Assembly: GCF_000058485.1 (NCBI RefSeq)
Contig: NC_008278.1
Span: 2,970,962 to 3,034,961 of the forward strand
Origin: Frankia alni ACN14a
GTDB lineage: Bacteria; Actinomycetota; Actinomycetes; Frankiales; Frankiaceae
Length of the DNA: 64,000 nucleotides
Direction of reading: 5' to 3'
The position numbers and the translations under genes are program-made. Of this stretch, positions 1-64,000 are shown in pieces. Under the pieces are notes generated by a model. It had not been told where the DNA came from, did not search any database, and worked only from the letters and a program-made list of their open reading frames with translations. Position 1 is the first letter of the stretch, and every line of letters starts with the position of its first letter.

Positions 1-594
1 ATGGCCTGGGACCTCCTCGGTCACCGCACCCGGCTGACGTTGGACGAAGCCGACACGATCATCGAACCTCAGCCGAGGGTGCAACCCCGGCCGTCGGCGA
101 TGCTCGCCTGGCTCGCGGGCACCGACCATGACGTCGAGCACGTCGAAGCCCTCGACATCGACGCGTTCACCCAGGCCCCACAGGTCCGCGCCAGCCGGGA
201 CCTGGCCCGCGAGGCCGCGACACTGCGCCGCGGCCTCGCCGCGGGCGTGGTGTTCCAGGACCGCACCCCCGATCTCCAGGATGCCGCCCGGCGGATCAAG
301 GACGGGTGGATCGGCATGATCCACCTGCAGCATCCGCGGTCCACCGTGCTACTCACCGCGATCGACGGGGACGACGCCGTCCTCCAGGTCCCCGGACCGC
401 CGGCCCAGTGGGACTGGCACGCCCCGCGGCAGTTCGTCGAGGACTCCCTGCGCGTCGGCCGACCGCCCGCCTCGATCACCTACATCCGGCCACGGCACCA
501 CCCGGCACCGGCCACCGCGCCCCGCACCCCGATGACGGGACGGGCCACGCCGGGTCTGCTCGGATCGCCGACGGAGGTCCAGGATGCCGGGTGA
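1..594 (+). CDS. C39-like cysteine-peptidase-fold protein, 5'-truncated by window edge
   Basis: The frame is open from base 1 and aligns from its first residue with the interior of the complete paralogue at 2204-2974 (shared AMLAWLA and VPGPPAQWDW/QDPGPPARWDW blocks), so the N-terminal region carrying the nucleophile-type Cys lies outside the window. Where the paralogue has a GHMVLV motif with the expected catalytic His, this copy reads RSTVLL, so it is probably not an active peptidase even if the missing part has the Cys. The role is unknown; the context is an operon with a Crp-type regulator. Confidence 0.6.
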   Translation: MAWDLLGHRTRLTLDEADTIIEPQPRVQPRPSAMLAWLAGTDHDVEHVEALDIDAFTQAPQVRASRDLAREAATLRRGLAAGVVFQDRTPDLQDAARRIKDGWIGMIHLQHPRSTVLLTAIDGDDAVLQVPGPPAQWDWHAPRQFVEDSLRVGRPPASITYIRPRHHPAPATAPRTPMTGRATPGLLGSPTEVQDAG

Positions 595-877
595 GTCGAC
601 TCCGGGTGCAGAGGTTCGAGCGGATGCCCGTCCGGACCTGCGGGGCAGGGGATCTGGACCGCTCTGTCCTCCCCGCGGTCCGGCTGCTGCCGACCCCCCT
701 CCGTCGCGTCCGCCCGGCGGCGGATGGCCGCGCGACACGAGCGTGCCGCGGGAGTGGTGGGCGGCGGTGCCAGGTCGCAGAGCTGCGCTGCCCCCCCGAC
801 GTGTTCCCGACCGGGCCCTTCCCGCGCACCCCACCCACCCCGGCTGCCCACCGGCGATCAGAAGGGAGAACCGATGA
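584..877 (+). CDS. small Pro/Arg-rich hypothetical ORF (97 aa)
   Basis: The ATG overlaps the end of the preceding gene and has a good GGAGG ribosome-binding site. The stop overlaps the next ATG in an ATGA arrangement, which is typical of a translationally coupled gene. The product is rich in Pro, Arg and Gly with no recognisable domain, and the codon third positions are less GC-biased than those of its neighbours. It may be a real linking gene or merely an open frame. Confidence 0.35.
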   Translation: MPGESTPGAEVRADARPDLRGRGSGPLCPPRGPAAADPPPSRPPGGGWPRDTSVPREWWAAVPGRRAALPPRRVPDRALPAHPTHPGCPPAIRRENR

Positions 878-1344
878 CCCCCACTGCTTCCGTCGACTTC
901 AACACCATCGAGCCAGGCGACCTCATCAACGTCGGAGCCGACCGGCTCTCGGGCGGCGTGCCCGCCGTGGGAGACGTGATCTTGTGCGACGACGGGGAGA
1001 GCCAACAGGCGTCCGCGGTCCTCGTCGCCGTCGAGGGAGACCGGCTGACGCTGCGTCTGGACATGACCTCGTTCGTGTTCACGCTGCCCTGGCCGAACGA
1101 CGACCGGCTGCACGGAGAATCCGGCGTCCCACCAACACCGAGCTGCCGGGTCTGCCCGCGGTGGCGGCAGCCGAGGGACACGGCAGGTCTTCGACCAGCC
1201 GGGATCGGTGCGCTGATGATGCAGAAGCGGGATCCGGGGCGGGCTCCCGGGGACGCGGGACCGCCGGTGGCGGAATGCGTCGTGGCGGTGGCCGCGATGC
1301 TGGCCCTGATCCTGCTGGCGCTGACACACCCGCATCTGCCATGA
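874..1344 (+). CDS. hypothetical protein with C-terminal membrane helix (156 aa)
   Basis: The start ATG is preceded by GAAGGGAG, and the stop overlaps the next gene's ATG (ATGA). The N-terminal half (about residues 1-75) is acidic and beta-like (IEPGDLINVGADRL, AVGDVILCDD), followed by a proline/arginine-rich linker. Residues of about 130-152 form a hydrophobic helix (AECVVAVAAMLALILLAL), suggesting a tail-anchored membrane protein. No family is recognised. Tight coupling to the Crp-type gene downstream suggests co-expression. Confidence 0.55.
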   Translation: MTPTASVDFNTIEPGDLINVGADRLSGGVPAVGDVILCDDGESQQASAVLVAVEGDRLTLRLDMTSFVFTLPWPNDDRLHGESGVPPTPSCRVCPRWRQPRDTAGLRPAGIGALMMQKRDPGRAPGDAGPPVAECVVAVAAMLALILLALTHPHLP

Positions 1345-2207
1345 GGGGCGATAGGGCGCAGGTGCGGCACCTGCACGCCGGCCCCCGTACCCTCGGCGGG
1401 CCAGGCCGGGAGACACAGCGGTGGGCGGGCCGGTTCCTGGGCACCCTGAGCCCGCAGGCCCGGGCCGCCGTCCTGAGCATGGGGCATGGAGACGTGGTCG
1501 CCGCGGGTGAGCCCGTTCTGGCGGAACCCGACGTGGGCCGGCTCGTGGTCGTGTTGCTCTCCGGCTGGGTGACGGTCACCGCCGCGGCGCAGAACGGGAC
1601 GACGGTCATGCTTGCCGTGCATCACGGCGGTGAGGTGGTGGGCGCCGAGTCGGTGGCGGCGGTGGGCGGGCTGCGGGTGACAGCGGGGGCGCTCACGCTG
1701 GTCCGGCGGATCCCGGCCGACCGATTCGCGGAGGTCCTCGCCGCGCACCCGTCCGCCGCGGAGGCGTACTGCCGCGCGCAGTGCCGCCTCCTCCGACAGG
1801 CGACCCGGCAGTGGATCACGGGTCTTGCGCCGGTCCCCGTGCGCGTGGCGCGTACGGTGCTCGACCTGACCCGCGGCTTCGCGGACCGGCGCGACGCGGC
1901 GGGATCGGTGGTGATCCCGTTGAGCCAGGCCGAGCTGGCGGAGCTCGCGGGTGCGTCCCTTCCCTCGGTGCAGCGTGCGCTGAGCGGTCTGCAGGACACG
2001 GGTGTCCTCACGCTGGGCCGCCGCGCCATCAGCATCGTCAACCTGCCCGCGTTGGTGGCGGCGGCCGGGACGGCCGCCCCGCTGGCCGGTCCCGGGGCAG
2101 ACCTGCCGGATGCCTGCCCTGGCTGCCCGCAGCCGCCAGCCGCATCCCAGCGGGGAGACGAGCCACGCCGCCCCCGGCTCGATCGTGGTATCGAGGAGGC
2201 TGTGTGA
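1341..2207 (+). CDS. Crp/Fnr-family transcriptional regulator
   Basis: The protein (288 aa) has an N-terminal cyclic-nucleotide-binding-type beta-barrel (about residues 30-150, with LLSGWVTVTAAAQNGTTVML and HGGEVVGAES) and a C-terminal Crp-type helix-turn-helix (about 190-250: PLSQAELAELAGASLPSVQRALSGL, read in overlapping pieces). The effector cannot be predicted, since the canonical cAMP-contacting residues are not clearly present. It overlaps both neighbours by four bases, so it sits inside a translationally coupled operon. The last 40 residues are a disordered Pro/Arg-rich tail. Confidence 0.8.
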   Translation: MRGDRAQVRHLHAGPRTLGGPGRETQRWAGRFLGTLSPQARAAVLSMGHGDVVAAGEPVLAEPDVGRLVVVLLSGWVTVTAAAQNGTTVMLAVHHGGEVVGAESVAAVGGLRVTAGALTLVRRIPADRFAEVLAAHPSAAEAYCRAQCRLLRQATRQWITGLAPVPVRVARTVLDLTRGFADRRDAAGSVVIPLSQAELAELAGASLPSVQRALSGLQDTGVLTLGRRAISIVNLPALVAAAGTAAPLAGPGADLPDACPGCPQPPAASQRGDEPRRPRLDRGIEEAV

Positions 2208-2974
2208 CCGACGAGGACGTGCGACGGCTGCTGTTCGGCGACGACGAGCACTCCGTCGATCGGCCGGTACACCGACCCGTGACGCCGCAGGCGAGTCGTG
2301 TGGCGTCACCGGACGGGTTGCACTGCGCGCAGGCATGTCTGGTCATGGCGGTGGAGAGGCTAGGCCATCCGCAGCGGCTGACCCTCGCCGAGGCCGAACA
2401 GATCACCGGCTTCCGGCCGGGGGTGGAAACGTGGCCCTACGCGATGCTCGCCTGGCTCGCCGAGAACGGCTTTGAGGTCCGGCACGAGGACCCACTCGAC
2501 GCTGTCGCATTGACCCGGGACCCGCAGGCGGAGCTGCGACGCTCGGGCCTGGACGAAGAATCCCTGACCTACCTGATGACGATCAGCGACTTCGATCGGG
2601 AGCGCGCGGCGATCACCCGCTGTCTGGCCAGCAGACAGGTGTCCTTCGCCCCCGGCATCCCTGATCCGCGGCTGTTGCCGAGCCGCCTGCACGCCGGCTG
2701 GCTGCCGCTGCTGTGCCTGGACGCCGCGGTCCTCGCCCGCCGGGACCGGGGCGGGTTCGAGGGCCACATGGTCCTCGTGACCGCGACGATCGGCGACTAC
2801 GCGCTGGTGCAGGATCCGGGGCCGCCGGCCCGCTGGGACTGGGCAGTCCCCCTGCAGCACCTCGCGACAGCCCTGCGGTCCCCGGCCGAGACCTCCGGGA
2901 CGATCACCTACGTCAGGGCGGCGACGGGACAAGCCACGCCGAGCCCGGGACTGCTGTCCGCGGAGGCTTCATGA
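2204..2974 (+). CDS. C39-like cysteine-peptidase-fold protein
   Basis: The GTG start (SD GAGGAGG) overlaps the previous stop in a GTGA. The 256-aa product has an N-terminal Cys-containing helix (DGLHCAQACLVMAVERLG), a YAMLAWLAENGFEV block and a late GHMVLVTATIGDYALVQDPG segment, the Cys...His order expected of a C39-like papain-fold peptidase. No signal peptide or ABC domain is seen, so a role as bacteriocin leader peptidase cannot be claimed. The first gene of the window is a degenerate paralogue. Confidence 0.55.
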   Translation: MTDEDVRRLLFGDDEHSVDRPVHRPVTPQASRVASPDGLHCAQACLVMAVERLGHPQRLTLAEAEQITGFRPGVETWPYAMLAWLAENGFEVRHEDPLDAVALTRDPQAELRRSGLDEESLTYLMTISDFDRERAAITRCLASRQVSFAPGIPDPRLLPSRLHAGWLPLLCLDAAVLARRDRGGFEGHMVLVTATIGDYALVQDPGPPARWDWAVPLQHLATALRSPAETSGTITYVRAATGQATPSPGLLSAEAS

Positions 2975-3750
2975 TTCCCGCGATCCGCCCGAGGGCCGCG
3001 ACGGTCCAGGGCCTGGACGGTGTGCAGGCGGGTCGGCTGCGCGCGGCCCTGGCCTGGGCACACCAGTGCGCGAGCCGCACGGGGACGTTTCCTGCCACCT
3101 TGCTGGCGGACCGTCTGCAGGTGCCGGTCGACGAGGCGGCGACCCTGCTCAACAACCTCACCCTGCTCGGCGTGGCCGAGCGGTACCGCGCGCCCAGTGA
3201 TGCCTGGGTGTATGCCTGCGGCCCGCTGCTCGCCGCGGCGCCGGCCGCCGATCCCGCGGCACGCCCGCAGGAGGAGATCCTGCCGCGGGAGCTGTGGGCG
3301 GCGATCATCATCGCCCAGGCCGAGACCGGCCTGGCCTCGGGCGAGGCCATCGCCGAACTGCTGGACACCTCCCGGCGCGTGGACCGGGTCGATGTGACGT
3401 TGCGCCTCGCGGTGCTGGCCGTTCGGGGACTGCTCCTGCTGGGCCCGGACCGGGGTGCCGCGCACCGCCAGTGGCAGGCGACCGCCCGCGGAACCTACCG
3501 GTCCCGCGACCTGCTCGCACGGGCGCTCACCGACCACGAGGTGTGGACGGTGCTCGGCGCCGACCCCCTGGACGTCGACGTGGACCTCCTCACCGCCGCC
3601 CGCCGCCTCGGTGTCGCCGGGGAGCGGTTGGAAGGGTGGGTGGATCGGCGCACCCGCGCCGGTCATTTCACCCGGGTCGGCCCGGGGCTGCGGCTCACCG
3701 ACGTCGGCCGGGAGGCGATCAACGCCGTGCGGGAAGGCCCGGGGCAGTGA
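2971..3750 (+). CDS. winged-helix-like hypothetical protein (259 aa)
   Basis: It starts at an ATGA overlap with the C39-like gene. Residues of about 20-75 resemble a winged helix (TFPATLLADRLQVPVDEAA, then TLLNNLTLLGVAERY), and a C-terminal region has another helix-turn-helix-like stretch. The middle (LPRELWAAIIIAQAETGLAS, and RVDRVDVTLRLAVLAVRG) is repeated in the next gene, so the two are tandem paralogues. Probably a DNA-binding or scaffold protein of the same operon; no named family is recognised. Confidence 0.55.
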   Translation: MIPAIRPRAATVQGLDGVQAGRLRAALAWAHQCASRTGTFPATLLADRLQVPVDEAATLLNNLTLLGVAERYRAPSDAWVYACGPLLAAAPAADPAARPQEEILPRELWAAIIIAQAETGLASGEAIAELLDTSRRVDRVDVTLRLAVLAVRGLLLLGPDRGAAHRQWQATARGTYRSRDLLARALTDHEVWTVLGADPLDVDVDLLTAARRLGVAGERLEGWVDRRTRAGHFTRVGPGLRLTDVGREAINAVREGPGQ

Positions 3751-3934
3751 GACCGCACCCCTGCCGCCACCAAGCTGGCCCCTTCCGCTGCCTAGGGACG
3801 GAGCCGGGGTGCGGCACGCGGGGTGGTGCCCGCCTGCCGCACCCACAACGTGTGCCAGCCGCGACGTTCGCACAGCAGGCCGCCGGCTACCGGGTCCCCG
3901 CCGGGGCCCGGCCGCCGTGGCGCCGGCGGGCCCG

Positions 3935-4429
3935 GTGACGGTCCAGGACATCGGGCAGGCATCTGTCCATGCTCTGCGGGCGTCTCTGCTGGTCGCGGCG
4001 GCCCGCACGGCCCGCGCGGGCCTGTTCTCCGCCGGGCACGTCGCGGCTGCCCTGGGAGTCCCGGACAGAGAGGCGGGCCGCTGGCTGGACCTGCTCGCCG
4101 TACTGGGCCTGCTCGCCCGCTACCCCACGGCGGTCCGGGCCTATGCCTGCCAGCCGCAGCTCGTCGCGGCGCCGGCCGCAAACATCCGCCCGCTCGACGA
4201 GGTCAGCCCGAGCGAGCTGTGGGCGGCGGTAGCCACAGCACAGCTCCCAACAGGCGCCGCAACCGCGGAAACGATCGCCGCGCTCCTGGACTCCTCGAGC
4301 GGTCGGGTGGACCGGGTCGACCTCCTGCTGCGCCTCGCGGCGCTCTCCACAGGCGGGCGGGTTCCCACCGGCCTGCGGCTGACCGACAGCGGATGGACAG
4401 CCGGCGCGTGGCCGCCGCCGACACTGTGA
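3935..4429 (+). CDS. paralogue of the preceding winged-helix-like protein (164 aa, shorter)
   Basis: It begins at a GTG with a weak SD. The product follows the preceding protein over its first 150 residues (SELWAAVATAQLPTGAATAE, RVDRVDLLLRLAALS) but lacks the last 90 residues, so it is either a shortened duplicate or a 3'-truncated one. An upstream extension of the frame exists, so the start is uncertain. The stop lies exactly where the nhaA fragment begins, which suggests a recombination junction. Confidence 0.45.
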   Translation: MTVQDIGQASVHALRASLLVAAARTARAGLFSAGHVAAALGVPDREAGRWLDLLAVLGLLARYPTAVRAYACQPQLVAAPAANIRPLDEVSPSELWAAVATAQLPTGAATAETIAALLDSSSGRVDRVDLLLRLAALSTGGRVPTGLRLTDSGWTAGAWPPPTL

Positions 4430-4605
4430 TGCGCCGAGTCAGCGGGTTCGCCGCTTTTCTGCGGGCGGAGACCACCGGCGGGCTGCTCCTGCTCGCCGCG
4501 ACGGTGGCCGCGCTGGTCTGGGCGAACGCCGCACTCGGCATCCACCACACCGTGGTGCACCTGGCCGTCCCCGCGGGTGTGACAGAAAAACACGTTGCCG
4601 AATAG
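4429..4605 (+). pseudogene. nhaA: N-terminal fragment of a NhaA-type Na+/H+ antiporter
   Basis: The reading MRRVSGFAAFLRAETTGG, followed by a LLLLAATVAALVWANAA helix, matches the highly characteristic start of NhaA (FLR-ET-GG then a first membrane helix ending in WAN). The frame stops about 58 codons in, whereas NhaA is around 400 residues or more, and none of the transport helices or the Asp-Asp motif are present. It is a broken remnant placed just before hisB. Confidence 0.6.
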
Positions 4606-4618
4606 AAACGGAAAGGAC

Positions 4619-5215
4619 ATGAAGGTGACCAGGATCGGTACAGTGAAGCGGTTTACCAAAGAAACAGATGTGCAGGTCGAGGTAAACCTCGACGGTACGG
4701 GCGTGGTGGATGTCTCCACCGGTGTCGGGTTCTACGACCACATGCTTGCCCAGCTCGGCAAGCACGGCCTTTTCGACCTGTCGGTCAAGACCGTGGGCGA
4801 CCTCCACATCGATGCGCACCACACCGTCGAGGACACGGCCATCGCGCTGGGCGAGGCATTCCGGCAGGCTCTCGGAGACAAGGCCGGCATCACCCGGTTC
4901 GCCGATGTGACGGTTCCCCTGGACGAGGCCCGCGCGCACGTCGTGGTGGACCTGTCCGGCCGGCCGTACCTCGTCCACGACGAGCCGGCAGGACTCGCCC
5001 CCATGATCGGTACGTTCGACACGACGCTGACCCGGCACATCTTCGAATCCTTCGTGGCGGCCAGCCGTATCTGCCTGCACATCGAGGTGACCCGCGGGAG
5101 GAACGCGCACCATGTCGTCGAGGCCCAGTTCAAAGGGGTTGCGCGGGCTCTACGCGCCGCCTGCACCCTCGACCCACGGATCGTGGGCGTGCCCAGCACC
5201 AAGGGAAGCCTGTAA
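4619..5215 (+). CDS. hisB: imidazoleglycerol-phosphate dehydratase
   Basis: The 198-aa product is full length for the monofunctional HisB that dehydrates imidazole glycerol phosphate in histidine synthesis. It carries the metal-binding motifs GFYDHMLAQLGKHG, DLHIDAHHTVED, RHIFESF and a final RNAHHVVEAQFKG. The ATG at 4619 follows GAAAGGAC, and an in-frame ATG 24 bases upstream is less likely. No other his gene is nearby and the codon usage and upstream DNA are slightly more AT-rich than the surroundings, so this may be an acquired second copy rather than the pathway gene. Confidence 0.9.
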   Translation: MKVTRIGTVKRFTKETDVQVEVNLDGTGVVDVSTGVGFYDHMLAQLGKHGLFDLSVKTVGDLHIDAHHTVEDTAIALGEAFRQALGDKAGITRFADVTVPLDEARAHVVVDLSGRPYLVHDEPAGLAPMIGTFDTTLTRHIFESFVAASRICLHIEVTRGRNAHHVVEAQFKGVARALRAACTLDPRIVGVPSTKGSL

Positions 5216-5338
5216 GCGCCTGCCCCGACCTCGCCGAGAACGGGGCGTTGGAAGAAGATGGACCCTCGGTCAGTCGGCCTTCTTCAGCACCTGCATCTTC
5301 TCGGTGCGGCTCGGCGGGCGACGCAGCAGCGTCTCTGC

Positions 5339-5506
5339 CTATTCCTGCCGGCGGCGCGTCTGCTCAGCCTGCAGTTTCTGGGCGAGCTGACGTGCGAGGA
5401 TCAGAGTCCACTGCTCGCGCAGCTTGGCTATCATCCGGCCGCGCAATACCGGGATGTAATCCTCGAATGAGAGATCGAGTTCCTCGGATTCGTCGTGGAG
5501 GTCCAT
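5339..5506 (-). CDS. possible small helical protein (55 aa)
   Basis: The frame encodes an acidic start (MDLHDESEELDLSFEDY) followed by a long amphipathic basic helix rich in Gln, Leu and Arg. No convincing ribosome-binding site precedes the ATG. It could be a genuine small protein or chance; the composition looks protein-like, but support is thin. Confidence 0.3.
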   Translation of the reverse strand: MDLHDESEELDLSFEDYIPVLRGRMIAKLREQWTLILARQLAQKLQAEQTRRRQE

Positions 5507-5832
5507 AGAATGTTCGCACCGGGCCGGCCCCGGTATCCCTATTGCGCGGCGGCGCTGTTGCCGGCGAGGGCCGGCTCCTTTCTGGTGCGAATAGTCTGCC
5601 GATCGGATCAGTTTTCCGGCTATGCTGTGACTGTCATGGCGGGCTGTCCGGCGACGCTGGCGTGCTCCACACCCATACCCGGCGCCGAGTCGCTCGGGAC
5701 GGTGGTCGTCGCGCCAGCGCGTCATGGCAGCTCGGCCTCCCTTATCGGCGTGGCGCTCATCGTCGCGCAGCGAAGCCACGCATAGCCGCGGTCACTCTGT
5801 CACTATCTGGAGCTATCGCGGGAGAATCGAGG
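5507..5832. other. intergenic region without a supported gene
   Basis: About 330 bases lie between the small minus-strand frame and the next plus-strand gene. It is less GC-rich than the flanks. Frames cross it, but none has a start site and composition that I trust. It probably holds promoters for one or both flanking genes. Confidence 0.4.
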
Positions 5833-6666
5833 GTGGGGGACGTGGTGACACGGGCGCTTGCCGGTCTGGAGCCGTGGGACGACGCACGTCCGCGGCGGAT
5901 GATCTGTATCCATGGTGCGGACCCTGCCCGGCGGCTGCAGGTGAGCGAGCGGGTGGTCCGGGAGTTCCACGCCCGGGGGTCAGGGCGCACACCTGCCGCG
6001 GGGGACGACGCCCACCGGCCGGCGCGCACACGTGTCGCGCGGGTCGACGTCGCGTCGCTGGGCGACGATCCCGAGCGGTTTCTGGTGGCGCTGCGGACAG
6101 CGGTGGAGGTCGGCCCGGTGATACCGGGCGACTTCCCCGCGTTCGACCTGGGCCTGCTGATCTACTGGGCACGCTGGCATCCGGAGGTAACGCTGGCGCA
6201 CCACGTCATCCGGCGTGCGGTGTGCGGGCCGACAATCGCGCGCCTGCGAGTCGCGCAGGCTCTCGACGACCGTGCCCGGAGCGTGAGCGGCGACGGGGAG
6301 CCGTCCTGGCTGGACCTTCTCCGCGCGCCGGAGGTCGCGACGCTGCGCGAGCAGTGCCCGGCGTTGGACCATGTCGTCACTGGTCGCCCGGAGCAGATCC
6401 GGCCGTTGCTCCCGGGCCTGCTCGGCTGGGACCTCCAGCGTCGGACCGAGCTCAAGGTCGTGGTCGTGCTCGACTCCGTGGACGCCGCCCGTGGTCTGTC
6501 GGCCCGGCCGGGCGATCTGGAGGAGGTCATCGTGGGGACCGCGGACCTGCCGACGCTGGTCGTCGTGTCGTTGCAGTCACCGGAGTGGGCCTCTCGTCGG
6601 GCGGGCGCCCTACACCCTCACGTCGATCTGATCGACGCCGCTGCAGAGGCAGGGGCAGGGGCGTGA
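5833..6666 (+). CDS. hypothetical protein, possible degenerate NTPase (277 aa)
   Basis: The GTG start follows a GGAGAATCGAG stretch; further in-frame GTG codons at 5842 and 5845 are alternatives. The N-terminus has a strand-loop (RRMICIHGADPARRLQ) in the place of a P-loop but without the GK[ST] residues, and a later strand LKVVVVLDSVD resembles a Walker B. The segment FPAFDLGLLIYWARWHPE resembles a region seen beside STAND-type NTPases. I infer a relic or regulatory NTPase-like fold, not an active ATPase. Confidence 0.45.
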   Translation: MGDVVTRALAGLEPWDDARPRRMICIHGADPARRLQVSERVVREFHARGSGRTPAAGDDAHRPARTRVARVDVASLGDDPERFLVALRTAVEVGPVIPGDFPAFDLGLLIYWARWHPEVTLAHHVIRRAVCGPTIARLRVAQALDDRARSVSGDGEPSWLDLLRAPEVATLREQCPALDHVVTGRPEQIRPLLPGLLGWDLQRRTELKVVVVLDSVDAARGLSARPGDLEEVIVGTADLPTLVVVSLQSPEWASRRAGALHPHVDLIDAAAEAGAGA

Positions 6667-6703
6667 CGCCCCGACGTCGGGCTGCCAGCCGAAGGGACGT
6701 CGG

Positions 6704-7549
6704 ATGATCTTGAAGATCATTGCGCAGAATCTTGCGAACGGGGCGCTGGCAACCGGGGACGGTGACCCGGAGGACAGGTGGCCGGATCTGCTCGCGCGGA
6801 TCGCCCCGCACCGGCCTGATCTGCTGCTGCTGTGTGAGGCGTCCGACTGGCATCGTTACGGTCATAAACAATTAGCGAGGGCTATGCGTGACCTGGACAT
6901 GGACGCATGCCCGCTCCCGCCGTCGAGCACCGGCATTCGCCCCGCAGTCATGTACCGCGGGGCGACGATCGGTCGATGGGTACGGTACAACGACGATTGG
7001 TCGCAGACCACGGTGCACGGGTTCGGGGTGGCCGCGTTTGACATCGGCCTTCGGAAACCGCTGTCCGTTGTCGCCGCCCATTTCGATCCGCACAGCCCGG
7101 ACAAAGCCCTCCAGGAAGCAAAAGTGGTCGCGACCCGCGGCTACAAGTATGGGCCTCTCGCCCTTGTGGGCGGCGACATCAACTATCCTCCGACGCGCGG
7201 GCCGGCACCGGCCTACGGTCGGATGCGCCCGTACAACCGGGCCGCCCGCACGCTGGTTGGGCCGGATGGCACCCTGCAGCCTGACACCCGGGTGGCAGGC
7301 ATGTTGGAGCGGTGCGGCTATCAGGATGCCGCGCTGGAGATGTTCGACCGCTCCGGTGACGAGACGCTGCTACGCCCCACTGGAGCAACCGATCGTATAG
7401 ACCAGATCTGGGTCACGACACCCCTCGCGCCGGCCGTCATCGGCTACACCGTGCTCGATACCCCCGAGGGGGCGAGCGACCATCACGGGGTGATGGTCGA
7501 GCTGGACACCGACCTCATCGACGCCAGCGACCTGTGGGACTATCGGTAG
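6704..7549 (+). CDS. endonuclease/exonuclease/phosphatase (EEP) family protein
   Basis: The 281-aa protein has the EEP signature residues in order: Asn in IIAQNLANG, Glu in LLLLCEAS (metal ligand), GGDINYP (Asp/Asn active-site pair), DRIDQIW and the C-terminal ASDHHGVMVEL with the catalytic His. It should be a Mg-dependent phosphodiesterase or nuclease; the substrate is not predictable. No signal peptide is seen, so it is probably cytoplasmic. SD GAAGGGA precedes the ATG. It lies immediately 3' of the degenerate NTPase-like gene and 5' of an unknown gene, which may form one transcription unit. Confidence 0.75.
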   Translation: MILKIIAQNLANGALATGDGDPEDRWPDLLARIAPHRPDLLLLCEASDWHRYGHKQLARAMRDLDMDACPLPPSSTGIRPAVMYRGATIGRWVRYNDDWSQTTVHGFGVAAFDIGLRKPLSVVAAHFDPHSPDKALQEAKVVATRGYKYGPLALVGGDINYPPTRGPAPAYGRMRPYNRAARTLVGPDGTLQPDTRVAGMLERCGYQDAALEMFDRSGDETLLRPTGATDRIDQIWVTTPLAPAVIGYTVLDTPEGASDHHGVMVELDTDLIDASDLWDYR

Positions 7550-7574
7550 CACTGCCAGCGATCACAGGAGAACC

Positions 7575-8408
7575 GTGCGAGAGTTCGAGCTGCCCGCCGA
7601 GATGCTCCGTCGTACAGGCCAGATGGACGCGCTCGGCGGTCGAATCGTGCTCGCCGTTCTGGACGGCGACAGGGACACGCTGGCCGAGGTCCTGAACCAG
7701 CTCTCCACCTGGGACCGCGACCACGGCGGCTGGCCGTACCACAGGGCGCCGTTCAAGATGGCGTACAGGACCGCGGCTGGCCATGCCTCCACCTTCCTTC
7801 GCCTGGCGGAGGAGAAGGGCCTGTCCACGGTCGACACCGCCCTTGATCGGCCTCGGGCTCTGGTGGAGCAGTATGCCCCGGACAGCTACCGGGAGCAGGC
7901 ACTGGCGCATCTCAGCGCATGGGACAGGGTGGTCGAGCCTGATGTTGCTGCTGTCGTCGCCGTGGCGGCGGTCGCAGCGGCACTCGCATCCCAGAAAGCT
8001 CTTTTCCCGTCGCAGGAACAGGCGAAGCTGACGCTTGTCCGTCAGATCCGCCGCGCCGAGTCGGAATCCATTGGCTCGCCGCCGCAGGAGCGCACGGACG
8101 TCGGCGACGACGAGGCCGTGGCGTTCCTCGATGAGCTCCTCGGCGGCGACGCCGGACTGCCACACAGCCCGAGCAGATGGGGACTGTGGGAAATCGACAT
8201 GGTCGCGGCTGTCAAGCGTCATCTGCTGGAGACCCCGGCGTCCGCCACCAGCGCGGCCCAGCGCGACGACCTGCGCCGGCGGATCGTGGCCATCCTGGAG
8301 TCCGCAGCCGCAGACCTGAAAAGCAGGAATGAGGCGAAAGCGGCGAAGGTACGACCGGGCGGGCAGCGGACGCAACCCAAGAAGAGAAAGCCCCGCAAGG
8401 GCAGGTAG
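7575..8408 (+). CDS. hypothetical protein with basic C-terminal tail (277 aa)
   Basis: The GTG start has a clear AGGAG site 26 bases after the EEP gene. The sequence is largely helical, with an Ala/Val-rich stretch near residues 115-135 (DVAAVVAVAAVAAALAS) and a strongly basic tail ending in KKRKPRKGR-type residues that could contact nucleic acid. No family is recognised. Linkage to the EEP nuclease suggests a shared role, which is inference. Confidence 0.55.
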   Translation: MREFELPAEMLRRTGQMDALGGRIVLAVLDGDRDTLAEVLNQLSTWDRDHGGWPYHRAPFKMAYRTAAGHASTFLRLAEEKGLSTVDTALDRPRALVEQYAPDSYREQALAHLSAWDRVVEPDVAAVVAVAAVAAALASQKALFPSQEQAKLTLVRQIRRAESESIGSPPQERTDVGDDEAVAFLDELLGGDAGLPHSPSRWGLWEIDMVAAVKRHLLETPASATSAAQRDDLRRRIVAILESAAADLKSRNEAKAAKVRPGGQRTQPKKRKPRKGR

Positions 8409-8446
8409 GAACCTCCCGCCCGATACCGGAGACGCGACTACCGACG

Positions 8447-8716
8447 TCAGCTATCGGTGGCACCCTCACGCTCTTGTTGGACCGCGAGCATGGCGGTGAC
8501 CATGGCCTCGGCCATCAAGGGAGTGAAGACACCGACGCCAGGTTCTAGGAAATGGGACTTCACCAGCTTCTCGTAGTGCGGATTCTTGCTCAGATCATAA
8601 TTCGTCTGGGCTGCGACCGCGAACGACAGTAGATCCTTCCATGAGAATTCCCCGTTCTCATATGCCATTCTGATTGCTGCCACAATTGCCGCGAATCCGG
8701 GATTATCTCTGTTCAT
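8447..8716 (-). CDS. small hypothetical protein (89 aa)
   Basis: The frame starts at an ATG only about seven bases downstream of TATAGT, so its mRNA may be leaderless; no SD is present. The product (MNRDNPGFAAIVAAIRMAYE..., with a KNPHYEKLVKSHFLEPG segment) looks soluble and helical. Its DNA is clearly less GC-rich than the neighbours, which suggests a separately acquired gene. No family is recognised. Confidence 0.5.
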   Translation of the reverse strand: MNRDNPGFAAIVAAIRMAYENGEFSWKDLLSFAVAAQTNYDLSKNPHYEKLVKSHFLEPGVGVFTPLMAEAMVTAMLAVQQEREGATDS

Positions 8717-8870
8717 AGAAAAACTATACCGATCAGCGGGGTTGCAGCCGTAAGCGGACTGTGCGTGCCGGGCCCGACTCGGGGTGGTGGCACCTGGTCG
8801 ACGGCCCGCGCAGTGACGCGCGTTGCTCCGAGCGCCACCGCCGCGTACCGACACACCTTGCCTGAGTAGT

Positions 8871-10082
8871 TCACCGCCCGAGGTGAGGGGTTGGGGGCCT
8901 CTTCCGCCGCCCGGCGAGAGTCCAGATGCCGGCGAGGATGAGGAACGCGAAGAGCAGCAGTCCCGCGTCGAGGATGGTGAGCAGGAGCGCGCGGTCGCGG
9001 AAGCTGAGGGTGCCGGTGAGGGTGACCCGGAGCGCGCTGACGACGAAGACGATGGCCACCGCGAACACCACCAGCAGTTCCAGGGAGCGGACCGCAAGGG
9101 TGTGGGCGCGGTCTTGTTGGGGGCTGTCCTGCTCCGATGCGCGGGTCTGCTGAGGGGCGATCGAGGCGGCGAGTTCCTGCCTCTGCTGGATGCCGGCGCG
9201 TTCTCGCAGGTACTGCTCCTGGAGGAGGTTGTGGCTGATCCGGGTGCCGATCGCGGGCAGCAGACGCAGCGCGGTGTCGATGGAGGCCAGTGCGTCGGCG
9301 TAGTCGCCGCACAGGCGTTGGCCGCACGCGAGCCGAAACCGGAACAGATGGTCGTCCGGGAATGCGGCGACGGCGTCGGCGGCGCGTCGGTGGAGCTGCC
9401 CACCCCGGTCGGGGAAGGGCGGCGCGGCCGCCAGCGCGTTGAGGCAGACATCAACGACCGCACGGGACCGGGGCGCACTCCAGGCCCGCTCGAGCAGGTC
9501 AAGTGCCGTGCTGGTGGGGATGCTGCGGCTGCCAAGCGCGGCATAGGCACGCAGCGCGGTGAACAGCGGATCCTCACGGTGCTCACCGGCGGCGACCGCA
9601 AGCAGGGAGGATTCGAGGAACCAGGCGAGTTCGTCGAACCAGAAGTTCGCCCTAAGCTTGCCGGCGTGGAACAGCGTGGCGAAGAAGTAGATGTCGGCCG
9701 AGTCCGGGTAGGTCTCAAGGATCCGACGGGTAGCGCCGGTGAGGTCGTCGCGGGACTCGACGGAGTCCCGGGTGATGAAGGCGTAGCCCAGCGACCACCT
9801 CTCGATGATGTCCGGGCGGACCGGCGGCTCGGCGTGGTCGTACAGCCAGCGGGCGCAGCGGGCCGCGACCTCGACGGTCGGCTCGCGCAGGAACCGGCGG
9901 CGCCAGTAGCGGTCGGCGCAGATCAGCCGGGCGTCGGTGAAGTCCGCCGACGGGATCTGGAAGGGGGGTTCGAGGTTCGCGTCGATCAGCTCGGCGGCGA
10001 GATCCTCGCAGACCCGGTCCAACGCGCGGGAGCCGGCGGAGGCGGCCTGACCGAGCCGCGCGTTGATCGATCCGACGTCCAT
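8871..10082 (-). CDS. TPR-like membrane protein (403 aa)
   Basis: Residues 1-310 are a helical repeat region typical of tetratricopeptide-like solenoids (DDLTGATRRILETYPDSADI, DHLFRFRLACGQRLCGDYAD, DALASIDTALRLLPAIG). Two hydrophobic helices follow near the C-terminus (LELLVVFAVAIVFVVSAL and LLLFAFLILAGIWTLA), so the solenoid is anchored in the membrane. SD GGAAGGGGAC precedes the ATG. Function is unknown; a scaffold for protein-protein contacts at the membrane is a reasonable inference. Confidence 0.65.
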   Translation of the reverse strand: MDVGSINARLGQAASAGSRALDRVCEDLAAELIDANLEPPFQIPSADFTDARLICADRYWRRRFLREPTVEVAARCARWLYDHAEPPVRPDIIERWSLGYAFITRDSVESRDDLTGATRRILETYPDSADIYFFATLFHAGKLRANFWFDELAWFLESSLLAVAAGEHREDPLFTALRAYAALGSRSIPTSTALDLLERAWSAPRSRAVVDVCLNALAAAPPFPDRGGQLHRRAADAVAAFPDDHLFRFRLACGQRLCGDYADALASIDTALRLLPAIGTRISHNLLQEQYLRERAGIQQRQELAASIAPQQTRASEQDSPQQDRAHTLAVRSLELLVVFAVAIVFVVSALRVTLTGTLSFRDRALLLTILDAGLLLFAFLILAGIWTLAGRRKRPPTPHLGR

Positions 10083-10318
10083 GTGTCCCCTTCCGGCGGA
10101 TCTTCACCGGATATGTACCACAGGGACGCGGGCCGGATCGGTACTTACTGCGAACATGCAGGTCGATGCGGTCACCGCCGCGTAGGCGGATCGCTCTCCT
10201 GCGGCACGCACATCGCCGTGGCGGGCCGACGTGATCACCGTTGGCTGGCGCACCGGCCGTGAGCTAGCCGACTTCCCCCGCTGGCTAGCCGCCTACCGCC
10301 GTTCGACCACGCTGCATT
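10083..10318. other. intergenic region
   Basis: It contains the upstream region of the TPR-like gene and the 3' flank of the leftward gene ending at 10319. A short plus-strand frame (from 10231) crosses it and is not convincing. No repeat or hairpin stands out beyond a small inverted repeat near 10085-10110. Confidence 0.35.
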
Positions 10319-10921
10319 TCAACGCCTGTCGCGGTCGCGAGGGCGCAGGGACCAGCGGGCTGCGTACCCGAGATGACCCCCTCGCCGGTACGGCACACCG
10401 TCCGCAAGCAGGTCGTCAGATTCAGCGGTCGCAAGTGCCATCGGCCGCTGGGGGCGGCTGAGTACCGGGCAGACCGTCAGCGCCAGCGCCGCGCAGCGGC
10501 GGTGCACGGCGGTATCGCTGACGATCCGCCCGTCGGCGACGAAGACGGCGGCGGAATCGGGCAACAGCAGGCCGCAGACCTGGCAGAGCCAGTCCTGCTG
10601 GCAGAGCCGCCGCCGCTCCCCGTGCAGATGACCCCACCAGACCTGGCCGGCGATCACCAGCGTGATCCAGGGGACGGGAAGGCCGTCCATCTGCGGCCGG
10701 GGCCAGCCGGCCGGGGCACCGGCGGCCTGCGGGTGCTGCCACAGTGGGATGGTCATCCCCGCCGCCGCGCACCAGGTTGTTGCGCAGACCAGCCATGCGT
10801 CTGCCGCCACCAGGCGCATCGGGATGCCGCACTCGACGCAGGGACAGTCCGGGATGGCCGGGACCTTTCCCTGGCTACCTCCGCGGCGGGGATGGCCCGG
10901 CGTGCGGTTCTCCGCGGTCAT
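10319..10921 (-). CDS. Cys-rich hypothetical protein (200 aa)
   Basis: The ATG overlaps the stop of the upstream XRE gene (ATGA), so the two form a coupled pair. The product has CPCVECGIP near residue 25 and a CQVCGLLLPDSAAVF segment further on, i.e. two Cys-pair knuckles that may bind zinc, with Trp-rich sequence between them. No named family is recognised. It probably works with the HTH protein. Confidence 0.55.
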   Translation of the reverse strand: MTAENRTPGHPRRGGSQGKVPAIPDCPCVECGIPMRLVAADAWLVCATTWCAAAGMTIPLWQHPQAAGAPAGWPRPQMDGLPVPWITLVIAGQVWWGHLHGERRRLCQQDWLCQVCGLLLPDSAAVFVADGRIVSDTAVHRRCAALALTVCPVLSRPQRPMALATAESDDLLADGVPYRRGGHLGYAARWSLRPRDRDRR

Positions 10922-11220
10922 TGGACGCGTGCGAGCACGATGTCCAACGGTTCGGGGTCCAGGAGTCGGCCCAGGTCGACGTCCAACGCACTGGCGATGA
11001 TCAGTGCCTGGCCCAGGCTGATATCGCGGCGACGACCGCTTTCCAGGTCGGTGACCGCGGTGCGGGTCAGCCCGCACCGGTCGGCGACCTGTTGCTGCGT
11101 CAGCCCGCGGAGTTGGCGGATGGCACGCAATCTCTCGCGAACCCTCTGCACACCGGCCGCACTGTCCGCGTCGGACTCTGACGCGGCCTCGCCGTGATGA
11201 TGCGCATTCTTGCGACTCAT
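10918..11220 (-). CDS. XRE-family helix-turn-helix regulator (100 aa)
   Basis: A single Cro/C1-type HTH occupies residues of about 27-85 (RLRAIRQLRGLTQQQVADRC, LTRTAVTDLESGRRRDISLG). Just upstream lies an AT-rich stretch with TAGAAT six bases before the ATG, so the mRNA may be leaderless. It lies downstream of the terminase gene on the same strand and is likely a local regulator of the phage-like element. Confidence 0.75.
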   Translation of the reverse strand: MSRKNAHHHGEAASESDADSAAGVQRVRERLRAIRQLRGLTQQQVADRCGLTRTAVTDLESGRRRDISLGQALIIASALDVDLGRLLDPEPLDIVLARVQ

Positions 11221-11240
11221 ATTTTGATTCTAGTCGAGAT

Positions 11241-12848
11241 CTACAACATCGCTGTAAGGGGTCGGGTGGTGGCCCTCCCGGGCTGGCGACCCCCATTCGG
11301 ACCGGACGGCAGGCGTGCCCCGCTGTCATCGGCGGACTCCAGCTCGACCGGCCCCCCGCGGCGCGCGAACGCCAGCAACAACGCGTCGGCGTTGTCGGGG
11401 CTGCGCCCGGTGCGTTTCCGGAGCTCCTCCTTGGACTCGATGACGATCCGGTCCCCAGCGCCCTCCCGCCAGATGGGGTCCAGCAGTTGCGCGGTCGTGT
11501 CGTCAGCGTTCTCCATCACGGACAGGTCCCACCCCCCCTGCTCGGAGAGCAGACGGCCGACGCCCCACCACAGCTCCGCCCGCATGTTCAGGTACTTCTC
11601 CGGCTCACGGGACTTGGCGCCGAACCGGATCGGGTTGACCGCGACCCCGCGCACCTTGTGCTGTTTCAGCCAGCCCCGCAGCGCCGCGGCGATGCCCCAC
11701 CCAGGCCCTCCCGCGTCGATGTTGACGGTCTTCGCGCCGGTGATGAGCACTGCCTGCCCGATCAGCTTCACTGCCTGCTCCGGCTCGGGGGTCCGGGCCT
11801 GCCACTCTCGGCCGGCCTGCACGCCGCGGCGTTCCCGCACGACGGTCCAGTCGCGCCCTTCGCCGACGTCGACACCCAGACACACCGGCCGCAGCTTCGA
11901 CGCGGGCCAGGGCTCATCTCGGCCGATGCGGCGCTTGGCGACATCGGACGCTTTGATCACCTTCCAGGCGACGTCCTTCGGGAACTGCGCGAGGACCTTG
12001 GAGATGTAGACCGGGTTGTCCTCGCCCCACTCCCGCCGTTTCTCCTCGGCCCACGCGCGAGACAGCAGGGCCTGCCGCAGGTCATCCGGGATCTGCTCCC
12101 CGGTGAACGCCGGGGTCTCCGCGGCCGGAATGGTGATCACATGCCAGGACGGCAGCTCGCAGACCTGCGCGAAGTAGCTGGTCGGGTCGTCGGGATTGCC
12201 GATGGCCAGGATCCGCGCGTTCTCGTTCGTCGCGATCGAGTCCGCGGCGATCCACAGCTGCTGGGGGATACCGCCGGCCTCGTCCAGCACGACCAGCGGG
12301 TACTGAGCATGGATGCCCTGGAAGCCCCCTTCGTCATGATCGGCCGGTTTGCGGCCGAAGGCGACCAGGTCGTCATCGATGAGCCATTCGGTCTGGTTCA
12401 CCCGGCCCAGCGGAGGGTTCATCAGCCGGGACAGGCGGCGGATCTCCCGCCACAGGATCGCCCGAACCTGCGGGAACGTCGGTGCCGTCGTGATCGCGAA
12501 GGCGCTGCCCGGGGGGTGGGTGTCCAGCCAGTGCGCGACCGCGGCCGCGGCCACGAAGCTCTTGCCGGCGTCGTGGCAGGACGGCACCGCAACCTTGCGG
12601 TGGACCCGCAATGCGTTGATGATCTCCTGCTGTTTCGACCACAGGTGGACTCCGCCCAGGCGGTCCCTGGCCCAGCGCACCGGCTCATCCCGGTAGAAGC
12701 CCATCCGGTTTCGGCGGGTCTGCTCCTCCACCCGGCTGCGGGCCAGCCGGGCAGCTTCGTGGCGTGCTCGGCTGTGGAGTTCAGGGGGCAGGCGGGCCAG
12801 CAGGACGTCGACCTGCCGGGCCAGGTCCTGCCCGCCACCGGCGATCAC
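11241..12848 (-). CDS. phage terminase large subunit
   Basis: The 535-aa protein has an ATPase domain with a Walker A variant PSCHDAGKS (residues of about 89-97) and Walker B LVVLDEAGG (about 185-193), then an RNase H-type nuclease domain with GVDVGEGRDWT, NIDAGGPGWG and a terminal SPDNADALLLA. It would cut and pump DNA into a prohead. I start it at a GTG at 12848, because the longer frame runs antisense through the divergent ParB-like gene. No portal or capsid gene is visible beside it. Confidence 0.85.
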   Translation of the reverse strand: MIAGGGQDLARQVDVLLARLPPELHSRARHEAARLARSRVEEQTRRNRMGFYRDEPVRWARDRLGGVHLWSKQQEIINALRVHRKVAVPSCHDAGKSFVAAAAVAHWLDTHPPGSAFAITTAPTFPQVRAILWREIRRLSRLMNPPLGRVNQTEWLIDDDLVAFGRKPADHDEGGFQGIHAQYPLVVLDEAGGIPQQLWIAADSIATNENARILAIGNPDDPTSYFAQVCELPSWHVITIPAAETPAFTGEQIPDDLRQALLSRAWAEEKRREWGEDNPVYISKVLAQFPKDVAWKVIKASDVAKRRIGRDEPWPASKLRPVCLGVDVGEGRDWTVVRERRGVQAGREWQARTPEPEQAVKLIGQAVLITGAKTVNIDAGGPGWGIAAALRGWLKQHKVRGVAVNPIRFGAKSREPEKYLNMRAELWWGVGRLLSEQGGWDLSVMENADDTTAQLLDPIWREGAGDRIVIESKEELRKRTGRSPDNADALLLAFARRGGPVELESADDSGARLPSGPNGGRQPGRATTRPLTAML

Positions 12849-12905
12849 CCCTCCACCCCATCCATAGGGGTGATTGTCTAGGGGAAAGCGGTAGAGGATA
12901 GGGGT
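12849..12905. promoter_or_regulatory. divergent promoter region between terminase and ParB-like gene
   Basis: Only 57 bases separate the two divergent starts. They contain repeated GGGG(T/A) words, including GGGGTA directly before the ATG at 12906, of the same kind found in clusters in the regulatory half of the element. This suggests shared control of packaging and modification genes. Confidence 0.4.
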
Positions 12906-13619
12906 ATGGCAGCGCGCGAGGTGCAGTACGTGCGGGTTCGTGATGTAGTGCCCGCGATCCGCAACGCAAAAAATCATGACCTGCTGCGGATCAGCGGACT
13001 GATCCGTCGCTTCGGCTTCGTGGAGAGCGTTGTCCGTGACGGGCGCACCGGCAGGCTGGTGGCCGGCCACGGCCGGCTGGAAGCCCTGCTCACGATGGAG
13101 CAGGACGGGCAGTCACCCCCGGAAGGCATCGCCGTCGACGAGGACAGCGCGTGGCTGCTGCCGGTCAGCGTCGGCTGGGCATCGCGTTCCGATGGGGACG
13201 CGGAGGCGCTGGGGGCCGCGCTCAACCGAGCGCCGGAGCTGGGGGGCTGGGACCACACCCAACTGGCCAGCATCCTGGCCGAGATCGACGACGCCGATCC
13301 CGACCTGCGAGCTCTGATCGGCTGGGATGACCGGCAGTTGACCAACCTGCTGACCCTGCTGGACCCCGACAACTGGGATCCACCGGCACCAGCCGCACCC
13401 CCCGGCCCCCACCTTCAGCCCGCCGCGGCGGGCCGGACAGGCAGCGCGCCCGACGCTGGCGCCGGCGCCGGCGCCCCGCAGGACCTGATGCCGCGCATCG
13501 AGCTGACCGTGTCCAGCGACGTGTTCGAGGCCTGGCATGCCCTGCTGTCCAGCTACCCGGGGCGTTCGGACACGGACAAACTGATCGCCCATCTTCGTTC
13601 CACCGGCCACCTCACATGA
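12906..13619 (+). CDS. ParB/sulfiredoxin-like domain protein A (first gene of the 7-deazaguanine module)
   Basis: The protein is 237 aa. Residues 1-120 form a ParB-like domain with the signature GRLVAGHGRLEAL (the ParB R-box-like GHGR region) after VESVVRDGRT. A Pro/Ala-rich linker and a short C-terminal helical domain (VFEAWHALLSSYPGRSDTDK) follow. Such ParB-like genes recur beside terminases and base-modification enzymes in actinophages; the domain can be a nuclease or a nucleotide-driven DNA clamp. It is closely similar to the protein at 16759-17508. Its stop overlaps the ATG of the dpdA-like gene. Confidence 0.8.
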   Translation: MAAREVQYVRVRDVVPAIRNAKNHDLLRISGLIRRFGFVESVVRDGRTGRLVAGHGRLEALLTMEQDGQSPPEGIAVDEDSAWLLPVSVGWASRSDGDAEALGAALNRAPELGGWDHTQLASILAEIDDADPDLRALIGWDDRQLTNLLTLLDPDNWDPPAPAAPPGPHLQPAAAGRTGSAPDAGAGAGAPQDLMPRIELTVSSDVFEAWHALLSSYPGRSDTDKLIAHLRSTGHLT

Positions 13620-14614
13620 GGCACCCCGACTCGACCACCCCCGGGGGGCCGCCCACCATGAATCTGCTGTGGTCCTACGTGTATGCCCGCACCCTGGATT
13701 TGGATATCTTCCTGGGTGGTCTGCCCGTACCCCGGCTGAGATTCTTCGCCGACTCCGGCGCGCACAGCGCACGCACGCTGGGACTGGACATCAGCGTCGA
13801 CGGATATGCCGCGTGGGTCAAACGCTGGTCCCACTGGTTCACCATCTACGCGAACCTGGATGTGATCTGGGCGCCGCGTGCCACCTACGACAACCAGAAG
13901 AGATTGGAAGAGGTCCACGGGCTCCACCCCATGCCCGTCTTCCACACGGGCGAGCCGGTCAGCGTCCTGGAACGCTACCTGAACGAAGGCTACACCTACA
14001 TCGCCCTGGGGAAGCTTCTCGGTAACAGCGTGAAAGTCCTGCGCCCGTGGTTGGACCAGGTTTTCCGCATGGCAGAGGGCACCGCGGTGTTCCACGGGTT
14101 CGGCATGACCGTCTGGCCGTTGCTGCAACGCTACCGGTTCTACTCCGTGGACTCCTCCACCTGGGGTGCCGGCGTGCGCTACGGCCGGGTGAACCTGTTC
14201 CATGACGGCCGGTGGGTGGAGTGTCGGCTGGGCTCGGTGGAATCCGCACGGAAGCATCACCACGTGCTGGAGGCCTACGGGCTGCCTGTGGCCGCTGTCA
14301 GCCGCCGGCACTACGACCCCGAACGGGTGGCCGGGGCCTGCGCGGTAGCGATCTACCGGGCCAGCCAGTGGCTCACCGCACGCCTGGGCCCGGTCGAGTT
14401 GCCTCCTGGCCGGGGCTACCCGCCCCGGCCGGCAGTGGCCCAGCCCGCGCTGGTGTCAGCAGGGGCACCCGGTACGGCCGGGCCGCAGATCTACCTGGCC
14501 GAAGCCTGGCATGAGGCACACCGCCGCCACGCCGCCGGTCTGCATATCTATCTGGCCGACGCATCAGAGTCCTGGACTGGCCGTGCAGCCAAGGGAATAG
14601 GGGCCATGACATGA
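13616..14614 (+). CDS. DpdA-like DNA guanine transglycosylase (TGT superfamily)
   Basis: The 332-aa product keeps the two catalytic aspartates of the tRNA-guanine transglycosylase fold in phage-DpdA style: RFFADSGAHSA (Asp near residue 47, general acid/base position) and YSVDSSTWGAGVRYG (Asp near 179, nucleophile position). An ALGKLLG segment fits the base-recognition loop. DpdA enzymes swap guanine in DNA for a 7-deazaguanine base. It is directly followed by queD, queE and folE homologues, which fixes the interpretation. An internal ATG at 13658 with the true-looking N-terminus MNLLWSYVYA is an alternative start. Confidence 0.78.
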   Translation: MRHPDSTTPGGPPTMNLLWSYVYARTLDLDIFLGGLPVPRLRFFADSGAHSARTLGLDISVDGYAAWVKRWSHWFTIYANLDVIWAPRATYDNQKRLEEVHGLHPMPVFHTGEPVSVLERYLNEGYTYIALGKLLGNSVKVLRPWLDQVFRMAEGTAVFHGFGMTVWPLLQRYRFYSVDSSTWGAGVRYGRVNLFHDGRWVECRLGSVESARKHHHVLEAYGLPVAAVSRRHYDPERVAGACAVAIYRASQWLTARLGPVELPPGRGYPPRPAVAQPALVSAGAPGTAGPQIYLAEAWHEAHRRHAAGLHIYLADASESWTGRAAKGIGAMT

Positions 14615-14994
14615 GGCGAACTGTCGCCGTCGGACCGTTCCCGGTCTTCTTCGGGAACGTCAACACCGCGATGAACCTGCGCGGGCACTATCACACCGGC
14701 TCTGTGACCCTGATCTATGAGTCCACCGGTCCCCACGGCTACCCCTCCTTCAAAGCCACCAACGATGCCATCCGGGAACGCCTGCAACAGCTCACCGAAA
14801 AGATTTTCCGGGATGCCACCAATGAGGACGTGACCGATCGGCTGTTCGCCGCGTTCGACGGATGGTCGGCCCCGCAATGGCAGCAGTGGGGCGGTGACTA
14901 CATCCTGCACGCGGTACACCTGGCCGTGCAAGGCGTGCTGGACAGCATCGGTCACGACGACTCCACCACCATCTACACCACCGCGAGGGATTGA
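14611..14994 (+). CDS. unknown protein embedded in the 7-deazaguanine operon (127 aa)
   Basis: The ATG overlaps the dpdA-like stop, and the gene ends two bases before the queD start, so it is co-translated with the pathway. The sequence (start MRRTVAVGPFPVFFGNVNTA, then RGHYHTGSVTLIYES, later QQWGGDYILHAVHLAVQGVL) has a His-containing beta-like N-terminus and helical C-terminus. No family is recognised. Position argues for a role in synthesis, tailoring or insertion of the deazaguanine base. Confidence 0.6.
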   Translation: MRRTVAVGPFPVFFGNVNTAMNLRGHYHTGSVTLIYESTGPHGYPSFKATNDAIRERLQQLTEKIFRDATNEDVTDRLFAAFDGWSAPQWQQWGGDYILHAVHLAVQGVLDSIGHDDSTTIYTTARD

Positions 14995-14996
14995 CG

Positions 14997-15383
14997 ATGC
15001 CCGCATTTGAGATCAGCAAGACATTTGAGTTCAGCGCCAGCCATCGCCTGTCCGGACTCCCTGCCGACCATAAATGTGCCCGCCTCCACGGTCACAACTA
15101 CACCGTGCGGGTGCAGTTGCGGGGTGAAACGCTGGACCCGGTCGGCTTTCTCCTGGACTACGGGGAGCTCAGCCCGGTCCGCGATTGGATCGACGCCGCA
15201 CTGGATCATCAGCACCTCAACGCCTGCCTGGATTTCAACCCCACCGCAGAGCTGCTGGCCCAGCACCTGGCCGGCACGGTCCGCCAGCTGGTACCGATAC
15301 CCGACGGGGTACGGGTGGCAGTCGGGGTGTCGGAAACCCCGCGCACGTGGGCGTTCTACCGCGAAGCCGAGGCCGCGCAGTGA
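14997..15383 (+). CDS. queD: 6-carboxy-5,6,7,8-tetrahydropterin synthase
   Basis: The 128-aa protein has the QueD/PTPS zinc site (His16 in FSASHRL, His31 and His33 in LHGHNY), the catalytic Cys27 in DHKCARLHGH and the DHQHLN motif with the Asp/His pair near residues 70-71. It converts dihydroneopterin triphosphate to carboxytetrahydropterin, the second step toward 7-deazaguanine. An in-frame TTG six bases upstream is less likely than this ATG. The stop overlaps the GTG of queE. Confidence 0.92.
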   Translation: MPAFEISKTFEFSASHRLSGLPADHKCARLHGHNYTVRVQLRGETLDPVGFLLDYGELSPVRDWIDAALDHQHLNACLDFNPTAELLAQHLAGTVRQLVPIPDGVRVAVGVSETPRTWAFYREAEAAQ

Positions 15384-16132
15384 GCGGCCCCCACCGGCCC
15401 CGCCCCGACCAGGGCGCGCGGGGCGGCGCTGTCCACTTGCCGGTGGCTGAGGTGTTCGGCGCGACGGTGCAGGGTGAGGGGCCGGCAGCCGGCCGGCTGG
15501 CCACCTTCGTGCGTCTGGGCGGCTGCAACCTGTCCTGCTCCTGGTGCGACACCTCGTACACGTGGGACGGGGCCCGGTTCGACCTCCGCACGGAGATCAC
15601 GTCCACCGCGGTGGAGACCATCGCAGCGAAGGTCACCACCGACCTGGTTGTGATCACCGGGGGTGAGCCGCTGCTCCACCAGGAACGGCCGGGTTGGACG
15701 GCGCTACTGCGCACCCTGACCCAGCAGCAGCGCGCCATCCACGTGGAGACCAACGGCACCGTCCGCCCGACCCCGATGTCGCTGCAGCACGTGGCCATGT
15801 GGGTGGTGTCCCCGAAGCTGCGCAACGCCGGCACGCATCGGGGCCGTCAGCGAGCCCGCCTGGCCACAGAGTGGCCGGCCCTGGCCGCCCAGCACGACGG
15901 CCGCGCACACCTGAAGATCGTGTGCGAGGGGGCGGACGACGTCCAGGAAGCCGCGCGGCTGGCCGAACGCTGGGGCTGGCCGGCAGGGCAGGTGTGGGCC
16001 ATGCCGCAAGGGGCCAGCGTGGAACGGCTGGCCCAGACCTGGCCTGCGGTGGTGGAGGCTGCCGCGGCGGCCGGGCTGAACGCCAGCCACAGGCTGCACG
16101 TGCTGGCCTGGGGCCAGCAGAGAGGCCACTGA
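15380..16132 (+). CDS. queE: 7-carboxy-7-deazaguanine synthase (radical SAM)
   Basis: The 250-aa protein shows the QueE core: FGATVQGEGP, the 4Fe-4S motif GCNLSCSWCDT (Cys49, Cys53, Cys56 in CX3CX2C spacing), ITGGEPLLH (about 92-100), ETNGT and SPKL. It rearranges carboxytetrahydropterin to 7-carboxy-7-deazaguanine. The GTG start overlaps the queD stop, so translation is coupled. No queC follows, which affects the predicted end product. Confidence 0.92.
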   Translation: MSGPHRPRPDQGARGGAVHLPVAEVFGATVQGEGPAAGRLATFVRLGGCNLSCSWCDTSYTWDGARFDLRTEITSTAVETIAAKVTTDLVVITGGEPLLHQERPGWTALLRTLTQQQRAIHVETNGTVRPTPMSLQHVAMWVVSPKLRNAGTHRGRQRARLATEWPALAAQHDGRAHLKIVCEGADDVQEAARLAERWGWPAGQVWAMPQGASVERLAQTWPAVVEAAAAAGLNASHRLHVLAWGQQRGH

Positions 16133-16137
16133 CCCCG

Positions 16138-16704
16138 ATGGACACGACGCGGGCCGTGGCCGCGGTGGAGGAACTGCTGGCCGCGCTCGAGGTGAACGAG
16201 GCCGACCACACCGCGGACACCCCCCGGCGGGTGGTCCGTGCCTGGCAGGAAACACTGGCCGGCTACCAGGCCGACCCCCGGCGGCATCTGGCCCGCACCT
16301 TCACCGCGCCGGACGATCCCGGGCTGGTGGTCGTGGCCGGCCTGCACCTGGTCACCACCTGCGCCCACCACCTGCTTCCCATCGTCGGGCGGGCCACGGT
16401 GGCCTACCGCCCTGCCCCGGGCGCGCCGGTGGTGGGGCTGTCGAAACTGTCCCGGGTCGTCGCGGACTACGCCGCGCGCCTGCAGGTGCAGGAACGGCTC
16501 GGCTGGCAGATCGCCTCGGCGGTCCAGGACTGCCTGGCACCGGTCGGGGCCGGCTGCGTCATCACCGCCGTCCACGGCTGCATGACGGTGCGCGGGGTCC
16601 GGCAGCCCACAGCGGTGACCACCACGGCGGTGTGGACCGGCACGTGGACGCCGGAACACCCGGACGTGGAGATGGTCGTCGCGGAGCATCGCGCAGCAGG
16701 GTAA
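16138..16704 (+). CDS. folE: GTP cyclohydrolase I (type IA)
   Basis: The 188-aa product keeps the zinc ligands Cys75 and His78 in TCAHHLLPIVG and Cys148 in HGCMTVRG, plus VVGLSKLSRVVADYAARLQVQERL. It makes dihydroneopterin triphosphate from GTP, the first step feeding QueD. In this setting it is a dedicated supply enzyme for deazaguanine synthesis rather than the cell's folate enzyme. It lies five bases after queE. Confidence 0.92.
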   Translation: MDTTRAVAAVEELLAALEVNEADHTADTPRRVVRAWQETLAGYQADPRRHLARTFTAPDDPGLVVVAGLHLVTTCAHHLLPIVGRATVAYRPAPGAPVVGLSKLSRVVADYAARLQVQERLGWQIASAVQDCLAPVGAGCVITAVHGCMTVRGVRQPTAVTTTAVWTGTWTPEHPDVEMVVAEHRAAG

Positions 16705-16758
16705 CCCTCTACCCCTCACCGCTACCACGGTCACCCCATGGGGTGGATGATGGGGTCC

Positions 16759-17508
16759 ATGGCCGCCCGTGAGCTGGAGTACGTGCGGGTACGGGACGTG
16801 GTCCCGGCTACCCGCAACCCCAAAGAACATGACCTTCCGCGTCTGGTGGACCTGATCCGACGCTTCGGCTTCGTGGAAAGCGTCGTCCGCGACGGGCGGA
16901 CCGGGCGACTGGTCGCCGGCCACGGCCGCCTGGAGGCCCTGGAGGTAATGGAGCGCAGGGACCAGTCACCCCCTGACGGGATCACAGTAGACCAGGACGG
17001 GGCCTGGCTGGTGCCGGTCACGGTCGGCTGGGCCTCCCGCTCCGACGACGACGCTGAGGCGTTGGGGGTAGCCCTCAACGCCGTCCCGGCCCTGGGCGGC
17101 TGGAACTCCGCCACCTTGGCCGAGACGCTGCGAGACATCAATGCGGTCGATCCGGATCTGCGCAGGCTGATCGGCTACGAGGACGCGGAACTGGACGACC
17201 TGCTGGCCGGGCTCCAGGAAGACGGCGGCGGCTGGGACGACGACCCCGCCGAGCAGGCGGCCCCCCGGACCGGCGGGGCCGACCCGACGGACCGCAACCA
17301 GCGGCGCTCCACCAGCCTGGCGGAGCTGGCCGACGGCTACGACGACCAGGCATCCCGGATCATGGTCCTGTCTTGGGAGGGCCCGCGGTACGTGTGGGCT
17401 GTCCAGCAGCTCCGGGAGCTCGGCGAGCAACGTGGGCTGGACAGCAACGCCGACGTGGTCCTGGCGCTCATTGCGGATGCCGTCGGACAGGCCCCGCCGG
17501 ATGCCTGA
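16759..17508 (+). CDS. ParB/sulfiredoxin-like domain protein B (first gene of the TET/JBP module)
   Basis: The 249-aa product matches ParB-like protein A closely through its first 150 residues (AARELEYVRVRDVVPATRNP; GRLVAGHGRLEALEVMERR) and has a diverged tail. I choose the ATG at 16759 because it aligns with the start of paralogue A, although the frame opens at 16738. Short GGGG/CCCC words and a CCCCATGGGG palindrome lie just upstream. It overlaps the dioxygenase gene by eight bases. It may guide, process or protect modified DNA. Confidence 0.8.
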   Translation: MAARELEYVRVRDVVPATRNPKEHDLPRLVDLIRRFGFVESVVRDGRTGRLVAGHGRLEALEVMERRDQSPPDGITVDQDGAWLVPVTVGWASRSDDDAEALGVALNAVPALGGWNSATLAETLRDINAVDPDLRRLIGYEDAELDDLLAGLQEDGGGWDDDPAEQAAPRTGGADPTDRNQRRSTSLAELADGYDDQASRIMVLSWEGPRYVWAVQQLRELGEQRGLDSNADVVLALIADAVGQAPPDA

Positions 17509-18352
17509 CTGGACGGTGGTGCCCGCGCGGCGCCGGCTCAGCCGAGAGCTGGCCGACGACCTCATCGGAACCCGGCCCGCGGCTGCCGAACCAACGATCA
17601 CGGAGGCGACGGTCGCGGTCGACGACGACGGCGCCCCGGTGTTCGCTTACCTGCCGGCCGGTGAACCGCAGGAGGTCATGGCCCTGCGACGCGCGGTGCT
17701 GCGCATCCGCTGTGAGGCCCTGAGTCGGGCCAAAGGGGCCCTGAATATCTCTAGGAACTTCGGTTTCACCCCACGCCGGCCGGTGTACGGGCGGGAAGGC
17801 TGCCAGATCGGCCGGCTCGCTGCCGAAAGCCCCCAGGAGCATCGGGTCCTGGAACGGTGGGCGCTGCTGTTGGAGCGCACGCTCGACCAGATCGACCCGA
17901 GCATCGTGGCTCGCGACGCGCAGACGATGACCCAGGTCGATTCCTCCTGGCGGCTGGGCGGCGGCCGGCTGTGGACGTCCGGGGTCATCAACCGGTCGTC
18001 GGCTCTGCCCTACCACCGGGACCGCTTCAATTTTTCGACGTGGAGCGCGATGCCGGTCCTGCGCCGCGGGATACGCGGCGGCTACCTGGCACTGCCGGAG
18101 TGGGGTGAAGTGATCGCCTGCCGCGACGGGTGGACGCTGTTCTTCGTCGGCCGCCAGCACGTCCACGGGGTCACCCCGATGCGCACTGTGCAGCCCGACG
18201 GCTATCGGTTCAGCGTCGTCTTCTATGCCCTGCGGGGCATGAAGGACTGCCTCAGCGCGGCCGTGGAGACCGCCTACGCACGGCAGCGACGCAGCCAGCG
18301 CGAGCGGGCAATGGCCGCACGGCTCGCCGCGGGACAGCCGATGCTCCCATGA
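17501..18352 (+). CDS. TET/JBP-family 2-oxoglutarate/Fe(II) dioxygenase
   Basis: The 283-aa protein has the iron triad of the TET/JBP fold: His172 and Asp174 in LPYHRDRFNF, and His222 in GRQHVHGVTPM. Arg236 in GYRFSVVFYALRG is placed for 2-oxoglutarate binding. The family oxidises the 5-methyl of thymine or 5-methylcytosine in DNA. Because no DNA methyltransferase is visible and the next genes resemble the hydroxymethyluracil-modifying set, thymine is my preferred substrate. This would make hydroxymethyluracil after replication. The gene is coupled to ParB-like B (overlap 8 bases) and to the next gene (ATGA). Confidence 0.8.
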   Translation: MPDWTVVPARRRLSRELADDLIGTRPAAAEPTITEATVAVDDDGAPVFAYLPAGEPQEVMALRRAVLRIRCEALSRAKGALNISRNFGFTPRRPVYGREGCQIGRLAAESPQEHRVLERWALLLERTLDQIDPSIVARDAQTMTQVDSSWRLGGGRLWTSGVINRSSALPYHRDRFNFSTWSAMPVLRRGIRGGYLALPEWGEVIACRDGWTLFFVGRQHVHGVTPMRTVQPDGYRFSVVFYALRGMKDCLSAAVETAYARQRRSQRERAMAARLAAGQPMLP

Positions 18353-19230
18353 CCCCGACCCCGCACAGCGAACAGATGTTCGGGACCTACTGGCGGTGGC
18401 ACCAGCTGCAGGTGACCACCCGCGACATCGACCCCGTGTACCCCGTGCTGCGGCACGTCATTCGGGCCGCGGGGCTGGACCGCGACCAGGCCGTGTGGCT
18501 GGTCGTCCTGCACGTGGCCTACTACCAGCTGGGCTCGGCGCTGGCTGCGTGGGGCGCGCAGCCGGTACCGGGCGGGCCGCGCCCCGGGCTGCTGACGCTG
18601 CCGACCGGCACCGAACGGCGAGCGCACCGCGACGTCCGCCAGTTCGCCCGCCACTGGGCCGGGCTGTTGGGGGCCTTCGACCGGCACGGCGGCCCGGCCG
18701 GCTGGCTGGACGCCGGCGGCGCGGACTGGCGCCGGCTGAACGAGCACGTCGCCCAGGTGGAGGGCAACGGACGGTGGGCGGCCTACAAGACCGCGGAGCT
18801 GGCGCAGAAGGTCCTCGACGTGCCGACGGTGGTGGCGGACGCCGGGCATGCGCACTCCACCGGGCCGCGGCGGGGCTTGGCGCTGCTCTACCCGCGGCTA
18901 CCCGCGGGGAACAGGCCGGTCGACATCCAGGTGCTGGACCGGTATACCCGCAGGCTCGCCCGCCGGCTGGGCGAGGCGGACATCGGCCAGGTGGAGACGT
19001 CGCTGTGCGATCTCCACAGCCTGACCCGTGGCCACTACTACCTGGGCCACGACATCGACGCCATGCAGCAGCAGCTCACCCGCGTGCCGTCCGACCTGAC
19101 GGCGGCGGCGTTCGCCGCGCGGGCGGCCCGGCTGCCGGCGGCCTACCTGGGGGAACGGGGCGGCTGGTCGGGGGTGGATCGGGAGAGGAAACGGGTCTAT
19201 GCCCGGCAGGGGATCATCTGCACGCGGTAG
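18349..19230 (+). CDS. amino acid:DNA transferase-like protein (alpha-glutamyl/putrescinyl-thymine pyrophosphorylase group)
   Basis: The 293-aa helical protein starts with FGTYWRWHQLQ and DIDPVYPVLRHVIR, then WLVVLHVAYYQLGSALAAWG, a pattern I associate with the phage enzymes that displace the phosphate of 5-phosphomethyl-deoxyuridine in DNA with an amino acid. The late region has LCDLHSLTRGHYYLGHDID. Assignment rests on this resemblance and on the flanking dioxygenase and P-loop kinase; a structure-based search would be decisive. Which amino acid is used cannot be read. Confidence 0.6.
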   Translation: MTPTPHSEQMFGTYWRWHQLQVTTRDIDPVYPVLRHVIRAAGLDRDQAVWLVVLHVAYYQLGSALAAWGAQPVPGGPRPGLLTLPTGTERRAHRDVRQFARHWAGLLGAFDRHGGPAGWLDAGGADWRRLNEHVAQVEGNGRWAAYKTAELAQKVLDVPTVVADAGHAHSTGPRRGLALLYPRLPAGNRPVDIQVLDRYTRRLARRLGEADIGQVETSLCDLHSLTRGHYYLGHDIDAMQQQLTRVPSDLTAAAFAARAARLPAAYLGERGGWSGVDRERKRVYARQGIICTR

Positions 19231-19783
19231 GCGGACGCTGCTCTACCTCATCGGGGAACCAGGGGTCGGGAAGAGCACGTTGATGGCCTCCCTTACCGCC
19301 CGGTGGGTGCGGGCCCCGTTGCCGGGCCAGCCGGGACGGGATGCGTTGGCCGACCGGCGCAGCGGCCAGGTGGTGGCGGTGGAGCTGGGACGGCGCCGCC
19401 GGGCGTTCTCCGGCACCGATGCGTTGCCGATGGATGCGGTCGTGGCTGCGGAACGCTACGTCCGATCCGGTCAGGCTGCCCGGGAGACGGCGCTGCTGCT
19501 GGGAGAGGGCGCCCGGCTGGGCTGCGCGCGGTTCCTGGCCGCGGCGGTCGCCGGCGGCTGGACGGTGGAGCTGGTCTACCTGCACGGGACGGAGGTCGCG
19601 GCGCAACGCCGGGCCGGGCGCGCGGCGGGGCAGGATGAGCGATGGGTACGCGGGGCAGCCACCCGGGCCCGCCGCCTGGCCGAGGGCCCGCCGGCGGGGG
19701 TGCTGGTCCACCGGGTGGACGTGGCCGCCGAGGTGACCCTGCCGGACGTGCCGGGGCTGTTCGACGCCGGACTTTGCGCATGA
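19199..19783 (+). CDS. P-loop kinase, probable 5-hydroxymethyluracil DNA kinase
   Basis: The 194-aa protein has a clear Walker A (GEPGVGKST, residues 19-27) after a hydrophobic strand, and lid-like Arg-rich segments later (RRAGRAAGQDERWVRGAATR). Size and context fit the base kinase that phosphorylates hydroxymethyluracil in DNA to activate it for amino-acid transfer. It overlaps the transferase by 32 bases and the next gene by four. The activity is inferred from position. Confidence 0.65.
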   Translation: MPGRGSSARGRRTLLYLIGEPGVGKSTLMASLTARWVRAPLPGQPGRDALADRRSGQVVAVELGRRRRAFSGTDALPMDAVVAAERYVRSGQAARETALLLGEGARLGCARFLAAAVAGGWTVELVYLHGTEVAAQRRAGRAAGQDERWVRGAATRARRLAEGPPAGVLVHRVDVAAEVTLPDVPGLFDAGLCA

Positions 19784-20670
19784 TCCACCTGGAGGGGATG
19801 GGGTGGCTCGGCGCTGTCCTGGCGTTCCGGCTGGACCGGGAAGGTGTTCCGTTCACCTGGCACGACATCGATGCCCCGTACGTCGCGTGGCGGGCCTCGA
19901 CCGGTCTGGTGTACCCGGCCGGCGACGCACGCAGCCAGGCCGGGCTGGCCGGGTGGGGGCAGTGGGCTCGAGACGGCTGGCTGCCGGCCGGAACGGTGGA
20001 ACAGGTGGGCTACGTGTATGCGCACAAGGCACCCCCCCACCAAGGCCGCTATCGCACGGTGCCGCTGGCCCCTGGGGTGACCCTGGCCGATGCCCCGGCG
20101 TTCGCGGTGCACGTGCCCAGGGTGGTTGAGGCGGCGCGGCAGAGGTTCGCCGAGCGACGTCGTGCCGGCCGGCCGGCGGGCGCGGTCACGGTGCAGGCCC
20201 ACGGCAGCACGCGGGCGAGGGCGGTGATGTGGGGATGGTCGGCGCCGGTGCGCCTGGCGTTGCCGGCGCAGGTCGCGGAACTTCCCTACCGGGCGGCGTT
20301 CTACGGGCGGCGAGTACGTCGCCTGGTGTACGCCTACCCGATTCCCGGCAGGGCGCAGTGGTGGTGGGCCGGCTCGGCGCTGGTGCGGCAGACCCGACCG
20401 CGCCGGCTGGACACGGCCCGTCAACTGGCCCGATGGGACGAGGACTGGCAGGCGGTGTGGCCGCAGGTACACGTGATGGAGCGGGCACGGGTGGTGGAGG
20501 GGTGGCGCCCACGGCCAGCGGACGGGGACCAGGCAGGGGTGGTCACCGACGTCGGGCAAGGGGTGGTGACGGTGCCGGCGTTGTGGCACTCCGGGGTGCG
20601 GTGGGCTCCGGGGGTAGTGCGTGAGGTGATGAACGTGCTGGCGGTGTGGGGTGAGGTCATACCCCGATAG
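19780..20670 (+). CDS. FAD-dependent oxidoreductase-like protein (DAO type)
   Basis: The 296-aa product starts with a Rossmann nucleotide-binding loop (HLEGMGWLGAVLAFRLDREG, ending in an acidic residue in HDID) and has a late motif VVTDVGQGVVTVPALWHSG consistent with the second FAD-contacting region. In phages such as M6, an FAD enzyme acts after glycine transfer to yield 5-aminomethyl-deoxyuridine; by position this gene could do that last step. It is the final gene of the coupled series. An alternative is an oxidoreductase for another base adduct. Confidence 0.6.
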   Translation: MIHLEGMGWLGAVLAFRLDREGVPFTWHDIDAPYVAWRASTGLVYPAGDARSQAGLAGWGQWARDGWLPAGTVEQVGYVYAHKAPPHQGRYRTVPLAPGVTLADAPAFAVHVPRVVEAARQRFAERRRAGRPAGAVTVQAHGSTRARAVMWGWSAPVRLALPAQVAELPYRAAFYGRRVRRLVYAYPIPGRAQWWWAGSALVRQTRPRRLDTARQLARWDEDWQAVWPQVHVMERARVVEGWRPRPADGDQAGVVTDVGQGVVTVPALWHSGVRWAPGVVREVMNVLAVWGEVIPR

Positions 20671-20699
20671 CAGGCGGTGAAAATTGGTGCACGGATCGT

Positions 20700-20748
20700 T
20701 TGCGCGTCCTCCGCGGCACGTATAGAGTTACCAATGTCAACGAAGAAC
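20700..20748 (+). promoter_or_regulatory. cassette promoter, copy 1
   Basis: TTGCGC at 20700-20705, a 17-base gap, TAGAGT at 20723-20728, then TACCA and the box ATGTCAACGAAGAAC from 20734. A start about six bases after the -10 would fall at the A of this ATG. The short frame from that ATG runs out of phase into the following gene. Confidence 0.7.
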
Positions 20749-20770
20749 GCCACGCGGAAGGACGTACACC

Positions 20771-21454
20771 ATGGCCACCACCTACATCGTCTTTGAGCTG
20801 GACACCGACGGCTGGGTCAAGGTCGGCGAGCGGGCCCGCAAGGAGGCCGCCGAGAAGCTGTACGCCCAGGCCCTGACCTCCGACCACCTTCCCGCCGCGG
20901 TCCGCCTGGCCACTGGCACCGGCAAGGTCCTGCAGGAGCGGGCCATCGAGAACGCGGCGGACCTGAGCGACGCCCAGTGCATCGAGCTGGCCCGGATGGC
21001 CGGCGACCACGACCTGGTCGCCGAGCTGGAGGAGCAGGCCCGCCTGGAGGCGGAGAAGGCCCAGGCCCAGCAGCGCAAGCCCAGCACCCGGGCCAAGGGC
21101 ACCGGGGAGCCGCGGTCGCAGGCAACCTTCGTCCCGCAGGACGGCCCGTGCAAGGGGATCAAGTGCTACCCGGGCGGGTTCTACATCCTGGCCCAGCGGG
21201 TGCTGCTCACCCCGCAGGGGGACTCGGAATGGCAGTTGGTCGGGTGGACGAACGACAAGAAGGTGGCGCACCGGATGCTGCAGAGGGCCGCTCAGGTCGT
21301 GGGCATCCGCCGTGTGCTGGACCAGTCGTTTACGCAGTCCGGTAGCGGGATCGAGATTTTCCGAGCCACCTTCGCGGACGGGGAGCGCACGGTGGTCCTG
21401 GACACCAGCGTGAAGGCGGTCAGGGAGAGCCGGAAGGCATCGCAGGACGCCTGA
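20771..21454 (+). CDS. hypothetical accessory protein (227 aa)
   Basis: It has its own promoter box, a GGAAGGAC site and a terminator, so it is monocistronic. The N-terminal 110 residues are charged and helical with a Lys/Glu/Gln-rich segment (ELEEQARLEAEKAQAQQRK); the C-terminal half is more globular (GGFYILAQRVLLTPQGDSEW, EIFRATFADGERTVVLDT). No family is recognised. It is the first unit of the cassette array after the modification modules. Confidence 0.65.
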   Translation: MATTYIVFELDTDGWVKVGERARKEAAEKLYAQALTSDHLPAAVRLATGTGKVLQERAIENAADLSDAQCIELARMAGDHDLVAELEEQARLEAEKAQAQQRKPSTRAKGTGEPRSQATFVPQDGPCKGIKCYPGGFYILAQRVLLTPQGDSEWQLVGWTNDKKVAHRMLQRAAQVVGIRRVLDQSFTQSGSGIEIFRATFADGERTVVLDTSVKAVRESRKASQDA

Positions 21455-21469
21455 TCTGTAGTTCCAAGA

Positions 21470-21499
21470 CGGGGGTGTCGGTTTGCGCCGACACCCCCG
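21470..21499 (+). terminator. hairpin terminator, interlocked with next promoter
   Basis: Perfect 12-base arms CGGGGGTGTCGG and CCGACACCCCCG surround a six-base loop. The -35 element of the next promoter (TTGCGC, 21483-21488) lies in the loop and first base of the right arm. Confidence 0.75.
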
Positions 21500-21531
21500 A
21501 TCGTATAGAGTTGCCAATGTCAGCAAAGAAC
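21483..21531 (+). promoter_or_regulatory. cassette promoter, copy 2
   Basis: TTGCGC at 21483, a 17-base gap, TAGAGT at 21506-21511, then the box ATGTCAGCAAAGAAC from 21517. The frame from the box ATG encodes ten residues (MSAKNGRERT) and stops two bases before the ATG of the DUF932 gene. Confidence 0.7.
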
Positions 21532-21551
21532 GGTCGCGAAAGGACCTGAAG

Positions 21552-22565
21552 ATGGCACACGAATTTGAGACCGGATTCTTCTACCGTGAGCCGGCCTGGC
21601 ACGGACTGGGTAACGTGCTCACCGAGCGGCCGAAGACCTGGGATGAGGCCCGACAGGCCGGTGGCTTCGCCTGGGACCCGATCCTGGTGCCGTCCTTCGG
21701 ATACCGCGGTGTCCACGTCCCGACCGGCAAGACGGTGTGGGAGCCGGGCCCGGACGTCGACGGAGAGATCACGCGGAGCCCCGACTACCTGCGGTGCATC
21801 CGGTCCGACACTGGCCTGGAGCTGTCCCACCCGCGGGATACCTGGACGCTCATCGACCATGCAGAGATGGGCGAGATCGTGGAGGCCTTCCTCGGCATGG
21901 AAAACGTCCAGTATGAGACCGGCGGTGTCCTGGAGAAAGGCCGTGCGGTCTGGGCCCTGATCAAGCTTGACGAGCCCATCGCGCTGCCCGGCGACAACAG
22001 CCTCACGCTGCCGTACTTCCTGCTCCGGAACAGGCACGACGGGAACGGCTCCTGCTCGGTGTCCCACACCCCGGTACGCGTGGTATGCGCGAACACCTGG
22101 AAGGTCTCAGAAATGACCGATGAGGCCAACGGGACAGTGTTCTCCTTCCGTCACAACGAGAAGTGGCGGGACCGCCTGGAGGAAGCTAAGCAGGCGATCA
22201 AGGGCGTGCGGAAGCAGTTCACCCTCTACCAGGAGATCGCCGAGAGGCTGCTGGATATGACTGTCACTGAGAAGCAGCAACAGATGTTCGTGAACGACTT
22301 CATCCCCACCCCGACCGGCGCAACCAGCGACCGGCAGATGCGCAACATCGAAAGGACGCGCGCCGAGGTCCGGAACATCCTGGCCTCCCCGACCACGGCA
22401 CCAGTCGCACACACCGCCTACGGCCTGGTACAGGCCGCCAGCGAGTGGGATGAGCACGTCCGCCGCTCCAACACGCCGGAAAGCCGCTTCGCGCGGTCCG
22501 TCGTCAGGACCAACGAGAGCCGGCAGCGGGCCATCCGGATCGCCGAGTACGTGGCCGCCGCGTAG
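21552..22565 (+). CDS. DUF932 (phage/plasmid-like TIGR03299) protein
   Basis: The 337-aa product shows the DUF932 features: EPAWHGLGNVL near the N-terminus, SPDYLRCIRSDTG and LTLPYFLLRNRHDGNGSC followed by TPVRVVCANTWK. Proteins of this family are frequent on phages, plasmids and integrated elements; the biochemical role is not established. The gene stands alone between promoter copy 2 and a hairpin terminator. The start ATG follows GAAAGGACC. Confidence 0.85.
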   Translation: MAHEFETGFFYREPAWHGLGNVLTERPKTWDEARQAGGFAWDPILVPSFGYRGVHVPTGKTVWEPGPDVDGEITRSPDYLRCIRSDTGLELSHPRDTWTLIDHAEMGEIVEAFLGMENVQYETGGVLEKGRAVWALIKLDEPIALPGDNSLTLPYFLLRNRHDGNGSCSVSHTPVRVVCANTWKVSEMTDEANGTVFSFRHNEKWRDRLEEAKQAIKGVRKQFTLYQEIAERLLDMTVTEKQQQMFVNDFIPTPTGATSDRQMRNIERTRAEVRNILASPTTAPVAHTAYGLVQAASEWDEHVRRSNTPESRFARSVVRTNESRQRAIRIAEYVAAA

Positions 22566-22579
22566 CGCGCGGCGGTTCC

Positions 22580-22617
22580 CCGTGGGGTCGGTCGTCGTCG
22601 GACGGCCGGCCCCACGG
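22580..22617 (+). terminator. hairpin terminator after DUF932 gene
   Basis: Arms CCGTGGGG and CCCCACGG enclose a GC-rich loop with a further GGCCGGCC core, 15 bases after the stop. Confidence 0.55.
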
Positions 22618-22690
22618 CCGTCCTTGAGCTAGACGGTTCCTGCTCCCGTCGGGTGGCCGGGCGGGGAGGCCGCCCGGGTGTGGTCATCGC

Positions 22691-22740
22691 TTGCCCACGC
22701 CTCCAATATTCGTATAATATAACCAATGTCAACAAAGAAC
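22691..22740 (+). promoter_or_regulatory. cassette promoter, copy 3
   Basis: TTGCCC at 22691, an 18-base gap, TAATAT at 22715-22720, then AACCA and ATGTCAACAAAGAAC from 22726. The gene's own ATG is 31 bases into the predicted transcript, out of frame with the box ATG. Confidence 0.7.
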
Positions 22741-22756
22741 ATCGAGAGGAGCTGCA

Positions 22757-23194
22757 ATGCCGAACAAGCCCATCCACGTCGCCCTCGCCGCCGACATCCC
22801 GATCACCCTGGGCGAGATCGCCCCGGTCGTCCTGCCGACCGGACAGACCATCGCCGTCCGCATCCTTGCCCGGACCGGCGGGTCCACGCGGGACGTCGCT
22901 GGGGAGCCCTCGGTCTGGGGGAGCCTGCTTGACGCCGAGGAGGATGTGATTCTCTTCAAGATCCACCCGTACGGCTGGGCGCCGCGCGCCGTGGAGGACC
23001 TGCTGCCGGCGGTTCGTGCGGTGCGCCAGGGGGGTCTTGCCTTCGCCGTGGTGGATGCGAATCGGCTGCGCTGTCTGGACACGTTGGACCCCGCACAGGT
23101 CACGGTTGTCCGGCGCACCCTGCAGCGTTTCGGCTTCGCTGTCGCCGAGGTCCAGGGGGTGGACGGAACCTTCACGTTCCACCTGGAGGCGTAG
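22757..23194 (+). CDS. hypothetical accessory protein, paralogue of next (145 aa)
   Basis: A compact alpha/beta protein with the segment GSLLDAEEDVILFKIHPYGW matching GYLLDAEGFDMHFIVHPRGW in the next gene; the two share overall order and length. No known family. It has its own promoter copy and terminator. The duplication of the whole unit, promoter included, suggests growth of the array by tandem duplication. Confidence 0.65.
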   Translation: MPNKPIHVALAADIPITLGEIAPVVLPTGQTIAVRILARTGGSTRDVAGEPSVWGSLLDAEEDVILFKIHPYGWAPRAVEDLLPAVRAVRQGGLAFAVVDANRLRCLDTLDPAQVTVVRRTLQRFGFAVAEVQGVDGTFTFHLEA

Positions 23195-23200
23195 TCGCGG

Positions 23201-23245
23201 CGTCCGCCGGCCGGTACCCCATGTAAGGGGGCCGGCCGGCGGACG
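23201..23245 (+). terminator. hairpin terminator
   Basis: Perfect 14-base arms CGTCCGCCGGCCGG and CCGGCCGGCGGACG, six bases after the stop of the preceding gene. Confidence 0.75.
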
Positions 23246-23280
23246 GTTGGGGTAGGGGACGGTCCCGCGTCGGTTGAGGT

Positions 23281-23329
23281 TTGTCCGCTCACCATAAAAC
23301 GTGTAGAGTAACCAATGTCAACGAAGAAC
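23281..23329 (+). promoter_or_regulatory. cassette promoter, copy 4
   Basis: TTGTCC at 23281, a 17-base gap, TAGAGT at 23304-23309, then AACCA and ATGTCAACGAAGAAC from 23315. Here the box ATG is in frame with the downstream gene, so a leaderless product would carry ten extra residues (MSTKNTKGAV). Confidence 0.7.
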
Positions 23330-23344
23330 ACGAAGGGAGCGGTC

Positions 23345-23788
23345 ATGTACGACGCAATCTTTCAGGACACCCACGTCGCGCTCACGAAGGAGGCGCCCAG
23401 CGGGATCATGCGGGTCGCCGAGGTGGTGGTGCCCGATGGGCCGACCATCGCCATCAACATCGGGGACCCCGTCATCCAGCCGAAGGACAGCCGGGGGACC
23501 TTCCCGTTCTGGGGATACCTCCTCGACGCCGAGGGCTTCGACATGCACTTCATCGTCCACCCGCGTGGCTGGACGCCCAATGACGTGAGGCATCTCAACG
23601 AGGGTGTGGAAGCCCTTCGTTGCCGGGACCTGTCCATCTCGGTGTTGGACGCGCACACGCTACGCGTCCAGGAGATACCGGCCGGCTACGGGGTCGGGGA
23701 CATCCAGGCGGCCCTGTGGCCCCACGGCCTTGTGGTCGCTGAGGTGGCCGAGCTGACGTGGTTCACCGTGATCCGTTTGGAAGGGTAG
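23345..23788 (+). CDS. hypothetical accessory protein, paralogue of previous (147 aa)
   Basis: The internal ATG at 23345 has AAGGGAGC upstream, while the leaderless ATG at 23315 is in frame and would add ten residues; either or both could be used. The sequence keeps the GYLLDAEGFDMHFIVHPRGW block and a VPDGPTIAINIGDP segment matching LPTGQTIAVRI of the neighbour. No known family. Confidence 0.65.
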   Translation: MYDAIFQDTHVALTKEAPSGIMRVAEVVVPDGPTIAINIGDPVIQPKDSRGTFPFWGYLLDAEGFDMHFIVHPRGWTPNDVRHLNEGVEALRCRDLSISVLDAHTLRVQEIPAGYGVGDIQAALWPHGLVVAEVAELTWFTVIRLEG

Positions 23789-23797
23789 CCGCACGGT

Positions 23798-23834
23798 CCG
23801 ATGGCCGGTACCCGGGATGGGTGCCGGCCATCGG
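23798..23834 (+). terminator. hairpin terminator
   Basis: Arms CCGATGGCCGG and CCGGCCATCGG, nine bases after the stop, with GTAC/GTGC bases inside the loop side. Confidence 0.7.
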
Positions 23835-23866
23835 CATATCCGAGGCGGCAGCATCGGCCTACCGGT

Positions 23867-23915
23867 TTGCCTCGTTCGTAAATGTTGTATAGACTTGCCA
23901 ATGTCAACAAAGAAC
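23867..23915 (+). promoter_or_regulatory. cassette promoter, copy 5
   Basis: TTGCCT at 23867, a 17-base gap, TAGACT at 23890-23895, then TGCCA and ATGTCAACAAAGAAC from 23901. The frame from the box ATG has ten codons and its TGA overlaps the next gene's ATG (ATGA, 23930-23933). Confidence 0.7.
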
Positions 23916-23929
23916 GAGGAAGGGGAACC

Positions 23930-24337
23930 ATGAACCTCAAAAAGATCATTAAGTCGGCCGGTGACCCCCGCTGCCCGGTGTGCTTTGCGCAGGCACCGCG
24001 CGGCCGCGCGGGACGCTTCCGCCCCCACCAGATCCACGGGGAGACCTGCGGCGGCCAGGGATTCACCCCCCGCCGGTTGGCGGCGATGGAGCGAGTCCTG
24101 ACGCCGGAGGCGGCGTCTTGGAACACGGCCCGCAGGGTCCGGAAGGTCGTCACCCGCCGGACGTTCGTGATCGGCTACAACGTCCGGCAGGACTGGATCG
24201 CCTGGCACCCGTCCCGCCCGGAGTGGGCGGTGGTGGTCCGAGAGAACCACAAGCTGTGCGCCGCTGCGCATCTGCCCGACATCGAGGCGGCGAAGGCGCT
24301 GGCGAACGCCTGGGCTGGCCGCGCCGACGGTAGCTGA
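23930..24337 (+). CDS. hypothetical accessory protein with Cys motif (135 aa)
   Basis: The protein begins MNLKKIIKSAGDPRCPVCFA with a CPVC knuckle, then HGETCGGQGFTPRR, giving a possible zinc site near the N-terminus. A basic middle and WHPSRPEWAVVVRENHK follow. No family is recognised. Translation can be coupled to the ten-codon leader frame that ends on its start codon. Confidence 0.6.
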   Translation: MNLKKIIKSAGDPRCPVCFAQAPRGRAGRFRPHQIHGETCGGQGFTPRRLAAMERVLTPEAASWNTARRVRKVVTRRTFVIGYNVRQDWIAWHPSRPEWAVVVRENHKLCAAAHLPDIEAAKALANAWAGRADGS

Positions 24338-24343
24338 GGGTTG

Positions 24344-24369
24344 GCCTGCCCCGCGGAAGCGGGGCAGGC
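24344..24369 (+). terminator. hairpin terminator
   Basis: Perfect 11-base arms GCCTGCCCCGC and GCGGGGCAGGC with a GGAA tetraloop, seven bases after the stop. Confidence 0.8.
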
Positions 24370-24394
24370 GCTCCCCGCCGCACGGTGGGGGGCG

Positions 24395-24442
24395 TTGCCT
24401 CCCGGCTCATATCGTGTATACTTACCAATGTCAGCAAAGAAT
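24395..24442 (+). promoter_or_regulatory. cassette promoter, copy 6
   Basis: TTGCCT at 24395, a 16-base gap, TATACT at 24417-24422, then TACCA and ATGTCAGCAAAGAAT from 24428. The box ATG opens a ten-codon frame whose TGA overlaps the next ATG, as in copy 5. Confidence 0.7.
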
Positions 24443-24456
24443 GGAGGGGAGGCGCC

Positions 24457-24660
24457 ATGACCATCGACACCGAGCAGATCGCACGCACCCTGGAAGAGAA
24501 CGGCTTCACGGTGAGCACCACCCCTGACGCGCTTCACATCCACGACGTCGGGCTGGTGGAAAGCGACAGGACTGTGATCCACGAAGTGGTCGCCGAGGCT
24601 GGCCGCCAGATCGCCTCCGAGCAGCTGGCCGGGGACTGCCTGATCGTCACGCTCGCGTAG
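24457..24660 (+). CDS. small accessory protein (67 aa)
   Basis: A short acidic protein (MTIDTEQIARTLEENGFTVS..., VIHEVVAEAGRQIASEQLAG) likely folding as a small alpha/beta unit. It has GGAGGGGAGG upstream, its own promoter copy and a hairpin terminator. No family is recognised. Confidence 0.6.
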   Translation: MTIDTEQIARTLEENGFTVSTTPDALHIHDVGLVESDRTVIHEVVAEAGRQIASEQLAGDCLIVTLA

Positions 24661-24672
24661 GCACCCGGCGTC

Positions 24673-24707
24673 GCTGGCCCGCGCATCCCCCTGGCGCGCG
24701 GGCCAGC
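24673..24707 (+). terminator. hairpin terminator
   Basis: Perfect 12-base arms GCTGGCCCGCGC and GCGCGGGCCAGC, 12 bases after the stop of the 67-aa gene. Confidence 0.75.
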
Positions 24708-24736
24708 CGCCGGCAAGGGCGATCAAGGTACGGGGT

Positions 24737-24771
24737 GCGGATTATGAGCGGTCGTTCCGCTCATAATCCGC
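24737..24771 (-). terminator. hairpin terminator for the leftward 64-aa gene
   Basis: Perfect 14-base arms GCGGATTATGAGCG and CGCTCATAATCCGC with a seven-base loop, nine bases past the minus-strand stop. It is unusually AT-rich for this element. Confidence 0.7.
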
Positions 24772-24779
24772 GTTGATCT

Positions 24780-24974
24780 TCAGGTGGTGATCAGGTGGAG
24801 GTGGACGGGGGTCCCACCGTCGAGTGCGCGGGCGAGCGCGACGCTGTGAAGGATGTCCTGGGCCAGCTGCTCGGCCTGCTCGGCGGGCAGGTGCACGGTG
24901 CGCTGGCCCTGGGCGTCGCGCACTTCCAGGTCGACGCCGTCCCCTGCGGCATAGGGAGTGATGGGGCAGTCCAT
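24780..24974 (-). CDS. small accessory protein (64 aa)
   Basis: The ATG has a GGAGGCC site. The protein (MDCPITPYAAGDGVDLEVRD..., LPAEQAEQLAQDILHSVALA) looks like a small beta-beta-alpha domain. The ORF is closed by a perfect hairpin. Unlike most neighbours it lacks the cassette promoter box. No family is recognised. Confidence 0.55.
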   Translation of the reverse strand: MDCPITPYAAGDGVDLEVRDAQGQRTVHLPAEQAEQLAQDILHSVALARALDGGTPVHLHLITT

Positions 24975-25042
24975 GCGGCCTCCAGGGCGGGTATCCTGCG
25001 GGCGACCGGCCGTGTGCTCCTCGGCCGGTCATGGAAAGGGCT

Positions 25043-25093
25043 GAGGTGCCGGCGGGTTACGCCTCCACCTGTCGTGGAGTCCGCCGGCACCTC
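25043..25093 (-). terminator. hairpin terminator for the leftward 75-aa gene
   Basis: Perfect 13-base arms GAGGTGCCGGCGG and CCGCCGGCACCTC, beginning ten bases past the stop at 25103, with a 25-base loop. Confidence 0.6.
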
Positions 25094-25102
25094 GTGATCA
25101 TT

Positions 25103-25330
25103 TTAGATGATCTGGTTGACGTCCTTCAATCCCGCCAGCTCCCGCAGGTCCTCAGCAACGGGCTTCCCGGTGTACGGCGTCAGGGCGTCGAGGGCCTGAA
25201 TCAGCTGTGCGAAGGCGACGGGGTCGGCGGCGCGGTACTCCCGCAGCGGCATGTCTTTGCCGCCATTCGCCGCCTGCAGGCGGCCCTGGGCCGCCTTGGC
25301 CTGCTGCAGCCAGGCCTCGAAGGTCTTCAC
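25103..25330 (-). CDS. small accessory protein (75 aa)
   Basis: A GTG start is preceded by GAGAGGAACG. The product is helical (MKTFEAWLQQAKAAQGRLQ, ADPVAFAQLIQALDALTPYT) and ends with LKDVNQII. No family is recognised. A perfect hairpin follows the stop. Confidence 0.5.
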   Translation of the reverse strand: MKTFEAWLQQAKAAQGRLQAANGGKDMPLREYRAADPVAFAQLIQALDALTPYTGKPVAEDLRELAGLKDVNQII

Positions 25331-25399
25331 GATCGCGAACAGGCGTTCCTCTCGGGGCTCAGAAGGCGTTTACCTATGGGCTCATGCGGCGGGGGTGAC

Positions 25400-25426
25400 C
25401 CCGCCCCCGGCAGTGCCGGGGGCGGG
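25400..25426 (-). terminator. hairpin terminator for the leftward 88-aa gene
   Basis: Arms CCCGCCCCCGGC and GCCGGGGGCGGG with a very short loop, located eight bases past the stop at 25435. Confidence 0.7.
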
Positions 25427-25434
25427 ACGGGGTG

Positions 25435-25701
25435 CTAGCCGGCGCGCCTCTCCTTCCGGTGCGCGCGCTCCAGGCGGCCGCACTCCGCGGCGGCGTGCCG
25501 CAGGGCCTGTACCGCGGCGGTGATCTTCGGGTCGCGGGCGTTCATCGCCAGCTTGCGGGCCTGGGTGCGGGCCTGCTCGGGGGTGAGGTAGCGGATCCGG
25601 CCGCGGTAGGCGACCAGTACCTCCCAGCGGGGGAAGGGGGCCAGCTTGTCGGCCTTGATGATCAGGTCGTCTGGCAACCGCGGGGTCTCAGGGGTTTCCA
25701 T
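25435..25701 (-). CDS. small accessory protein (88 aa, 108 aa from the leaderless ATG)
   Basis: The internal ATG (METPETPRLPDDLIIKADK) has AAGGAGCGCC upstream, while the ATG of promoter copy 7 at 25761 is in frame 20 codons earlier. The domain WEVLVAYRGRIRYLTPEQAR followed by a basic helix suggests a small nucleic-acid-associated protein, but no family is recognised. Confidence 0.55.
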   Translation of the reverse strand: METPETPRLPDDLIIKADKLAPFPRWEVLVAYRGRIRYLTPEQARTQARKLAMNARDPKITAAVQALRHAAAECGRLERAHRKERRAG

Positions 25702-25753
25702 GGCGCTCCTTGGTGAGATGGGAAAGGGCTGGTCAGCAGGGGTTACGCTCCCC

Positions 25754-25795
25754 GTTGACATTGGTAACTATATACGAACTAGCACGGGTGGGCAA
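25754..25795 (-). promoter_or_regulatory. cassette promoter, copy 7 (minus strand)
   Basis: On the minus strand, TTGCCC (25795-25790), a 17-base gap, TATAGT (25772-25767), TACCA and ATGTCAAC from 25761. The distal half of the box diverges (GGGG replaces AAAGAAC). It overlaps the 3' end of the upstream convergently transcribed unit, so it sits inside coding sequence. Confidence 0.65.
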
Positions 25796-26289
25796 CGGAC
25801 CCCGATCGGTTCGGACGGCCTGGAAGGCTCCGCGGACAGCAGTTCCGCCGTGGCGGTGTCGAGTTCGGCGCGCGCTTCCTCCACCCGCCGTTGCGCACGA
25901 TCCAGCTCGGTGGTGCTTCTCTCTACGTGGGCACGCAAGTCCTCCAGATGCGTTGACCACCTGGCCACGGCGGCGAGGTAGTCGAGCAGCCCGGGGTGGT
26001 CCGCGAAGAAGCTGCGGGTGTCGGTGCGGACCTGGTTCACCACGGCGTTGACCGTCGTCGGCGGGATGCGGCGCCGGCCTTGCCATCGCTGGACCCGAGA
26101 GTCGTAGGTTGCCTGCCACGCGTGTTCGGGATCGAAGTACAGGCGGTACTGCAGGTGGATCCCGTTCAGGGTCACAGTGAGGGCGGGGGTGAGCGTCGGG
26201 GACGCCGTCACCTCGACCTCCCCGTCGGCGGTGACGCGGAACATCGCATCGCCGAACCGGGTCGGGATGGCCCTGTACTCCACGGTCAC
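25768..26289 (-). CDS. hypothetical accessory protein (173 aa), paralogue of upstream gene
   Basis: A GTG start overlaps the upstream stop (GTGA). The N-terminal half is beta-rich (GEVEVTASPTLTPALTVTLN, LQYRLYFDPEHAWQATYD), and the C-terminus is a coiled-coil helix (THLEDLRAHVERSTTELDRA). The beta region repeats in the upstream gene (LTVSPTLTPDLIVNVDG). Its last codons are overlapped by promoter copy 7. No known family. Confidence 0.6.
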   Translation of the reverse strand: MTVEYRAIPTRFGDAMFRVTADGEVEVTASPTLTPALTVTLNGIHLQYRLYFDPEHAWQATYDSRVQRWQGRRRIPPTTVNAVVNQVRTDTRSFFADHPGLLDYLAAVARWSTHLEDLRAHVERSTTELDRAQRRVEEARAELDTATAELLSAEPSRPSEPIGVRCPPVLVRI

Positions 26290-26786
26290 TGGTCGGCCTC
26301 GGGACTCGTGGGCCGCTGCTCGGGCCCGGGCAGCGGCCGGTCCACGCGGGCCTCATAGGCGCCCCGAGCCGTGTCGACGGCACGCTGCAGCGCACTGTCC
26401 AGGTCGGCAAGGAGCTCCAGGGGGTCTCTTACCCGTCGCTGGATCGCTGCCCGCAGGGCCTGCCGTTCCCACAGCAGCTCCAGCACGTGGGTATCGCGGA
26501 AGTAGAACTCGGCGGCGTCCCGCAGGGTTCGGATGACTTCGTTGGTCGCCTCGGGTGACGCGTGCTGGTCGCTGTCCCACGGGCGGATGCGACAGTGGCG
26601 GACCCTCCACCCGCGGTGTTCGTTGTCCAGTGTCGCCTCGAACTGGAGGCGTTGGCCGTCCACGTTCACGATCAGATCCGGGGTGAGCGTGGGTGACACC
26701 GTCAGCTTGACGGTCGCCCCGGGGGAGGCAGTCAGGGGCACCTCACCCCATGGGGTGGGCAGCAGGAGGACGTAGTCAGGGATCAT
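26286..26786 (-). CDS. hypothetical accessory protein (166 aa), paralogue of downstream gene
   Basis: The ATG (MIPDYVLLLPTPWGEVPL) follows a GGAGCC site. The architecture is the same as that of the downstream gene: a beta-rich N-terminus, then helices (EVIRTLRDAAEFYFRDTHVL, ELLWERQALRAAIQRRV). The pair arose by duplication and is translationally coupled. A perfect inverted repeat GGCCGTGCC/GGCACGGCC at about 26810-26829 lies upstream and may be an operator or attenuator. Confidence 0.6.
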   Translation of the reverse strand: MIPDYVLLLPTPWGEVPLTASPGATVKLTVSPTLTPDLIVNVDGQRLQFEATLDNEHRGWRVRHCRIRPWDSDQHASPEATNEVIRTLRDAAEFYFRDTHVLELLWERQALRAAIQRRVRDPLELLADLDSALQRAVDTARGAYEARVDRPLPGPEQRPTSPEADQ

Positions 26787-26939
26787 CAAGGCTCCGCGTG
26801 AGATCACAAGGGCCGTGCCTGGCACGGCCATGCGCGGGCTGCGCGCGATCGGCAGGACGAGGTTGGCAGGCGGTTTCCGGGTACAGCTCCGGGTCACCGT
26901 GAGAGAGGCCGGCGCGGCGGCGTTGGCGTCGCGGGACAC

Positions 26940-27007
26940 CGGCCCGCCGCACGCGACGGGGCGGCGGGCCGATCGCTCCGGTAGGGGTGACCTACTTCCC
27001 CTACCGG
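26940..27007 (-). terminator. tandem hairpins after the leftward 172-aa gene
   Basis: Two perfect inverted repeats: CCGGTAGGGG/CCCCTACCGG (26978-27007) and CGGCCCGCCGC/GCGGCGGGCCG (26940-26971). Both lie just past the stop at 27013. Confidence 0.65.
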
Positions 27008-27012
27008 GTGTG

Positions 27013-27531
27013 TCACCGCTTGCGGAATCGGCGTCCCGAGAGCAAGCCTCCAGCTCTCGGGCGCCCGCGTTCGATTTGAATCCAGATGGCGTCGGTCACC
27101 TCGAAGGTGGCCTCGATAATGGACAGCGCCTCGGTGATCGTGCCGGCGGGGTTGAGGGTGGTCTGACCGGCGGTGAGCTCACGGTGCACCGTGGCCAGCC
27201 GGGGCTCCAGCTCGGCCAGGGCAACGGCCTGCACGGTCCGGATGTCGGGCGCGAACCCGCGCAGTAGGCGCCGCCAGCGCGTGGTCAGGGCCTGGTCCAC
27301 CGGGCGGGCCGTGATCGGTCCAGTGAGACCCAGTCCGGTCGGGGGCGCGGTCACCCCTGCATCGGAGGCAGCCTCTAGCAAGGCGGTGAGTGGGTGGCGG
27401 ATAGTCACCGGCTCGTCGGGCCACGCGACATCGGCCCAGTTCCCGGCGTTGTCCTGGACGAGTGCTGTGACCACCCCGCGGGCGTCGGGGTGCTTTGACA
27501 GGTAGACGGTGCTACCGAGGCTGATGGTCAT
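27013..27531 (-). CDS. hypothetical accessory protein (172 aa)
   Basis: The ATG (MTISLGSTVYLSKHPDARGV) is preceded by GAGAGGAC. The N-terminal 45 residues form a small beta domain (ALVQDNAGNWADVAWPDEPV), and the rest is helical (IRTVQAVALAELEPRLATVH). No family is recognised. It is driven by promoter copy 8, and its start codon overlaps the stop of the leader frame (ATGA). Confidence 0.6.
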   Translation of the reverse strand: MTISLGSTVYLSKHPDARGVVTALVQDNAGNWADVAWPDEPVTIRHPLTALLEAASDAGVTAPPTGLGLTGPITARPVDQALTTRWRRLLRGFAPDIRTVQAVALAELEPRLATVHRELTAGQTTLNPAGTITEALSIIEATFEVTDAIWIQIERGRPRAGGLLSGRRFRKR

Positions 27532-27548
27532 GGCGTCCTCTCGCACAT

Positions 27549-27597
27549 GTTCTTTGTTGACGTTGCTAAGTTTACACGTTCATTCACCTCTAGGCAT
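27549..27597 (-). promoter_or_regulatory. cassette promoter, copy 8 (minus strand)
   Basis: On the minus strand, ATGCCT (27597-27592), a 17-base gap, TAAACT (27574-27569), TAGCA and ACGTCAACAAAGAAC from 27563. The box has ACG in place of ATG. The frame through the box runs 11 codons and stops over the gene's ATG. Confidence 0.65.
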
Positions 27598-27619
27598 GCG
27601 GTAGCCTCACGGCGACGGG

Positions 27620-27669
27620 TTGCTTGAGGGGTGAAAAAAGTTTTACTATTGACAATGTCAACAAAGAAT
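27620..27669 (+). promoter_or_regulatory. cassette promoter, copy 9
   Basis: TTGCTT at 27620, an 18-base gap rich in A, TACTAT at 27644-27649, then TGACA and ATGTCAACAAAGAAT from 27655. It is divergent from copy 8, about 25 bases away. Confidence 0.65.
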
Positions 27670-27685
27670 CCGAGGGGAGCGCACG

Positions 27686-28114
27686 ATGCCCGACACGACC
27701 ACCCTGGAAGAGCTGACCCCCCGACAGCACACAGCCGCCCTGAAGATCGCGGCCGACGCTGTGCGCGAGACGCCGACGGCGCCCACCCGCTTCCACGCCA
27801 CGACCGTGACCAGCCTGGTGCACCGCGGCCTGGCGGAGTACAGCCGCACCGGGCAGGTCCTGCCGACCCAGCAGTTGCTGGACCTGATCGCAGCCAGTTT
27901 CGCGCAGCAGCTCACCGTTGCTCGCCTGGCCCCAGCCCGCCGAGCCGCGGACGACGCGTGCACGCCGGTGAGTGTGGGGGTCGTCGCCGATCCTGGCGCG
28001 CTGGAGGTCCTCCATGCCGAGGCAGCCGTCTGGCAGCAGGTCCACGGCCGCGACGTGTTCGGACCGTACGTGACCGTCCTGCCGGCCACCTGGTACATGC
28101 AGGCCAAGGACTAG
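27686..28114 (+). CDS. hypothetical accessory protein (142 aa)
   Basis: The ATG follows GAGGGGAGCG. The product is mostly helical (LTPRQHTAALKIAADAVRET, HRGLAEYSRTGQVLPTQQLL) with a C-terminal strand region (FGPYVTVLPATWYMQAKD). No family is recognised. Monocistronic: promoter copy 9 upstream, hairpin downstream. Confidence 0.6.
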   Translation: MPDTTTLEELTPRQHTAALKIAADAVRETPTAPTRFHATTVTSLVHRGLAEYSRTGQVLPTQQLLDLIAASFAQQLTVARLAPARRAADDACTPVSVGVVADPGALEVLHAEAAVWQQVHGRDVFGPYVTVLPATWYMQAKD

Positions 28115-28122
28115 CCACCGCC

Positions 28123-28157
28123 GTCGGGGTGCCCAACGCGCAGGTGGGCACCCCGAC
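28123..28157. terminator. bidirectional hairpin terminator
   Basis: Perfect 13-base arms GTCGGGGTGCCCA and TGGGCACCCCGAC between two convergent genes (ends at 28114 and 28183), so it can serve both. Confidence 0.75.
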
Positions 28158-28182
28158 AGCCACGCTGAGGCCCCCGGGCGGT

Positions 28183-28626
28183 CTACCGGGCCGGGCCCCT
28201 CTGGCCGTTCGGGGCTTCAGGGTCGACGTGGTCGACGACCAGGTCGGCAAGCTGGCGCACGACCTCATCGAACGCGCCGTCCTCCAACCCGAGCGTGACG
28301 TCGATCTTGTCGGACCAGCGGGCCGGGAACCGGTGGCTGAGCATCCACGCGCCGGCGCGCCAATCTCCGGCCGCCGCGGCGGTCTGAATCTGGCCGGCCC
28401 ATCGCACCTCGGCGGTGGCCTCCGCTCGCGCGGTGTCCTGGGCCAAGGTGGCCCACTTCGTCGCGCGTCCGGCAGCCAGGTCCTCCCGGCCGCGCTGTAG
28501 CCACCGGCGCAGGGTGGCGTCCCCGACACCGGCCAGCGCGGCAGCGGTGGCGTGGAACAGTCCCGCCCGCAGCGCGTCGCAGATCGTTTTCTGCCGGTCG
28601 GGGGTAAGGGTGTCCCGTCGCGCCAT
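28183..28626 (-). CDS. HTH protein, possible terminase small subunit
   Basis: The 147-aa protein has an N-terminal homeodomain-like HTH (AAALAGVGDATLRRWLQRGR) followed by RAEATAEVRWAGQIQTAAAA and GDWRAGAWMLSHRFPARWS, the layout common in small-terminase-like phage proteins. It would recognise the packaging site. It lies about 15 kb from the large subunit, which is unusual, so a different DNA-binding role remains possible. The ATG follows CAGGGACGCG. Confidence 0.6.
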   Translation of the reverse strand: MARRDTLTPDRQKTICDALRAGLFHATAAALAGVGDATLRRWLQRGREDLAAGRATKWATLAQDTARAEATAEVRWAGQIQTAAAAGDWRAGAWMLSHRFPARWSDKIDVTLGLEDGAFDEVVRQLADLVVDHVDPEAPNGQRGPAR

Positions 28627-28722
28627 CGCGTCCCTGTCTGTGGTCGGAGGCCCGTCACCCCATCATGCGGGCAGCCGGCGGCCGCGCGGGGGTGTAGCAG
28701 CAGATGGCGCCACCTCTACCGC

Positions 28723-28770
28723 TTGCCTCACCCCTCTAATTGAGTAGGGTAACCACTGTCAACAGAGAAC
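28723..28770 (+). promoter_or_regulatory. cassette promoter, copy 10
   Basis: TTGCCT at 28723, a 16-base gap, TAGGGT at 28745-28750, then AACCA and CTGTCAACAGAGAAC from 28756. It is the most diverged copy and drives a multigene unit rather than a single cassette. Confidence 0.6.
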
Positions 28771-28784
28771 GGAAAGGAGATCGA

Positions 28785-29060
28785 ATGTCTCTACATCCCG
28801 CGCATGACCTGCCCTTGCGCGACTTCCTGGTCCTGGTGTCGCACCAGACCGTTGTCTTCCACCCCTGGGCGGAGGAGGGGGTCGCCGCCGGCCGGTGGGA
28901 GGTGGATCGGCGGCGGGTCGACCCCGGCCTGCCGCGGAGGGCACACCGCACCGGGTTGGTGTGGGCACCGCCCGGCGCTAGGCCGCTGGATCCGCGGCGG
29001 GTGACGCTCACCCCCACCGGCTTGGCGGTACTCCACAGCGCGCTGCCGATGGCCGCGTGA
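28785..29060 (+). CDS. small hypothetical protein (91 aa)
   Basis: The ATG (MSLHPAHDLPLRDFLVLVSH) follows GGAAAGGAG. It is Arg-rich with several Trp and Pro, and the end (VTLTPTGLAVLHSALP) resembles the last helix of a small winged domain. The stop overlaps the ATG of the next gene (TGATG). No family is recognised. Confidence 0.55.
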   Translation: MSLHPAHDLPLRDFLVLVSHQTVVFHPWAEEGVAAGRWEVDRRRVDPGLPRRAHRTGLVWAPPGARPLDPRRVTLTPTGLAVLHSALPMAA

Positions 29061-30028
29061 TGGCCACCATCACCATCACCCACACCCGGGAAGAAGGCAC
29101 CCTGGTAGACGGCTCGGTGAAGGGGGACGGCACCTACGAAATCCTGGTGGCGAACGGGTTCCGCTGGTTCCGCTCCCTGGACTGCTGCAGCATCGTCTAC
29201 TCCCGCGGTCGAGCCGCGAAGATGCACATCATCCAGCCGGCGGCGCAGGCGCTGCGTGCCGCCGGGCATACCGTCATCATCACGATCGACGAGACGCCGC
29301 CGGACTTCGCCGCTGCCGAGCGGGGACGGACTCTCGACGCTCAGGACCGCGCCCAGCGGTACGACGGGTACGCGCGGTCCGCCACCAGCCGTGCCGACAG
29401 CCGGGAGGCCGCCGCCGACCGGGTGCTGGGGGGCATCCCACCCGGCCAGCCGATGCTCGTTGACCACTACAGCTACGCGGCGGACAAGCGGCGCCGTGAA
29501 CGCGCGTGGTCTAACCAGGACAGGGCCGCGGAAGAACGGGACAAGGCCCAGTACTGGCAGGCCCGGCAGCGGGCAGCGGAACGGTGGCCGACGAGCCGCA
29601 CCAACCTGGACGCGATGCTGCGACGGGTCCAGTGGATCGAGGCCGACATGCGCCGGACCCGTCGGCGGCTGGCGGAGAACGAGATCAGGAGGCCTTTCGG
29701 TCCCATCCGCCAGACCCTTGCCTGGTGGGTGGCAGCCCGCCACGGGGACCTTGAGCAGTGGGCCGGGGAGCTGGACTACCTGCGGGAGCAGATCGCCCTC
29801 AAGGAACAGGCCGGGGAGAAGGCCTGGGGGCCGGGGGACTTCAAGGTCGGTGACCTGGTGGTCTACCGAGGTGAAGCCCTGCCCGTGCGCAGGGTGAACC
29901 AAAAGACGCTGACCGTCACTCGCTCCCTCGCCAATCGGGAGACCACGGGAACCATCCCCTACGACGGTGGCATCACCGGCCGCCGCCCCGCCTCCCCAGC
30001 CGACGACGACACGAACGAGGCATCATGA
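29060..30028 (+). CDS. DUF3560 domain protein
   Basis: The 322-aa product contains the DUF3560 core with GQPMLVDHYSYAADKRRRER (residues of about 130-150), followed by long coiled-coil helices (QARQRAAERWPTSRTNLDAM) and a C-terminal beta region (FKVGDLVVYRGEALPVRRVN). An N-terminal extension (ITITHTREEGTLVDG) resembles the small strand-rich domain often seen in the same family. DUF3560 proteins are common on mobile elements; function is unknown. The stop overlaps the next ATG. Confidence 0.75.
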   Translation: MATITITHTREEGTLVDGSVKGDGTYEILVANGFRWFRSLDCCSIVYSRGRAAKMHIIQPAAQALRAAGHTVIITIDETPPDFAAAERGRTLDAQDRAQRYDGYARSATSRADSREAAADRVLGGIPPGQPMLVDHYSYAADKRRRERAWSNQDRAAEERDKAQYWQARQRAAERWPTSRTNLDAMLRRVQWIEADMRRTRRRLAENEIRRPFGPIRQTLAWWVAARHGDLEQWAGELDYLREQIALKEQAGEKAWGPGDFKVGDLVVYRGEALPVRRVNQKTLTVTRSLANRETTGTIPYDGGITGRRPASPADDDTNEAS

Positions 30029-30978
30029 CCGACCAGATCGCCGACGGCGCGCAGGGGATACGGCAGCGGCTCGAAAACGCACGCCAGTACGGCGCGCTCG
30101 CCCTGGACTACCTGGCCTCCCTGGAGACACAGGGGGAGCAGGAAGCGGGGTTCCTGAGCGTCGAGCTGCACGCGGCGATCTCCAAGATGATCCTGGGGGC
30201 CGGCGACGCGCGGCGGATCCTGCTCGGTGTGCCGCAGGACCGTCCACTGACGGACCCGCCGCGGCCTCGGGTGGTTGATCCGCGTGACGTGGAGCGGCTC
30301 ACTCCCCTGGCCTGTGCCGCGCTGGCAGCCACCGACGGTTCGATGCGCGACGCGGCGCAGGCAGCCGTGGCGGCGGTGCTGGGGGAGTACGGGAGGCTGC
30401 TGGAGCAGCGGTCCGCGGCCGACGTGCTGTTCGGCGATGCGGACCTTGATCGTGCCGTCGAGGCCGCGCGTGCCAGCCGTGCCGCGACTGCCGACGACCA
30501 GGACGATCACCAGCGGGAACGGGCAGCGATCCAGGCGGCCATCGAGTCCCTGCTCGGGCAGCTGCGGGCCGCAGGGATGGTGATGCCCGCCCGCGCCAAG
30601 CCCACCTATGTGGTGATCTGCGACGGGGGTCCGGACGTGGGCTGGCTGGCCCTGACGGCGGCCAGCCATGTGGAGGCGCTGCAACTTGGACGTGACAGCC
30701 CCCTGTCGGTCGTGATGGTCGCGGTGGTGACCGCTCGCGGACCGCAGTCACCCTTCATGCGCCGAGCCTTCCCCCTGTCCCCGGAATCGGAGGGCGAGTT
30801 CGGCACGGCCGCGATCGCAACCGCCATCCGGTATGCCGTCGCCGGGCGCGGCATTGCGCTCGACGAGGAGACCGGGAAGGCGGCCGCGGTGGCCGCCGCG
30901 CACGTCACGGTGCCCGCCCTGCTGGCCGAGTGCCTGCGGCGCGGACCGGCGCCCGAGACACCGGAGAACGACCAATGA
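30025..30978 (+). CDS. hypothetical protein (317 aa)
   Basis: It starts at ATGA with the DUF3560 gene and ends at ATGA with the next. It is Ala-rich and helical in the first two thirds (LENARQYGALALDYLASLET, AAVAAVLGEYGRLLEQRSAA). A later alpha/beta part (TYVVICDGGPDVGWLALTAA) has no recognised family. The strictly coupled layout puts it in one unit with the genes on either side. Confidence 0.55.
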   Translation: MTDQIADGAQGIRQRLENARQYGALALDYLASLETQGEQEAGFLSVELHAAISKMILGAGDARRILLGVPQDRPLTDPPRPRVVDPRDVERLTPLACAALAATDGSMRDAAQAAVAAVLGEYGRLLEQRSAADVLFGDADLDRAVEAARASRAATADDQDDHQRERAAIQAAIESLLGQLRAAGMVMPARAKPTYVVICDGGPDVGWLALTAASHVEALQLGRDSPLSVVMVAVVTARGPQSPFMRRAFPLSPESEGEFGTAAIATAIRYAVAGRGIALDEETGKAAAVAAAHVTVPALLAECLRRGPAPETPENDQ

Positions 30979-31355
30979 CTGGCGGCGCACCCGACACCCC
31001 TCTCACGCATGACGAGCTTCGTGCTCTGATCGGCCACGCCGTGATGTATCAGGGCAGCCTGCAAGACGAGCACGGTGTGTGGATGCTGGACGGCCGCTGC
31101 GTGTGCAGGCGGTGCGTTTACCGCCTGGGCAAGGATTCTCGCTGGGGCCTCAGGGATATGTTCGGCGGTCTGCGCTGCGTCCGGGCTCAGTCGCTTGCCC
31201 GGGTACCGGAAGGGAAGCCGATCAGGATCGAAGTGCGCGCGCTGGTCTCTGCACGACTGGCACGGCAGGAGCGGGAACGCCGGTTGCCGCCCCCCAATCT
31301 CAAGAACCTCGGGCCGCCCCCAACCCCAGGTAGCATCGGTTCTCCGGATCGGTGA
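30975..31355 (+). CDS. Cys-containing hypothetical protein (126 aa)
   Basis: The product has CVCRRCVYRLG and a later LRCV, a possible zinc knuckle. Its N-terminus (THDELRALIGHAVMYQGSLQ) looks like a small globular domain. It is the last gene of the unit started by promoter copy 10 and is followed by a perfect hairpin. Confidence 0.55.
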   Translation: MTGGAPDTPLTHDELRALIGHAVMYQGSLQDEHGVWMLDGRCVCRRCVYRLGKDSRWGLRDMFGGLRCVRAQSLARVPEGKPIRIEVRALVSARLARQERERRLPPPNLKNLGPPPTPGSIGSPDR

Positions 31356-31362
31356 TGAACGA

Positions 31363-31395
31363 GGTGGGCCCGCCAACGATGTCAGCGGGCCCACC
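31363..31395 (+). terminator. hairpin terminator
   Basis: Perfect 11-base arms GGTGGGCCCGC and GCGGGCCCACC with an 11-base loop, seven bases after the stop at 31355. Confidence 0.75.
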
Positions 31396-31481
31396 GTCAT
31401 GTCGAGCGACCGAGGGCTGCCCTGTAGGGCTGTGACCAGCGTGGATGGCAGGATGGGGGACCGGCCATCCACGCAGGAGTT

Positions 31482-31757
31482 CTAGGCCGGGACCAGCAGA
31501 AACCGCACTCCGGCGGCTTCCATCCCACGGATCTCCTGGAGGGCCCGTTCCACCAGCCGGGTTTCGGAGGGGGTAGGAGTGCAGGGGTCTTCCAGCTTCG
31601 TGCGCAGCGTCCAGAAGGCCGTCAGGGGCATCCGGATCCGGGTCGGGAGAGCGGCCAGGTGCGACAGGCAGAACAGGGCGGTGTAGGACGGCCCGTTCAC
31701 GCCCTCGACGTGCACGCCGCTGGAGCAGGCCGGTACCCGGCATACCGCATTCTCCAT
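31482..31757 (-). CDS. small hypothetical protein (91 aa)
   Basis: The protein starts MENAVCRVPACSSGVHVEGV and contains FCLSHLAAL, giving a Cys-x4-Cys...Cys-x2-His pattern that could bind one metal, as in small phage zinc-finger proteins. A helical C-terminus (TRLVERALQEIRGMEAAGV) follows. No SD is evident. It follows the bldC-like gene on the same strand after a 28-base gap. Confidence 0.55.
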   Translation of the reverse strand: MENAVCRVPACSSGVHVEGVNGPSYTALFCLSHLAALPTRIRMPLTAFWTLRTKLEDPCTPTPSETRLVERALQEIRGMEAAGVRFLLVPA

Positions 31758-31785
31758 AGATCAACGGTACCACCGGCCTGCAGGG

Positions 31786-31992
31786 TCACGATGTCGGCCG
31801 CCCTTTGAGGAGGCCTCGAACCTCGCTTTCCCGATAGCGTCGGTGCCCGCCTAGAGTGCGGATCGAGGTCAGCTTCCCAGCCTTCGCCCAGCGCGTCACG
31901 GTCTTCGGGTCCACCCGGAACATCGTGGCCACCTCTGCCGGGGTGAGCAGAGGCTCGGACTCCTGCGCCGCCTTGCTCCCGCCCATCGCCAT
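31786..31992 (-). CDS. BldC-like MerR-type DNA-binding protein
   Basis: The 68-aa protein is a near-complete match to actinomycete BldC as I know it: PLLTPAEVATMFRVDPKTVT then RWAKAGKLTSIRTLGGHRRY then RESEVRGLL. BldC binds DNA cooperatively at direct repeats and controls development in Streptomyces. A copy inside a phage-like element may serve as a head-to-tail DNA-coating regulator or excisionase-like factor. SD GGAGGAGGG precedes the ATG, and a 12-base inverted repeat flanks its promoter region. Confidence 0.85.
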   Translation of the reverse strand: MAMGGSKAAQESEPLLTPAEVATMFRVDPKTVTRWAKAGKLTSIRTLGGHRRYRESEVRGLLKGRPTS

Positions 31993-32005
31993 GCGTCCGG
32001 CCCTC

Positions 32006-32045
32006 CTCCGTGTACGGACTTACCTATCGGTCACCGTACACGGAG
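32006..32045. promoter_or_regulatory. inverted-repeat operator upstream of the bldC-like gene
   Basis: CTCCGTGTACGG (32006-32017) and its exact complement CCGTACACGGAG (32034-32045) are separated by 16 bases and lie 14 bases upstream of the bldC-like ATG. The left arm overlaps the SD region. This fits an autoregulatory operator. Confidence 0.55.
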
Positions 32046-32176
32046 ATAAGGGGTACATACAGCTATCAGCCCAGGTCAGGTGCGGTCAGGCATGCCTGAC
32101 AATGGTGCTGCTGGACGATGTGATCGCGCGCCGGTCGAGGTGGCGTGTGGGCTGCTCGAACAGCGCGGTAAATAGG

Positions 32177-32213
32177 GTGAGCCACCCGGCTCGGGGGGTG
32201 CCGGGTGGCTCAC
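32177..32213 (-). terminator. hairpin terminator for the leftward operon ending at 32296
   Basis: Perfect 14-base arms GTGAGCCACCCGGC and GCCGGGTGGCTCAC with a nine-base loop, about 80 bases past the stop. The interval 32046-32295 holds no gene I can support. Confidence 0.65.
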
Positions 32214-32295
32214 GTCTACTATACACCGGTAATGCGTGATTTCCGCGATGTGGTCCAGGTCTTATCCCGTGCTCATCGGGCCGGGGCTACGCACA

Positions 32296-32682
32296 TCAGC
32301 TTGGTTCGTGCACCTTGTCCTTGGCACACCGATCGCACAGCGCATCTCCGTAGCAGTTCTTCCACATGGTCATGCCGGTCCGGATGCGACAACAGTAGTG
32401 GCAGTAGCTGCCGATGGTCTCGCTGGCTTCGTACTCGAGCGAGCCGATCACTTGGGTGACCAGGAGCAGAGGGTTTGCCGCGAAAGCCTGCCCGGCAGGA
32501 GTGATCGTCCAACCCGGGTACTGGAAAACGAGGAGCCCCGCATCGTCGAGCAGCTCGACCGCCCCGTTGCGCAGATGGTCCCGCAGCCCGGACTCGGCGA
32601 TCCGGTGCGACTCACCCGGGCGCGCGGCGTACCAGCGGAGCAGCTCCACCTCGGTCGGGTGTGCCCGGTAGGGGCCGGTCAT
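32296..32682 (-). CDS. zinc-ribbon hypothetical protein (128 aa)
   Basis: The C-terminal 40 residues hold CHYCCRIRTGMTMWKNCYGD then LCDRCAKDK, i.e. two CxxC pairs typical of a zinc ribbon. The first 75 residues include a winged-helix-like part (ELLRWYAARPGESHRIAESG, LLVFQYPGWTITPAGQAFAA). It is the third gene of a coupled leftward trio. Probably a DNA- or RNA-binding protein of the element. Confidence 0.6.
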   Translation of the reverse strand: MTGPYRAHPTEVELLRWYAARPGESHRIAESGLRDHLRNGAVELLDDAGLLVFQYPGWTITPAGQAFAANPLLLVTQVIGSLEYEASETIGSYCHYCCRIRTGMTMWKNCYGDALCDRCAKDKVHEPS

Positions 32683-33005
32683 GCCCGTCGCCGCCGGCCA
32701 TCTCCGGCAGTCGGCGGGAGGCTGATCGACGCCTGCGGGGAGGCAAGGTGTTCCGCTGCAGCCGCTTTGAGCTGGACCAGGACGGCACCCGCGGGAGTGA
32801 GCCGGTAGCGGCGCCGGCCGCGGGACGGGCTCACCTCGACCTGCACGGCGCCGAGGGCGGCGGCGTTCTGCACCTCAGCCGCCACCGGTCCTCGCTGCCG
32901 TCCGGTCCTGGGTGTCAGCTGGTCCAGCGTCCACCAGCCGTCCGTGGTGCAGTCGGCGACCCGCTGGAGCCGGACCAACGGGACGGCCAACCAGGCGGGG
33001 AACAT
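32679..33005 (-). CDS. winged-helix-like protein (108 aa)
   Basis: MFPAWLAVPLVRLQRVADCT opens a protein with RRRYRLTPAGAVLVQLK, the wing-and-last-helix pattern of small winged-helix proteins. The ATG is at 33005, sharing a base with the upstream stop, and its own stop overlaps the next ATG (ATGA). Likely a local regulator; no family name is assigned. Confidence 0.55.
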   Translation of the reverse strand: MFPAWLAVPLVRLQRVADCTTDGWWTLDQLTPRTGRQRGPVAAEVQNAAALGAVQVEVSPSRGRRRYRLTPAGAVLVQLKAAAAEHLASPQASISLPPTAGDGRRRRA

Positions 33006-33376
33006 CACGATATCCTGGTGTGCAGCAGGAGGCTCACGGGCGGGGGAGACGTCCGCATCCCGGGCTCGGCGAACGGAAAGACCGCGCGCCGTGGTTCGTC
33101 GATGATTTCCACGCATCCGCTCAGCAGGACGGGTCCGGCCGCCTTCCACAGACAACCGCCGGCCTGGAACAAGCGGACTTGCTCAGACAGCGGCAGTGCG
33201 TTGCCGATGCATTCGGCGGCGGCCCGCGCTGCCCCGTCCCTGCGGCCGAATTCCTGCCACATGCGGCCGGTGGAAACGCGTCCGCAGCCGACGCAGATGT
33301 ACCGCCAGTCCATCGGGTCGCGGCCGAACAGCGCACGGCCCGTATTCCGCCAGACCTTTCCTGTCAGCTTCTGCAT
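33005..33376 (-). CDS. hypothetical protein with CxxC motif (123 aa)
   Basis: The product begins MQKLTGKVWRNTGRALFGRD and contains YICVGCGRVSTGRMWQEFGR, a single CVGC knuckle followed by a conserved-looking aromatic and basic stretch. No known family. It is the first gene of the coupled trio reading left. Confidence 0.55.
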   Translation of the reverse strand: MQKLTGKVWRNTGRALFGRDPMDWRYICVGCGRVSTGRMWQEFGRRDGAARAAAECIGNALPLSEQVRLFQAGGCLWKAAGPVLLSGCVEIIDEPRRAVFPFAEPGMRTSPPPVSLLLHTRIS

Positions 33377-33483
33377 TGCTCCCTGCTTTTCGTGCAGTCA
33401 TGTGGGGGGCCTGCCATCTCCCGGGTGTGATGCCGATCAGCTCTTGCTGATGGGCCGGGAGATGGCAGGCGGTCAACGGACGG

Positions 33484-33990
33484 TCAGGAGCTGCCCGGGA
33501 CTGCCAGGGAACTGGTGGCGTGCAGCACCCCCCATTCCCGGAACATGCTCATCACCGTGACCTCGGCCCGGTTGAGGCTCATGGCCAGCAGGGACAGGTC
33601 GCTGCCGCGCAGGCTGAGGACCCGGCCGGCGTAGTCCCCGCGCCATTGCTGGACGGTCTGCACCCATCGCTTCAACAGGACCTGGTCGGGACTCTCGCCC
33701 TCCAGGGAGTTGACGGCAGGGAGATCCAGCACCAGGTGCCCGGCCCGCTCGACGCGAGGACGCCCCTCGTCGGACAGCAGCGCGCGGACGGGCACGTCGT
33801 AGAAGCCGGCCAGTTCGGCCAGCACCGCCATGCTGATGTTCCGGTCGCCGCGTTCGTAGCTGCCGACCGCGGCGGTGCGCCACCGCCCGTTCGAGCGCAC
33901 CTCGACTGCCTGCAAGGATTGGCCTGCCTGCTGCCGTACTCGACGCAGGCGCTGCCCGACCTGAACCGCGTAGGTTGCGGTGTTCTCCAC
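33484..33990 (-). CDS. BldD-like transcriptional regulator with c-di-GMP signature
   Basis: The 168-aa protein follows BldD throughout: an XRE HTH (RLRRVRQQAGQSLQAVEVRS, VGSYERGDRNISMAVLAELA, GFYDVPVRALL), a linker with LVLDLP, and a C-terminal domain with WRGDYAGRVLSLRGSDLSLL and REWGVL. In BldD, RGD-x8-RxxD binds c-di-GMP; here RGD, eight residues and RGSD give the same spacing. I favour the GTG at 33990 with GGAGG upstream; an in-frame GTG at 34002 is possible. It may read the host's c-di-GMP level to control the element. Confidence 0.85.
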   Translation of the reverse strand: MENTATYAVQVGQRLRRVRQQAGQSLQAVEVRSNGRWRTAAVGSYERGDRNISMAVLAELAGFYDVPVRALLSDEGRPRVERAGHLVLDLPAVNSLEGESPDQVLLKRWVQTVQQWRGDYAGRVLSLRGSDLSLLAMSLNRAEVTVMSMFREWGVLHATSSLAVPGSS

Positions 33991-34050
33991 CAGACCTCCC
34001 ACCGTGTAGCTACCCCATTACCTGCCTTACCTACCCTAGGGGGTAATGAA

Positions 34051-35295
34051 TCAGGCGTAAAGGGGTAGATGTGGTTGATTGCAGGCGGGGGGTAGCTGCT
34101 CGGCGTAGGCGCGAATGCGGCCCAGGTCGTAGCCGAATTCCTCGTACACCGGCGCTACCAGCAGCTGCATGAGGTACCTCGGAGTACGGCCTGTCCACCG
34201 CCGCCCTGTGGTGGCTACCTGGGCACGCTGCCGGCCGGCCAAGAGCCGCCCGTACAGATCCGGCCCCAATGCCGCCGTGATCTGCTCCACGCGTCTCGCG
34301 GATCCGGACGGTACTGGGGGGCAGTGCGGTGGAGGGGTGGGACGGGGACGCGGCCGGCGGGCACGGGGCGGGGGCAGGTCGGCCAGGATCGCCCGCAGCA
34401 GCCCGACCGGGCTGGCCACCGGGGCCCCCTGCGCTACCCGTGTCGTGCGATCGGCCACCAGGCGAGCGAGCTCGCCGGGGGTGTAGCCGTCGCCGAGCAG
34501 CCCGACGACCAGGGGCCGGGCGGCCAGGGCCGTGCGCGCGCCGCCGCGCACCAGGCCCGCGAGCTGATCCACCAGACCCGCGACGTCTGTCGAAGGCGGG
34601 GTGACCCCTCCACCTCCGACTACCCCTACCGGTAGACCAGGAAGCTGCGGCTGTTCGCCGGGGAAGGGGTGAGGGTTTCTGGGGGGCATAGAAAGGTGCA
34701 CCGGCTGATCACCCGACGCCGGTGTCGGGTGATCAGCCGTTTTACCGGACATCGGTGCCGTCTGGTCGGGCGCGGGCCGGCCGATCTGCGGTGCCGGCCG
34801 ATCGGCCGGGCAGACCGCGCGAGGCCGGCGCGGGGGGTTCGCCGGCGACGGGGCCGCGTCCGGCTCTGGGGGCATGGTCGCTTCCCACTCGGCAAACGGC
34901 GAAGGGCGCCGGCGAGGGGCGTGGGGGCGGGTGCAGCGGATCAGGCCCGCGCTCTCGGCCTCCCGCAGATAGCGGCCCACCTGCCGTGCCTCCAGATGAC
35001 AGTCGCGGGCCAGCTGGTCGTTTCCCGGGTCCGCGCCGTGGCCGGCCGTGAAGGAGCGCCACCGCATGTACCAGGCCAGACGCAGTACGACCGCGATACC
35101 AGTGGCCGTGGACATACTGGCGCACACGGCGGATTCCCAGCGTGGTCGGCTATGCCACGGCCCGCGAGCGGAGTTCAACCCTGGATCGTGATTGCCGTCT
35201 CGCCCCACGATGGCCGCGGGGCAGCTTTGTATGCTAATGTTGACCTGCCTTCTTTCTCGGCCTAGGCCGAGTCGCTTCCCGGTGTATGAAGGCAT
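34051..35295 (-). CDS. HTH-containing hypothetical protein, possible replication or regulatory factor (414 aa)
   Basis: Near residues 60-110 a winged-helix region is seen (MSTATGIAVVLRLAWYMRWR, LARDCHLEARQVGRYLREAE, SAGLIRC), like the N-terminal domain of phage replication-type proteins. A long Pro-rich disordered middle and a helical C-terminus (RYLMQLLVAPVYEEFGYDLG) follow. The start is uncertain; the first 55 codons cross an AT-rich promoter-like stretch (TTAGCATACAAA), so translation may begin later. Confidence 0.5.
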   Translation of the reverse strand: MPSYTGKRLGLGRERRQVNISIQSCPAAIVGRDGNHDPGLNSARGPWHSRPRWESAVCASMSTATGIAVVLRLAWYMRWRSFTAGHGADPGNDQLARDCHLEARQVGRYLREAESAGLIRCTRPHAPRRRPSPFAEWEATMPPEPDAAPSPANPPRRPRAVCPADRPAPQIGRPAPDQTAPMSGKTADHPTPASGDQPVHLSMPPRNPHPFPGEQPQLPGLPVGVVGGGGVTPPSTDVAGLVDQLAGLVRGGARTALAARPLVVGLLGDGYTPGELARLVADRTTRVAQGAPVASPVGLLRAILADLPPPRARRPRPRPTPPPHCPPVPSGSARRVEQITAALGPDLYGRLLAGRQRAQVATTGRRWTGRTPRYLMQLLVAPVYEEFGYDLGRIRAYAEQLPPACNQPHLPLYA

Positions 35296-35334
35296 CGCGC
35301 GTCCAGCTCCACACTGGTGCGTGCCGCGTTACCC

Positions 35335-35382
35335 GGGCCCGGTTGCCTCAAGGTGTTCCACCACCTCGACGCAACCGGGCCC
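35335..35382 (-). terminator. hairpin terminator for the HNH gene
   Basis: Perfect 12-base arms GGGCCCGGTTGC and GCAACCGGGCCC with a 24-base loop, 18 bases past the stop at 35400. Confidence 0.65.
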
Positions 35383-35399
35383 TAATCGTCTTTCGACAT

Positions 35400-36095
35400 T
35401 CACACATCCTTCGCGTTGTCCCAGGAATGAGCCAGCAGACCCAACCTTTCGGCGTCGATGAGATGGGCTCCCACCCAGTCGTGGTGGGCTCGACACAGCA
35501 GCACGATGTTGCGTTCGTCGGTGATTGATCCGCCACGTGCGCGGGTCAGCCTCTCGTGGCCGTCCACGGCCCGTCCCCCGCACATGACGTGAGGGACCAG
35601 GTGCATGGCCTGGCACCACGGCATCTCACCGGCCATCTCGGCCAGCACCTGGCGCCGCTGTCGGTTCTGCGCCGAGCGCCGCGCCGAGACCGGCCGCAGC
35701 GGGGCGCGGCGCGCGGCGCCGGCCCGGCCCGATGGTTGGCCGGCACGCAGCGGGGCGCGCCGTCGAGGCGGCGTGCCCCGCTTCACCGCCCGCTCCAACC
35801 CCAGCGGTAGGCGAGCCGGCAGCGCCGCCCGGATCACCACCGCCCACTCATGCGCAGCGGACGCCCGCTGCGCATCCACTGCCTCCCAGCGCGCGTTGTG
35901 GGCGGCAACCCGAGCGGCCACGCGACGTGCCCGAGCGCGGGACGGCGGCACCTCAATGATCTCCCCGGTGGCAAGGTTCACCTGGGTGGAGGCGCCGTCC
36001 GGGACCGTCGCAGGGTTGAACACCCGCCGGCCCGGAAGCCGACGCCTGCGCGCGTACGGGCCGGGCGGTTCCAGCTCCGCCGGAAGTTCTCGCAT
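35400..36095 (-). CDS. HNH endonuclease
   Basis: The C-terminal 75 residues of this 231-aa protein hold an HNH fold: WCQAMHLVPHVMCGG, VDGHERLTRARGGSI, ERNIVLLCRAHHDWVG (His-Asn-His order with flanking Cys). The N-terminal half is Arg/Pro-rich. Phage HNH proteins often assist terminases or nick DNA. The ATG follows a GGGGAGGGGTAG stretch. Confidence 0.8.
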   Translation of the reverse strand: MRELPAELEPPGPYARRRRLPGRRVFNPATVPDGASTQVNLATGEIIEVPPSRARARRVAARVAAHNARWEAVDAQRASAAHEWAVVIRAALPARLPLGLERAVKRGTPPRRRAPLRAGQPSGRAGAARRAPLRPVSARRSAQNRQRRQVLAEMAGEMPWCQAMHLVPHVMCGGRAVDGHERLTRARGGSITDERNIVLLCRAHHDWVGAHLIDAERLGLLAHSWDNAKDV

Positions 36096-36251
36096 CTACC
36101 CCTCCCCATGGTCTCGCGTGATGTCAGGTGCCCCGAGGCAGGCCGCGGGTGGCCGGACCCGTCCGCCGTAGCCCCCGCCCCTGGGGGTGGCGGTGCCCGC
36201 CTCGGGGCGTCCGGGCAGCCGGCCCTCTTCCGGCCGCCCGGAGCCCAGCGG

Positions 36252-36494
36252 CTACCCCGTCGGGGTGGCTGTCACCGTGTCCTCGTGTACGGCTCCCGCG
36301 GCTCGCGCGCCGCTGCCGGGCCAGAGCCAGCCGCCGGTCGGAAGCGGTGCCCCCTGGCGGCCCAAGGCCCGATGCCGCTGGCGGGCGATCAGTATCTGGG
36401 TCCACAACTGGCGTCGGCCGCCCCACCAGCCCAGCGCGAACACTGCGACCGCCGCCGGAATCCCGACCGTGAGCGCAGCAGCCAGCTCAGACAT
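36252..36494 (-). CDS. small single-span membrane protein (80 aa)
   Basis: MSELAAALTVGIPAAVAVFA then LGWWGG forms one membrane helix at the N-terminus, followed by a basic cytoplasmic segment (RQLWTQILIARQRHRALGRQ). It overlaps the whiB-like stop by eight bases. Similar small holin- or Rz-like proteins exist on phages, but nothing proves that role here. Confidence 0.6.
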   Translation of the reverse strand: MSELAAALTVGIPAAVAVFALGWWGGRRQLWTQILIARQRHRALGRQGAPLPTGGWLWPGSGARAAGAVHEDTVTATPTG

Positions 36495-36936
36495 CAGCTA
36501 TCGCTCTCTCCGCCAGCAGCAGGGTGATCTCCTCGTCGGACAGGCCGATCGCCTGCAGCCCGGGGATCACCTTGTCGTCCGAAACGGGGAGGGCCAGCAG
36601 CTCCACGACGATCCGCGGCCGGTCGACCCGCATCGCGGTCAGCGACGTGGCCACCTGGATCGGTGCACATCGCTGGGCCGGGGTCAGCCCACCGGCCACT
36701 CCGAACCGGCTGTAGTAAGACCTCCCACGCTCAAAGACCAGAGTGGACAGCAGACAATCTCGCGTGACGGGGCAGTCAGCGCAGATCGCCTGCGCGACTT
36801 TCATCTGCCGGACGCTGTCGCCGTAGAACTGATCCGCCGCCTTCTTCGCGCACGCGGCCTGCATCCGCCAACCGGCGCGCTCCGCCACGACCGGAGGTAT
36901 CCGGTGGACGGCGGTACCGGCCCCACCCGCGCTCAC
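36487..36936 (-). CDS. WhiB-family iron-sulfur transcription factor
   Basis: The 149-aa protein has the four WhiB cysteines (Cys29 in MQAACAKK; Cys52, Cys55 and Cys61 in ICADCPVTRDCL) and the GVAGGLTPAQR turn, the family's G[VI]WGG signature with Ala for Trp. A C-terminal helical extension (LSDEEITLLLAERAIAD) is extra. WhiB proteins carry a 4Fe-4S cluster and act with the main sigma factor; phage WhiB proteins can dampen host WhiB regulons. The GTG start overlaps the upstream stop. Confidence 0.88.
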   Translation of the reverse strand: MSAGGAGTAVHRIPPVVAERAGWRMQAACAKKAADQFYGDSVRQMKVAQAICADCPVTRDCLLSTLVFERGRSYYSRFGVAGGLTPAQRCAPIQVATSLTAMRVDRPRIVVELLALPVSDDKVIPGLQAIGLSDEEITLLLAERAIADV

Positions 36937-37250
36937 GTGCCACCCTCCTCGAACAAGGTGTCGCTGCTCACGGGCTTCGCCGCCCGCTGCGCTGACCCAC
37001 CGGGGGATTCGGCTTCACGGCAGTCGGCCCCGTGGCGCGTGTAGCGAGGGCCGGACACGTCTGGGCCGGGGTTGACTATGGCGACGACCCGCTGGTCAGT
37101 GGTTCGGACCAGCGCCACGTTCCCGGCCTGGTTCGGCTTCCAGTTCAGCGGCATTCGTTTACCCGCGGCGGTGGTCACCCACCGTAGACGAGCCTGACAG
37201 CGTCGGCACCGGCGCTGACTCCGCTGCGATCTCTCGCCCTGGCCGCTCAT
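36933..37250 (-). CDS. zinc-knuckle hypothetical protein (105 aa)
   Basis: A short basic N-terminus, CRRCQARLRWVTTAAGKRMP, LNWKPNQAGNVALV and YTRHGADC define a Cys/His motif set seen in small phage proteins of actinobacteria. The spacing CxxC...HxxxC supports one zinc. It is coupled at both ends (ATGA upstream, GTGA downstream) inside a leftward operon with the whiB-like gene. Confidence 0.6.
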   Translation of the reverse strand: MSGQGERSQRSQRRCRRCQARLRWVTTAAGKRMPLNWKPNQAGNVALVRTTDQRVVAIVNPGPDVSGPRYTRHGADCREAESPGGSAQRAAKPVSSDTLFEEGGT

Positions 37251-37549
37251 GATCTTCCGCCTGGGCGCGGTGATCCGTGTGCGGTCGGGATGGCCATCCG
37301 CCCTACCGCGGTGGCCAGCAGGTCGACGAGCGGTGGACGTTCTCCGCAGCGGACCGCGGAGTCCGCGCGGACGGGCACGGTCGCCGACCCCTGCTGTGGG
37401 GAGGGCGCTGCCGTCTGCTGCTGGCTTTCGACTCCCGCCGCGAAGCTGAGGGCTATCAGCCCGGTCACCCCGATCAGGATCAGCAGGGTCGGGCGGCGAC
37501 GCTGGCCTTGGGCGGGCCGCTGGCGATGGCGGTGCCGGGGGCGGCTCAC
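37247..37549 (-). CDS. single-span membrane protein (100 aa)
   Basis: A basic N-terminus (VSRPRHRHRQRPAQGQRRRP) is followed by one hydrophobic helix (TLLILIGVTGLIALSFAAGV) and a soluble, probably external, tail with a single Cys. The GTG start overlaps the upstream stop, and its stop overlaps the next ATG. Function unknown. Confidence 0.55.
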   Translation of the reverse strand: MSRPRHRHRQRPAQGQRRRPTLLILIGVTGLIALSFAAGVESQQQTAAPSPQQGSATVPVRADSAVRCGERPPLVDLLATAVGRMAIPTAHGSPRPGGRS

Positions 37550-37863
37550 CAGGCCACCGTCCATCCGGGCGGCAGGTCGACGGGCGGCACGGGTTTCTGC
37601 CCGCCTCGGACGATGCCCTCGGGCCCGGTGACGGCGATCGGCCAGGTCCGCGCGACCATCGCGAGCACAACCACCGGGGTGCCGTCCTCGAAGACGGCGA
37701 TACGACACGCCCCGATCAGCCTCGTGGTCGAACGCGACACGGGGGTCCGCGGCGTGATGCGTCTGATCGTCCGCCAGGTGCGGGCCGTGGGATCCCACAG
37801 ACGGTCGTCGGGCTCCAGGGCAGCGCCCGCGACGAAGGTGATGCTGCCGGCCGTGCCGGTCAT
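37546..37863 (-). CDS. hypothetical protein (105 aa)
   Basis: A beta-rich small protein (MTGTAGSITFVAGAALEPDD, RLIGACRIAVFEDGTPVVVL) with no known family. It is the first gene of the leftward operon that continues through the membrane protein, the zinc-knuckle protein, the WhiB-like protein and the small membrane protein, all with four- to eight-base overlaps. Confidence 0.5.
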   Translation of the reverse strand: MTGTAGSITFVAGAALEPDDRLWDPTARTWRTIRRITPRTPVSRSTTRLIGACRIAVFEDGTPVVVLAMVARTWPIAVTGPEGIVRGGQKPVPPVDLPPGWTVAW

Positions 37864-37946
37864 CGTCCTGCCAGATTTCTTGCTACGGTCATGACATCTC
37901 CCAAGGGTGCGTTGCCGCGCACCCGGTTGAGCTGGTCTGCTGGTTC

Positions 37947-37974
37947 TGGCCGGCCGGTGTTTACCGGCCGGCCA
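37947..37974 (-). terminator. hairpin terminator
   Basis: Perfect 12-base arms TGGCCGGCCGGT and ACCGGCCGGCCA with a GTTT loop. It lies about 100 bases past the leftward stop at 38081 and upstream of the next leftward operon. T residues follow on the plus strand as well. Confidence 0.6.
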
Positions 37975-37993
37975 GTTTTGCTCTGCCGAAACC

Positions 37994-38056
37994 TACCCCT
38001 TTAGCTACCCCTACCGGTACCCCTTGCCCCTCTACGGTCGAACTACCGCAGGGGTA
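37994..38056. promoter_or_regulatory. cluster of GGGGTA/TACCCC words
   Basis: Four copies (37994, 38006 and 38018 as TACCCC; 38051 as GGGGTA) occur within 63 bases around the 3' end of the gene ending at 38081 and upstream of the leftward operon. Similar clusters lie at 34011-34067, 40591-40640 and 42110-42217. They may be binding sites of one of the element's regulators. Confidence 0.35.
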
Positions 38057-38080
38057 GTGGTGTCGAGGGTCGTCGGTGCG

Positions 38081-39031
38081 CTACCGGCGAGCAGGGGCGA
38101 ACGTGCGTAGCCGGTCGGCTGCCAGTTCCTGGAGGGAAACGGGTGGCCCACCTCCGGCGGGAGTGACCAGGCTGTTCATCCACCCGGCACGCCGGGCATG
38201 ATCCACCGCGAGCCGGGCCTGCCCCCACCCTCGGGCGGCACAGATCGCCTCGGCGCACTCCTGCGCCGAGGCCCACCGCCGGCCGGTCGCTTCGGCCGAG
38301 CCAGCCACCACCGCCCGCCGCTGCCGTGCCGCCGCCTCGACTCCAGGGGGCAAAGGCCGGTCCTCGGCCAGTTCCAAGCGGGGGACCGCGATAACCGCAG
38401 CCTCTTCCTGGCCCAGCTCCACCGTCGTCAGCTCCACGGCCAGCACGGCCGGGGTGTGCCCTCCTTGCACGGCCGTGTGGCGGATGCGCCACGCCACCGT
38501 GGCCAGATGCCGGGCCCCGTACCGGCCGGTGCAGGTCAGCATCCATGAGCCAGGTAGACCCTCCACCAGCACCGTCACCCGGCTGTAGAGGGCACAGGCC
38601 GTTGGGCGGGGCTGGTGGGCGCCAACCTGGCGGACCGCCTCGTCGTCCGGGCAGGCACAGGTCGATCCCGAGCTCTGGGTCACCCCATCGCAGGACCGCA
38701 CGGGATGCCCGCGTCGCCACAGCTGCCAGATCTGGGTGATGGCTTCCCCCGGGGGTAGCACGACCGGGACCCAGCGCGCCGCGGTGTCCACCCGCCACCG
38801 GGGGCTGCGCGCACCGAGCGGGGTCCATCGCTCGAGCGACGCCCCGGGCCGCAGCCCCAACGTGGCGGCCACCGTCTGCGCGATCTGGCGTGACTGCGTC
38901 GAGAACCGCAGTGTCTCCAGCGGGACCGCCCGCGCATGCCCGTCCTCGGGGATCGCTTCCCCGACGTGGATGGCGCCGGCCCGGCGGTATGCCTGTTGCA
39001 GACGGAAGGTCTCAGTGATGTCCCTGGTCAC
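38081..39031 (-). CDS. hypothetical phage protein, resembling recombination-directionality-factor-like (gp3-like) proteins (316 aa)
   Basis: The GTG overlaps the stop of the RecB-like gene. The pattern FRLQQAYRRAGAIHVGEAIP, WRVDTAARWVPVVLPPG, WQLWRRGHPVRSCDGVTQ and CACPDDEAVRQ matches my memory of gp3-like actinophage proteins, including a conserved Cys cluster (CDG...CACPDD). The C-terminal 80 residues (RQRRAVVAGSAEATGRRWAS) are helical. The resemblance is moderate; a function in excision is conjecture. Confidence 0.45.
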   Translation of the reverse strand: MTRDITETFRLQQAYRRAGAIHVGEAIPEDGHARAVPLETLRFSTQSRQIAQTVAATLGLRPGASLERWTPLGARSPRWRVDTAARWVPVVLPPGEAITQIWQLWRRGHPVRSCDGVTQSSGSTCACPDDEAVRQVGAHQPRPTACALYSRVTVLVEGLPGSWMLTCTGRYGARHLATVAWRIRHTAVQGGHTPAVLAVELTTVELGQEEAAVIAVPRLELAEDRPLPPGVEAAARQRRAVVAGSAEATGRRWASAQECAEAICAARGWGQARLAVDHARRAGWMNSLVTPAGGGPPVSLQELAADRLRTFAPARR

Positions 39032-40242
39032 GCTGCGGCCTCCGCTGCCGGGGCGTTCCACCGTTCCCGCTCGGCCACGCTCATGTGCTGCTCCAACTTC
39101 TCCAAGGTGACCTTCCCGATCCCGGTGATGTCGGAGGCCTCCAGCCAGTGCCGCCCCTTCATCGCGAGCTCCGTCACCGTCGCCACCCCTTCGGCAAGCA
39201 GGGCGGCGACCACCGCCTTCCGAATACGGGGGATCTCCGTCAGGTAGATGTGTCCCTCGGGGTGGAGCCGCCCTCCGATGGCCTTCGCGGTGTGCTGGCG
39301 GTCCCACCGGTACGACTGCATCCGGCGGGCGAACTCCGTCAGGTGCGCGGGGTCGCGCGGGACCAGCCGCATGTCGTAGCTGCGGTCTCCCCGCAGGTGG
39401 AGCAGCGCCAGCGTGTCGACCCGCGGCATGGGGATCTTGCTGCCAAGGTGGTCCAGCCAGATTTCCCGCGCCGACTCGTAGACCGTCAGCTGCACGGCGT
39501 GATCGGGCCACAGACTGTTTCCGGTCTTGATGTCGACCAGGATCAGCCCGTAGACCGGATGCCAGATCATCAGGTCCGCGGTCCCCGCCCACCCGGCCTC
39601 CGGGTCCGCAACCACTGCTTCGGCGAAGACGGCCACCGGTGCCCACTCGGCCCAGAAGGCGTTGAAGGCATCCACGTAGCCGGCGGCGTTCTCCTCGACG
39701 TCGACGCGGCCCCGCTCCAGGACGATGGCCTGGGCGGCACGGTGCACGGCCTTTCCCCGCTCGGCCGCCGCGTCGCGCTGCCGATCGGGCTCCGCAGCCA
39801 ACATGGCCACCACACGGTCACGGGCCTGCTCGTCGACCGTGGCACGCTGCCGTTCCCCAGCGGCGATCACTGCGGCAAGCACCGTCACCGCGCGGTCGAT
39901 CGCCTGCACTCGCCGGCGAGCCGGCAACTGCTGGATCAGCACATAGTCGGCCAGGAACTGCATGTAGGCGGCGGGCACGGCCCGGCCAGCGGGGTGGAGC
40001 ATGTCCTCGATCTGCTCGGCGTGGTCGGTCGCGCAGCGGGCCACGGTGGAGGCGATCCACCGCTTCACCGCGAAGCCCGCTCCGATCACCCCCAGCACCT
40101 CGGTGACGGCCAGATAGGTCCGGCCTGTGGCCGGGTCGGTGTAGGTGCCGTTCACCCTCTCCACGGGGTGGCCGAAGACCAAGGGTGGCGGCGGTTCGGC
40201 TGTCACCGTTCGTGCACCGGAGTTGTCCGTGTTACTGTCCAT
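39028..40242 (-). CDS. Cas4/RecB-type PD-(D/E)XK exonuclease with C-terminal HhH
   Basis: The 404-aa protein has a nuclease core with GWAGTADLMIWHPVYGLILV then DIKTGNSLWPDHAVQLTVYE, i.e. the G-T-x-D, D-x-K and Q-x-x-x-Y motifs of RecB-family nucleases. A helix-hairpin-helix (EASDITGIGKVTLEKLEQHM) sits near the end. It probably processes DNA ends for phage recombination or replication. The N-terminal 100 residues (YTDPATGRTYLAVTEVLGVI) are typical of this phage subgroup. Confidence 0.8.
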   Translation of the reverse strand: MDSNTDNSGARTVTAEPPPPLVFGHPVERVNGTYTDPATGRTYLAVTEVLGVIGAGFAVKRWIASTVARCATDHAEQIEDMLHPAGRAVPAAYMQFLADYVLIQQLPARRRVQAIDRAVTVLAAVIAAGERQRATVDEQARDRVVAMLAAEPDRQRDAAAERGKAVHRAAQAIVLERGRVDVEENAAGYVDAFNAFWAEWAPVAVFAEAVVADPEAGWAGTADLMIWHPVYGLILVDIKTGNSLWPDHAVQLTVYESAREIWLDHLGSKIPMPRVDTLALLHLRGDRSYDMRLVPRDPAHLTEFARRMQSYRWDRQHTAKAIGGRLHPEGHIYLTEIPRIRKAVVAALLAEGVATVTELAMKGRHWLEASDITGIGKVTLEKLEQHMSVAERERWNAPAAEAAA

Positions 40243-40298
40243 CTATCACCCCTTGTTGTTCTGTGGGGTTGGTGCCATGCCGGGCACCAACCCCACCC

Positions 40299-40577
40299 CT
40301 AAAGACCGGTAGACCTCTGCCGATCAAGCAGCCCGTGACTGATCAAGGCTGTCCGGTGCTCCTCGGTCAGCCGCCGGGTGCCGGCCTCCAGATGGCCGTA
40401 GTGCTGCTGGGTCACCCCCAGCAGTTCGGCCACCCCCGCCTGGGAGTAGCCCAGCGCCGCACGCCTGGTGCTCAGCGTTTCGCTGTCGTTTGCCTGTGCG
40501 TACGGACCCGGCTGCGTGGACATGCGCGGCCGGCCGGGCCGGCCCGCTGATCGCTGCCCCTCCACAGTGCGCTGCAT
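40299..40577 (-). CDS. XRE-family HTH protein, divergent repressor candidate (92 aa)
   Basis: An HTH near residues 38-75 (TRRAALGYSQAGVAELLGVT, QQHYGHLEAGTRRLTEEH) makes this a Cro/C1-like protein. An internal ATG at 40523 is an alternative start. It is transcribed away from the gene at 40758 across a 180-base region with GGGGTA clusters and a long direct repeat, and so is a candidate switch component. Confidence 0.7.
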   Translation of the reverse strand: MQRTVEGQRSAGRPGRPRMSTQPGPYAQANDSETLSTRRAALGYSQAGVAELLGVTQQHYGHLEAGTRRLTEEHRTALISHGLLDRQRSTGL

Positions 40578-40613
40578 CTACCTTCACCCCTACCCCTTTC
40601 GACTAGGGGTAGG

Positions 40614-40748
40614 TTACACCGTTTATTGGGGTAGGGGGTAGTTGGGTAACTAGCCGCCTGGTGGCCCGCCAGGCAACCCCCGCGCATGTAGCCAGGCAGA
40701 TCCACAACCCTCGGCCACCTGACGGAGTTACACGGTTTATTCCGGTAG
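40614..40748. repeat. 21-base imperfect direct repeat in divergent control region
   Basis: Positions 40614-40634 and 40728-40748 share the pattern TTACAC[C/G]GTTTATT..GGTAG (18 of 21 positions). Each ends close to a promoter of one of the two divergent regulators. The spacing is about 114 bases. It is a good candidate for a paired operator of a lysogeny-type switch. Confidence 0.55.
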
Positions 40749-40757
40749 CCTGCCGCT

Positions 40758-41342
40758 ATGAAGGACGAGGTCACCGGTGGTAAGGACGGTCAGGGGCAGC
40801 CACTGTACGAGTGGTCCCGCTATATGCAGAAGGTCCGAGATGAGCGGTACGACGGCAACGCCTCGGCGATGTCGCGCGCGCTGAAGGAGCGTCTTCCCGG
40901 CCATCCAGTCGGTCAGCAGCGGATTTCCGCATGGATCAAGGGCGCGCAGATGCCGGGCCTCGGGCGGCGGCAGGAGATCGTTGCCGCACTGGGCGACCCC
41001 TGGCACGATCGCTTGGCCGACGGCATCGCTGCGAACCGCCCTCGGGGTAGGCAGGCGGTGGCGGCGCCACCCCCCGCTTCGTCTCCTACCGTTCCCGATG
41101 AGGTACCCGCAGTTAACTTGGACGTTGGGGGAGAGTTGCCGACGGTAACGAGACGGCCAGGGTTTTCCCCTACGGAATCGCGCCCCCGACACTCCGGTCC
41201 CACGAGATTCGTGCAGATCGACGGGCCGGACGGAATCAAGGTCCTGGTGCCCGATGGCCTGGTCGGCGGGGACCCGGAGCGTCTCGGCGAGCTCATCCAG
41301 GCGGCTGTGACAGCCGTCCTAGCGACAGTCACCGTCAAGTAA
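40758..41342 (+). CDS. HTH-containing regulator (194 aa)
   Basis: MKDEVTGGKDGQGQPLYEWS opens a protein whose residues of about 25-75 contain RDERYDGNASAMSRALKERL and QRISAWIKGAQMPGLGRRQE, an HTH with an extended recognition region. The middle is disordered, and the C-terminus (DPERLGELIQAAVTAVLATV) is an amphipathic helix likely used for multimerisation. I infer a phage repressor. It is divergent from the XRE gene at 40299-40577. Confidence 0.6.
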   Translation: MKDEVTGGKDGQGQPLYEWSRYMQKVRDERYDGNASAMSRALKERLPGHPVGQQRISAWIKGAQMPGLGRRQEIVAALGDPWHDRLADGIAANRPRGRQAVAAPPPASSPTVPDEVPAVNLDVGGELPTVTRRPGFSPTESRPRHSGPTRFVQIDGPDGIKVLVPDGLVGGDPERLGELIQAAVTAVLATVTVK

Positions 41343-41441
41343 CAACGTGTAACAACATCCGGGCACTGAACAACCATCCGCATTACAGGATCAATGCTTG
41401 GCAGCTAGAAACGTGGTCATCCACAACGTTGGGGGGACCAC

Positions 41442-41819
41442 ATGGTCTACGTAACGTCGTCTCCGAAGCTGCCGGCACCCGGAGTCGCCGCGGTCAGCCC
41501 GGCCGGCCAGCGCGTGGTGATCCTCCGCGAGGGGGAAGTTGTCACACCAGCGTTCGCCGCGTACCTGGAGGATCTGCTGCGCTCCACCTGCACAGCCGGC
41601 CTGCCCAGCCAACCTGGGCGCCCACCAGCCCACCGACTACGCCTGCCCATGAGATGCCTGGGCAGGCCCTTGGTGGTGATACTGCTCGCCGTCATCACCG
41701 CGGCCCACCTGGCACTGACGGCCACAAACCCGGCACGGCTGCTACCGGACGCCGCGGACGGCCTCCACCGCTCCGGTGCGCGCGCCGCGGTCACCATCAC
41801 TGCGCCGCCCACGACGTAA
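41442..41819 (+). CDS. single-span membrane hypothetical protein (125 aa)
   Basis: A GGGGGGACC site precedes the ATG. The first 55 residues are soluble (GQRVVILREGEVVTPAFAAY, LEDLLRSTC), then one membrane helix (PLVVILLAVITAAHLALTAT) and a short tail. No family is recognised. It sits between the repressor-like gene and the excisionase-like gene. Confidence 0.5.
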   Translation: MVYVTSSPKLPAPGVAAVSPAGQRVVILREGEVVTPAFAAYLEDLLRSTCTAGLPSQPGRPPAHRLRLPMRCLGRPLVVILLAVITAAHLALTATNPARLLPDAADGLHRSGARAAVTITAPPTT

Positions 41820-41892
41820 GCGAGAGGCGGCAGCCTCGCTCACCCCCTCCCGCGGGAGCGGAGGTGAGCGGACCGCTACCCCATGGCCGGCG

Positions 41893-42138
41893 TCAGGCGG
41901 CCTCAGCCGCCTTCCGCCGGATCCACGCCGCGAACGACTCCGGGGTGCACGCGAGGCGCCTGCCATCGATCTTGACCATCGGCGGCGGTTCCGCGCTGGT
42001 CAACCCCTGCCGCCACCGGTGAAGCCACTGATGCATCGCATCGGGGCTCTTGCCCAATTGTGCCCCAACGTCCTCGATGTAGAGCAACGCCCTGGGTTGT
42101 ACCGTTTGAGGGGTAGCGACCCCTACCTCACCCTGCAT
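41893..42138 (-). CDS. excisionase-like HTH protein (81 aa)
   Basis: A small winged-HTH-type protein with LYIEDVGAQLGKSPDAMHQW, LHRWRQGL and VKIDGRRLACTPESFAAWIR, the pattern of HTH_17/excisionase-like proteins. A GTG nine bases further upstream is an alternative start. Next to the integrase it probably controls excision direction. GGGGTA words lie in its upstream region. Confidence 0.65.
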   Translation of the reverse strand: MQGEVGVATPQTVQPRALLYIEDVGAQLGKSPDAMHQWLHRWRQGLTSAEPPPMVKIDGRRLACTPESFAAWIRRKAAEAA

Positions 42139-42250
42139 GCGCCTCACCCGCCCTATCCATCCACCCCGTAACCCGTCATAGGGGTAGATGTTCCCAGGGG
42201 AGGGCGGTAGTGGGGTAGAGGGTCGTCATCCATAACCTCAGGGACGGACC

Positions 42251-42622
42251 ATGCGACCCCTCTTCATCAGCCCACTCCCATCACCGGACACCCCGCCGCA
42301 GTGCCCCGCTCCCCGCGACACCGGGCGCGCGCGGCACGTCGAAGCCGATTCCGTACCGCCCGGCGGAGATCGCCGCGACCGTCGATCCGTCCTCGGCGGA
42401 CGGGTCACGATCGAGGACCGGTGGTCGACGACCAGTAGCGATCCGGCTGGTGGCACGCGAAAGATCAAAAGTGGGCGCCACGGCCAGGGGCTGCGTTGGC
42501 GTGTCGTCCGCCGGGATCCCAGCGGCCAACGCCGTAGCAGCTCCTTCGCGGACCACACGGACGCATGGATCTTTGCGCACCAGGCCCTGATGGAGGTTGG
42601 CACGTCGGCGGGGGACCGATGA
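42251..42622 (+). CDS. integrase arm-domain-like protein fragment (123 aa)
   Basis: The C-terminal 75 residues (TIEDRWSTTSSDPAGGTRKI, RWRVVRRDPSGQRRSSSF) closely match the first 55 residues of the adjacent integrase (TIEDRWYKIEVEPGTGKRTK, RWRVPYLDPRGQRRSKSF), the arm-type DNA-binding domain. No catalytic domain follows. The ATG has AGGGACGG, and the stop overlaps the integrase ATG, so it is co-translated. It could compete for arm sites, or be a decayed duplicate. Confidence 0.6.
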   Translation: MRPLFISPLPSPDTPPQCPAPRDTGRARHVEADSVPPGGDRRDRRSVLGGRVTIEDRWSTTSSDPAGGTRKIKSGRHGQGLRWRVVRRDPSGQRRSSSFADHTDAWIFAHQALMEVGTSAGDR

Positions 42623-43929
42623 CGATCGAGGACCGCTGGTACAAGATCGAGGTGGAGCCTGGCACCGGCAAGAGGACGAAGGTCAAGACTGAACGGTATG
42701 GCCACGGCAAGCGTTGGCGCGTCCCCTACCTCGATCCGAGAGGCCAGCGTCGCAGCAAGTCGTTCGCACTCCAGGGAGAGGCGAAAGACTTCGAGAAGCA
42801 CAACATCGTCGATCTTGCCCGTGGCATGTGGGTGGATCCCGCAGGGCCGAAAACTCTCTACAAGACTGCCGCGGACAACTGGCTGGCAAGTCGGGACGAT
42901 CTTTCGCCCGGGTCGATGACCGCCTACGCATACCGGCTGCGGCGGGTCATTCTCCCGCGGTGGGGGGACCTCAGCCTGGCCCAGATCACCACCCCGGCGA
43001 TCCGTGAATGGCTGACTGAACTGGCCAAGCAGTACATGCCGTCCTCAATCACCCACCTCTATATCGTTTTCAAATCGATCCTCGCGCAGGCCGTCGCCGA
43101 CAAGCTCATACCTGTATCGCCCTGCAGCACGATCAAGCGTGGCGGCCTGGTCATGGCAGCCATAGCCATGCCGATGCCCGTACTGGCCGCACAGGCGCTT
43201 GTCGACGCGGCCCCCGAACCGGTACGCCTCATGGTCGGCCTGGGCGTTTGGGCCGGCACCCGGCAGGGCGAAGCCTTGGGGCTCACTGCGGATCGGGTCG
43301 ATCTTCTACACCGGAGATTGCGGGTCGAGCGGCAGCGACGTGATCGTCTTGGATCTCCACCTGCTCTCGCCCCAACCAAGAGCAAACCCAGCGACAGAAC
43401 ACTACCGATATCGAACCAACTTGTGGATCTTTGTGACTGGCACCTATCAACCTTTCCGCCGGCGCCCATGGAAGTCGTGGTGTTCCGAGAAAGGGGCCGC
43501 GAAGCGCAAGGAAAACCTGAGATCGTCCGCCCTATCTTCGTGCATCATCACAAGGATGGCGATCGCCTAATGAGCGGCGGAATATGGTCCGACCAATGGC
43601 AGCTCACCTACCGCAAGGCGATCGAGAACCTGCGGGCCGCCGGCGAACCGGAGGCGGATATCGCGGCCGACTACCTGGCGGTAGATCATAAATATCATGA
43701 TCTTCGCCACCTGTTCGCCAGCTCCCTTATCGCTGGAGGAGCCAACGTGCCCGATGTACAAAAAGCGCTCGGGCACGCCACACCCACCATCACGATGCAG
43801 ACCTATGTCCACCTCTGGCCACGATCAGATGATCGTGTCCTCAACGCGCTTCACTCTGTGTGGTCGCCGACGGAGAACTCGGCGCCGGCGGTCGCGCAGA
43901 TGTCCACGCTCCGAACGTCGCGCCGGTGA
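42619..43929 (+). CDS. int: tyrosine-type site-specific integrase
   Basis: The 436-aa protein has an arm-binding domain (1-60), an SAM-like core-binding domain (80-165) and a catalytic domain with Arg215 (GTRQGEAL), Lys near 254 (PTKSKPSDR), HDLRH (His360, Arg363), His386 (LGHATPTI) and the nucleophile Tyr396 (TMQTYVHLW). It integrates and excises the element. It is placed at the right boundary next to the acyl-CoA dehydrogenase gene, whose 3' end is therefore a plausible attachment region. Confidence 0.92.
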   Translation: MTIEDRWYKIEVEPGTGKRTKVKTERYGHGKRWRVPYLDPRGQRRSKSFALQGEAKDFEKHNIVDLARGMWVDPAGPKTLYKTAADNWLASRDDLSPGSMTAYAYRLRRVILPRWGDLSLAQITTPAIREWLTELAKQYMPSSITHLYIVFKSILAQAVADKLIPVSPCSTIKRGGLVMAAIAMPMPVLAAQALVDAAPEPVRLMVGLGVWAGTRQGEALGLTADRVDLLHRRLRVERQRRDRLGSPPALAPTKSKPSDRTLPISNQLVDLCDWHLSTFPPAPMEVVVFRERGREAQGKPEIVRPIFVHHHKDGDRLMSGGIWSDQWQLTYRKAIENLRAAGEPEADIAADYLAVDHKYHDLRHLFASSLIAGGANVPDVQKALGHATPTITMQTYVHLWPRSDDRVLNALHSVWSPTENSAPAVAQMSTLRTSRR

Positions 43930-44063
43930 CGATCACGCCCAGCGGACGCCCAGGCCCGGCAGGGGCCTGGCTTCTGCAGAGCCCCTCCATGTTGCGCGTC
44001 GGCGTGTCTCGGGAGCCAGACCGGCATGTTTGTCCAGGTGGCGGTATCGAGTGCCTGCTGTGA

Positions 44064-45212
44064 TCAGCCTCGGGCGAGGTGGCGGCTGATCACCAGGCGC
44101 TGGATCTGGTTGGTTCCTTCGAAGATTTGCATAATTTTGGCTTCGCGCATGTAGCGCTCGACGGGGTAGTCCTTGGTGTAGCCGGCGCCACCGAAGACCT
44201 GGACGGCGTCCTCGGTGACCTTCATGACGGCGTCGGTGGCGACGAGCTTGGCGATGCTCGCGGCCTTGCCGGCGGGCAGGCCGGCGTCGCGGCGGCGCGC
44301 CGCGGCCAGGGTCGTCGCCCGGGCCGACTCGACGGCGGCGGCCATGTCGGCGAGCAGGAAGCCGAGGCCCTGGTGGTCGATGATCGCCTTGCCGAACGCC
44401 TGGCGCTCCTTGGCGTAGGCGACCGCGTCGTCGAGGGCGCGCTGCGCCAGGCCGACCGCGGCGGCGGCGATGCCGAGCCGGCCGGCGTCCAGGGCCGCCA
44501 GGGCGATCCGCAGGCCGTTGCCCTCCGTGCCGATCAGGCGGTCGGCGGGCACGGGCGCGGCGTCGAAGCCGATCTGGGTCGTGGGCGAGGCGGTCAGGCC
44601 CATCTTGCGCTCGGGCGGGTGGACGTCCATGCCGGCGGTGCCGGCGTCGACGAGGAAGCAGGAGATGCCGCCGGAGCGGTCCTCCGACGTACGGGCGAAC
44701 ACGGTGTAGAAGTCGGCGGCGCCGCCGTGCGTCACCCAGGCCTTCGTCCCGGACAGCCGGTAGCCGCCGTCGGGGTCGGGGCGGGCGGCCGTCGTCATCG
44801 CGGCCGGGTCGGAGCCGGCGTGCGGCTCGGACAGGCAGTAGGCGCCGAGGAGCGTGCCCGACAGCAGCCGGGGCAGCAGGGCGGCGCGCTGGTCGTCGGT
44901 GCCGTGGTAGGCCAGCGGGAAGCAGCTCAGGCTGTGCACGCTCACCCCGACGGCGACCGACGCCGAGCGGTAGGCGATCTCCTCCAGGGCCTGTAGGTAG
45001 ACCTCGTAGGGCTGGCCGCCGCCGCCGAACTCCTCCGGGTAGGGCAGCGCGAGCAGGCCGGCCTCGCCCAGGATCGCGAAGACCTCGCGGGGGAAACGGG
45101 CCTTCGCCTCGTCGTCGACGACGCGGGGCTCGATCTCCTTCTCGCCGATGGTGCGGACGAGATCGATCAGCTCGCCGGCCTCGGGGGAGGGAAGTAGGCG
45201 GTCGGCCGGCAT
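44064..45212 (-). CDS. acyl-CoA dehydrogenase
   Basis: The 382-aa flavoprotein has the family's FAD- and substrate-binding motifs (LSEPHAGSDPAAMTT; VTHGGAADFYTVFART) and the C-terminal KIMQIFEGTNQIQRLVISRH, where the Glu in FEGTNQ is the catalytic base. It oxidises acyl-CoA thioesters in fatty- or amino-acid breakdown; the chain length is not predictable. It is the first chromosomal gene to the right of the integrase. A divergent TetR gene likely controls it. Confidence 0.92.
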   Translation of the reverse strand: MPADRLLPSPEAGELIDLVRTIGEKEIEPRVVDDEAKARFPREVFAILGEAGLLALPYPEEFGGGGQPYEVYLQALEEIAYRSASVAVGVSVHSLSCFPLAYHGTDDQRAALLPRLLSGTLLGAYCLSEPHAGSDPAAMTTAARPDPDGGYRLSGTKAWVTHGGAADFYTVFARTSEDRSGGISCFLVDAGTAGMDVHPPERKMGLTASPTTQIGFDAAPVPADRLIGTEGNGLRIALAALDAGRLGIAAAAVGLAQRALDDAVAYAKERQAFGKAIIDHQGLGFLLADMAAAVESARATTLAAARRRDAGLPAGKAASIAKLVATDAVMKVTEDAVQVFGGAGYTKDYPVERYMREAKIMQIFEGTNQIQRLVISRHLARG

Positions 45213-45279
45213 GGCGTGCCTCCAGGGATGTCACCGAGGAACCGGGGCGTCGCCGACGCGTGCCGTGCGACGGAGCCTA

Positions 45280-45307
45280 CAGTACCGCACGGGGTACCCG
45301 GGTACTG
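45280..45307. promoter_or_regulatory. inverted repeat operator for the TetR regulator
   Basis: CAGTACC (45280-45286) and GGTACTG (45301-45307) form an inverted repeat with a GC-rich centre between two divergent starts, the typical size and place of a TetR operator controlling both genes. Confidence 0.5.
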
Positions 45308-45334
45308 TTCAGAGCTGAGGTAGATTGATCGATC

Positions 45335-45970
45335 ATGACGGTGAACTGGGACGTCGACACCTGGTCGGCCGCGGCGGCCGGCGGACCGAGGACCAGTCGT
45401 CAGTCGGACCTGTTCGACGCCCTCGTCGAGATCTTCCTGGCGGAGGGGTTCGCCCGGTTCACCCTCGCGGACCTCGCCGGCCGGCTGCGCTGCTCGAAGT
45501 CGACGCTCTACACCCTCGCCCACAGCAAGGAGCAGCTCGCGGTCGCCGTCGTCGTGCACTTCTTCCGCAGCGCCGCCGAGCGGATCGACGACAGCCTGCG
45601 CAGCGCGCCCGACCCGGCCGACCGGCTGCGTCGCTACCTCGACGGGGTCGCCGCCGAGCTGCGCCCCGCCTCCGCGGCCTTCCGCGCCGACCTCGCCGCG
45701 TTCCCGCCCGCCCGCGCCATCTACGAGCGCAACACCAGCATCGCCGCGGCGAAACTGCGCACCCTGGTCGCCGAGGGAGTGGCCGTCGGCGTCTTCCGGG
45801 AGGTCGACGCGCGGTTCGTCGGACAGGTCGCCACGCTCGCGATGGTCGGTATCCAGCAGGGCACCATCGAACGCCAGACGGGCCTCGCCGACGCCGACGC
45901 CTACGCCCAGCTCGCCGGCCTGCTGCTGCACGGCCTGGCCCGCCGCGACGGCGACGCGACAGCCGGATAG
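45335..45970 (+). CDS. TetR-family transcriptional regulator
   Basis: The 211-aa protein has an N-terminal TetR HTH (FDALVEIFLAEGFARFTLAD, LAGRLRCSKSTLYTLAHSKE) and a helical ligand-binding domain with a TetR-C-like end. Divergent from the acyl-CoA dehydrogenase, it probably represses that gene and itself until an acyl-CoA ligand binds. Confidence 0.85.
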   Translation: MTVNWDVDTWSAAAAGGPRTSRQSDLFDALVEIFLAEGFARFTLADLAGRLRCSKSTLYTLAHSKEQLAVAVVVHFFRSAAERIDDSLRSAPDPADRLRRYLDGVAAELRPASAAFRADLAAFPPARAIYERNTSIAAAKLRTLVAEGVAVGVFREVDARFVGQVATLAMVGIQQGTIERQTGLADADAYAQLAGLLLHGLARRDGDATAG

Positions 45971-46254
45971 CAGCTCCGCCCGGCGCCGGCGCCCGGCGCC
46001 CGGGGTTCGGGGCGGGTGTGTGGGAGAGCCGCGACCGTGGTTCTTCTGTACGGTTCGGCGTCCGATTTATCCACACGGAGCAGGCAACACACGCGGCTCC
46101 GTTTCCGCGCACGCTATTCGCGGGGCGCGGTGCCGGGGACCCGGTCTGCCTTCGGACGCCAGGCCGACCGGCCCCCGCCCGCGGACCGCGGTCGCGGGGG
46201 AGGATCCGGTCGGCTCCGGGCTCCGGGCTCCGGGTTGCGGGTGGGCGGGCGCGG
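45971..46254. other. intergenic region with short GC repeats
   Basis: About 280 bases between two convergent genes. It contains palindromic GC tracts near 45978-46015 and three tandem GGCTCCG-type units near 46206-46228. No gene is supported. Confidence 0.4.
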
Positions 46255-46686
46255 TCAGCTCGCCCGGTCCCCCTTGGCCAGGTGGTTCCAGGTGGTGGGG
46301 CCGACCTCGCCGTCGACGAGAGCGTGGACCGCCCCCTGGTAGTGCCGCACCCAGGCGGCGGTGCGCGGCCCGAACTCGCCGTCGAGCGCCAGCTTCGGCT
46401 GGTAGTGGGGGTCGAGCGTGTGGGAGGCGTCCTGCACGGCGTGGACGGCCTGGCCGCGCGAACCGGAGCGCACCGGCACGATCAGCACCGGCCAGGTGCG
46501 CTGGCCGACCTGCCCGTCGGGCGTCAGCCCGTGCCGGGTCTGGAATTCGCGCACGGCGGTCACGGTCCGCGGGCCGTAGGCGCCGTCAACCGGGACGCGC
46601 AGGTCGTGCGCGCCGAGAAGGTACTGCACGAGCTGCACGGTGAGTCCGGCGTCACCGGACTTCTGAAGGGGCCAGGAAAGTGCCAT
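46255..46686 (-). CDS. peptidoglycan-binding-domain protein (143 aa)
   Basis: Two PG_binding_1 modules are visible: VQLVQYLLGAHDLRVPVDGA, YGPRTVTAVREFQTRHGLTP and again VQDASHTLDPHYQPKLALDG, EFGPRTAAWVRHYQ. There is no signal peptide or catalytic domain, so export by an unusual route or a cytoplasmic role is possible. Such small tandem modules occur as stand-alone genes in actinomycetes. Confidence 0.8.
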   Translation of the reverse strand: MALSWPLQKSGDAGLTVQLVQYLLGAHDLRVPVDGAYGPRTVTAVREFQTRHGLTPDGQVGQRTWPVLIVPVRSGSRGQAVHAVQDASHTLDPHYQPKLALDGEFGPRTAAWVRHYQGAVHALVDGEVGPTTWNHLAKGDRAS

Positions 46687-46947
46687 GAGGAGGTCTCCCG
46701 TATCGCGTGAGTGCAGGCGGATGGGGGGTTTGGAACACTTACGAGACTGCGCTCGAAACCCGATTTCCGCCGCATTTCGTCGTGCTCGCGACACGCGGGA
46801 ATTAGTCCGTACTTCTCCTTTCTCGCGGCCGTTCCGGACGCGCGGAATGGAGCAACATTGTCGTTCGCTCGGCAACGATTTCTCGCCGGCCGGCTGGAGC
46901 CGCCGGCCGGCTGAAGACGCCCGGCTGAGGCCGTGGGGTGGGGCGGT

Positions 46948-47664
46948 TCAGGTGGGTTCGTAGGCGGTCAGCGGCGGAGCGGGATAGGGGTCGAAGCCCG
47001 GGCGCCAGCCGGCGGCGAGTTTCCGCGTGGCGATGCCGTCGGGCGCCCAGATATGGCAGGTCCCGGTGAGGGCCGCGGCCTGCCGTCCGCTCACCACAGG
47101 ACCCGAGCCCCCGGCCCGATCCGCCGTCTGTGCCTCCGGCGGTTGGGCAACCGTCGTCTGCGCGTCCGTCGTCTGCGCGTCCGCCGTCTGGGTGTCCGCC
47201 GTTTGGGCTTCCGTCGATGCGGGCGCGTCCGGGGGCTCGGCGCCGGGGGTGAGACCGCGGCGGCGGGCGTCGGAGGCGCTCAGCGTCGCCTGGATGATGG
47301 CGGGGCCGGCGGCGCGGGCAAGCTCGTGCAGATGGGAGCAGCCGTGGACGCCGGACACGGTCTCCCGCAGCGCGCGGGTGAACCCGCGGCGCACCGACAG
47401 CCCGACGAGGCGGTCGAAGCTCGGCCTGATCAGCGGGCACTCGGTGTGCGGGAAGGCGTTCATCCCCGACTCGACGGCGACGATCGTCAGGTCCGCCGCC
47501 CGCACGTGCAGGGCGAGCTGCATGTCGTGCAGCAGCACCCGGGCCGGGTCCGGATGCCAGGGCCGGGTGTCGCGCAGCCTCGCCCGGGCGATCAGCAGGT
47601 CGTCGGCCTGGTGGACCTCGATCTCGATCGTCCTGCGGTGCACCGGCGGCACGGCTGCTGGCAT
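46948..47664 (-). CDS. DUF2889 protein
   Basis: The 238-aa protein starts MPAAVPPVHRRTIEIEVHQA and contains LIARARLRDTRPWHPDPA, LLHDMQLALHVRAADLTIVA, CPLIRPSFDRLVGLSVRRGF and VSGVHGCSHLHELARAAGPA, which is DUF2889. A repeated insert (TADTQTADAQTTDAQTT) divides the domain from its end; it is encoded by a 15-base repeat near 47150-47211 that is likely length-variable. Function unknown. Confidence 0.75.
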   Translation of the reverse strand: MPAAVPPVHRRTIEIEVHQADDLLIARARLRDTRPWHPDPARVLLHDMQLALHVRAADLTIVAVESGMNAFPHTECPLIRPSFDRLVGLSVRRGFTRALRETVSGVHGCSHLHELARAAGPAIIQATLSASDARRRGLTPGAEPPDAPASTEAQTADTQTADAQTTDAQTTVAQPPEAQTADRAGGSGPVVSGRQAAALTGTCHIWAPDGIATRKLAAGWRPGFDPYPAPPLTAYEPT

Positions 47665-47772
47665 CGCGACTCCCCTCGTGCTCGCCCGGCGGCCGGCGGG
47701 CGGCCCCGGGCTGGTCCGGCGGTCGGACCGGAGCCCGCTCACGGTGACCGCGGCCCGCCGGTCCTTCGCGGC

Positions 47773-48486
47773 CTACCCGGCGGCGGCCGGGGTGGCGCCG
47801 CGGGGGCCGTGCGGGGACAGGTCGGCGAGCTGGGCCCGCACCCAGGCTGTCACGTCGCCGGCCGTGGGGTCGGCGGTCAGCGACGTGAACAGCACCGGGC
47901 GGGGGCCGCGGGCCGCCGCCGCGTCGCGGGCCATGACGCCGAGATCCGCGCCGACGAGAGGCGCGAGGTCCGTCTTGTTGATGACCAGCAGGTCGCTGAG
48001 GGTGACCCCGGGACCGCCCTTGCGCGGCACCTTGTCGCCGCCGGCCACGTCGACGACGAAGATCTGCCGGTCGATCAGTCCGTAACTGAACGTGGCGGTG
48101 AGGTTGTCGCCGCCGGACTCGACGAGGACGAGGTCGAGGGGGCCGGTGTCGGCCTCCAGATCCTCGACCGTGTCCAGGTTGGCGGTGATGTCGTCGCGGA
48201 TCGCCGTGTGCGGGCAGCAGCCCGTCTCCACCGCACGGATGCGCTGTGGGTCCAACACCCCGGCGCGGCGCAGGAAGTCGGCGTCCTCGGTCGTGTAGAT
48301 GTCGTTGGTGACGACGCCGAGACGCAGGCTCGGCGCCAGCGAGCGGCACAGCGCGGCGACGAGCGCGGTCTTGCCGCTGCCCACCGGGCCGCCGACGCCG
48401 ATGCGCGGCGCCCGCCCGAGCGGCACCGGCCCGCCGCCACCGCCGTGCGCGTGCGGGGGCTGCAGTTCGTCATGACCGAGATGCAT
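47773..48486 (-). CDS. ureG: urease accessory GTPase UreG
   Basis: The 237-aa protein has a His-rich start ([19 protein letters not shown]), P-loop [38 protein letters not shown] with the metal-binding Cys-Pro-His, and [12 protein letters not shown]. It loads nickel into urease by GTP hydrolysis. No urease structural or other accessory gene is in the window, so its partners must be elsewhere. It may alternatively serve another nickel enzyme. Confidence 0.9.
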
Positions 48487-48545
48487 CGTCGAAGGTCTCC
48501 CGGGTGCGTGCGTGCGTGTGGCGGGGCGGGGCGGTGGGCGTGGCT

Positions 48546-49616
48546 TCAGGCGGCGCGCTGCGTCGGCTGTACCACGCCGAGCTGGGCCTGGTCGAGGAAG
48601 GCGCCGGGCATCGCCGCGAGGTCCGGGCGGGACGGGGCGGCCCCCGAGCGGACCAGCAGGTCCCCGAGGGCGGCGATCATCACCCCGTTGTCGGTGCAGC
48701 GCTTGCGGGCCGGGATCCGCAGCCGCAGGCCGGCCGCCTCGCACCGCTGCGCCGCCAGGGCCCGCAGCCGGCTGTTCGCCGCGACCCCGCCGACGATGAG
48801 CAGGTCGCCGATCTCGTGGTCGCGGCAGGCGCGGATCGCCTTGGCGGTGAGCACGTCGACCACCGCCTCCTGGAACGACGCGATCACGTCCCCGGCGGGG
48901 ACGGTGGAGTCGGGGTGCGCCTCCACCCAGCGGGCGACGGCGGTCTTCAGCCCGGAGAAGGAGAAGGTGTACGGCGAGTCGGTGCGGCCGGTCAGGGGGC
49001 GGGGGAACGCCAGCGCCGCCGGGTCGTTGCCGACCGCCTCGCGGTCGACCGCCGGACCGCCCGGGTAGGGCAGGCCGAGCACCCGGGCGACCTTGTCGAA
49101 GCATTCGCCGGCGGCGTCGTCGAGGGTGTCGCCGAGGTGGACGATCGGATCCCGGGCCAGGTCACCGACGCGCAGCAGCGACGTGTGCCCGCCGGAGACG
49201 ATCAGTGCGATGAGCGGGTCGGGCAACGGCTCGCCGTCGACGAGATCCGCGGCGAGATGGCCGGCGAGGTGGTGCACCCCATAAAACGGCACGTCGAGGG
49301 CGGTGGCGTAGGCCTTCGCCGCGGACACCCCGACGTGCAGCGCCGTGGCGAGGCCGGGGCCCGCGGTGACCGCGACGGCACCGATGTCGGCCGCGGTCAG
49401 CCCGGCCGACGCCAGCGCCGCGCGCACGCACGGGACCAGCGCCTGCACGTGGGCCCGCGCCGCGATCTCCGGCACCACGCCGCCGTAGCGGGCGTGCTGG
49501 TCCATGCTCGTCGACAGCGCGTCGCCGAGCAGGACGCCGTCGCGGACGAGCGCGACCCCGGTCTCGTCACAGGACGTCTCGATGCCCATCACCACCGGGC
49601 TGGGCTGCACCGGCAT
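48546..49616 (-). CDS. tsaD: tRNA N6-adenosine threonylcarbamoyltransferase
   Basis: The 356-aa protein has the Kae1/TsaD metal site [16 protein letters not shown] and [21 protein letters not shown], and [15 protein letters not shown]. It transfers threonylcarbamoyl to A37 of ANN-decoding tRNAs together with TsaB and TsaE, which are not in view. Essential in most bacteria; a chromosomal marker. Confidence 0.95.
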
Positions 49617-49737
49617 CGTTCGTGGCCTCCCTCGGACGGCGGACCGCCACCGTCCCTACCAGCGCTGTCTCCTACGAGGGACGAACTACGCCCTCGGGTG
49701 AGCCTACGCCGGCCCCGGGATCGCGAGTCGGCCCAGG

Positions 49738-50280
49738 TCAGCGTGGGTGGTCCGGCGGATCGGCCGCGGCGGCGCAGGGCCGGCACAGGCCGGTCAGCGC
49801 GGCATGGTCGGGTTGGAGCCGGAACCCGATCTGACGGGCGAGCCGATCGGCGACGCCGTCGAGCAGGTCGGCGGGCACATCGCTGATCTGGCCGCAGCGG
49901 CGGCAGCGCACGTGCAGGTGGCCGCTGCCGGTCAGCGACGAGGCGAGGTGGTAGACGGCGGGCCCGTGGTCGGGATGGACGTGGGTGACCAGGCCGAGCT
50001 CGCCGAGGGTCTCCAGCGCCCGGTAGACGGTGGTGCGGTGCAACCCCGGGACGATCTCGTCGGCGCGGGTGAGGACGTCGTCGACGGAGAGGTGTTCGCT
50101 GGTTCCGGCGAGGACACGCAGCACCGCCCGGCGGGCCGGGGTGACCCGCTCGCCGAGCGCGCGCAGCTCGGCGATCCCGGCCGCGGCGAGATCGTCCCGC
50201 CGCCCGGGGAGCGCATCGTGACCGGCGGCGGCCGTCGCCGCAGCGGCTCCGACGGGCCGGCGGTCCTCCACGACGTCCAC
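49738..50280 (-). CDS. Fur-family metalloregulator
   Basis: The protein shows the Fur winged helix (VTPARRAVLRVLAGTSEHLS, LHRTTVYRALETLGELGLVT) and a dimerisation domain with GHLHVRCRRCGQISDVP and LCRPC, giving two CxxC pairs for structural zinc. It may be Zur, Fur or a relative; the sensor residues do not decide. I start at a GTG at 50280 (180 aa); the frame continues upstream with less likely starts. Confidence 0.8.
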   Translation of the reverse strand: MDVVEDRRPVGAAAATAAAGHDALPGRRDDLAAAGIAELRALGERVTPARRAVLRVLAGTSEHLSVDDVLTRADEIVPGLHRTTVYRALETLGELGLVTHVHPDHGPAVYHLASSLTGSGHLHVRCRRCGQISDVPADLLDGVADRLARQIGFRLQPDHAALTGLCRPCAAAADPPDHPR

Positions 50281-50472
50281 CTCCGGACAACGATCGGCCG
50301 GCTGGCGGTGCTCCCGGGCGATGACCCGCAGACTGTACCGATCATCCCCGCCCGTTCCAGATCCGGTCGCCCCGCGGCCCGGCGGCCATTGTTGCGGGCA
50401 GGTGACCGACGTCTGACCGGCGTCCGGCGGCGGGCTCCCGGTGGTGGGCCGGCTTGTGACACAGTGTCCGCC

Positions 50473-51051
50473 ATGGCCGTGCTCCCCATCCGGACCGTCG
50501 GTGACCCCGTGCTGCGCACCCCGACGGCCCTCGTGACGACGTTCGACGCCGCCCTGGCGCGGCTCGTCCACGACATGATCGACACCATGTACGACGCGCC
50601 CGGCGTGGGGTTGGCCGCCCCGCAGATCGGCGTCGGCCTGCGGGTGTTCGTGTTCGACGTCGGCTACGACCCGCGTGACGTCACGGTGCCCCGCGTGCCC
50701 CGCGTCGTGGTCAATCCGGTGCTGGAGCTGGCCGCCGACGGCGAGCAGCAGGAGGGCCAGGAGGGCTGTCTGTCCGTGCCGGGCCTGCACTTCTCGACGA
50801 CGCGGGCGCTGCGGGCGAGCGTTCGCGGAGTGGACGTCACGGGCGCGGCCGTGGAGTACGCCGGCGAGGGCCTGCTGGCCCGCTGCTTCCAGCACGAGGT
50901 CGACCATCTCGACGGCACCCTGTACCTCGACCGGCTGACCGGTGAGGAGCGCCGCGCGGCCGTGCAGGCGTTGCGCGAGCCGCCGCCGAGCCCGGAGCAG
51001 GTGCGCGCGGCCGGCGAGGAGCTGCGCGCCCTGCGCCGCGCGGACCAGTGA
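50473..51051 (+). CDS. def: peptide deformylase
   Basis: All three deformylase motifs are present in this 192-aa protein: GVGLAAPQIG, EGCLSVPG and QHEVDHLDG, where Cys and two His bind the catalytic metal. It removes the formyl group from nascent proteins. Paired head to head with the Fur-family gene. Confidence 0.93.
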   Translation: MAVLPIRTVGDPVLRTPTALVTTFDAALARLVHDMIDTMYDAPGVGLAAPQIGVGLRVFVFDVGYDPRDVTVPRVPRVVVNPVLELAADGEQQEGQEGCLSVPGLHFSTTRALRASVRGVDVTGAAVEYAGEGLLARCFQHEVDHLDGTLYLDRLTGEERRAAVQALREPPPSPEQVRAAGEELRALRRADQ

Positions 51052-51131
51052 CGTGTGCGGCCGCCTGACATGTACGGCCGCCTGACGTGTGTGGCCCTCT
51101 GACATGTGTGGCCGGTGACGCGGGTGGCCGG
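51049..51131 (+). repeat. 17-base tandem repeats after def
   Basis: Five units of TGACGTGTGCGGCCGCC-type sequence (16-17 bases each) follow one another, the first beginning with the stop codon of def. Units differ at a few positions (GTGTG/ATGTA, GCC/CCC). The repeat ends about 50 bases before the next gene. Confidence 0.8.
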
Positions 51132-51186
51132 TGAGGGCGTGATGATGTCGGCGGGGGCCGGATCGGTGGAGTGAGGAGTGGCAGCG

Positions 51187-52149
51187 GTGACGGAGATCTC
51201 TGGCGGGCCGTACAAACGGCCGTTCCGGTTCAACATCCAGTGTTCCTCACCCGAGCAGGTCGACGCCCGGTCGTGGGCGAATCTCGCCCGGCAGGTCGAG
51301 GATCTGGGGTACACGACGCTGACCGTCTCCGACCACCTCGACGAGCAGGTCGCCCCGATCGCGGCGCTGATGGCGGCGGCGGACGCCACAACCACGTTGC
51401 GCATCGGCGCGATGGTGTTCAGCAACGACTACCGGCATCCGGTCGTCCTCGCGAAGGAGGCGGCCACCCTCGACGCGCTGTCCGGGGGCCGGTTCGAACT
51501 CGGCCTCGGCGCCGGGTGGATGACCTCGGACTATGAGCGCGCCGGCCTGCCGCTGGACCCGCCGGGGGTGCGGATCAGCCGTCTCGCCGAGTCCCTCGCG
51601 GTCATCAAGGGCATGTTCGCCGACGGTCCGCTGACCTTCCACGGCGCGCACTACCAGGTCGCGGGGCTCAGCGGCACGCCGAAGCCGGTGCAGCGCCCCC
51701 ACCCGCCGATCGTCATCGGCGGTGGCGGGCGGCGGCTGCTGTCCCTGGCCGCGCGGGAGGCCGACATCATCGGGCTGAACATGAACATGGCCGGCGGGGT
51801 CATCGACGCCTCCCTCGGCCCGAACGCGACGACGGCCGCCACCGAGGAGAAGATCGGCTGGATCCGCGAGGCCGCCGGCGCCCGGTGGGACGAGCTCACC
51901 CTGCAGGTGCGCATCCACCTGGCGATCGTCACCGACAACCGCGGTGAGATCGTCGATCAGCTCGCCGCCGGCTTCGGGCTGACCACCGAGCAGGCGTACG
52001 CCACCCCGCACGCGCTGTGCGGCTCGGTCGACCAGATCGTCGACGACCTCGTCGAACGCCGGGAGCGGTTCGGGATCAGCACCATCGGCGTCGCCCTCGA
52101 CTCGCTCACCGCGCTGGCACCCGTCGTCGCGCGGCTCGCGGGAACCTGA
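51187..52149 (+). CDS. F420-type LLM class oxidoreductase
   Basis: The 320-aa protein belongs to the luciferase-like TIM barrels: FRFNIQCSSPEQVDARSWAN, MVFSNDYRHPVVLAKEAATL, GRFELGLGAGWMTSDYERAG and HPPIVIGGGGRRLLSLAARE. In actinomycetes such enzymes use F420 (or FMN). The substrate is unknown. I use the GTG at 51187, which has GAGGAG seven bases upstream; the GTG at 51178 is an alternative. Confidence 0.85.
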   Translation: MTEISGGPYKRPFRFNIQCSSPEQVDARSWANLARQVEDLGYTTLTVSDHLDEQVAPIAALMAAADATTTLRIGAMVFSNDYRHPVVLAKEAATLDALSGGRFELGLGAGWMTSDYERAGLPLDPPGVRISRLAESLAVIKGMFADGPLTFHGAHYQVAGLSGTPKPVQRPHPPIVIGGGGRRLLSLAAREADIIGLNMNMAGGVIDASLGPNATTAATEEKIGWIREAAGARWDELTLQVRIHLAIVTDNRGEIVDQLAAGFGLTTEQAYATPHALCGSVDQIVDDLVERRERFGISTIGVALDSLTALAPVVARLAGT

Positions 52150-52231
52150 CCCGCCCGGCGGGCGGCGCCGCCGCGCTTCCGCCGCTGCCGGTCCACGCCG
52201 CCGCCCGCCGCCGTCCCCGGCTGCATCCGTC

Positions 52232-54019
52232 GTGAGTACCGAATCCGTCCGAACGCCCGTCGTCGTCGAGGAGCCAGCGTTGGTCGAGCACATGAAGTGG
52301 TGGGGTTGGGGCCGGGAGAGCGTCTCCTTCAGCCACAGCGACAAGCCCGACCTGGCGCCGTTCGTGCGCACGAACATCGGGCTGGACATCACCCGCCCGC
52401 CCGCGCAGCCGCCGGCCTTCGCGGACCTGACGATCCCCGACCCGACGCTGCCGGAGCCGCTGCGCGCGGCGCTCACCGCCGCCGTCGGCGCCGAACACGT
52501 CCACACCGACGCCCACATGCGGGTGGTGCACGCCTACGGCAAGAGCCTGCGGGACCTGGTCCGGATCCGCAACGCCGACCTCGGCCGGCTGCCCGACGCC
52601 GTCGTCTACCCGGACGGCGAGGAGGCGGTGCGGGCCGTGCTCGCCGCGGCGCTCGACGCCGACGCGGTGGTCATCCCGTTCGGCGGCGGCAGCAACATCT
52701 CCGGCAGCCTGGAGGCGCCGCGCGGGGAGACTCGACCGGTGATCTCCGTGGACCTGGGGCGCCTCGACCGCGTCCTGGAGATCGACGCCGACGCCCGGCT
52801 CGCCCGCATTCAGGCCGGCGCGCTCGGCCCGCACCTGGAGGAGCAGCTCAACGCCCAGGGCTGGACGCTGGGCCACTTCCCGGACAGCTTCTCCCACTCC
52901 ACTCTGGGTGGCTGGATCGCCACCCGTTCGTCGGGCATGCAGTCCGACAAGTACGGTGACATCGCCGAGATCACCCGGGCGGTCCGCGTCGTCACCCCCG
53001 CCGGCGTCCTCGCGACCCGGCCCGTGCCCAGCCAGTCGACCGGGCCGAGCGTGCGGGAGATGATCCTCGGCAGCGAGGGCCGGCTCGGCATCATCACCGA
53101 GGCGACGGTGCAGGTCCACCGGGTGCCCGAGGAACGCGTCATCCTCGGCTACTTCTTCCCCACCTGGGACGACGCCCTGGTGGCCATGCGGGAGATCGCC
53201 GAGAGCGAGGCCAGCCCGACCGTCACCCGGGTGTCCGACGCGAACGAGACCCGGTTCTCCTTCGCGACCCGCAGGAAGGGCTCGCTCGCCTCGGGCCTGG
53301 TCTCCGCCGGGCTGAAGCAGTACCTGCGCCGGGTCCGCAACTACGACCTGGAGCAGATGTGCCTGTCGTTCATCGGCTTCGAGGGGACGCCGGCGCACGT
53401 CAAGGCCCAGCGCAAGCTCGTGGGCGAGATCGTCGGTCGCCACGGCGGCCTCTGCGTGGGCACCGGTCCCGGGCAGCTCTACGACCAGAAGAAGTTCGAC
53501 ACCCCCTACATCCGCGACTTCCTGCTCGGTCAGGGCGCGGTCGCGGACGTGTCGGAGACGTCGGCCTCCTGGTCCCAGCTCGGCCCGCTGTACCGCGGCG
53601 TGGTCGCCCGGGCCAACAAGGCGTTCGCGGAGATCGGCGTCGACGGCTGGATCATGTGCCACCTGTCGCACTCGTACCATTCCGGCGCCTGCCTGTACTT
53701 CACGTTCGCCTACTCCTCGCCGGTGACCCTCGAGGCGATCGAGGGCTATGACACGGTGAAGTCCGCGATCCAGCAGGGTTTCCTCGACCTCGCGGGCACC
53801 CTGTCCCACCACCACGCGGTCGGCGTCGAGCACGCCCCGTGGCTCGGCGACGACATCTCCCCGGCCGGCGTGCGCCTGCTCACGGCGCTGTTCGACGGCA
53901 TCGACCCCGGCCACAACCTCAACCCCGGCAAGATCATCCCGGGTGCGGGTGCGGGTGCGGGTGCGGGTGCGGGTGCGGGTGCGGGTGCGGGTGCGGGTGG
54001 CGGGCCGGTGGGGGAGTAG
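52232..54019 (+). CDS. FAD-binding oxidase, alkyldihydroxyacetonephosphate-synthase-like
   Basis: The 595-aa protein has the vanillyl-alcohol-oxidase-type FAD domain (VIPFGGGSNISGSLEAP, LGGWIATRSSGMQSDKYGDI) and a C-terminal cap with CHLSHSYHSGACLYFTFAYS, features of the AGPS-like family that swap fatty acids for alcohols in ether-lipid synthesis. Bacterial relatives often have other substrates. The final 25 residues are Gly-Ala repeats encoded by a hexamer array. A GTG start is used; an ATG lies 20 codons inside. Confidence 0.85.
   Translation: MSTESVRTPVVVEEPALVEHMKWWGWGRESVSFSHSDKPDLAPFVRTNIGLDITRPPAQPPAFADLTIPDPTLPEPLRAALTAAVGAEHVHTDAHMRVVHAYGKSLRDLVRIRNADLGRLPDAVVYPDGEEAVRAVLAAALDADAVVIPFGGGSNISGSLEAPRGETRPVISVDLGRLDRVLEIDADARLARIQAGALGPHLEEQLNAQGWTLGHFPDSFSHSTLGGWIATRSSGMQSDKYGDIAEITRAVRVVTPAGVLATRPVPSQSTGPSVREMILGSEGRLGIITEATVQVHRVPEERVILGYFFPTWDDALVAMREIAESEASPTVTRVSDANETRFSFATRRKGSLASGLVSAGLKQYLRRVRNYDLEQMCLSFIGFEGTPAHVKAQRKLVGEIVGRHGGLCVGTGPGQLYDQKKFDTPYIRDFLLGQGAVADVSETSASWSQLGPLYRGVVARANKAFAEIGVDGWIMCHLSHSYHSGACLYFTFAYSSPVTLEAIEGYDTVKSAIQQGFLDLAGTLSHHHAVGVEHAPWLGDDISPAGVRLLTALFDGIDPGHNLNPGKIIPGAGAGAGAGAGAGAGAGAGGGPVGE
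53941..53994 (+). repeat. GGGTGC hexanucleotide repeat (nine units) in the 3' end of the FAD oxidase
   Basis: Nine perfect GGGTGC units followed by GGGTGG encode a Gly-Ala run at the protein end. Being in multiples of six it would not change the frame, so variation in copy number would only alter tail length. Confidence 0.9.
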
Positions 54020-54039
54020 TCCCCGGAAGGGCAGTGGGC

Positions 54040-54888
54040 ATGCGCACGATCCTGGTGGTCGGGATCGGAGCCGGGGATCCCGACCAGCTCACGATCCAGG
54101 CGGTCAAGGCACTCGGTCGCGCGGAGGTGTTCTTCGTGCTGGACAAGGGCCCGGCCAAGGACGACCTCGTCCGGCTGCGCCGGGAGATCCTCGACCGGCA
54201 CCTCGGCGCCGGCGACCACCGGGTCGTCGAGGCCCGCGACCCCCGCCGCGACCGCAACCCCGCGGACGCGGCCGCCTACGCCGCCGCCGTCGAGGACTGG
54301 CACGACCGCCGCGCCGAGCTCTACGAGCGGATGATCCTCGACGAGCTGTCCGAGGACGGCTGCGGCGCGTTCCTGGTCTGGGGCGACCCGTCGCTGTACG
54401 ACAGCACGCTGCGCATCGTCGAGCGGGTCGCCGCGCGCGGGCGGGTGGCGTTCGACTACGAGGTGATCCCCGGGATCACCAGCGTGCAGGCGCTGGCCGC
54501 GAGCCACCGGGTGGTGCTCAACCGGATCGGCGGCCCCGTCGAGATCACCACCGGTCGGCGCCTCGCCGAGGGATTCCCGGCCGGGGTCGACGACGTCGTC
54601 GTCATGCTCGATGCCGACACCACCTTCCGCAGCCTCGACGACCCCGACCTCGACATCTACTGGGGTGCCTACCTCGGCACGCCGGACGAGATGCTCATGC
54701 ACGGCCGGGTCGCCGACGTCGGCAGCTCCATCGCCCGCACCCGCGCCGACGCCCGCCGCCGCAAGGGCTGGATCATGGACATCTACCTGCTGCGCCGCCG
54801 CCCGCCCGGGCCCGGAGCCGGACCCGGACCCGGCCCCGCCGACCATCGCCCGTCCGCCGCACCGGCCGACGCCGACATTCTCGAATAG
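54040..54888 (+). CDS. cobF: precorrin-6A synthase (deacetylating)
   Basis: The 282-aa protein has the SAM-dependent tetrapyrrole methylase start VVGIGAGDPDQLTIQAVKAL, the FLVWGDPSLYDSTLRI motif and IPGITSVQALAASH. CobF methylates C1 and removes the acetyl group in aerobic cobalamin synthesis. The tail is Pro/Gly-rich. Other cob genes are not in view. ATG with GGAAGGGCAG. Confidence 0.9.
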   Translation: MRTILVVGIGAGDPDQLTIQAVKALGRAEVFFVLDKGPAKDDLVRLRREILDRHLGAGDHRVVEARDPRRDRNPADAAAYAAAVEDWHDRRAELYERMILDELSEDGCGAFLVWGDPSLYDSTLRIVERVAARGRVAFDYEVIPGITSVQALAASHRVVLNRIGGPVEITTGRRLAEGFPAGVDDVVVMLDADTTFRSLDDPDLDIYWGAYLGTPDEMLMHGRVADVGSSIARTRADARRRKGWIMDIYLLRRRPPGPGAGPGPGPADHRPSAAPADADILE

Positions 54889-54937
54889 TGCGGTGCCCCG
54901 CCGGGCGAGGAGCGCGCACCACCGCCTGAGCGGCGAT

Positions 54938-55474
54938 CTACTCGCTGCGTACCGGCGTGGGGCCGACGACGGTGTCGACCAGCCCGGTGGCGACGTCGTA
55001 GACGAGTCCTGACACCAGGAAGCCCCTGGCGCGGATCTCCCGCTCGATGATGCCGACGTCGACGCGAACCGAGGCGACCGGGTCGCCGACCGCCTTGGCG
55101 TCGAGGTCGCGGGCGGGGATCTCGAAGTAGTCGGCGAGCAGCGCCGGGAAGGCGGCCAGGTCCGTCATGCCGCAGTCGGTGTGGTGCAGGATGACCAGAT
55201 TCCAGTCGCCGGCGGGACGGCCGTCGCGGTCGGCCTGGCCGACCTCGCCGAGCAACGCCATCGTGCGCAGCGTCGCGGGCGTGATCCGCCCGCCGACGTT
55301 GCGGATCACGGCGGCCTCGCCCTGTTCGAGGCCCAGCACGCGAGTCGGATCGACGCGGGGGTCGACACAGCAGACGACCATCAGGTTGCCGCTGGGACTG
55401 ATGCTCGGGTCGGCGCTGAATCCGGCGGCGGCGAACTTCGCGTTACGTCTGGTCAGATCGTCCGCGCTGGTCAC
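54938..55474 (-). CDS. beta-class carbonic anhydrase
   Basis: The 178-aa protein keeps zinc ligands Cys and Asp-Arg in VVCCVDPRVDPT and His-Cys in ILHHTDCGMTD, plus RNVGGRITPATLRTMALL. It interconverts CO2 and bicarbonate, though this small actinobacterial type is often less characterised. The GTG start has GGAGG. It lies ten bases after the stop side of the leftward hydrolase gene. Confidence 0.87.
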   Translation of the reverse strand: MTSADDLTRRNAKFAAAGFSADPSISPSGNLMVVCCVDPRVDPTRVLGLEQGEAAVIRNVGGRITPATLRTMALLGEVGQADRDGRPAGDWNLVILHHTDCGMTDLAAFPALLADYFEIPARDLDAKAVGDPVASVRVDVGIIEREIRARGFLVSGLVYDVATGLVDTVVGPTPVRSE

Positions 55475-55483
55475 GACGCCTCC

Positions 55484-56335
55484 TCAACCGGCGATGAAGT
55501 CGAGCAGCTCCTGGTTGAAGTCCTGCTCGAACCGACCGGTCAGGCCGTGCGGAGCGCCGGGGTGGACCTTCAACGTGGCGTGGGGAATCAGCTTCACCGA
55601 GCGGTACGACGAGGCCTCGATCGGCACGATCTGGTCATCGTCGCCGTGCGAGAGGAGGACCGGGACGTCGATCTTCTTCAGATCCTCGGTCAGGTCCGTC
55701 TCGGAGAACGCGGCGATGCAGTCGAAGGCACCCTTGACCCCGACCGTCATGCACATCTGCCAGAAGGCGTCGCGGGTTCCCCGGGACACGTTCGCGCCGT
55801 CGCGGGTTCCCCGGGACACGTTCGCGCCGTCGCGGTTGTTGCCGTAGAAGGGTTCGCTGAGGTCCCGGTAGAACTGGGCCCGGTCCGCGGACAGCCCCGC
55901 GCGCAGTCCGTCGAAGACCGCCATCGGCGCGCCCCCCGGATCACTGTCGGTGCCGAGCAGATGCGGCGCCACCGCGCCCCGCAGCACGGCCCTGGCCACC
56001 CGGGAGGAGCCGTGCCGACCCAGATAGCGGGCCACCTCGCCGCCTCCGGTGGAGTGACCGACCAGGACGGCGTCGGTCAGATCGAGGGCCTCGATCACCT
56101 GGGCGAGGTCGTCGGCATAGGTGTCCATGTCGTTGCCATCCCAGGTCTGGCTGGACCGGCCGCCGCCACGGCGATCATGGGCGATCCCGCGGTACCCGTG
56201 GTCGGCGACGAGCTTGACCTGACTGTCCCAGACGTCGGCGGTCAGCGGCCAGCCGTGGCTGAACACGACCGGCTGGCCGGCGCCCCAGTCCTTGTAGAAG
56301 ATCTCGGCGCCGTTCCGCGTGGTGATCGTGGGCAC
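55484..56335 (-). CDS. alpha/beta hydrolase (non-haem chloroperoxidase-like)
   Basis: The 283-aa protein shows [17 protein letters not shown] (oxyanion region), the nucleophile elbow [15 protein letters not shown], an acid in [13 protein letters not shown] and a late HGLTG His. The family includes cofactor-free haloperoxidases and esterases. An exact 30-base duplication at 55771-55830 repeats [10 protein letters not shown] in the cap region. The GTG start follows GGGAGGAC. Confidence 0.88.
55771..55830 (-). repeat. exact 30-base tandem duplication inside the hydrolase gene
   Basis: The unit of 55771-55800 is repeated exactly at 55801-55830 and keeps the frame, doubling ten residues in the cap domain. 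Confidence 0.95.
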
Positions 56336-56540
56336 GATGATCGTCCTCCCGTCGGCAGGTCTGCGGCGGCGTCCGCCAGGGCGCGGCCGGGCGCGGTCTC
56401 GCCGGGGCTGACAGTAAACGTTCCGTAACCACCTGGGTCGGTAGGGCGACACGGTGCGCCGCCGCCACGGCCGGATAGCACCGCGGCCGTCCGTTCACCC
56501 GAACGGCCGGCCGGCGCCGGGTCGGCGGGCGGGCGCCGGG

Positions 56541-57755
56541 TCAGCGGGCGGGCGCGGCGGCGGACTGGCCGGCGGCGGACTGGGCAGCGGCAGCGGACTG
56601 GGCAGCGGCGAGGCCGAGCTCGACGTCGACGGGGGCGAAGAACCGGTCGACCTCGGCCGGGTCGACCTCGTCGAGGCTCGCCGGTGACCATCGGGGGTCG
56701 CGGTCCTTGTCGACGACCGCCGCCCGGATGCCCTCGACGAGGTCCGCCGTCGCGAGGCTCGCCCCGGCCAGCCGGTACTCCTGGTCGAGCGCCGCCTCCA
56801 GGCTCGTCATGGACCGCGCGGCCCGCAGCGCGCGCAGCGTGACGACCAGCGACGTCGGGCACTTGCCGCCGATCTCCGCCGCATCGGCGGTCGCCGCCGG
56901 CACGGGGCTCGCCGTGAGCGCCGCGAGGATCTCGGTGACCTTGTCGCCGCGGTAGAGCTCGTCGATCCACGCGCGGTCGGTGGTGAGATGCCCGGGGGGC
57001 GGGGTGTGGGCGGTGAAGTCGAAGGCGGCGAGCGCGTCGGCCGGGTCGGGCGCGCGGCGGAGTGCGTCGAGCAGGTCGGGGAGGCGGGCGGCGGGCAGGT
57101 AGTGGTCGGCCAGGCCGGCGGTGATCGCGTCGGCGGCGCCGATGCGGGCGGCGGTGAGGGCCAGATGCGTGCCGAGCTCGCCGGGGGCGTGCGACAGCAG
57201 CCACGTGCCGCCGACGTCGGGGATGAAGCCGATGCCGACCTCGGGCATGCTCAGTACCGACCGCTCGGTGACGATGCGGACCCCGCCGTGCGCGGAGACG
57301 CCGATGCCGCCGCCCATGACGATCCCGTCCATGATCGCGATGTACGGCTTGGGGAACCGGCGGATGCGGGCGTTGAGCCGGTACTCGCCCGCCCAGAACG
57401 CCAGCGCCCGCTCGGGTGCCCCGGCGAGCACCGCCTCGCGGATCGCCCGGATGTCCCCGCCGGCGCACAGCCCGCGCTCGCCCGCGCCGTCGAGGACGAC
57501 GACGGCGACCGTCGGGTCGTCCGCCCAGTCCCGCAGCGCCGCGTCGAGCAGGCCGACCATGGTCGGCGTCAGCGCGTTGATCGCGCGCGGCCGGTTCAGG
57601 GTGAGCCGTCCGAGCCGCCCGCCCGGGCCCTCCCGCCGCACCAGCACCTCCGGCTCCGATGCCGTGCCGGACGACGGACCGGTGGGGTGCCCGGCGTGCG
57701 CCGATCCGGGTGCCGATCCGGTGAGGGGCTGGGCATCAGCCGCGTGCGGGGACAT
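56541..57755 (-). CDS. 3-hydroxyisobutyryl-CoA hydrolase / enoyl-CoA hydratase family
   Basis: The 404-aa protein has the crotonase fold with GERGLCAGGDIRAIREAV and GGGIGVSAHGGVRIVTER, MPEVGIGFIPDVGGTWLLS, and the longer C-terminal region of HIBCH-type enzymes (FFAPVDVELG near the end). It would act in valine breakdown. I start at ATG 57755, since the frame's earlier ATG lacks an SD; the Ala/Gln repeats at the C-terminus look like slippage. Confidence 0.85.
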   Translation of the reverse strand: MSPHAADAQPLTGSAPGSAHAGHPTGPSSGTASEPEVLVRREGPGGRLGRLTLNRPRAINALTPTMVGLLDAALRDWADDPTVAVVVLDGAGERGLCAGGDIRAIREAVLAGAPERALAFWAGEYRLNARIRRFPKPYIAIMDGIVMGGGIGVSAHGGVRIVTERSVLSMPEVGIGFIPDVGGTWLLSHAPGELGTHLALTAARIGAADAITAGLADHYLPAARLPDLLDALRRAPDPADALAAFDFTAHTPPPGHLTTDRAWIDELYRGDKVTEILAALTASPVPAATADAAEIGGKCPTSLVVTLRALRAARSMTSLEAALDQEYRLAGASLATADLVEGIRAAVVDKDRDPRWSPASLDEVDPAEVDRFFAPVDVELGLAAAQSAAAAQSAAGQSAAAPAR

Positions 57756-57924
57756 GGGTGCGCCACCCTTCGAGTCGAGGAACAGCGGAACCGAGAGGAT
57801 TCCGCCCATCCTGCCGGCCGAGGGCTGCCCACGGTAGGGATCGCCCGTGCGGGTGCCGAGGCAGTCTGTTCACGCAGACGAACATACGTTCGACATTGGG
57901 GGTGTGTCGACCTACCGTTGATCC

Positions 57925-58336
57925 ATGGGCTTCGAGGACGATACGGAAGACGGGCCGGCGCCGCCGGCCCGGTTGGCGGTGATCGGCGGGCAGCTCGACG
58001 GGTTGCTGTCGGATGCGACCTGGCGGCTGTCGGACGCCGAGTTGGAGGCGTTGATGGAGGGGGTCTGCCGCCTGGTCGGGCGGGTGGCGGCCGCGCGAGG
58101 TCGCCTGCTGGTCGAGGCGCAGGTTCGGGGGTTCGCCCTGCGGCAGGGGGCGGTGGACACCGCCGGCTGGTTACGGGACCGGCTGTCCCTCGCGCCCAGA
58201 GAGGCGCGCCGGCAGGTCGCCCTCGCCCGTGATGTCCACGAGGTGTGCCAGGCCACCGGCGCGGCTCTGGCCAGCGGCGAGCTCACGGTCGAGCAGCTCA
58301 CAGTTCGGTTGAGGCACCACCGTTCGATCATGATGC
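57925..58336 (+). pseudogene. DUF222 (13E12-type HNH) gene truncated by the replication module
   Basis: The N-terminus (DATWRLSDAELEALMEGVCR, LVGRVAAARGRLLVEAQVRG, DTAGWLRDRLSLAPREARRQ) is the DUF222 domain, but after about 135 residues the homology stops and the frame runs antisense into a different gene. The HNH half is missing. The break coincides with the 3' end of the repSA-associated gene, so the module probably inserted here. Confidence 0.65.
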
Positions 58337-58630
58337 CCACCGGGGTGGAGGACCGAGCAGCCGCCGCAGGTCTGCTTTCTGCCGGTCGGTCAGCCGCGGG
58401 GCGCGTGCGAGGAGCCGCGCCACATGATCCTCAACGCGCGAACGGGCCGGGGGCCGCCCGCCCGCCCACCCGTCCGCCGGTGCCGGTCGCTGCGGGACGT
58501 GCGTGACGTCCGGGGCTGGTGTCGAGCAGGGACCTTCGGTGCTCATGTCCTGGCCGGCGTCGCGCCGGTCCGGGTCGTTCTCGCCCGGCACGTCGTCGAA
58601 CAGGGACGGCTGTACTCCCGGCCCGTTCAC
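58328..58630 (-). CDS. small gene downstream of the RepSA-like gene (100 aa)
   Basis: The GTG overlaps the rep stop (GTGA). The product has QPSLFDDVPGENDPDRRDAG and a helical end (VARLLARAPRLTDRQKADLR). It is the usual position of a small accessory gene after repSA in integrative elements. No function is known to me. Confidence 0.5.
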   Translation of the reverse strand: MNGPGVQPSLFDDVPGENDPDRRDAGQDMSTEGPCSTPAPDVTHVPQRPAPADGWAGGRPPARSRVEDHVARLLARAPRLTDRQKADLRRLLGPPPRWAS

Positions 58631-60012
58631 CGCTGCACCCCGCGGACGCTTCCCGCCCCGACCACCCGTGGTGGTGGACTGTCCGGGCCGCCGCGCCCGG
58701 CGTATTGCCAGGCCCGGACGGTGACCGTCGCCGGATCGCCGTCCGGACGGCCGAAGGCGTCGACGAGAGACCGCCCGGACTGTGCGGCGATCATCGTGCG
58801 AGCCCAGACGCGCCGTCCGTCGCGCAGGACCGTGAACGTGGTGGAGTAGCGGCGGGCTTTCGTGAGCCAGTGACCTCCGAAGCCCCACTGATGCGACCAG
58901 CGCAGCAGCCCCACCGTCCGCGCGGGTAGCCGTCCGGCCGCCTCATCGAGCGCTGCGGCATACCGTTCGTCCGCGCCGAGCTGCCAGCAGGTCTCGACCA
59001 GCCGCCGCCCGTGGGCGTTCAGCGGGAGGCGCTCCAGGTGGGCGAGGCTACGCACCGGCCGGTCGAGCATCCCCCCGGCCTGCACACTCTTCGTCAGATA
59101 CTTCGCCAGGTAGTTCGCAATCCGCCCGGCATCGGTCGAACGGTCCAGGACGATCGGGGAGATGTCGACCTGCGCACCCCAGCGCACCGCCCGCGTTCCG
59201 GCCGGATCATCCGGGTCCGGGGCGGGCACCGTCACGTCCGCGAGGACGCCGCGCAGGCAGTCGCCGATCAGGTCCGTGGTCGCCCACGCGGGGGGCGCCG
59301 CGATCTGCTCGGGATCCTCAATCCATCCGTCGAGTCGGATCACGGCGTGCAGGTGGACCAGGCCGCGGGCCTGCATTTCCGCCGCCTTCACGAACGTGAT
59401 CCGCAGCTGACGGCGCAGCCCCGCCACCGTCAGCCCCGCCGACCGGGCCACCGCGGACTCGACGCCGTCCCGGGTCGCCTTCCACAACCGGGGAACGAGA
59501 CTGTTCCACACCACCGCACCCGGATAGTCGAAGCAGTCCGCGCACAACGGCGACCCGAGCAGCGGATCCCCGTCACCGTGGCGGGCATGACACCCCGCCG
59601 CCCGGCCATGCGGACACGTGCCCCGCCGGGGGCGGCACGCCCGCGCCTGCCCGTCCTTGCCGGGCGAGCGGCGGGAATGCACCGGGCCGAAGCTGGGCGC
59701 GGTCAGCGTGACGAACAACGCCGGATGACCCGCCACCGTGTCCGGCACCCCGCCGCCACCGGCCAGCCCGGACAGCACAATCCGCCGGGCATCACGCTTG
59801 TAAACCTGCGAGCACGCCGGACACACCGACTCCCGCCGATTGTTACACCGCACATGCACCACACCGCCGGGTTGACCAGCGGACGAGAACACCCGCCGAA
59901 CCTCACCGGAACCCCGATCAACATGATCGGTATGACCGGTCAGGCGAATCGGAGAAGAACAACCACCAGCAACGACGGGAACACCACGAGAGTCGGGAAC
60001 ACCCTGGGGCAT
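58627..60012 (-). CDS. RepSA-type rolling-circle replication initiator
   Basis: The 461-aa protein has CNNRRESVCPACSQVYKRDA (N-terminal zinc motif), FVTLTAPSFGPVHS, LVHLHAVIRLDG (the His-x-His metal motif of HUH initiators) and YLAKYLTKS (the catalytic Tyr region). This is the pSAM2 RepSA family of actinomycete integrative elements. It would nick the origin to start replication of the excised element; the int/xis/tra genes normally beside it are not in view. Confidence 0.85.
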   Translation of the reverse strand: MPQGVPDSRGVPVVAGGCSSPIRLTGHTDHVDRGSGEVRRVFSSAGQPGGVVHVRCNNRRESVCPACSQVYKRDARRIVLSGLAGGGGVPDTVAGHPALFVTLTAPSFGPVHSRRSPGKDGQARACRPRRGTCPHGRAAGCHARHGDGDPLLGSPLCADCFDYPGAVVWNSLVPRLWKATRDGVESAVARSAGLTVAGLRRQLRITFVKAAEMQARGLVHLHAVIRLDGWIEDPEQIAAPPAWATTDLIGDCLRGVLADVTVPAPDPDDPAGTRAVRWGAQVDISPIVLDRSTDAGRIANYLAKYLTKSVQAGGMLDRPVRSLAHLERLPLNAHGRRLVETCWQLGADERYAAALDEAAGRLPARTVGLLRWSHQWGFGGHWLTKARRYSTTFTVLRDGRRVWARTMIAAQSGRSLVDAFGRPDGDPATVTVRAWQYAGRGGPDSPPPRVVGAGSVRGVQR

Positions 60013-60402
60013 AGGGAGATACCGCTTCCAGGCGGACCCGGTCCAGCCCGGCTAACGCCAGGCGGCACACAGGTCAACGGGCAAGGGCGGTCGTTGACGC
60101 CCCGAGCCCGGCCAGCTATTGGCAGCCCGTCTTATTGGCGTGACCCGTTCTAAGTAATGGCGATAGCAGTAGCTCAGCCACCCATATCAACGCATCACGA
60201 CACGCTTGGGTTCCCGCAATGCAGGAAAGCCCCGGGCAGGATGACGGAAGACGACATCCCACCGGGGCGGACGTGACCAGCCGCCACACAAGACGCGGGG
60301 CATGGTGAGAGCGAGGCCGTTAGCGCCGTGACGATGTTCGGGAGAAGGAGAAGACTGGCAGCCAGGCCCACGGCCGCCGGTGCGAATGCCCCCTGCCCCC
60401 GG
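60013..60402. other. upstream region of the rep gene
   Basis: About 390 bases without a supported gene. It contains a TATTGGC sequence twice (60118 and 60132 region), GTTGACG words and an AT-richer patch near 60130-60170, so it may hold the rep promoter and origin. The minus-strand lipoprotein gene ends at its right edge. Confidence 0.4.
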
Positions 60403-60984
60403 CTAGCACCCGCTCTGCGTGAACACGAGCGTGGTGACGAGCCAGGTGCCGTCCTGCCGGGTGAGGTCGGCGGTAATGCACTGGCGGGGCGTCGAGTTGG
60501 GCACCTGCTGGCCGGTGCTGCGGACGACCAGTGGCCACAGTGTCCAGTCCTGCACGTCGGTGACTCGTGCCTGCTGCTTCGATCTGCTGGTGACTCGTTC
60601 GTGGAGCGCGAAGCCCGGTTTGATCGAGCGGACCCAGCCGTTGGCCACGTAGGCGCGGACCACTTCCTGGGCCCAGGCGAGGGCCTGACCGGTGGCGCGC
60701 CGGGTCATGTCCGGATAGGTCGGATCGCCGAGTGTTTGTGCGTTAAGAAACCCCAGCCAGAACTGCTCGTAGGCGTCGTCGATCGGATCCCCGGTGTTCC
60801 CGAAGGTCGAGGAAGGACTTGGTGACGGTGAAGCGGCCGGTGGGGGGGTGGTTGCCGCCGTCGAGCTGCTGGCGGTCGGGGTCGGCTCTGGGGTGCTTTC
60901 GCTCGCGGAGCAGCCGGTGGCCAGAAGGGTCGCGGCGGCGAGCAGGGCACCCAGAGCCGTCCAGGTGTGGCTGTTCGCGCGCAC
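60403..60984 (-). CDS. lipoprotein (193 aa)
   Basis: A GTG start with GGGAGG precedes a signal peptide with lipobox LLATGC (cleavage before Cys25 of MRANSHTWTALGALLAAATL...). A Ser/Thr/Pro-rich linker follows, then a folded domain with the look of NTF2/SnoaL-like actinobacterial lipoproteins (DDAYEQFWLGFLNAQTLGDP, TWPL and QDGTWLVTTLVFTQSGC). Exported and membrane-anchored. Function unknown. Confidence 0.7.
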   Translation of the reverse strand: MRANSHTWTALGALLAAATLLATGCSASESTPEPTPTASSSTAATTPPPAASPSPSPSSTFGNTGDPIDDAYEQFWLGFLNAQTLGDPTYPDMTRRATGQALAWAQEVVRAYVANGWVRSIKPGFALHERVTSRSKQQARVTDVQDWTLWPLVVRSTGQQVPNSTPRQCITADLTRQDGTWLVTTLVFTQSGC

Positions 60985-61320
60985 CGCTTCCTCCCGACAT
61001 GGTGACCTTGCCCAGGGTCAGCCCTCACCGAAGTGATCGATATCGGTCAATCTAGGCGTATGTACCCGACGCAGAGGGTAGGGGCATGCGTCGTTCCGTG
61101 CCAGCCTTATCACTGAGACGCCAGCGCCGACAGGTCGGGCGACGACTCCGCACCCTCCAAGATCGCGCGTTCGACGAACGCGGTGCTGGCCCAGCCCTCC
61201 ACCGTGCGCAGCCGAATCGGGTGCTGGTCACGAGGATGGAGGACCCCGCTGGAGGGGCAGGGTCCTCCCGATAGTGGCGACGGTCGAGGGGGAGAGGGGT
61301 TCCGCCGCCACCAGGTTCGG
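60985..61320. other. intergenic region without a supported gene
   Basis: About 340 bases. Plus- and minus-strand frames cross it, but none has a trusted start, SD and composition together. It contains the promoter region of the lipoprotein gene (near 61000-61060) and the 3' flank of the next leftward gene. Confidence 0.35.
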
Positions 61321-61827
61321 TCAGCCGGAGCGACCGGCCGCCTGCCACGCCGCATACCGGCCAGCCGGCATGACCTCCCACACCTGCCGGCGCACCCACG
61401 GCGCCGCATCCGGAACACCGACCCCCTGCCCCGGATCGGCGAGAACCTCAACGTCGTGGACGACCAGCCGACGGCCATGGGTAGATATCTCAGGTCCGAC
61501 CGGTTCCTTTCCTGCGAGGACCAGTCCGAACGGCCGGGCGAACACCCCCAGCCGCAATCCGACCGTGAACGCCAACCGGGTAGCGTCCGCGGCGGTGTCC
61601 TGGGAGTGGATCGCGACAATCCCCACGTCCGCCATGGCCACCAGGCCCATGGCGACCTCGATCAGCCGGTCGGCCGACACCGGGATGAATTCCGCTTCCA
61701 CTGGCGCCCAACCCCGGCCCACGTCGTACGACAGCGGCGCCGCGACCAGCAGCCCGTTGCGGTCGGGAACCTCCATGTCGACCAGCGAGTGATACCCGTC
61801 GTCCTGCGTCGGCAGAAGGTCGCTCAT
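61321..61827 (-). CDS. hypothetical protein (168 aa)
   Basis: The ATG follows GGAGGTGACC, and the gene is coupled to the small gene upstream (ATGA). The sequence is a mixed alpha/beta fold (ADRLIEVAMGLVAMADVGIV, FARPFGLVLAGKEPVGPEIS) with no recognised family. It sits in a leftward unit headed by a DUF397 gene, a setting common in actinomycete regulatory pairs. Confidence 0.5.
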   Translation of the reverse strand: MSDLLPTQDDGYHSLVDMEVPDRNGLLVAAPLSYDVGRGWAPVEAEFIPVSADRLIEVAMGLVAMADVGIVAIHSQDTAADATRLAFTVGLRLGVFARPFGLVLAGKEPVGPEISTHGRRLVVHDVEVLADPGQGVGVPDAAPWVRRQVWEVMPAGRYAAWQAAGRSG

Positions 61828-62021
61828 GGGCCGGTCACCTCCACCGGGAGCGGCAACAGCACCAGCGGCACAATGCGCCAGTCCCCGTAACGGTGTTCCT
61901 GCGCGTAGCCTTCCGCCGCCCCAGGCGTCGGGAACGGGCCCACCATCCCCGTCACCACCCGGGCCGAGCCCTGCAACACGGCAACCGACCACAGCACCGG
62001 CGCACCGGCCGCCTCACCCAT
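61824..62021 (-). CDS. small hypothetical protein (65 aa)
   Basis: MGEAAGAPVLWSVAVLQGSA begins a small beta-rich protein. Both ends overlap adjacent genes by four or more bases. No family is recognised. Confidence 0.45.
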   Translation of the reverse strand: MGEAAGAPVLWSVAVLQGSARVVTGMVGPFPTPGAAEGYAQEHRYGDWRIVPLVLLPLPVEVTGP

Positions 62022-62367
62022 CGCCGGCCGCCGCCTGCCGCGGTTCCGCAGAACCCTCGCGGTGCGGCGCAGAGGCCAGCGCCGTGCGACGCAGCCGCGC
62101 GAACTCCCCGCTACGCAGACCGGCGACGAACGCCGCCCACTCCGACAGCTCGAACAGCAACGCCGCCCCCGCCATCGGACCCCGGCCGTGCCGCACCGCC
62201 ACCCCAGGCCCGGCAAGCCTCGACACCGGCGACCAGCCCGGCACCGCGGCCACCTCCACCGCCCCCGGCCCGGCCCGCGACGACCGCAACCACAGCAGCC
62301 GGTCCCGGCCCCAGACCCCCAACTCACACTCGACCCGCGCGAAATGCTCGTCCTCCCAGGCACCCAC
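62014..62367 (-). CDS. DUF397 domain protein
   Basis: The 117-aa protein has LLWLRSSRAGPGAVEVAAVP, RHGRGPMAGAALLFELSEWA and AFVAGLRSGEF, the DUF397 pattern. DUF397 proteins usually pair with an XRE regulator, and one lies divergently upstream. The start GTG has GGGAGGTTCTGG. Confidence 0.7.
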   Translation of the reverse strand: MGAWEDEHFARVECELGVWGRDRLLWLRSSRAGPGAVEVAAVPGWSPVSRLAGPGVAVRHGRGPMAGAALLFELSEWAAFVAGLRSGEFARLRRTALASAPHREGSAEPRQAAAGDG

Positions 62368-62769
62368 GCCAGAACCTCCCCTCTCCCGCCGGACGGTGAA
62401 CGACGGCCCCGGCCGGGGATACGCGGTCAACCCGACCGGAACCGTCACCACAAGTCCAACCCGCAGACCGACAGCACGACAGCGCACCCGCTAGCAGCAT
62501 CTTTAACCGTGTGTCATGCATGGCCAGCTCTACGTCATGCACGCTGCGGGGAGATGGCACCGGAGCACTCGACCGCCCGGCTCCAACCCGGGTTAGTCAT
62601 CCATGAGCCATCCGTACGCCATCGCCCAGATCTAGTCATCGATTGAGCCATTTAGCCATGATCCGAATTCGGATTTCGGGTATCCGCGTGGACACGGGGC
62701 GGAACCGTTCGTGATCCGTTAGCGTCCTCACCACACGGCGCAACACGGTCACACGGGCAGGGGGCGACG
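62368..62769. other. divergent control region
   Basis: About 400 bases between the DUF397 gene and the XRE/TPR gene. It contains repeated TCATGCA words near 62515-62545 and CCATGAGCCAT/GAGCCATTTAGCCATG direct repeats near 62602-62660. These look like operator repeats. No gene is supported. Confidence 0.4.
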
Positions 62770-64000
62770 GTGGTAGAGACCGAGCACCCGCAGTGGAACC
62801 CGGCCCTGCTCCGGGAACACCGCCACGCCGTCGGCCTGACCATGGAACAGACCGCCGAGAAGATCCGTAACCTGTCCTTCCCCGACGGCACCACACCGCC
62901 CGCCGCGACGTTCCAGATGATCGGCCGGCACGAACGCGGCCAGGTCTACCCCGGGATCGGCTACCAGCGCGCCTACGCCGCTCTGTACCGCACCACCCGA
63001 TCCGCCCTCGGATTCGCCCCGCCCCAGCTCAGCGGCCCGCACCATCCCGCCATCCGCCAGAGTGACCCGTCGCTCACCGGGGACGGGGTGGAAACCCCCG
63101 GCCGGCTGGGTCACCATAGGAGAACCGGCGCCGTGCCAGCCAACATCGGCTTGGAACGGCTCTGGCAGCCCGGCACGCTGCCCGCGGTGTTCGAGGAGGT
63201 GACCGCCACCCTGACCGCCTCCCCACTCCCACGCCGCCAGTTCCTCACCGTCTCCGGCGTCGCACTGGCCGCCGCCGCCCATGAATGGCTGGTCGCCGAC
63301 CCCGCGCGGATCTCCGCCGCCCTGGCAGGCCGCCAAGCCGACGCGAGCGTCATCGCCGACCTGAACAGCGGCGTCGATCTCCTCCGCCGCCTCGACGACA
63401 AACTCGGTGGCCAGGCCGTCTACGGCATGACCGTCGAACAGCTACGGCTCGCCGTCGGACTCCTCCGCAACGCCAGCTACAGCCAGGCGGACGGAAAAGC
63501 GTTGCACGCCATCGCCGCCGAACTGTCCCGCATGGCCGGCTGGACCGCCCAGGACACCGGCGCCCACGGCACCGCCCAACGGTTCTACCTGCTCGGCCTC
63601 CGCGCCGCCCACGAAGCCGACAACCCCGGCATCGGCGCGAACATCCTGCGCTGCATGGCCGAACAGGCATGCGGACGGGGCGACCCCCGCACCGGCGTCG
63701 AACTCCTCCGCTCAGCCCGAGCCGGCGCACGCGGACGGCTCACCGCCACCGAAAACGCCATCCTCGCCGGACAACTCGCCGTCGCCCACGGTCGCGCCCA
63801 GGATCGGCAGGCAGCCCGGAGCGCCGCCGACGAAGCCCGCGACCACATCGCGCAGGCCCGGCCCGACGAGGACCCACCCCACGTCTACTGGGTATCCGCC
63901 CACCACATCACCTACCAAACCGGCGTCTCTATGATCTTCAGTGGTGACCCCGCCGCCGCAATCCCGCACGTCCGCTCCGCCATCGACCATGTCGACCCGG
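62770..64000 (+). CDS. XRE-type HTH plus TPR regulator, incomplete at right edge
   Basis: The GTG at 62770 opens a 410-codon frame without stop to the window end. The first 70 residues are an XRE HTH (LREHRHAVGLTMEQTAEKIR, GRHERGQVYPGIGYQRAYAA), and then helical repeats (RRQFLTVSGVALAAAAHEWL, LRNASYSQADGKALHAIAAE, AAHEADNPGIGANILRCMAE) of TPR type follow. This is the common actinomycete HTH-TPR class paired with DUF397 genes. Confidence 0.75.
   Translation, partial: MVETEHPQWNPALLREHRHAVGLTMEQTAEKIRNLSFPDGTTPPAATFQMIGRHERGQVYPGIGYQRAYAALYRTTRSALGFAPPQLSGPHHPAIRQSDPSLTGDGVETPGRLGHHRRTGAVPANIGLERLWQPGTLPAVFEEVTATLTASPLPRRQFLTVSGVALAAAAHEWLVADPARISAALAGRQADASVIADLNSGVDLLRRLDDKLGGQAVYGMTVEQLRLAVGLLRNASYSQADGKALHAIAAELSRMAGWTAQDTGAHGTAQRFYLLGLRAAHEADNPGIGANILRCMAEQACGRGDPRTGVELLRSARAGARGRLTATENAILAGQLAVAHGRAQDRQAARSAADEARDHIAQARPDEDPPHVYWVSAHHITYQTGVSMIFSGDPAAAIPHVRSAIDHVDP

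Follow-up and report, generated by a model that had tools for sequence, protein, structure and literature searches.

A prophage island of Frankia alni ACN14a carries a gene run that we read, with a probability of about 0.6, as a DNA-hypermodification operon made of two ParB-headed cassettes. The cassettes are alternatives in related phages and are stacked here in tandem; together they would alter the phage DNA at both G and T. Each half is known in actinophages; the stacking of both is unusual. The operon lies at positions 12906-20670 of the window, the whole 64,000-nucleotide stretch of DNA that was analysed. The ORF lists give 11 uninterrupted ORFs there, all on the + strand in one run, in the order ParB1, DpdA, U1, QueD, QueE, FolE, ParB2, TET/JBP-like, ADDT, P-loop kinase and flavoprotein. 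The features of the operon and of the surrounding island are as follows.

12906..13619, +, ParB1, ParB-like, first gene of the G cassette
13616..14614, +, DpdA, DNA guanine transglycosylase family (phrog_887, E 2.9e-47)
14611..14994, +, U1, 127-aa T-fold protein at the queC slot, homologue of Bipper gp4
14991..15383, start 14991 or 14997, +, QueD, 6-carboxytetrahydropterin synthase (PF01242, 110.6 bits)
15380..16132, +, QueE, 7-carboxy-7-deazaguanine synthase, radical SAM (phrog_2076, E 5.8e-67)
16138..16704, +, FolE, GTP cyclohydrolase I (PF01227, 175.8 bits)
16738..17508, start 16738 or 16759, +, ParB2, ParB-like, first gene of the T cassette (phrog_620, E 8.9e-26)
17501..18352, +, TET/JBP-like dioxygenase (PF12851, E 8.8e-6, below the gathering cut-off)
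18349..19230, +, ADDT, amino acid:DNA transferase (PF18724, 133.9 bits against a cut-off of 26.2)
19199..19783, +, P-loop kinase, putative 5-hydroxymethyluracil DNA kinase (PF18751, Ploopntkinase3, 119.2 bits against a cut-off of 27)
19780..20670, +, flavoprotein-fold enzyme, D-amino-acid/glycine oxidase fold (AlphaFold model, mean pLDDT 89.0)
11241..12863, start uncertain with the frame open to 13070, -, terminase large subunit, divergent from the operon (phrog_2, E 6.7e-27)
28183..28626, -, terminase small subunit-like (phrog_4102, E 7.1e-27)
42565..43929, +, integrase, at the island's right end (phrog_1, E 8.9e-52)
44061..44133, no strand, right attachment-site repeat of 73 bp, with a 98.6% identical copy 110 kb leftward, outside the window

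The preliminary description of this DNA had named most of these genes, and they are indeed present on one strand within 12906-20670, with profile matches for DpdA, QueD, QueE, FolE, ADDT and the kinase. Its list was incomplete, as it overlooked both ParB genes, U1 between dpdA and queD, and the absence of queC. It also began the module with dpdA at 12906, where a ParB-like gene starts; dpdA is 13616-14614. The two modules are linked as it stated, but ParB2 (16738-17508) stands between them. The four-base coupling it described holds at five junctions (parB1/dpdA, dpdA/U1, queD/queE, TET/ADDT and kinase/FAD), and at U1/queD as a sixth if the TTG at 14991 is the queD start. The remaining junctions are a 5-base gap between queE and folE, a gap of 33 or 54 bases between folE and parB2, and overlaps of 8 bases at parB2/TET and 32 bases at ADDT/kinase. 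All junction figures are taken from ORF start lists, in which starts are chosen, not measured.

ParB1 and ParB2 are 67% identical over 169 aligned residues counted from the start, and the first 300 nt of their genes are 76% identical. The nearest relative of ParB2 that was found is ParB1, which by itself gave no NCBIfam match. A ParB-like gene is also the first gene of the QueC-type G cassette in Gordonia phage Sour and Rhodococcus phage Finch. The similar gene starts suggest recombination as a possible route by which cassettes could be swapped or stacked. In the Gordonia phages Sour and CaiB, both Sourvirus, the two cassette types fill the place between ParB and terminase as alternatives. Each of these phages holds a single cassette, and the G cassette of Sour has QueC instead of U1.

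The closest known counterparts cover one cassette each. The order from dpdA to folE is the same in the Mycobacterium phages Bipper and Typha (DNA-binding gene 1, dpdA, gp4, queD, queE, folE), with DpdA 53-56% and U1 50-51% identical to the window proteins, and the Bipper record, like the window genome, gave no QueC match. The match between gene 1 of these phages and ParB1 covers part of the length only, at 29% identity, and a small gene lies between gene 1 and dpdA. Their cassette stands alone and shares its strand with the terminase gene, whereas the window terminase is divergent; unlike in the window, ADDT was not found in the Bipper/Typha record. For the second cassette, Rhodococcus phage Tonitrus and CaiB have ParB, TET, ADDT, kinase and FAD genes ordered as in the window. 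Their TET, ADDT, kinase and FAD proteins are 45-55% identical to those of the window, but their ParB only 28-32%. The Tonitrus cassette contains small extra genes between its members, and the Tonitrus and CaiB records gave no phrog_887 DpdA match. On a Prescottella equi plasmid, ParB-like and TET matches were the only ones found, with no match for ADDT, kinase or FAD.

Among 104 relative loci, ADDT was present in 72 and DpdA in 32, and no locus had both. ADDT was found in 0 of 31 DpdA records, in a scan where PF18724 matched no record and no control genome and the window's own genome served as positive control. In one scan phrog_887 matched nothing, with the window's DpdA as positive control. 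In one of 80 ADDT records, the IMG/VR viral contig L037, TET-ADDT is accompanied by a distantly related DpdA-like gene (phrog_887, E 2.1e-10). The gene lies upstream of ParB-TET-ADDT and further genes, and the 10.9-kb fragment gave no QueD, QueE, FolE or U1 match. Because L037 exists, the combination, which the preliminary description presumed to be undescribed in host-integrated actinobacterial elements, is very rare but not strictly unique. In the records searched both systems are almost always single; a stacked pair, if true, would mean that hypermodification of G and of T is compatible within one genome, and would make the DNA a harder target for restriction enzymes.

FolE, QueD, QueE and DpdA are all present in the G cassette by profile match. 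DpdA also matches phrog_7068 (E 6.2e-33) and is 53-63% identical to its relatives in Bipper, Typha and two IMG/VR records. D46-S47-G48 (FADSG) and D179 (YSVDS) are invariant in a 5-row alignment, and we take D46 and D179 to be conserved acidic active-site residues. A single-query scan of viral contigs with the window's DpdA gave no relative, and alignment queries were needed; a DpdA profile searched against PDB sequences found no solved relative. The window QueD is the sole PTPS match in the genome, and QueE also matches TIGR03365 (E 1.3e-26), below the cut-off of that model. No PF06508 match for queC was found across the 7.5-Mb genome, in a search whose control matched 12 of 14 genomes. The order dpdA-U1-queD-queE-folE is that of the QueC-less U1-type (Bipper type) cassette, and in the DpdA tree the window protein falls on the side of the U1 type.

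FolE, QueD and QueE would produce 7-carboxy-7-deazaguanine (CDG). Since the genome search gave no QueC, the known route cannot carry CDG on to preQ0, and we rejected preQ0 as the inserted base; with U1 present instead of queC, preQ0 is not what the G module is expected to supply. That these three enzymes serve tRNA or a natural product, and not DNA, is very improbable. A Streptomyces plasmid does carry a queD-queE-folE set beside an NRPS gene, but the window set follows dpdA within an overlapping run, QueC was not found in the genome, and QueE, FolE and QueD lie near dpdA in 18, 18 and 17, respectively, of 18 U1-type loci. Hutinet 2019 (PMC6884629) noted that QueC alone is missing from Bipper, which may carry CDG. 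In the same paper Orion, a phage that has dpdA but none of the preQ0 genes, showed no detectable modification; a dpdA gene by itself is thus no proof that DNA is modified. U1 offers a testable answer to the question raised by Bipper in 2019, namely which base is inserted by a DpdA phage without QueC.

U1 was found in 18 of 32 DpdA loci and QueC in 12, with both in none and neither in 2. U1 occupies the position held by queC in sister cassettes, and in the DpdA tree one change suffices between the two types (support 94/92). The AlphaFold model of U1 (pLDDT 89.4) has the PTPS/QueD fold, or T-fold (Z 10-11), with E 0.015 at best in the Foldseek search, and the U1-QueD profile comparison was not significant (probability 0.6%). 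The T-fold speaks against U1 being a QueC under a different name, a reading that we rejected. HxH, N51, E72, H115 and D116 are invariant in a 16-row alignment, and the HxH lines up with that of QueD in the weak profile alignment. By the same weak alignment, all 16 rows have N or G in place of the Cys before HxH, which we take to be the catalytic residue of QueD, and the window U1 contains no cysteine. U1 shares the fold of QueD/6-pyruvoyltetrahydropterin synthase without the catalytic Cys of QueD. The first strand of U1 has no conserved His, presumably the third zinc ligand in QueD; matched by eye, the invariant residues there are N16 and N18, and only Bipper and Typha have a His between the two.

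The replaced Cys and the cysteine-free window U1 would also fit a U1 that modifies no base, with DpdA inserting CDG itself and U1 assisting in a role such as carrier or partner of QueD. We consider this unlikely, if still a serious contender; the invariant residues resemble an active site, and U1 and QueC are mutually exclusive in the 32 DpdA loci. In the reading of two stacked modification cassettes, U1 would process CDG, decarboxylating it or altering it otherwise at C7, or would work with DpdA, and DpdA would exchange G in DNA for the resulting CDG-derived base. A fuller version, which we hold tentatively and at somewhat less than even odds, is that temperate phage DNA is hypermodified at G and T through stacked ParB-headed cassettes and that U1 founds a QueC-replacing T-fold class, converting CDG to another base such as 7-deazaguanine. 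Cui et al. 2023 reportedly described a 7-carboxy-7-deazaguanine decarboxylase, DpdL. Its substrate would be CDG, in a QueC-free pathway, and U1 may or may not correspond to DpdL. A literature search by title and start of abstract found no paper on a CDG decarboxylase in phages.

The second cassette has the five-gene arrangement of the Tonitrus-type thymine-hypermodification cassette, with ParB, a TET-like gene, ADDT, the kinase and one further gene. The TET/JBP-like protein scores 25.5 bits with PF12851 against a Pfam gathering cut-off of 34.9, and a weak profile match to the Tet-like dioxygenase 5cg8 was found (E 0.011). The protein is 30-54% identical to 12 relatives, and H172, D174, H222 and R236 are invariant in the 13-row alignment. 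We take this HxD...H...R pattern to be the iron/2-oxoglutarate residues of TET/JBP dioxygenases, and the earlier TET/JBP assignment stands despite the sub-threshold score. An ADDT profile built from 11 relatives matches PDB 25qc, an amino acid:DNA transferase (E 2.1e-14), and 8z2m, a Glycinyltransferase (E 1.3e-10). The kinase has the P-loop GEPGVGKST, and alone it gave weak P-loop matches only against PDB sequences. The flavoprotein gave no match in Pfam, PHROGs or NCBIfam, and its profile found no solved relative among PDB sequences, only ubiquitin-activating enzymes at E of at least 0.054. Its model has the D-amino-acid/glycine oxidase fold (Z 19.7-23.1 over 271-286 residues, 50 matches listed); among the matches listed are D-amino acid oxidase (Z 23.1), iminodiacetate oxidase (22.1), glycine oxidase (22.1) and MnmC (20.6).

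The TET/JBP-like enzyme would convert thymine to 5-hydroxymethyluracil and the kinase would phosphorylate it. ADDT would swap the phosphate for an amino acid that is probably glycine. Oxidative trimming by the flavoprotein would follow, probably yielding 5-aminomethyluracil. In favour of this scheme, the ADDT profile matches a solved Glycinyltransferase, and the fold of the flavoprotein is shared with glycine oxidase and MnmC. The predicted product is phage DNA that is changed at both G and T and would resist host restriction. In 50 records, thymidylate-synthase-family genes were found in 4 of 16 ADDT records without a TET match (the other 12 lacking a thymidylate-synthase match as well) and in 0 of 34 with TET. 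This pattern points to the uracil ring. TET enzymes are also able to oxidise 5-methylcytosine, and 4 of 32 TET-ADDT records have a C5-methyltransferase match, one of them below cut-off. Action of the second cassette on 5-methylcytosine, making C and not T the second modified base, is nevertheless quite improbable; no such match was found in the other 28 records, including all five named phages, although many of the others are fragments, and the thymidylate-synthase pattern favours the uracil ring.

The operon belongs to a prophage island of about 110 kb, bounded by the 73-bp repeats. Its integrase, the repeats and an empty site in two relatives support the earlier view of a host-integrated element. 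Head, portal and tail genes lie to the left of the window, which rules out a phage satellite without head genes. A third att-like copy at 2,888,584 and internal host-like genes mean that the 110-kb island may not be one element. The portal gene runs against the direction of the other genes for head and tail, and the island is broken up by host-like genes. The phage, with its genes rearranged in this way, may be defective and may make no use of the operon. We regard it as rather unlikely that the operon is decaying cargo of a rearranged prophage, with modification lost or a single cassette working. The inverted portal gene and the host-like genes would fit such decay, but all 11 ORFs are uninterrupted, DpdA, TET and ADDT keep the residues invariant in their relatives, and the island retains its integrase and the two att repeats.

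We analyzed the gene content of the interval 12906-20670, which is filled by a run of 11 uninterrupted ORFs on the + strand; the coordinates given in the preliminary description are correct. The features are as follows.

12906-20670, + strand: operon, in the order ParB1, DpdA, U1, QueD, QueE, FolE, ParB2, TET/JBP-like dioxygenase (TET), amino acid:DNA transferase (ADDT), P-loop kinase, flavoprotein-fold enzyme
14611-14994, + strand: U1, a 127-aa protein between DpdA and QueD
17501-18352, + strand: TET
19780-20670, + strand: flavoprotein
42565-43929: integrase
44061-44133: 73-bp repeat

Families were assigned from matches to Pfam and PHROGs, each run with ten of the proteins (all except ParB1). 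NCBIfam supported QueD and QueE, both below cut-offs, and FolE, which passes the threshold of a single subfamily model; it gave no match for ParB1, DpdA, U1, TET, ADDT or the flavoprotein. The family assignments agree with the preliminary description, which had overlooked both ParB genes and U1 and had put dpdA at 12906, a start that belongs to ParB1. The four-base overlaps that it reported are present at five junctions, or six if queD starts at TTG 14991, and the remaining junctions have short spacers or overlap by a different length.

The two halves of the operon, termed the G cassette (ParB1 to FolE) and the T cassette (ParB2 to the flavoprotein), resemble known phage cassettes. In Mycobacterium phage Bipper, a DNA-binding gene and a small gene are followed by dpdA/gp4/queD/queE/folE, one gene short of the terminase. 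Phages Phelemich, CaiB and Tonitrus carry ParB/TET/ADDT and a kinase match at the left genome end, upstream of the terminase; the window flavoprotein has a match in CaiB and Tonitrus but none in Phelemich. Between ParB and terminase, the Gordonia phage Sour carries the G cassette, whereas CaiB, also a Sourvirus, carries the T cassette, so the two cassettes act as interchangeable occupants of a single slot. The window carries both, one after the other, and each is headed by a ParB gene of its own. The first 300 nt of ParB1 and ParB2 are 76% identical, and the proteins share 67% identity in an alignment of 169 residues that begins at the N terminus, against 50% at most with any other ParB match; their C-terminal parts are unlike. 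The tandem could have arisen by duplication, by gene conversion or by recombination where the ParB genes begin. On another contig, L044, a phosphoribosyltransferase-like gene (labelled by eye) lies between a pair of ParB genes, and TET-ADDT follows (5355-9850).

The pairing of the two cassettes is rare in the searched data. The loci come from IMG/VR, from phage records and from a pattern-based scan across 84,980 species genomes; the scan yielded a single DpdA relative, in Gordonia asplenii. Among 104 loci besides the window (tblastn with window proteins, E 1e-4), each reaching at most about 10-12 kb from its match, 72 contain ADDT, 32 contain DpdA and none contains both; the set is partly redundant, as L017, L085 and L091 duplicate or nearly duplicate L001, L083 and L090, respectively, and L073 is closely related to L002. 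Searches of whole records found ADDT in none of 31 DpdA records, and a phrog_887 DpdA in one of 80 ADDT records (1/50 and 0/30), a count that may miss other DpdA types and covers many IMG/VR records that are fragments. These 80 include 14 of the 19 ADDT-matching phage records, the other five being, to go by their names, duplicate deposits or close copies. The sole phrog_887 match is on the viral contig L037, where a distant DpdA-like gene lies upstream of ParB-TET-ADDT; QueD, QueE and FolE have no match on its 10.9-kb fragment. Downstream of the DpdA-like gene, L037 (354-5495) has ParB-like, TET, ADDT and kinase genes, together with two genes labelled by eye as acetyltransferase-like and FAD-like. 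Given L037, the combination is very rare, though not wholly confined to the window. Judged by titles and abstract openings, no paper among those listed deals with an element that carries the two modifications together.

Of 35 genomes in the order of the host, ADDT turned up in one, that of the host itself. The only plasmid record with a TET match is a 92-kb Prescottella equi plasmid, with no match for ADDT, kinase or flavoprotein near TET, which may work there with other partners. At 7282-11089 of L136, the locus taken from this plasmid, there are a ParB-like gene and the TET-like gene, the latter 50% identical. Plasmid matches to DpdA were only partial, at <35% identity. PHROG 6059, labelled queuine tRNA-ribosyltransferase, matches the window TET with E 1.4e-77; gp2 of Phelemich and gp2 of LilMcDreamy bear the same label, yet both match TET. 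This label could produce false 'dual' cassettes in annotation searches.

The G cassette lacks QueC, for which no match was found in the 7,497,934-base genome; the window's QueD is the only copy there. U1 and QueC exclude each other. Across 32 DpdA loci, U1 occurs in 18, QueC in 12, neither in two and both in none. The 12 clear QueC matches in 31 whole records all fall within QueC-type records, and Gordonia asplenii, with a U1-type locus, has a weak partial match on another contig, which spans 53 profile positions at E 3e-4 and barely passes the cut-off. In Sour and Finch, queC immediately follows dpdA, the place of U1 in the window. In a DpdA tree of 29 rows, which has long branches on the QueC side and leaves out L080, L017, L085 and L091, one branch divides U1 (16 rows) from QueC (11 rows) with support 94/92. 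A passage of Hutinet et al. 2019 (PMC6884629) notes that Bipper lacks QueC alone and might carry 7-carboxy-7-deazaguanine (CDG). On a Streptomyces longwoodensis plasmid (L137, 5959-9647), queD-queE-folE adjoin an NRPS gene, perhaps as a deazapurine natural product cluster.

U1 is unnamed by Pfam, PHROGs and NCBIfam, and neither of its two Pfam matches (E 0.018 and 0.21) comes near the cut-off. AlphaFold, run on 16 sequences, models it as a T-fold (mean pLDDT 89.4). In structural alignment, the best 50 rows have Z of 8.8-11.3, with PTPS/QueD on top and dihydroneopterin aldolase, GTP cyclohydrolase and QueF-like proteins also among them; Foldseek E-values are 0.015 at best. Profile comparison with QueD pairs HxH with HxH, at negligible probability. 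At the site of the catalytic Cys of QueD, 16/16 U1 rows carry N or G, and the window U1 has zero cysteines. In the first strand N16 and N18 are invariant, and a His stands between the two in Bipper and Typha alone. Hence U1, as modelled, shares the QueD fold and is not a second QueD. We infer that U1 acts on CDG, and decarboxylation is one option; Cui et al. 2023 reportedly concerns a predicted decarboxylase, DpdL.

In the T cassette, the ADDT profile matches two solved proteins, one named amino acid:DNA transferase, the other Glycinyltransferase. The model of the flavoprotein (pLDDT 89.0) has a D-amino acid/glycine oxidase fold, aligning with D-amino acid oxidase (Z 23.1), iminodiacetate oxidase (22.1), glycine oxidase (22.1) and MnmC (20.6). 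In 50 ADDT records, thymidylate synthase was found in 4/16 without a TET match and 0/34 with TET, where TET was scored within the locus (two of 34 weak) and the synthase over whole records; 12 of the 16 have neither. Confinement of the synthase to TET-less records is what one would predict were TET to stand in for a hydroxymethylating synthase, with uracil as the target ring. C5-methyltransferase matches occur in 4/32 TET records, one below cut-off. The end product is likely 5-aminomethyl-deoxyuridine, on which work on phage PaMx11 reportedly bears. These reactions and modified bases are predicted from the genes, and any protective role of the operon is likewise putative.

The operon lies in an integrated prophage. 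In 8/12 other genomes of the genus, long matches start at about 44057-44071. The 73-bp repeat has a second copy 110 kb leftward, outside the window. In the two relatives looked at, the island flanks are contiguous and overlap in this repeat. The part of the island that lies to the left of the window carries genes for major head, portal, protease-like, adaptor, tail and tape-measure proteins. Five of 14 structural proteins from Phelemich, CaiB, Bipper, Tonitrus and Kozie match it at E 1e-4 with 28-34% identity (portals of Phelemich, CaiB and Kozie; gp11 of Phelemich and CaiB), and terminase and capsid queries from these phages gave no match at that threshold. The portal gene runs opposite to the rest of the head genes, and the island also contains host-like genes (LanC-like, PCMT, radical SAM, IGPD), so an intact operon may still belong to a defective phage. 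The 73-bp att repeat has a third copy (72 bp, 93%) at genome position 2,888,584, which suggests that one more element occupies the same site. Beyond the operon, a 31-nt direct repeat occurs in 8 copies near gene starts (20718-28770); two of them overlap promoter-like -10 hexamers, so the repeat may be a shared promoter plus leader.
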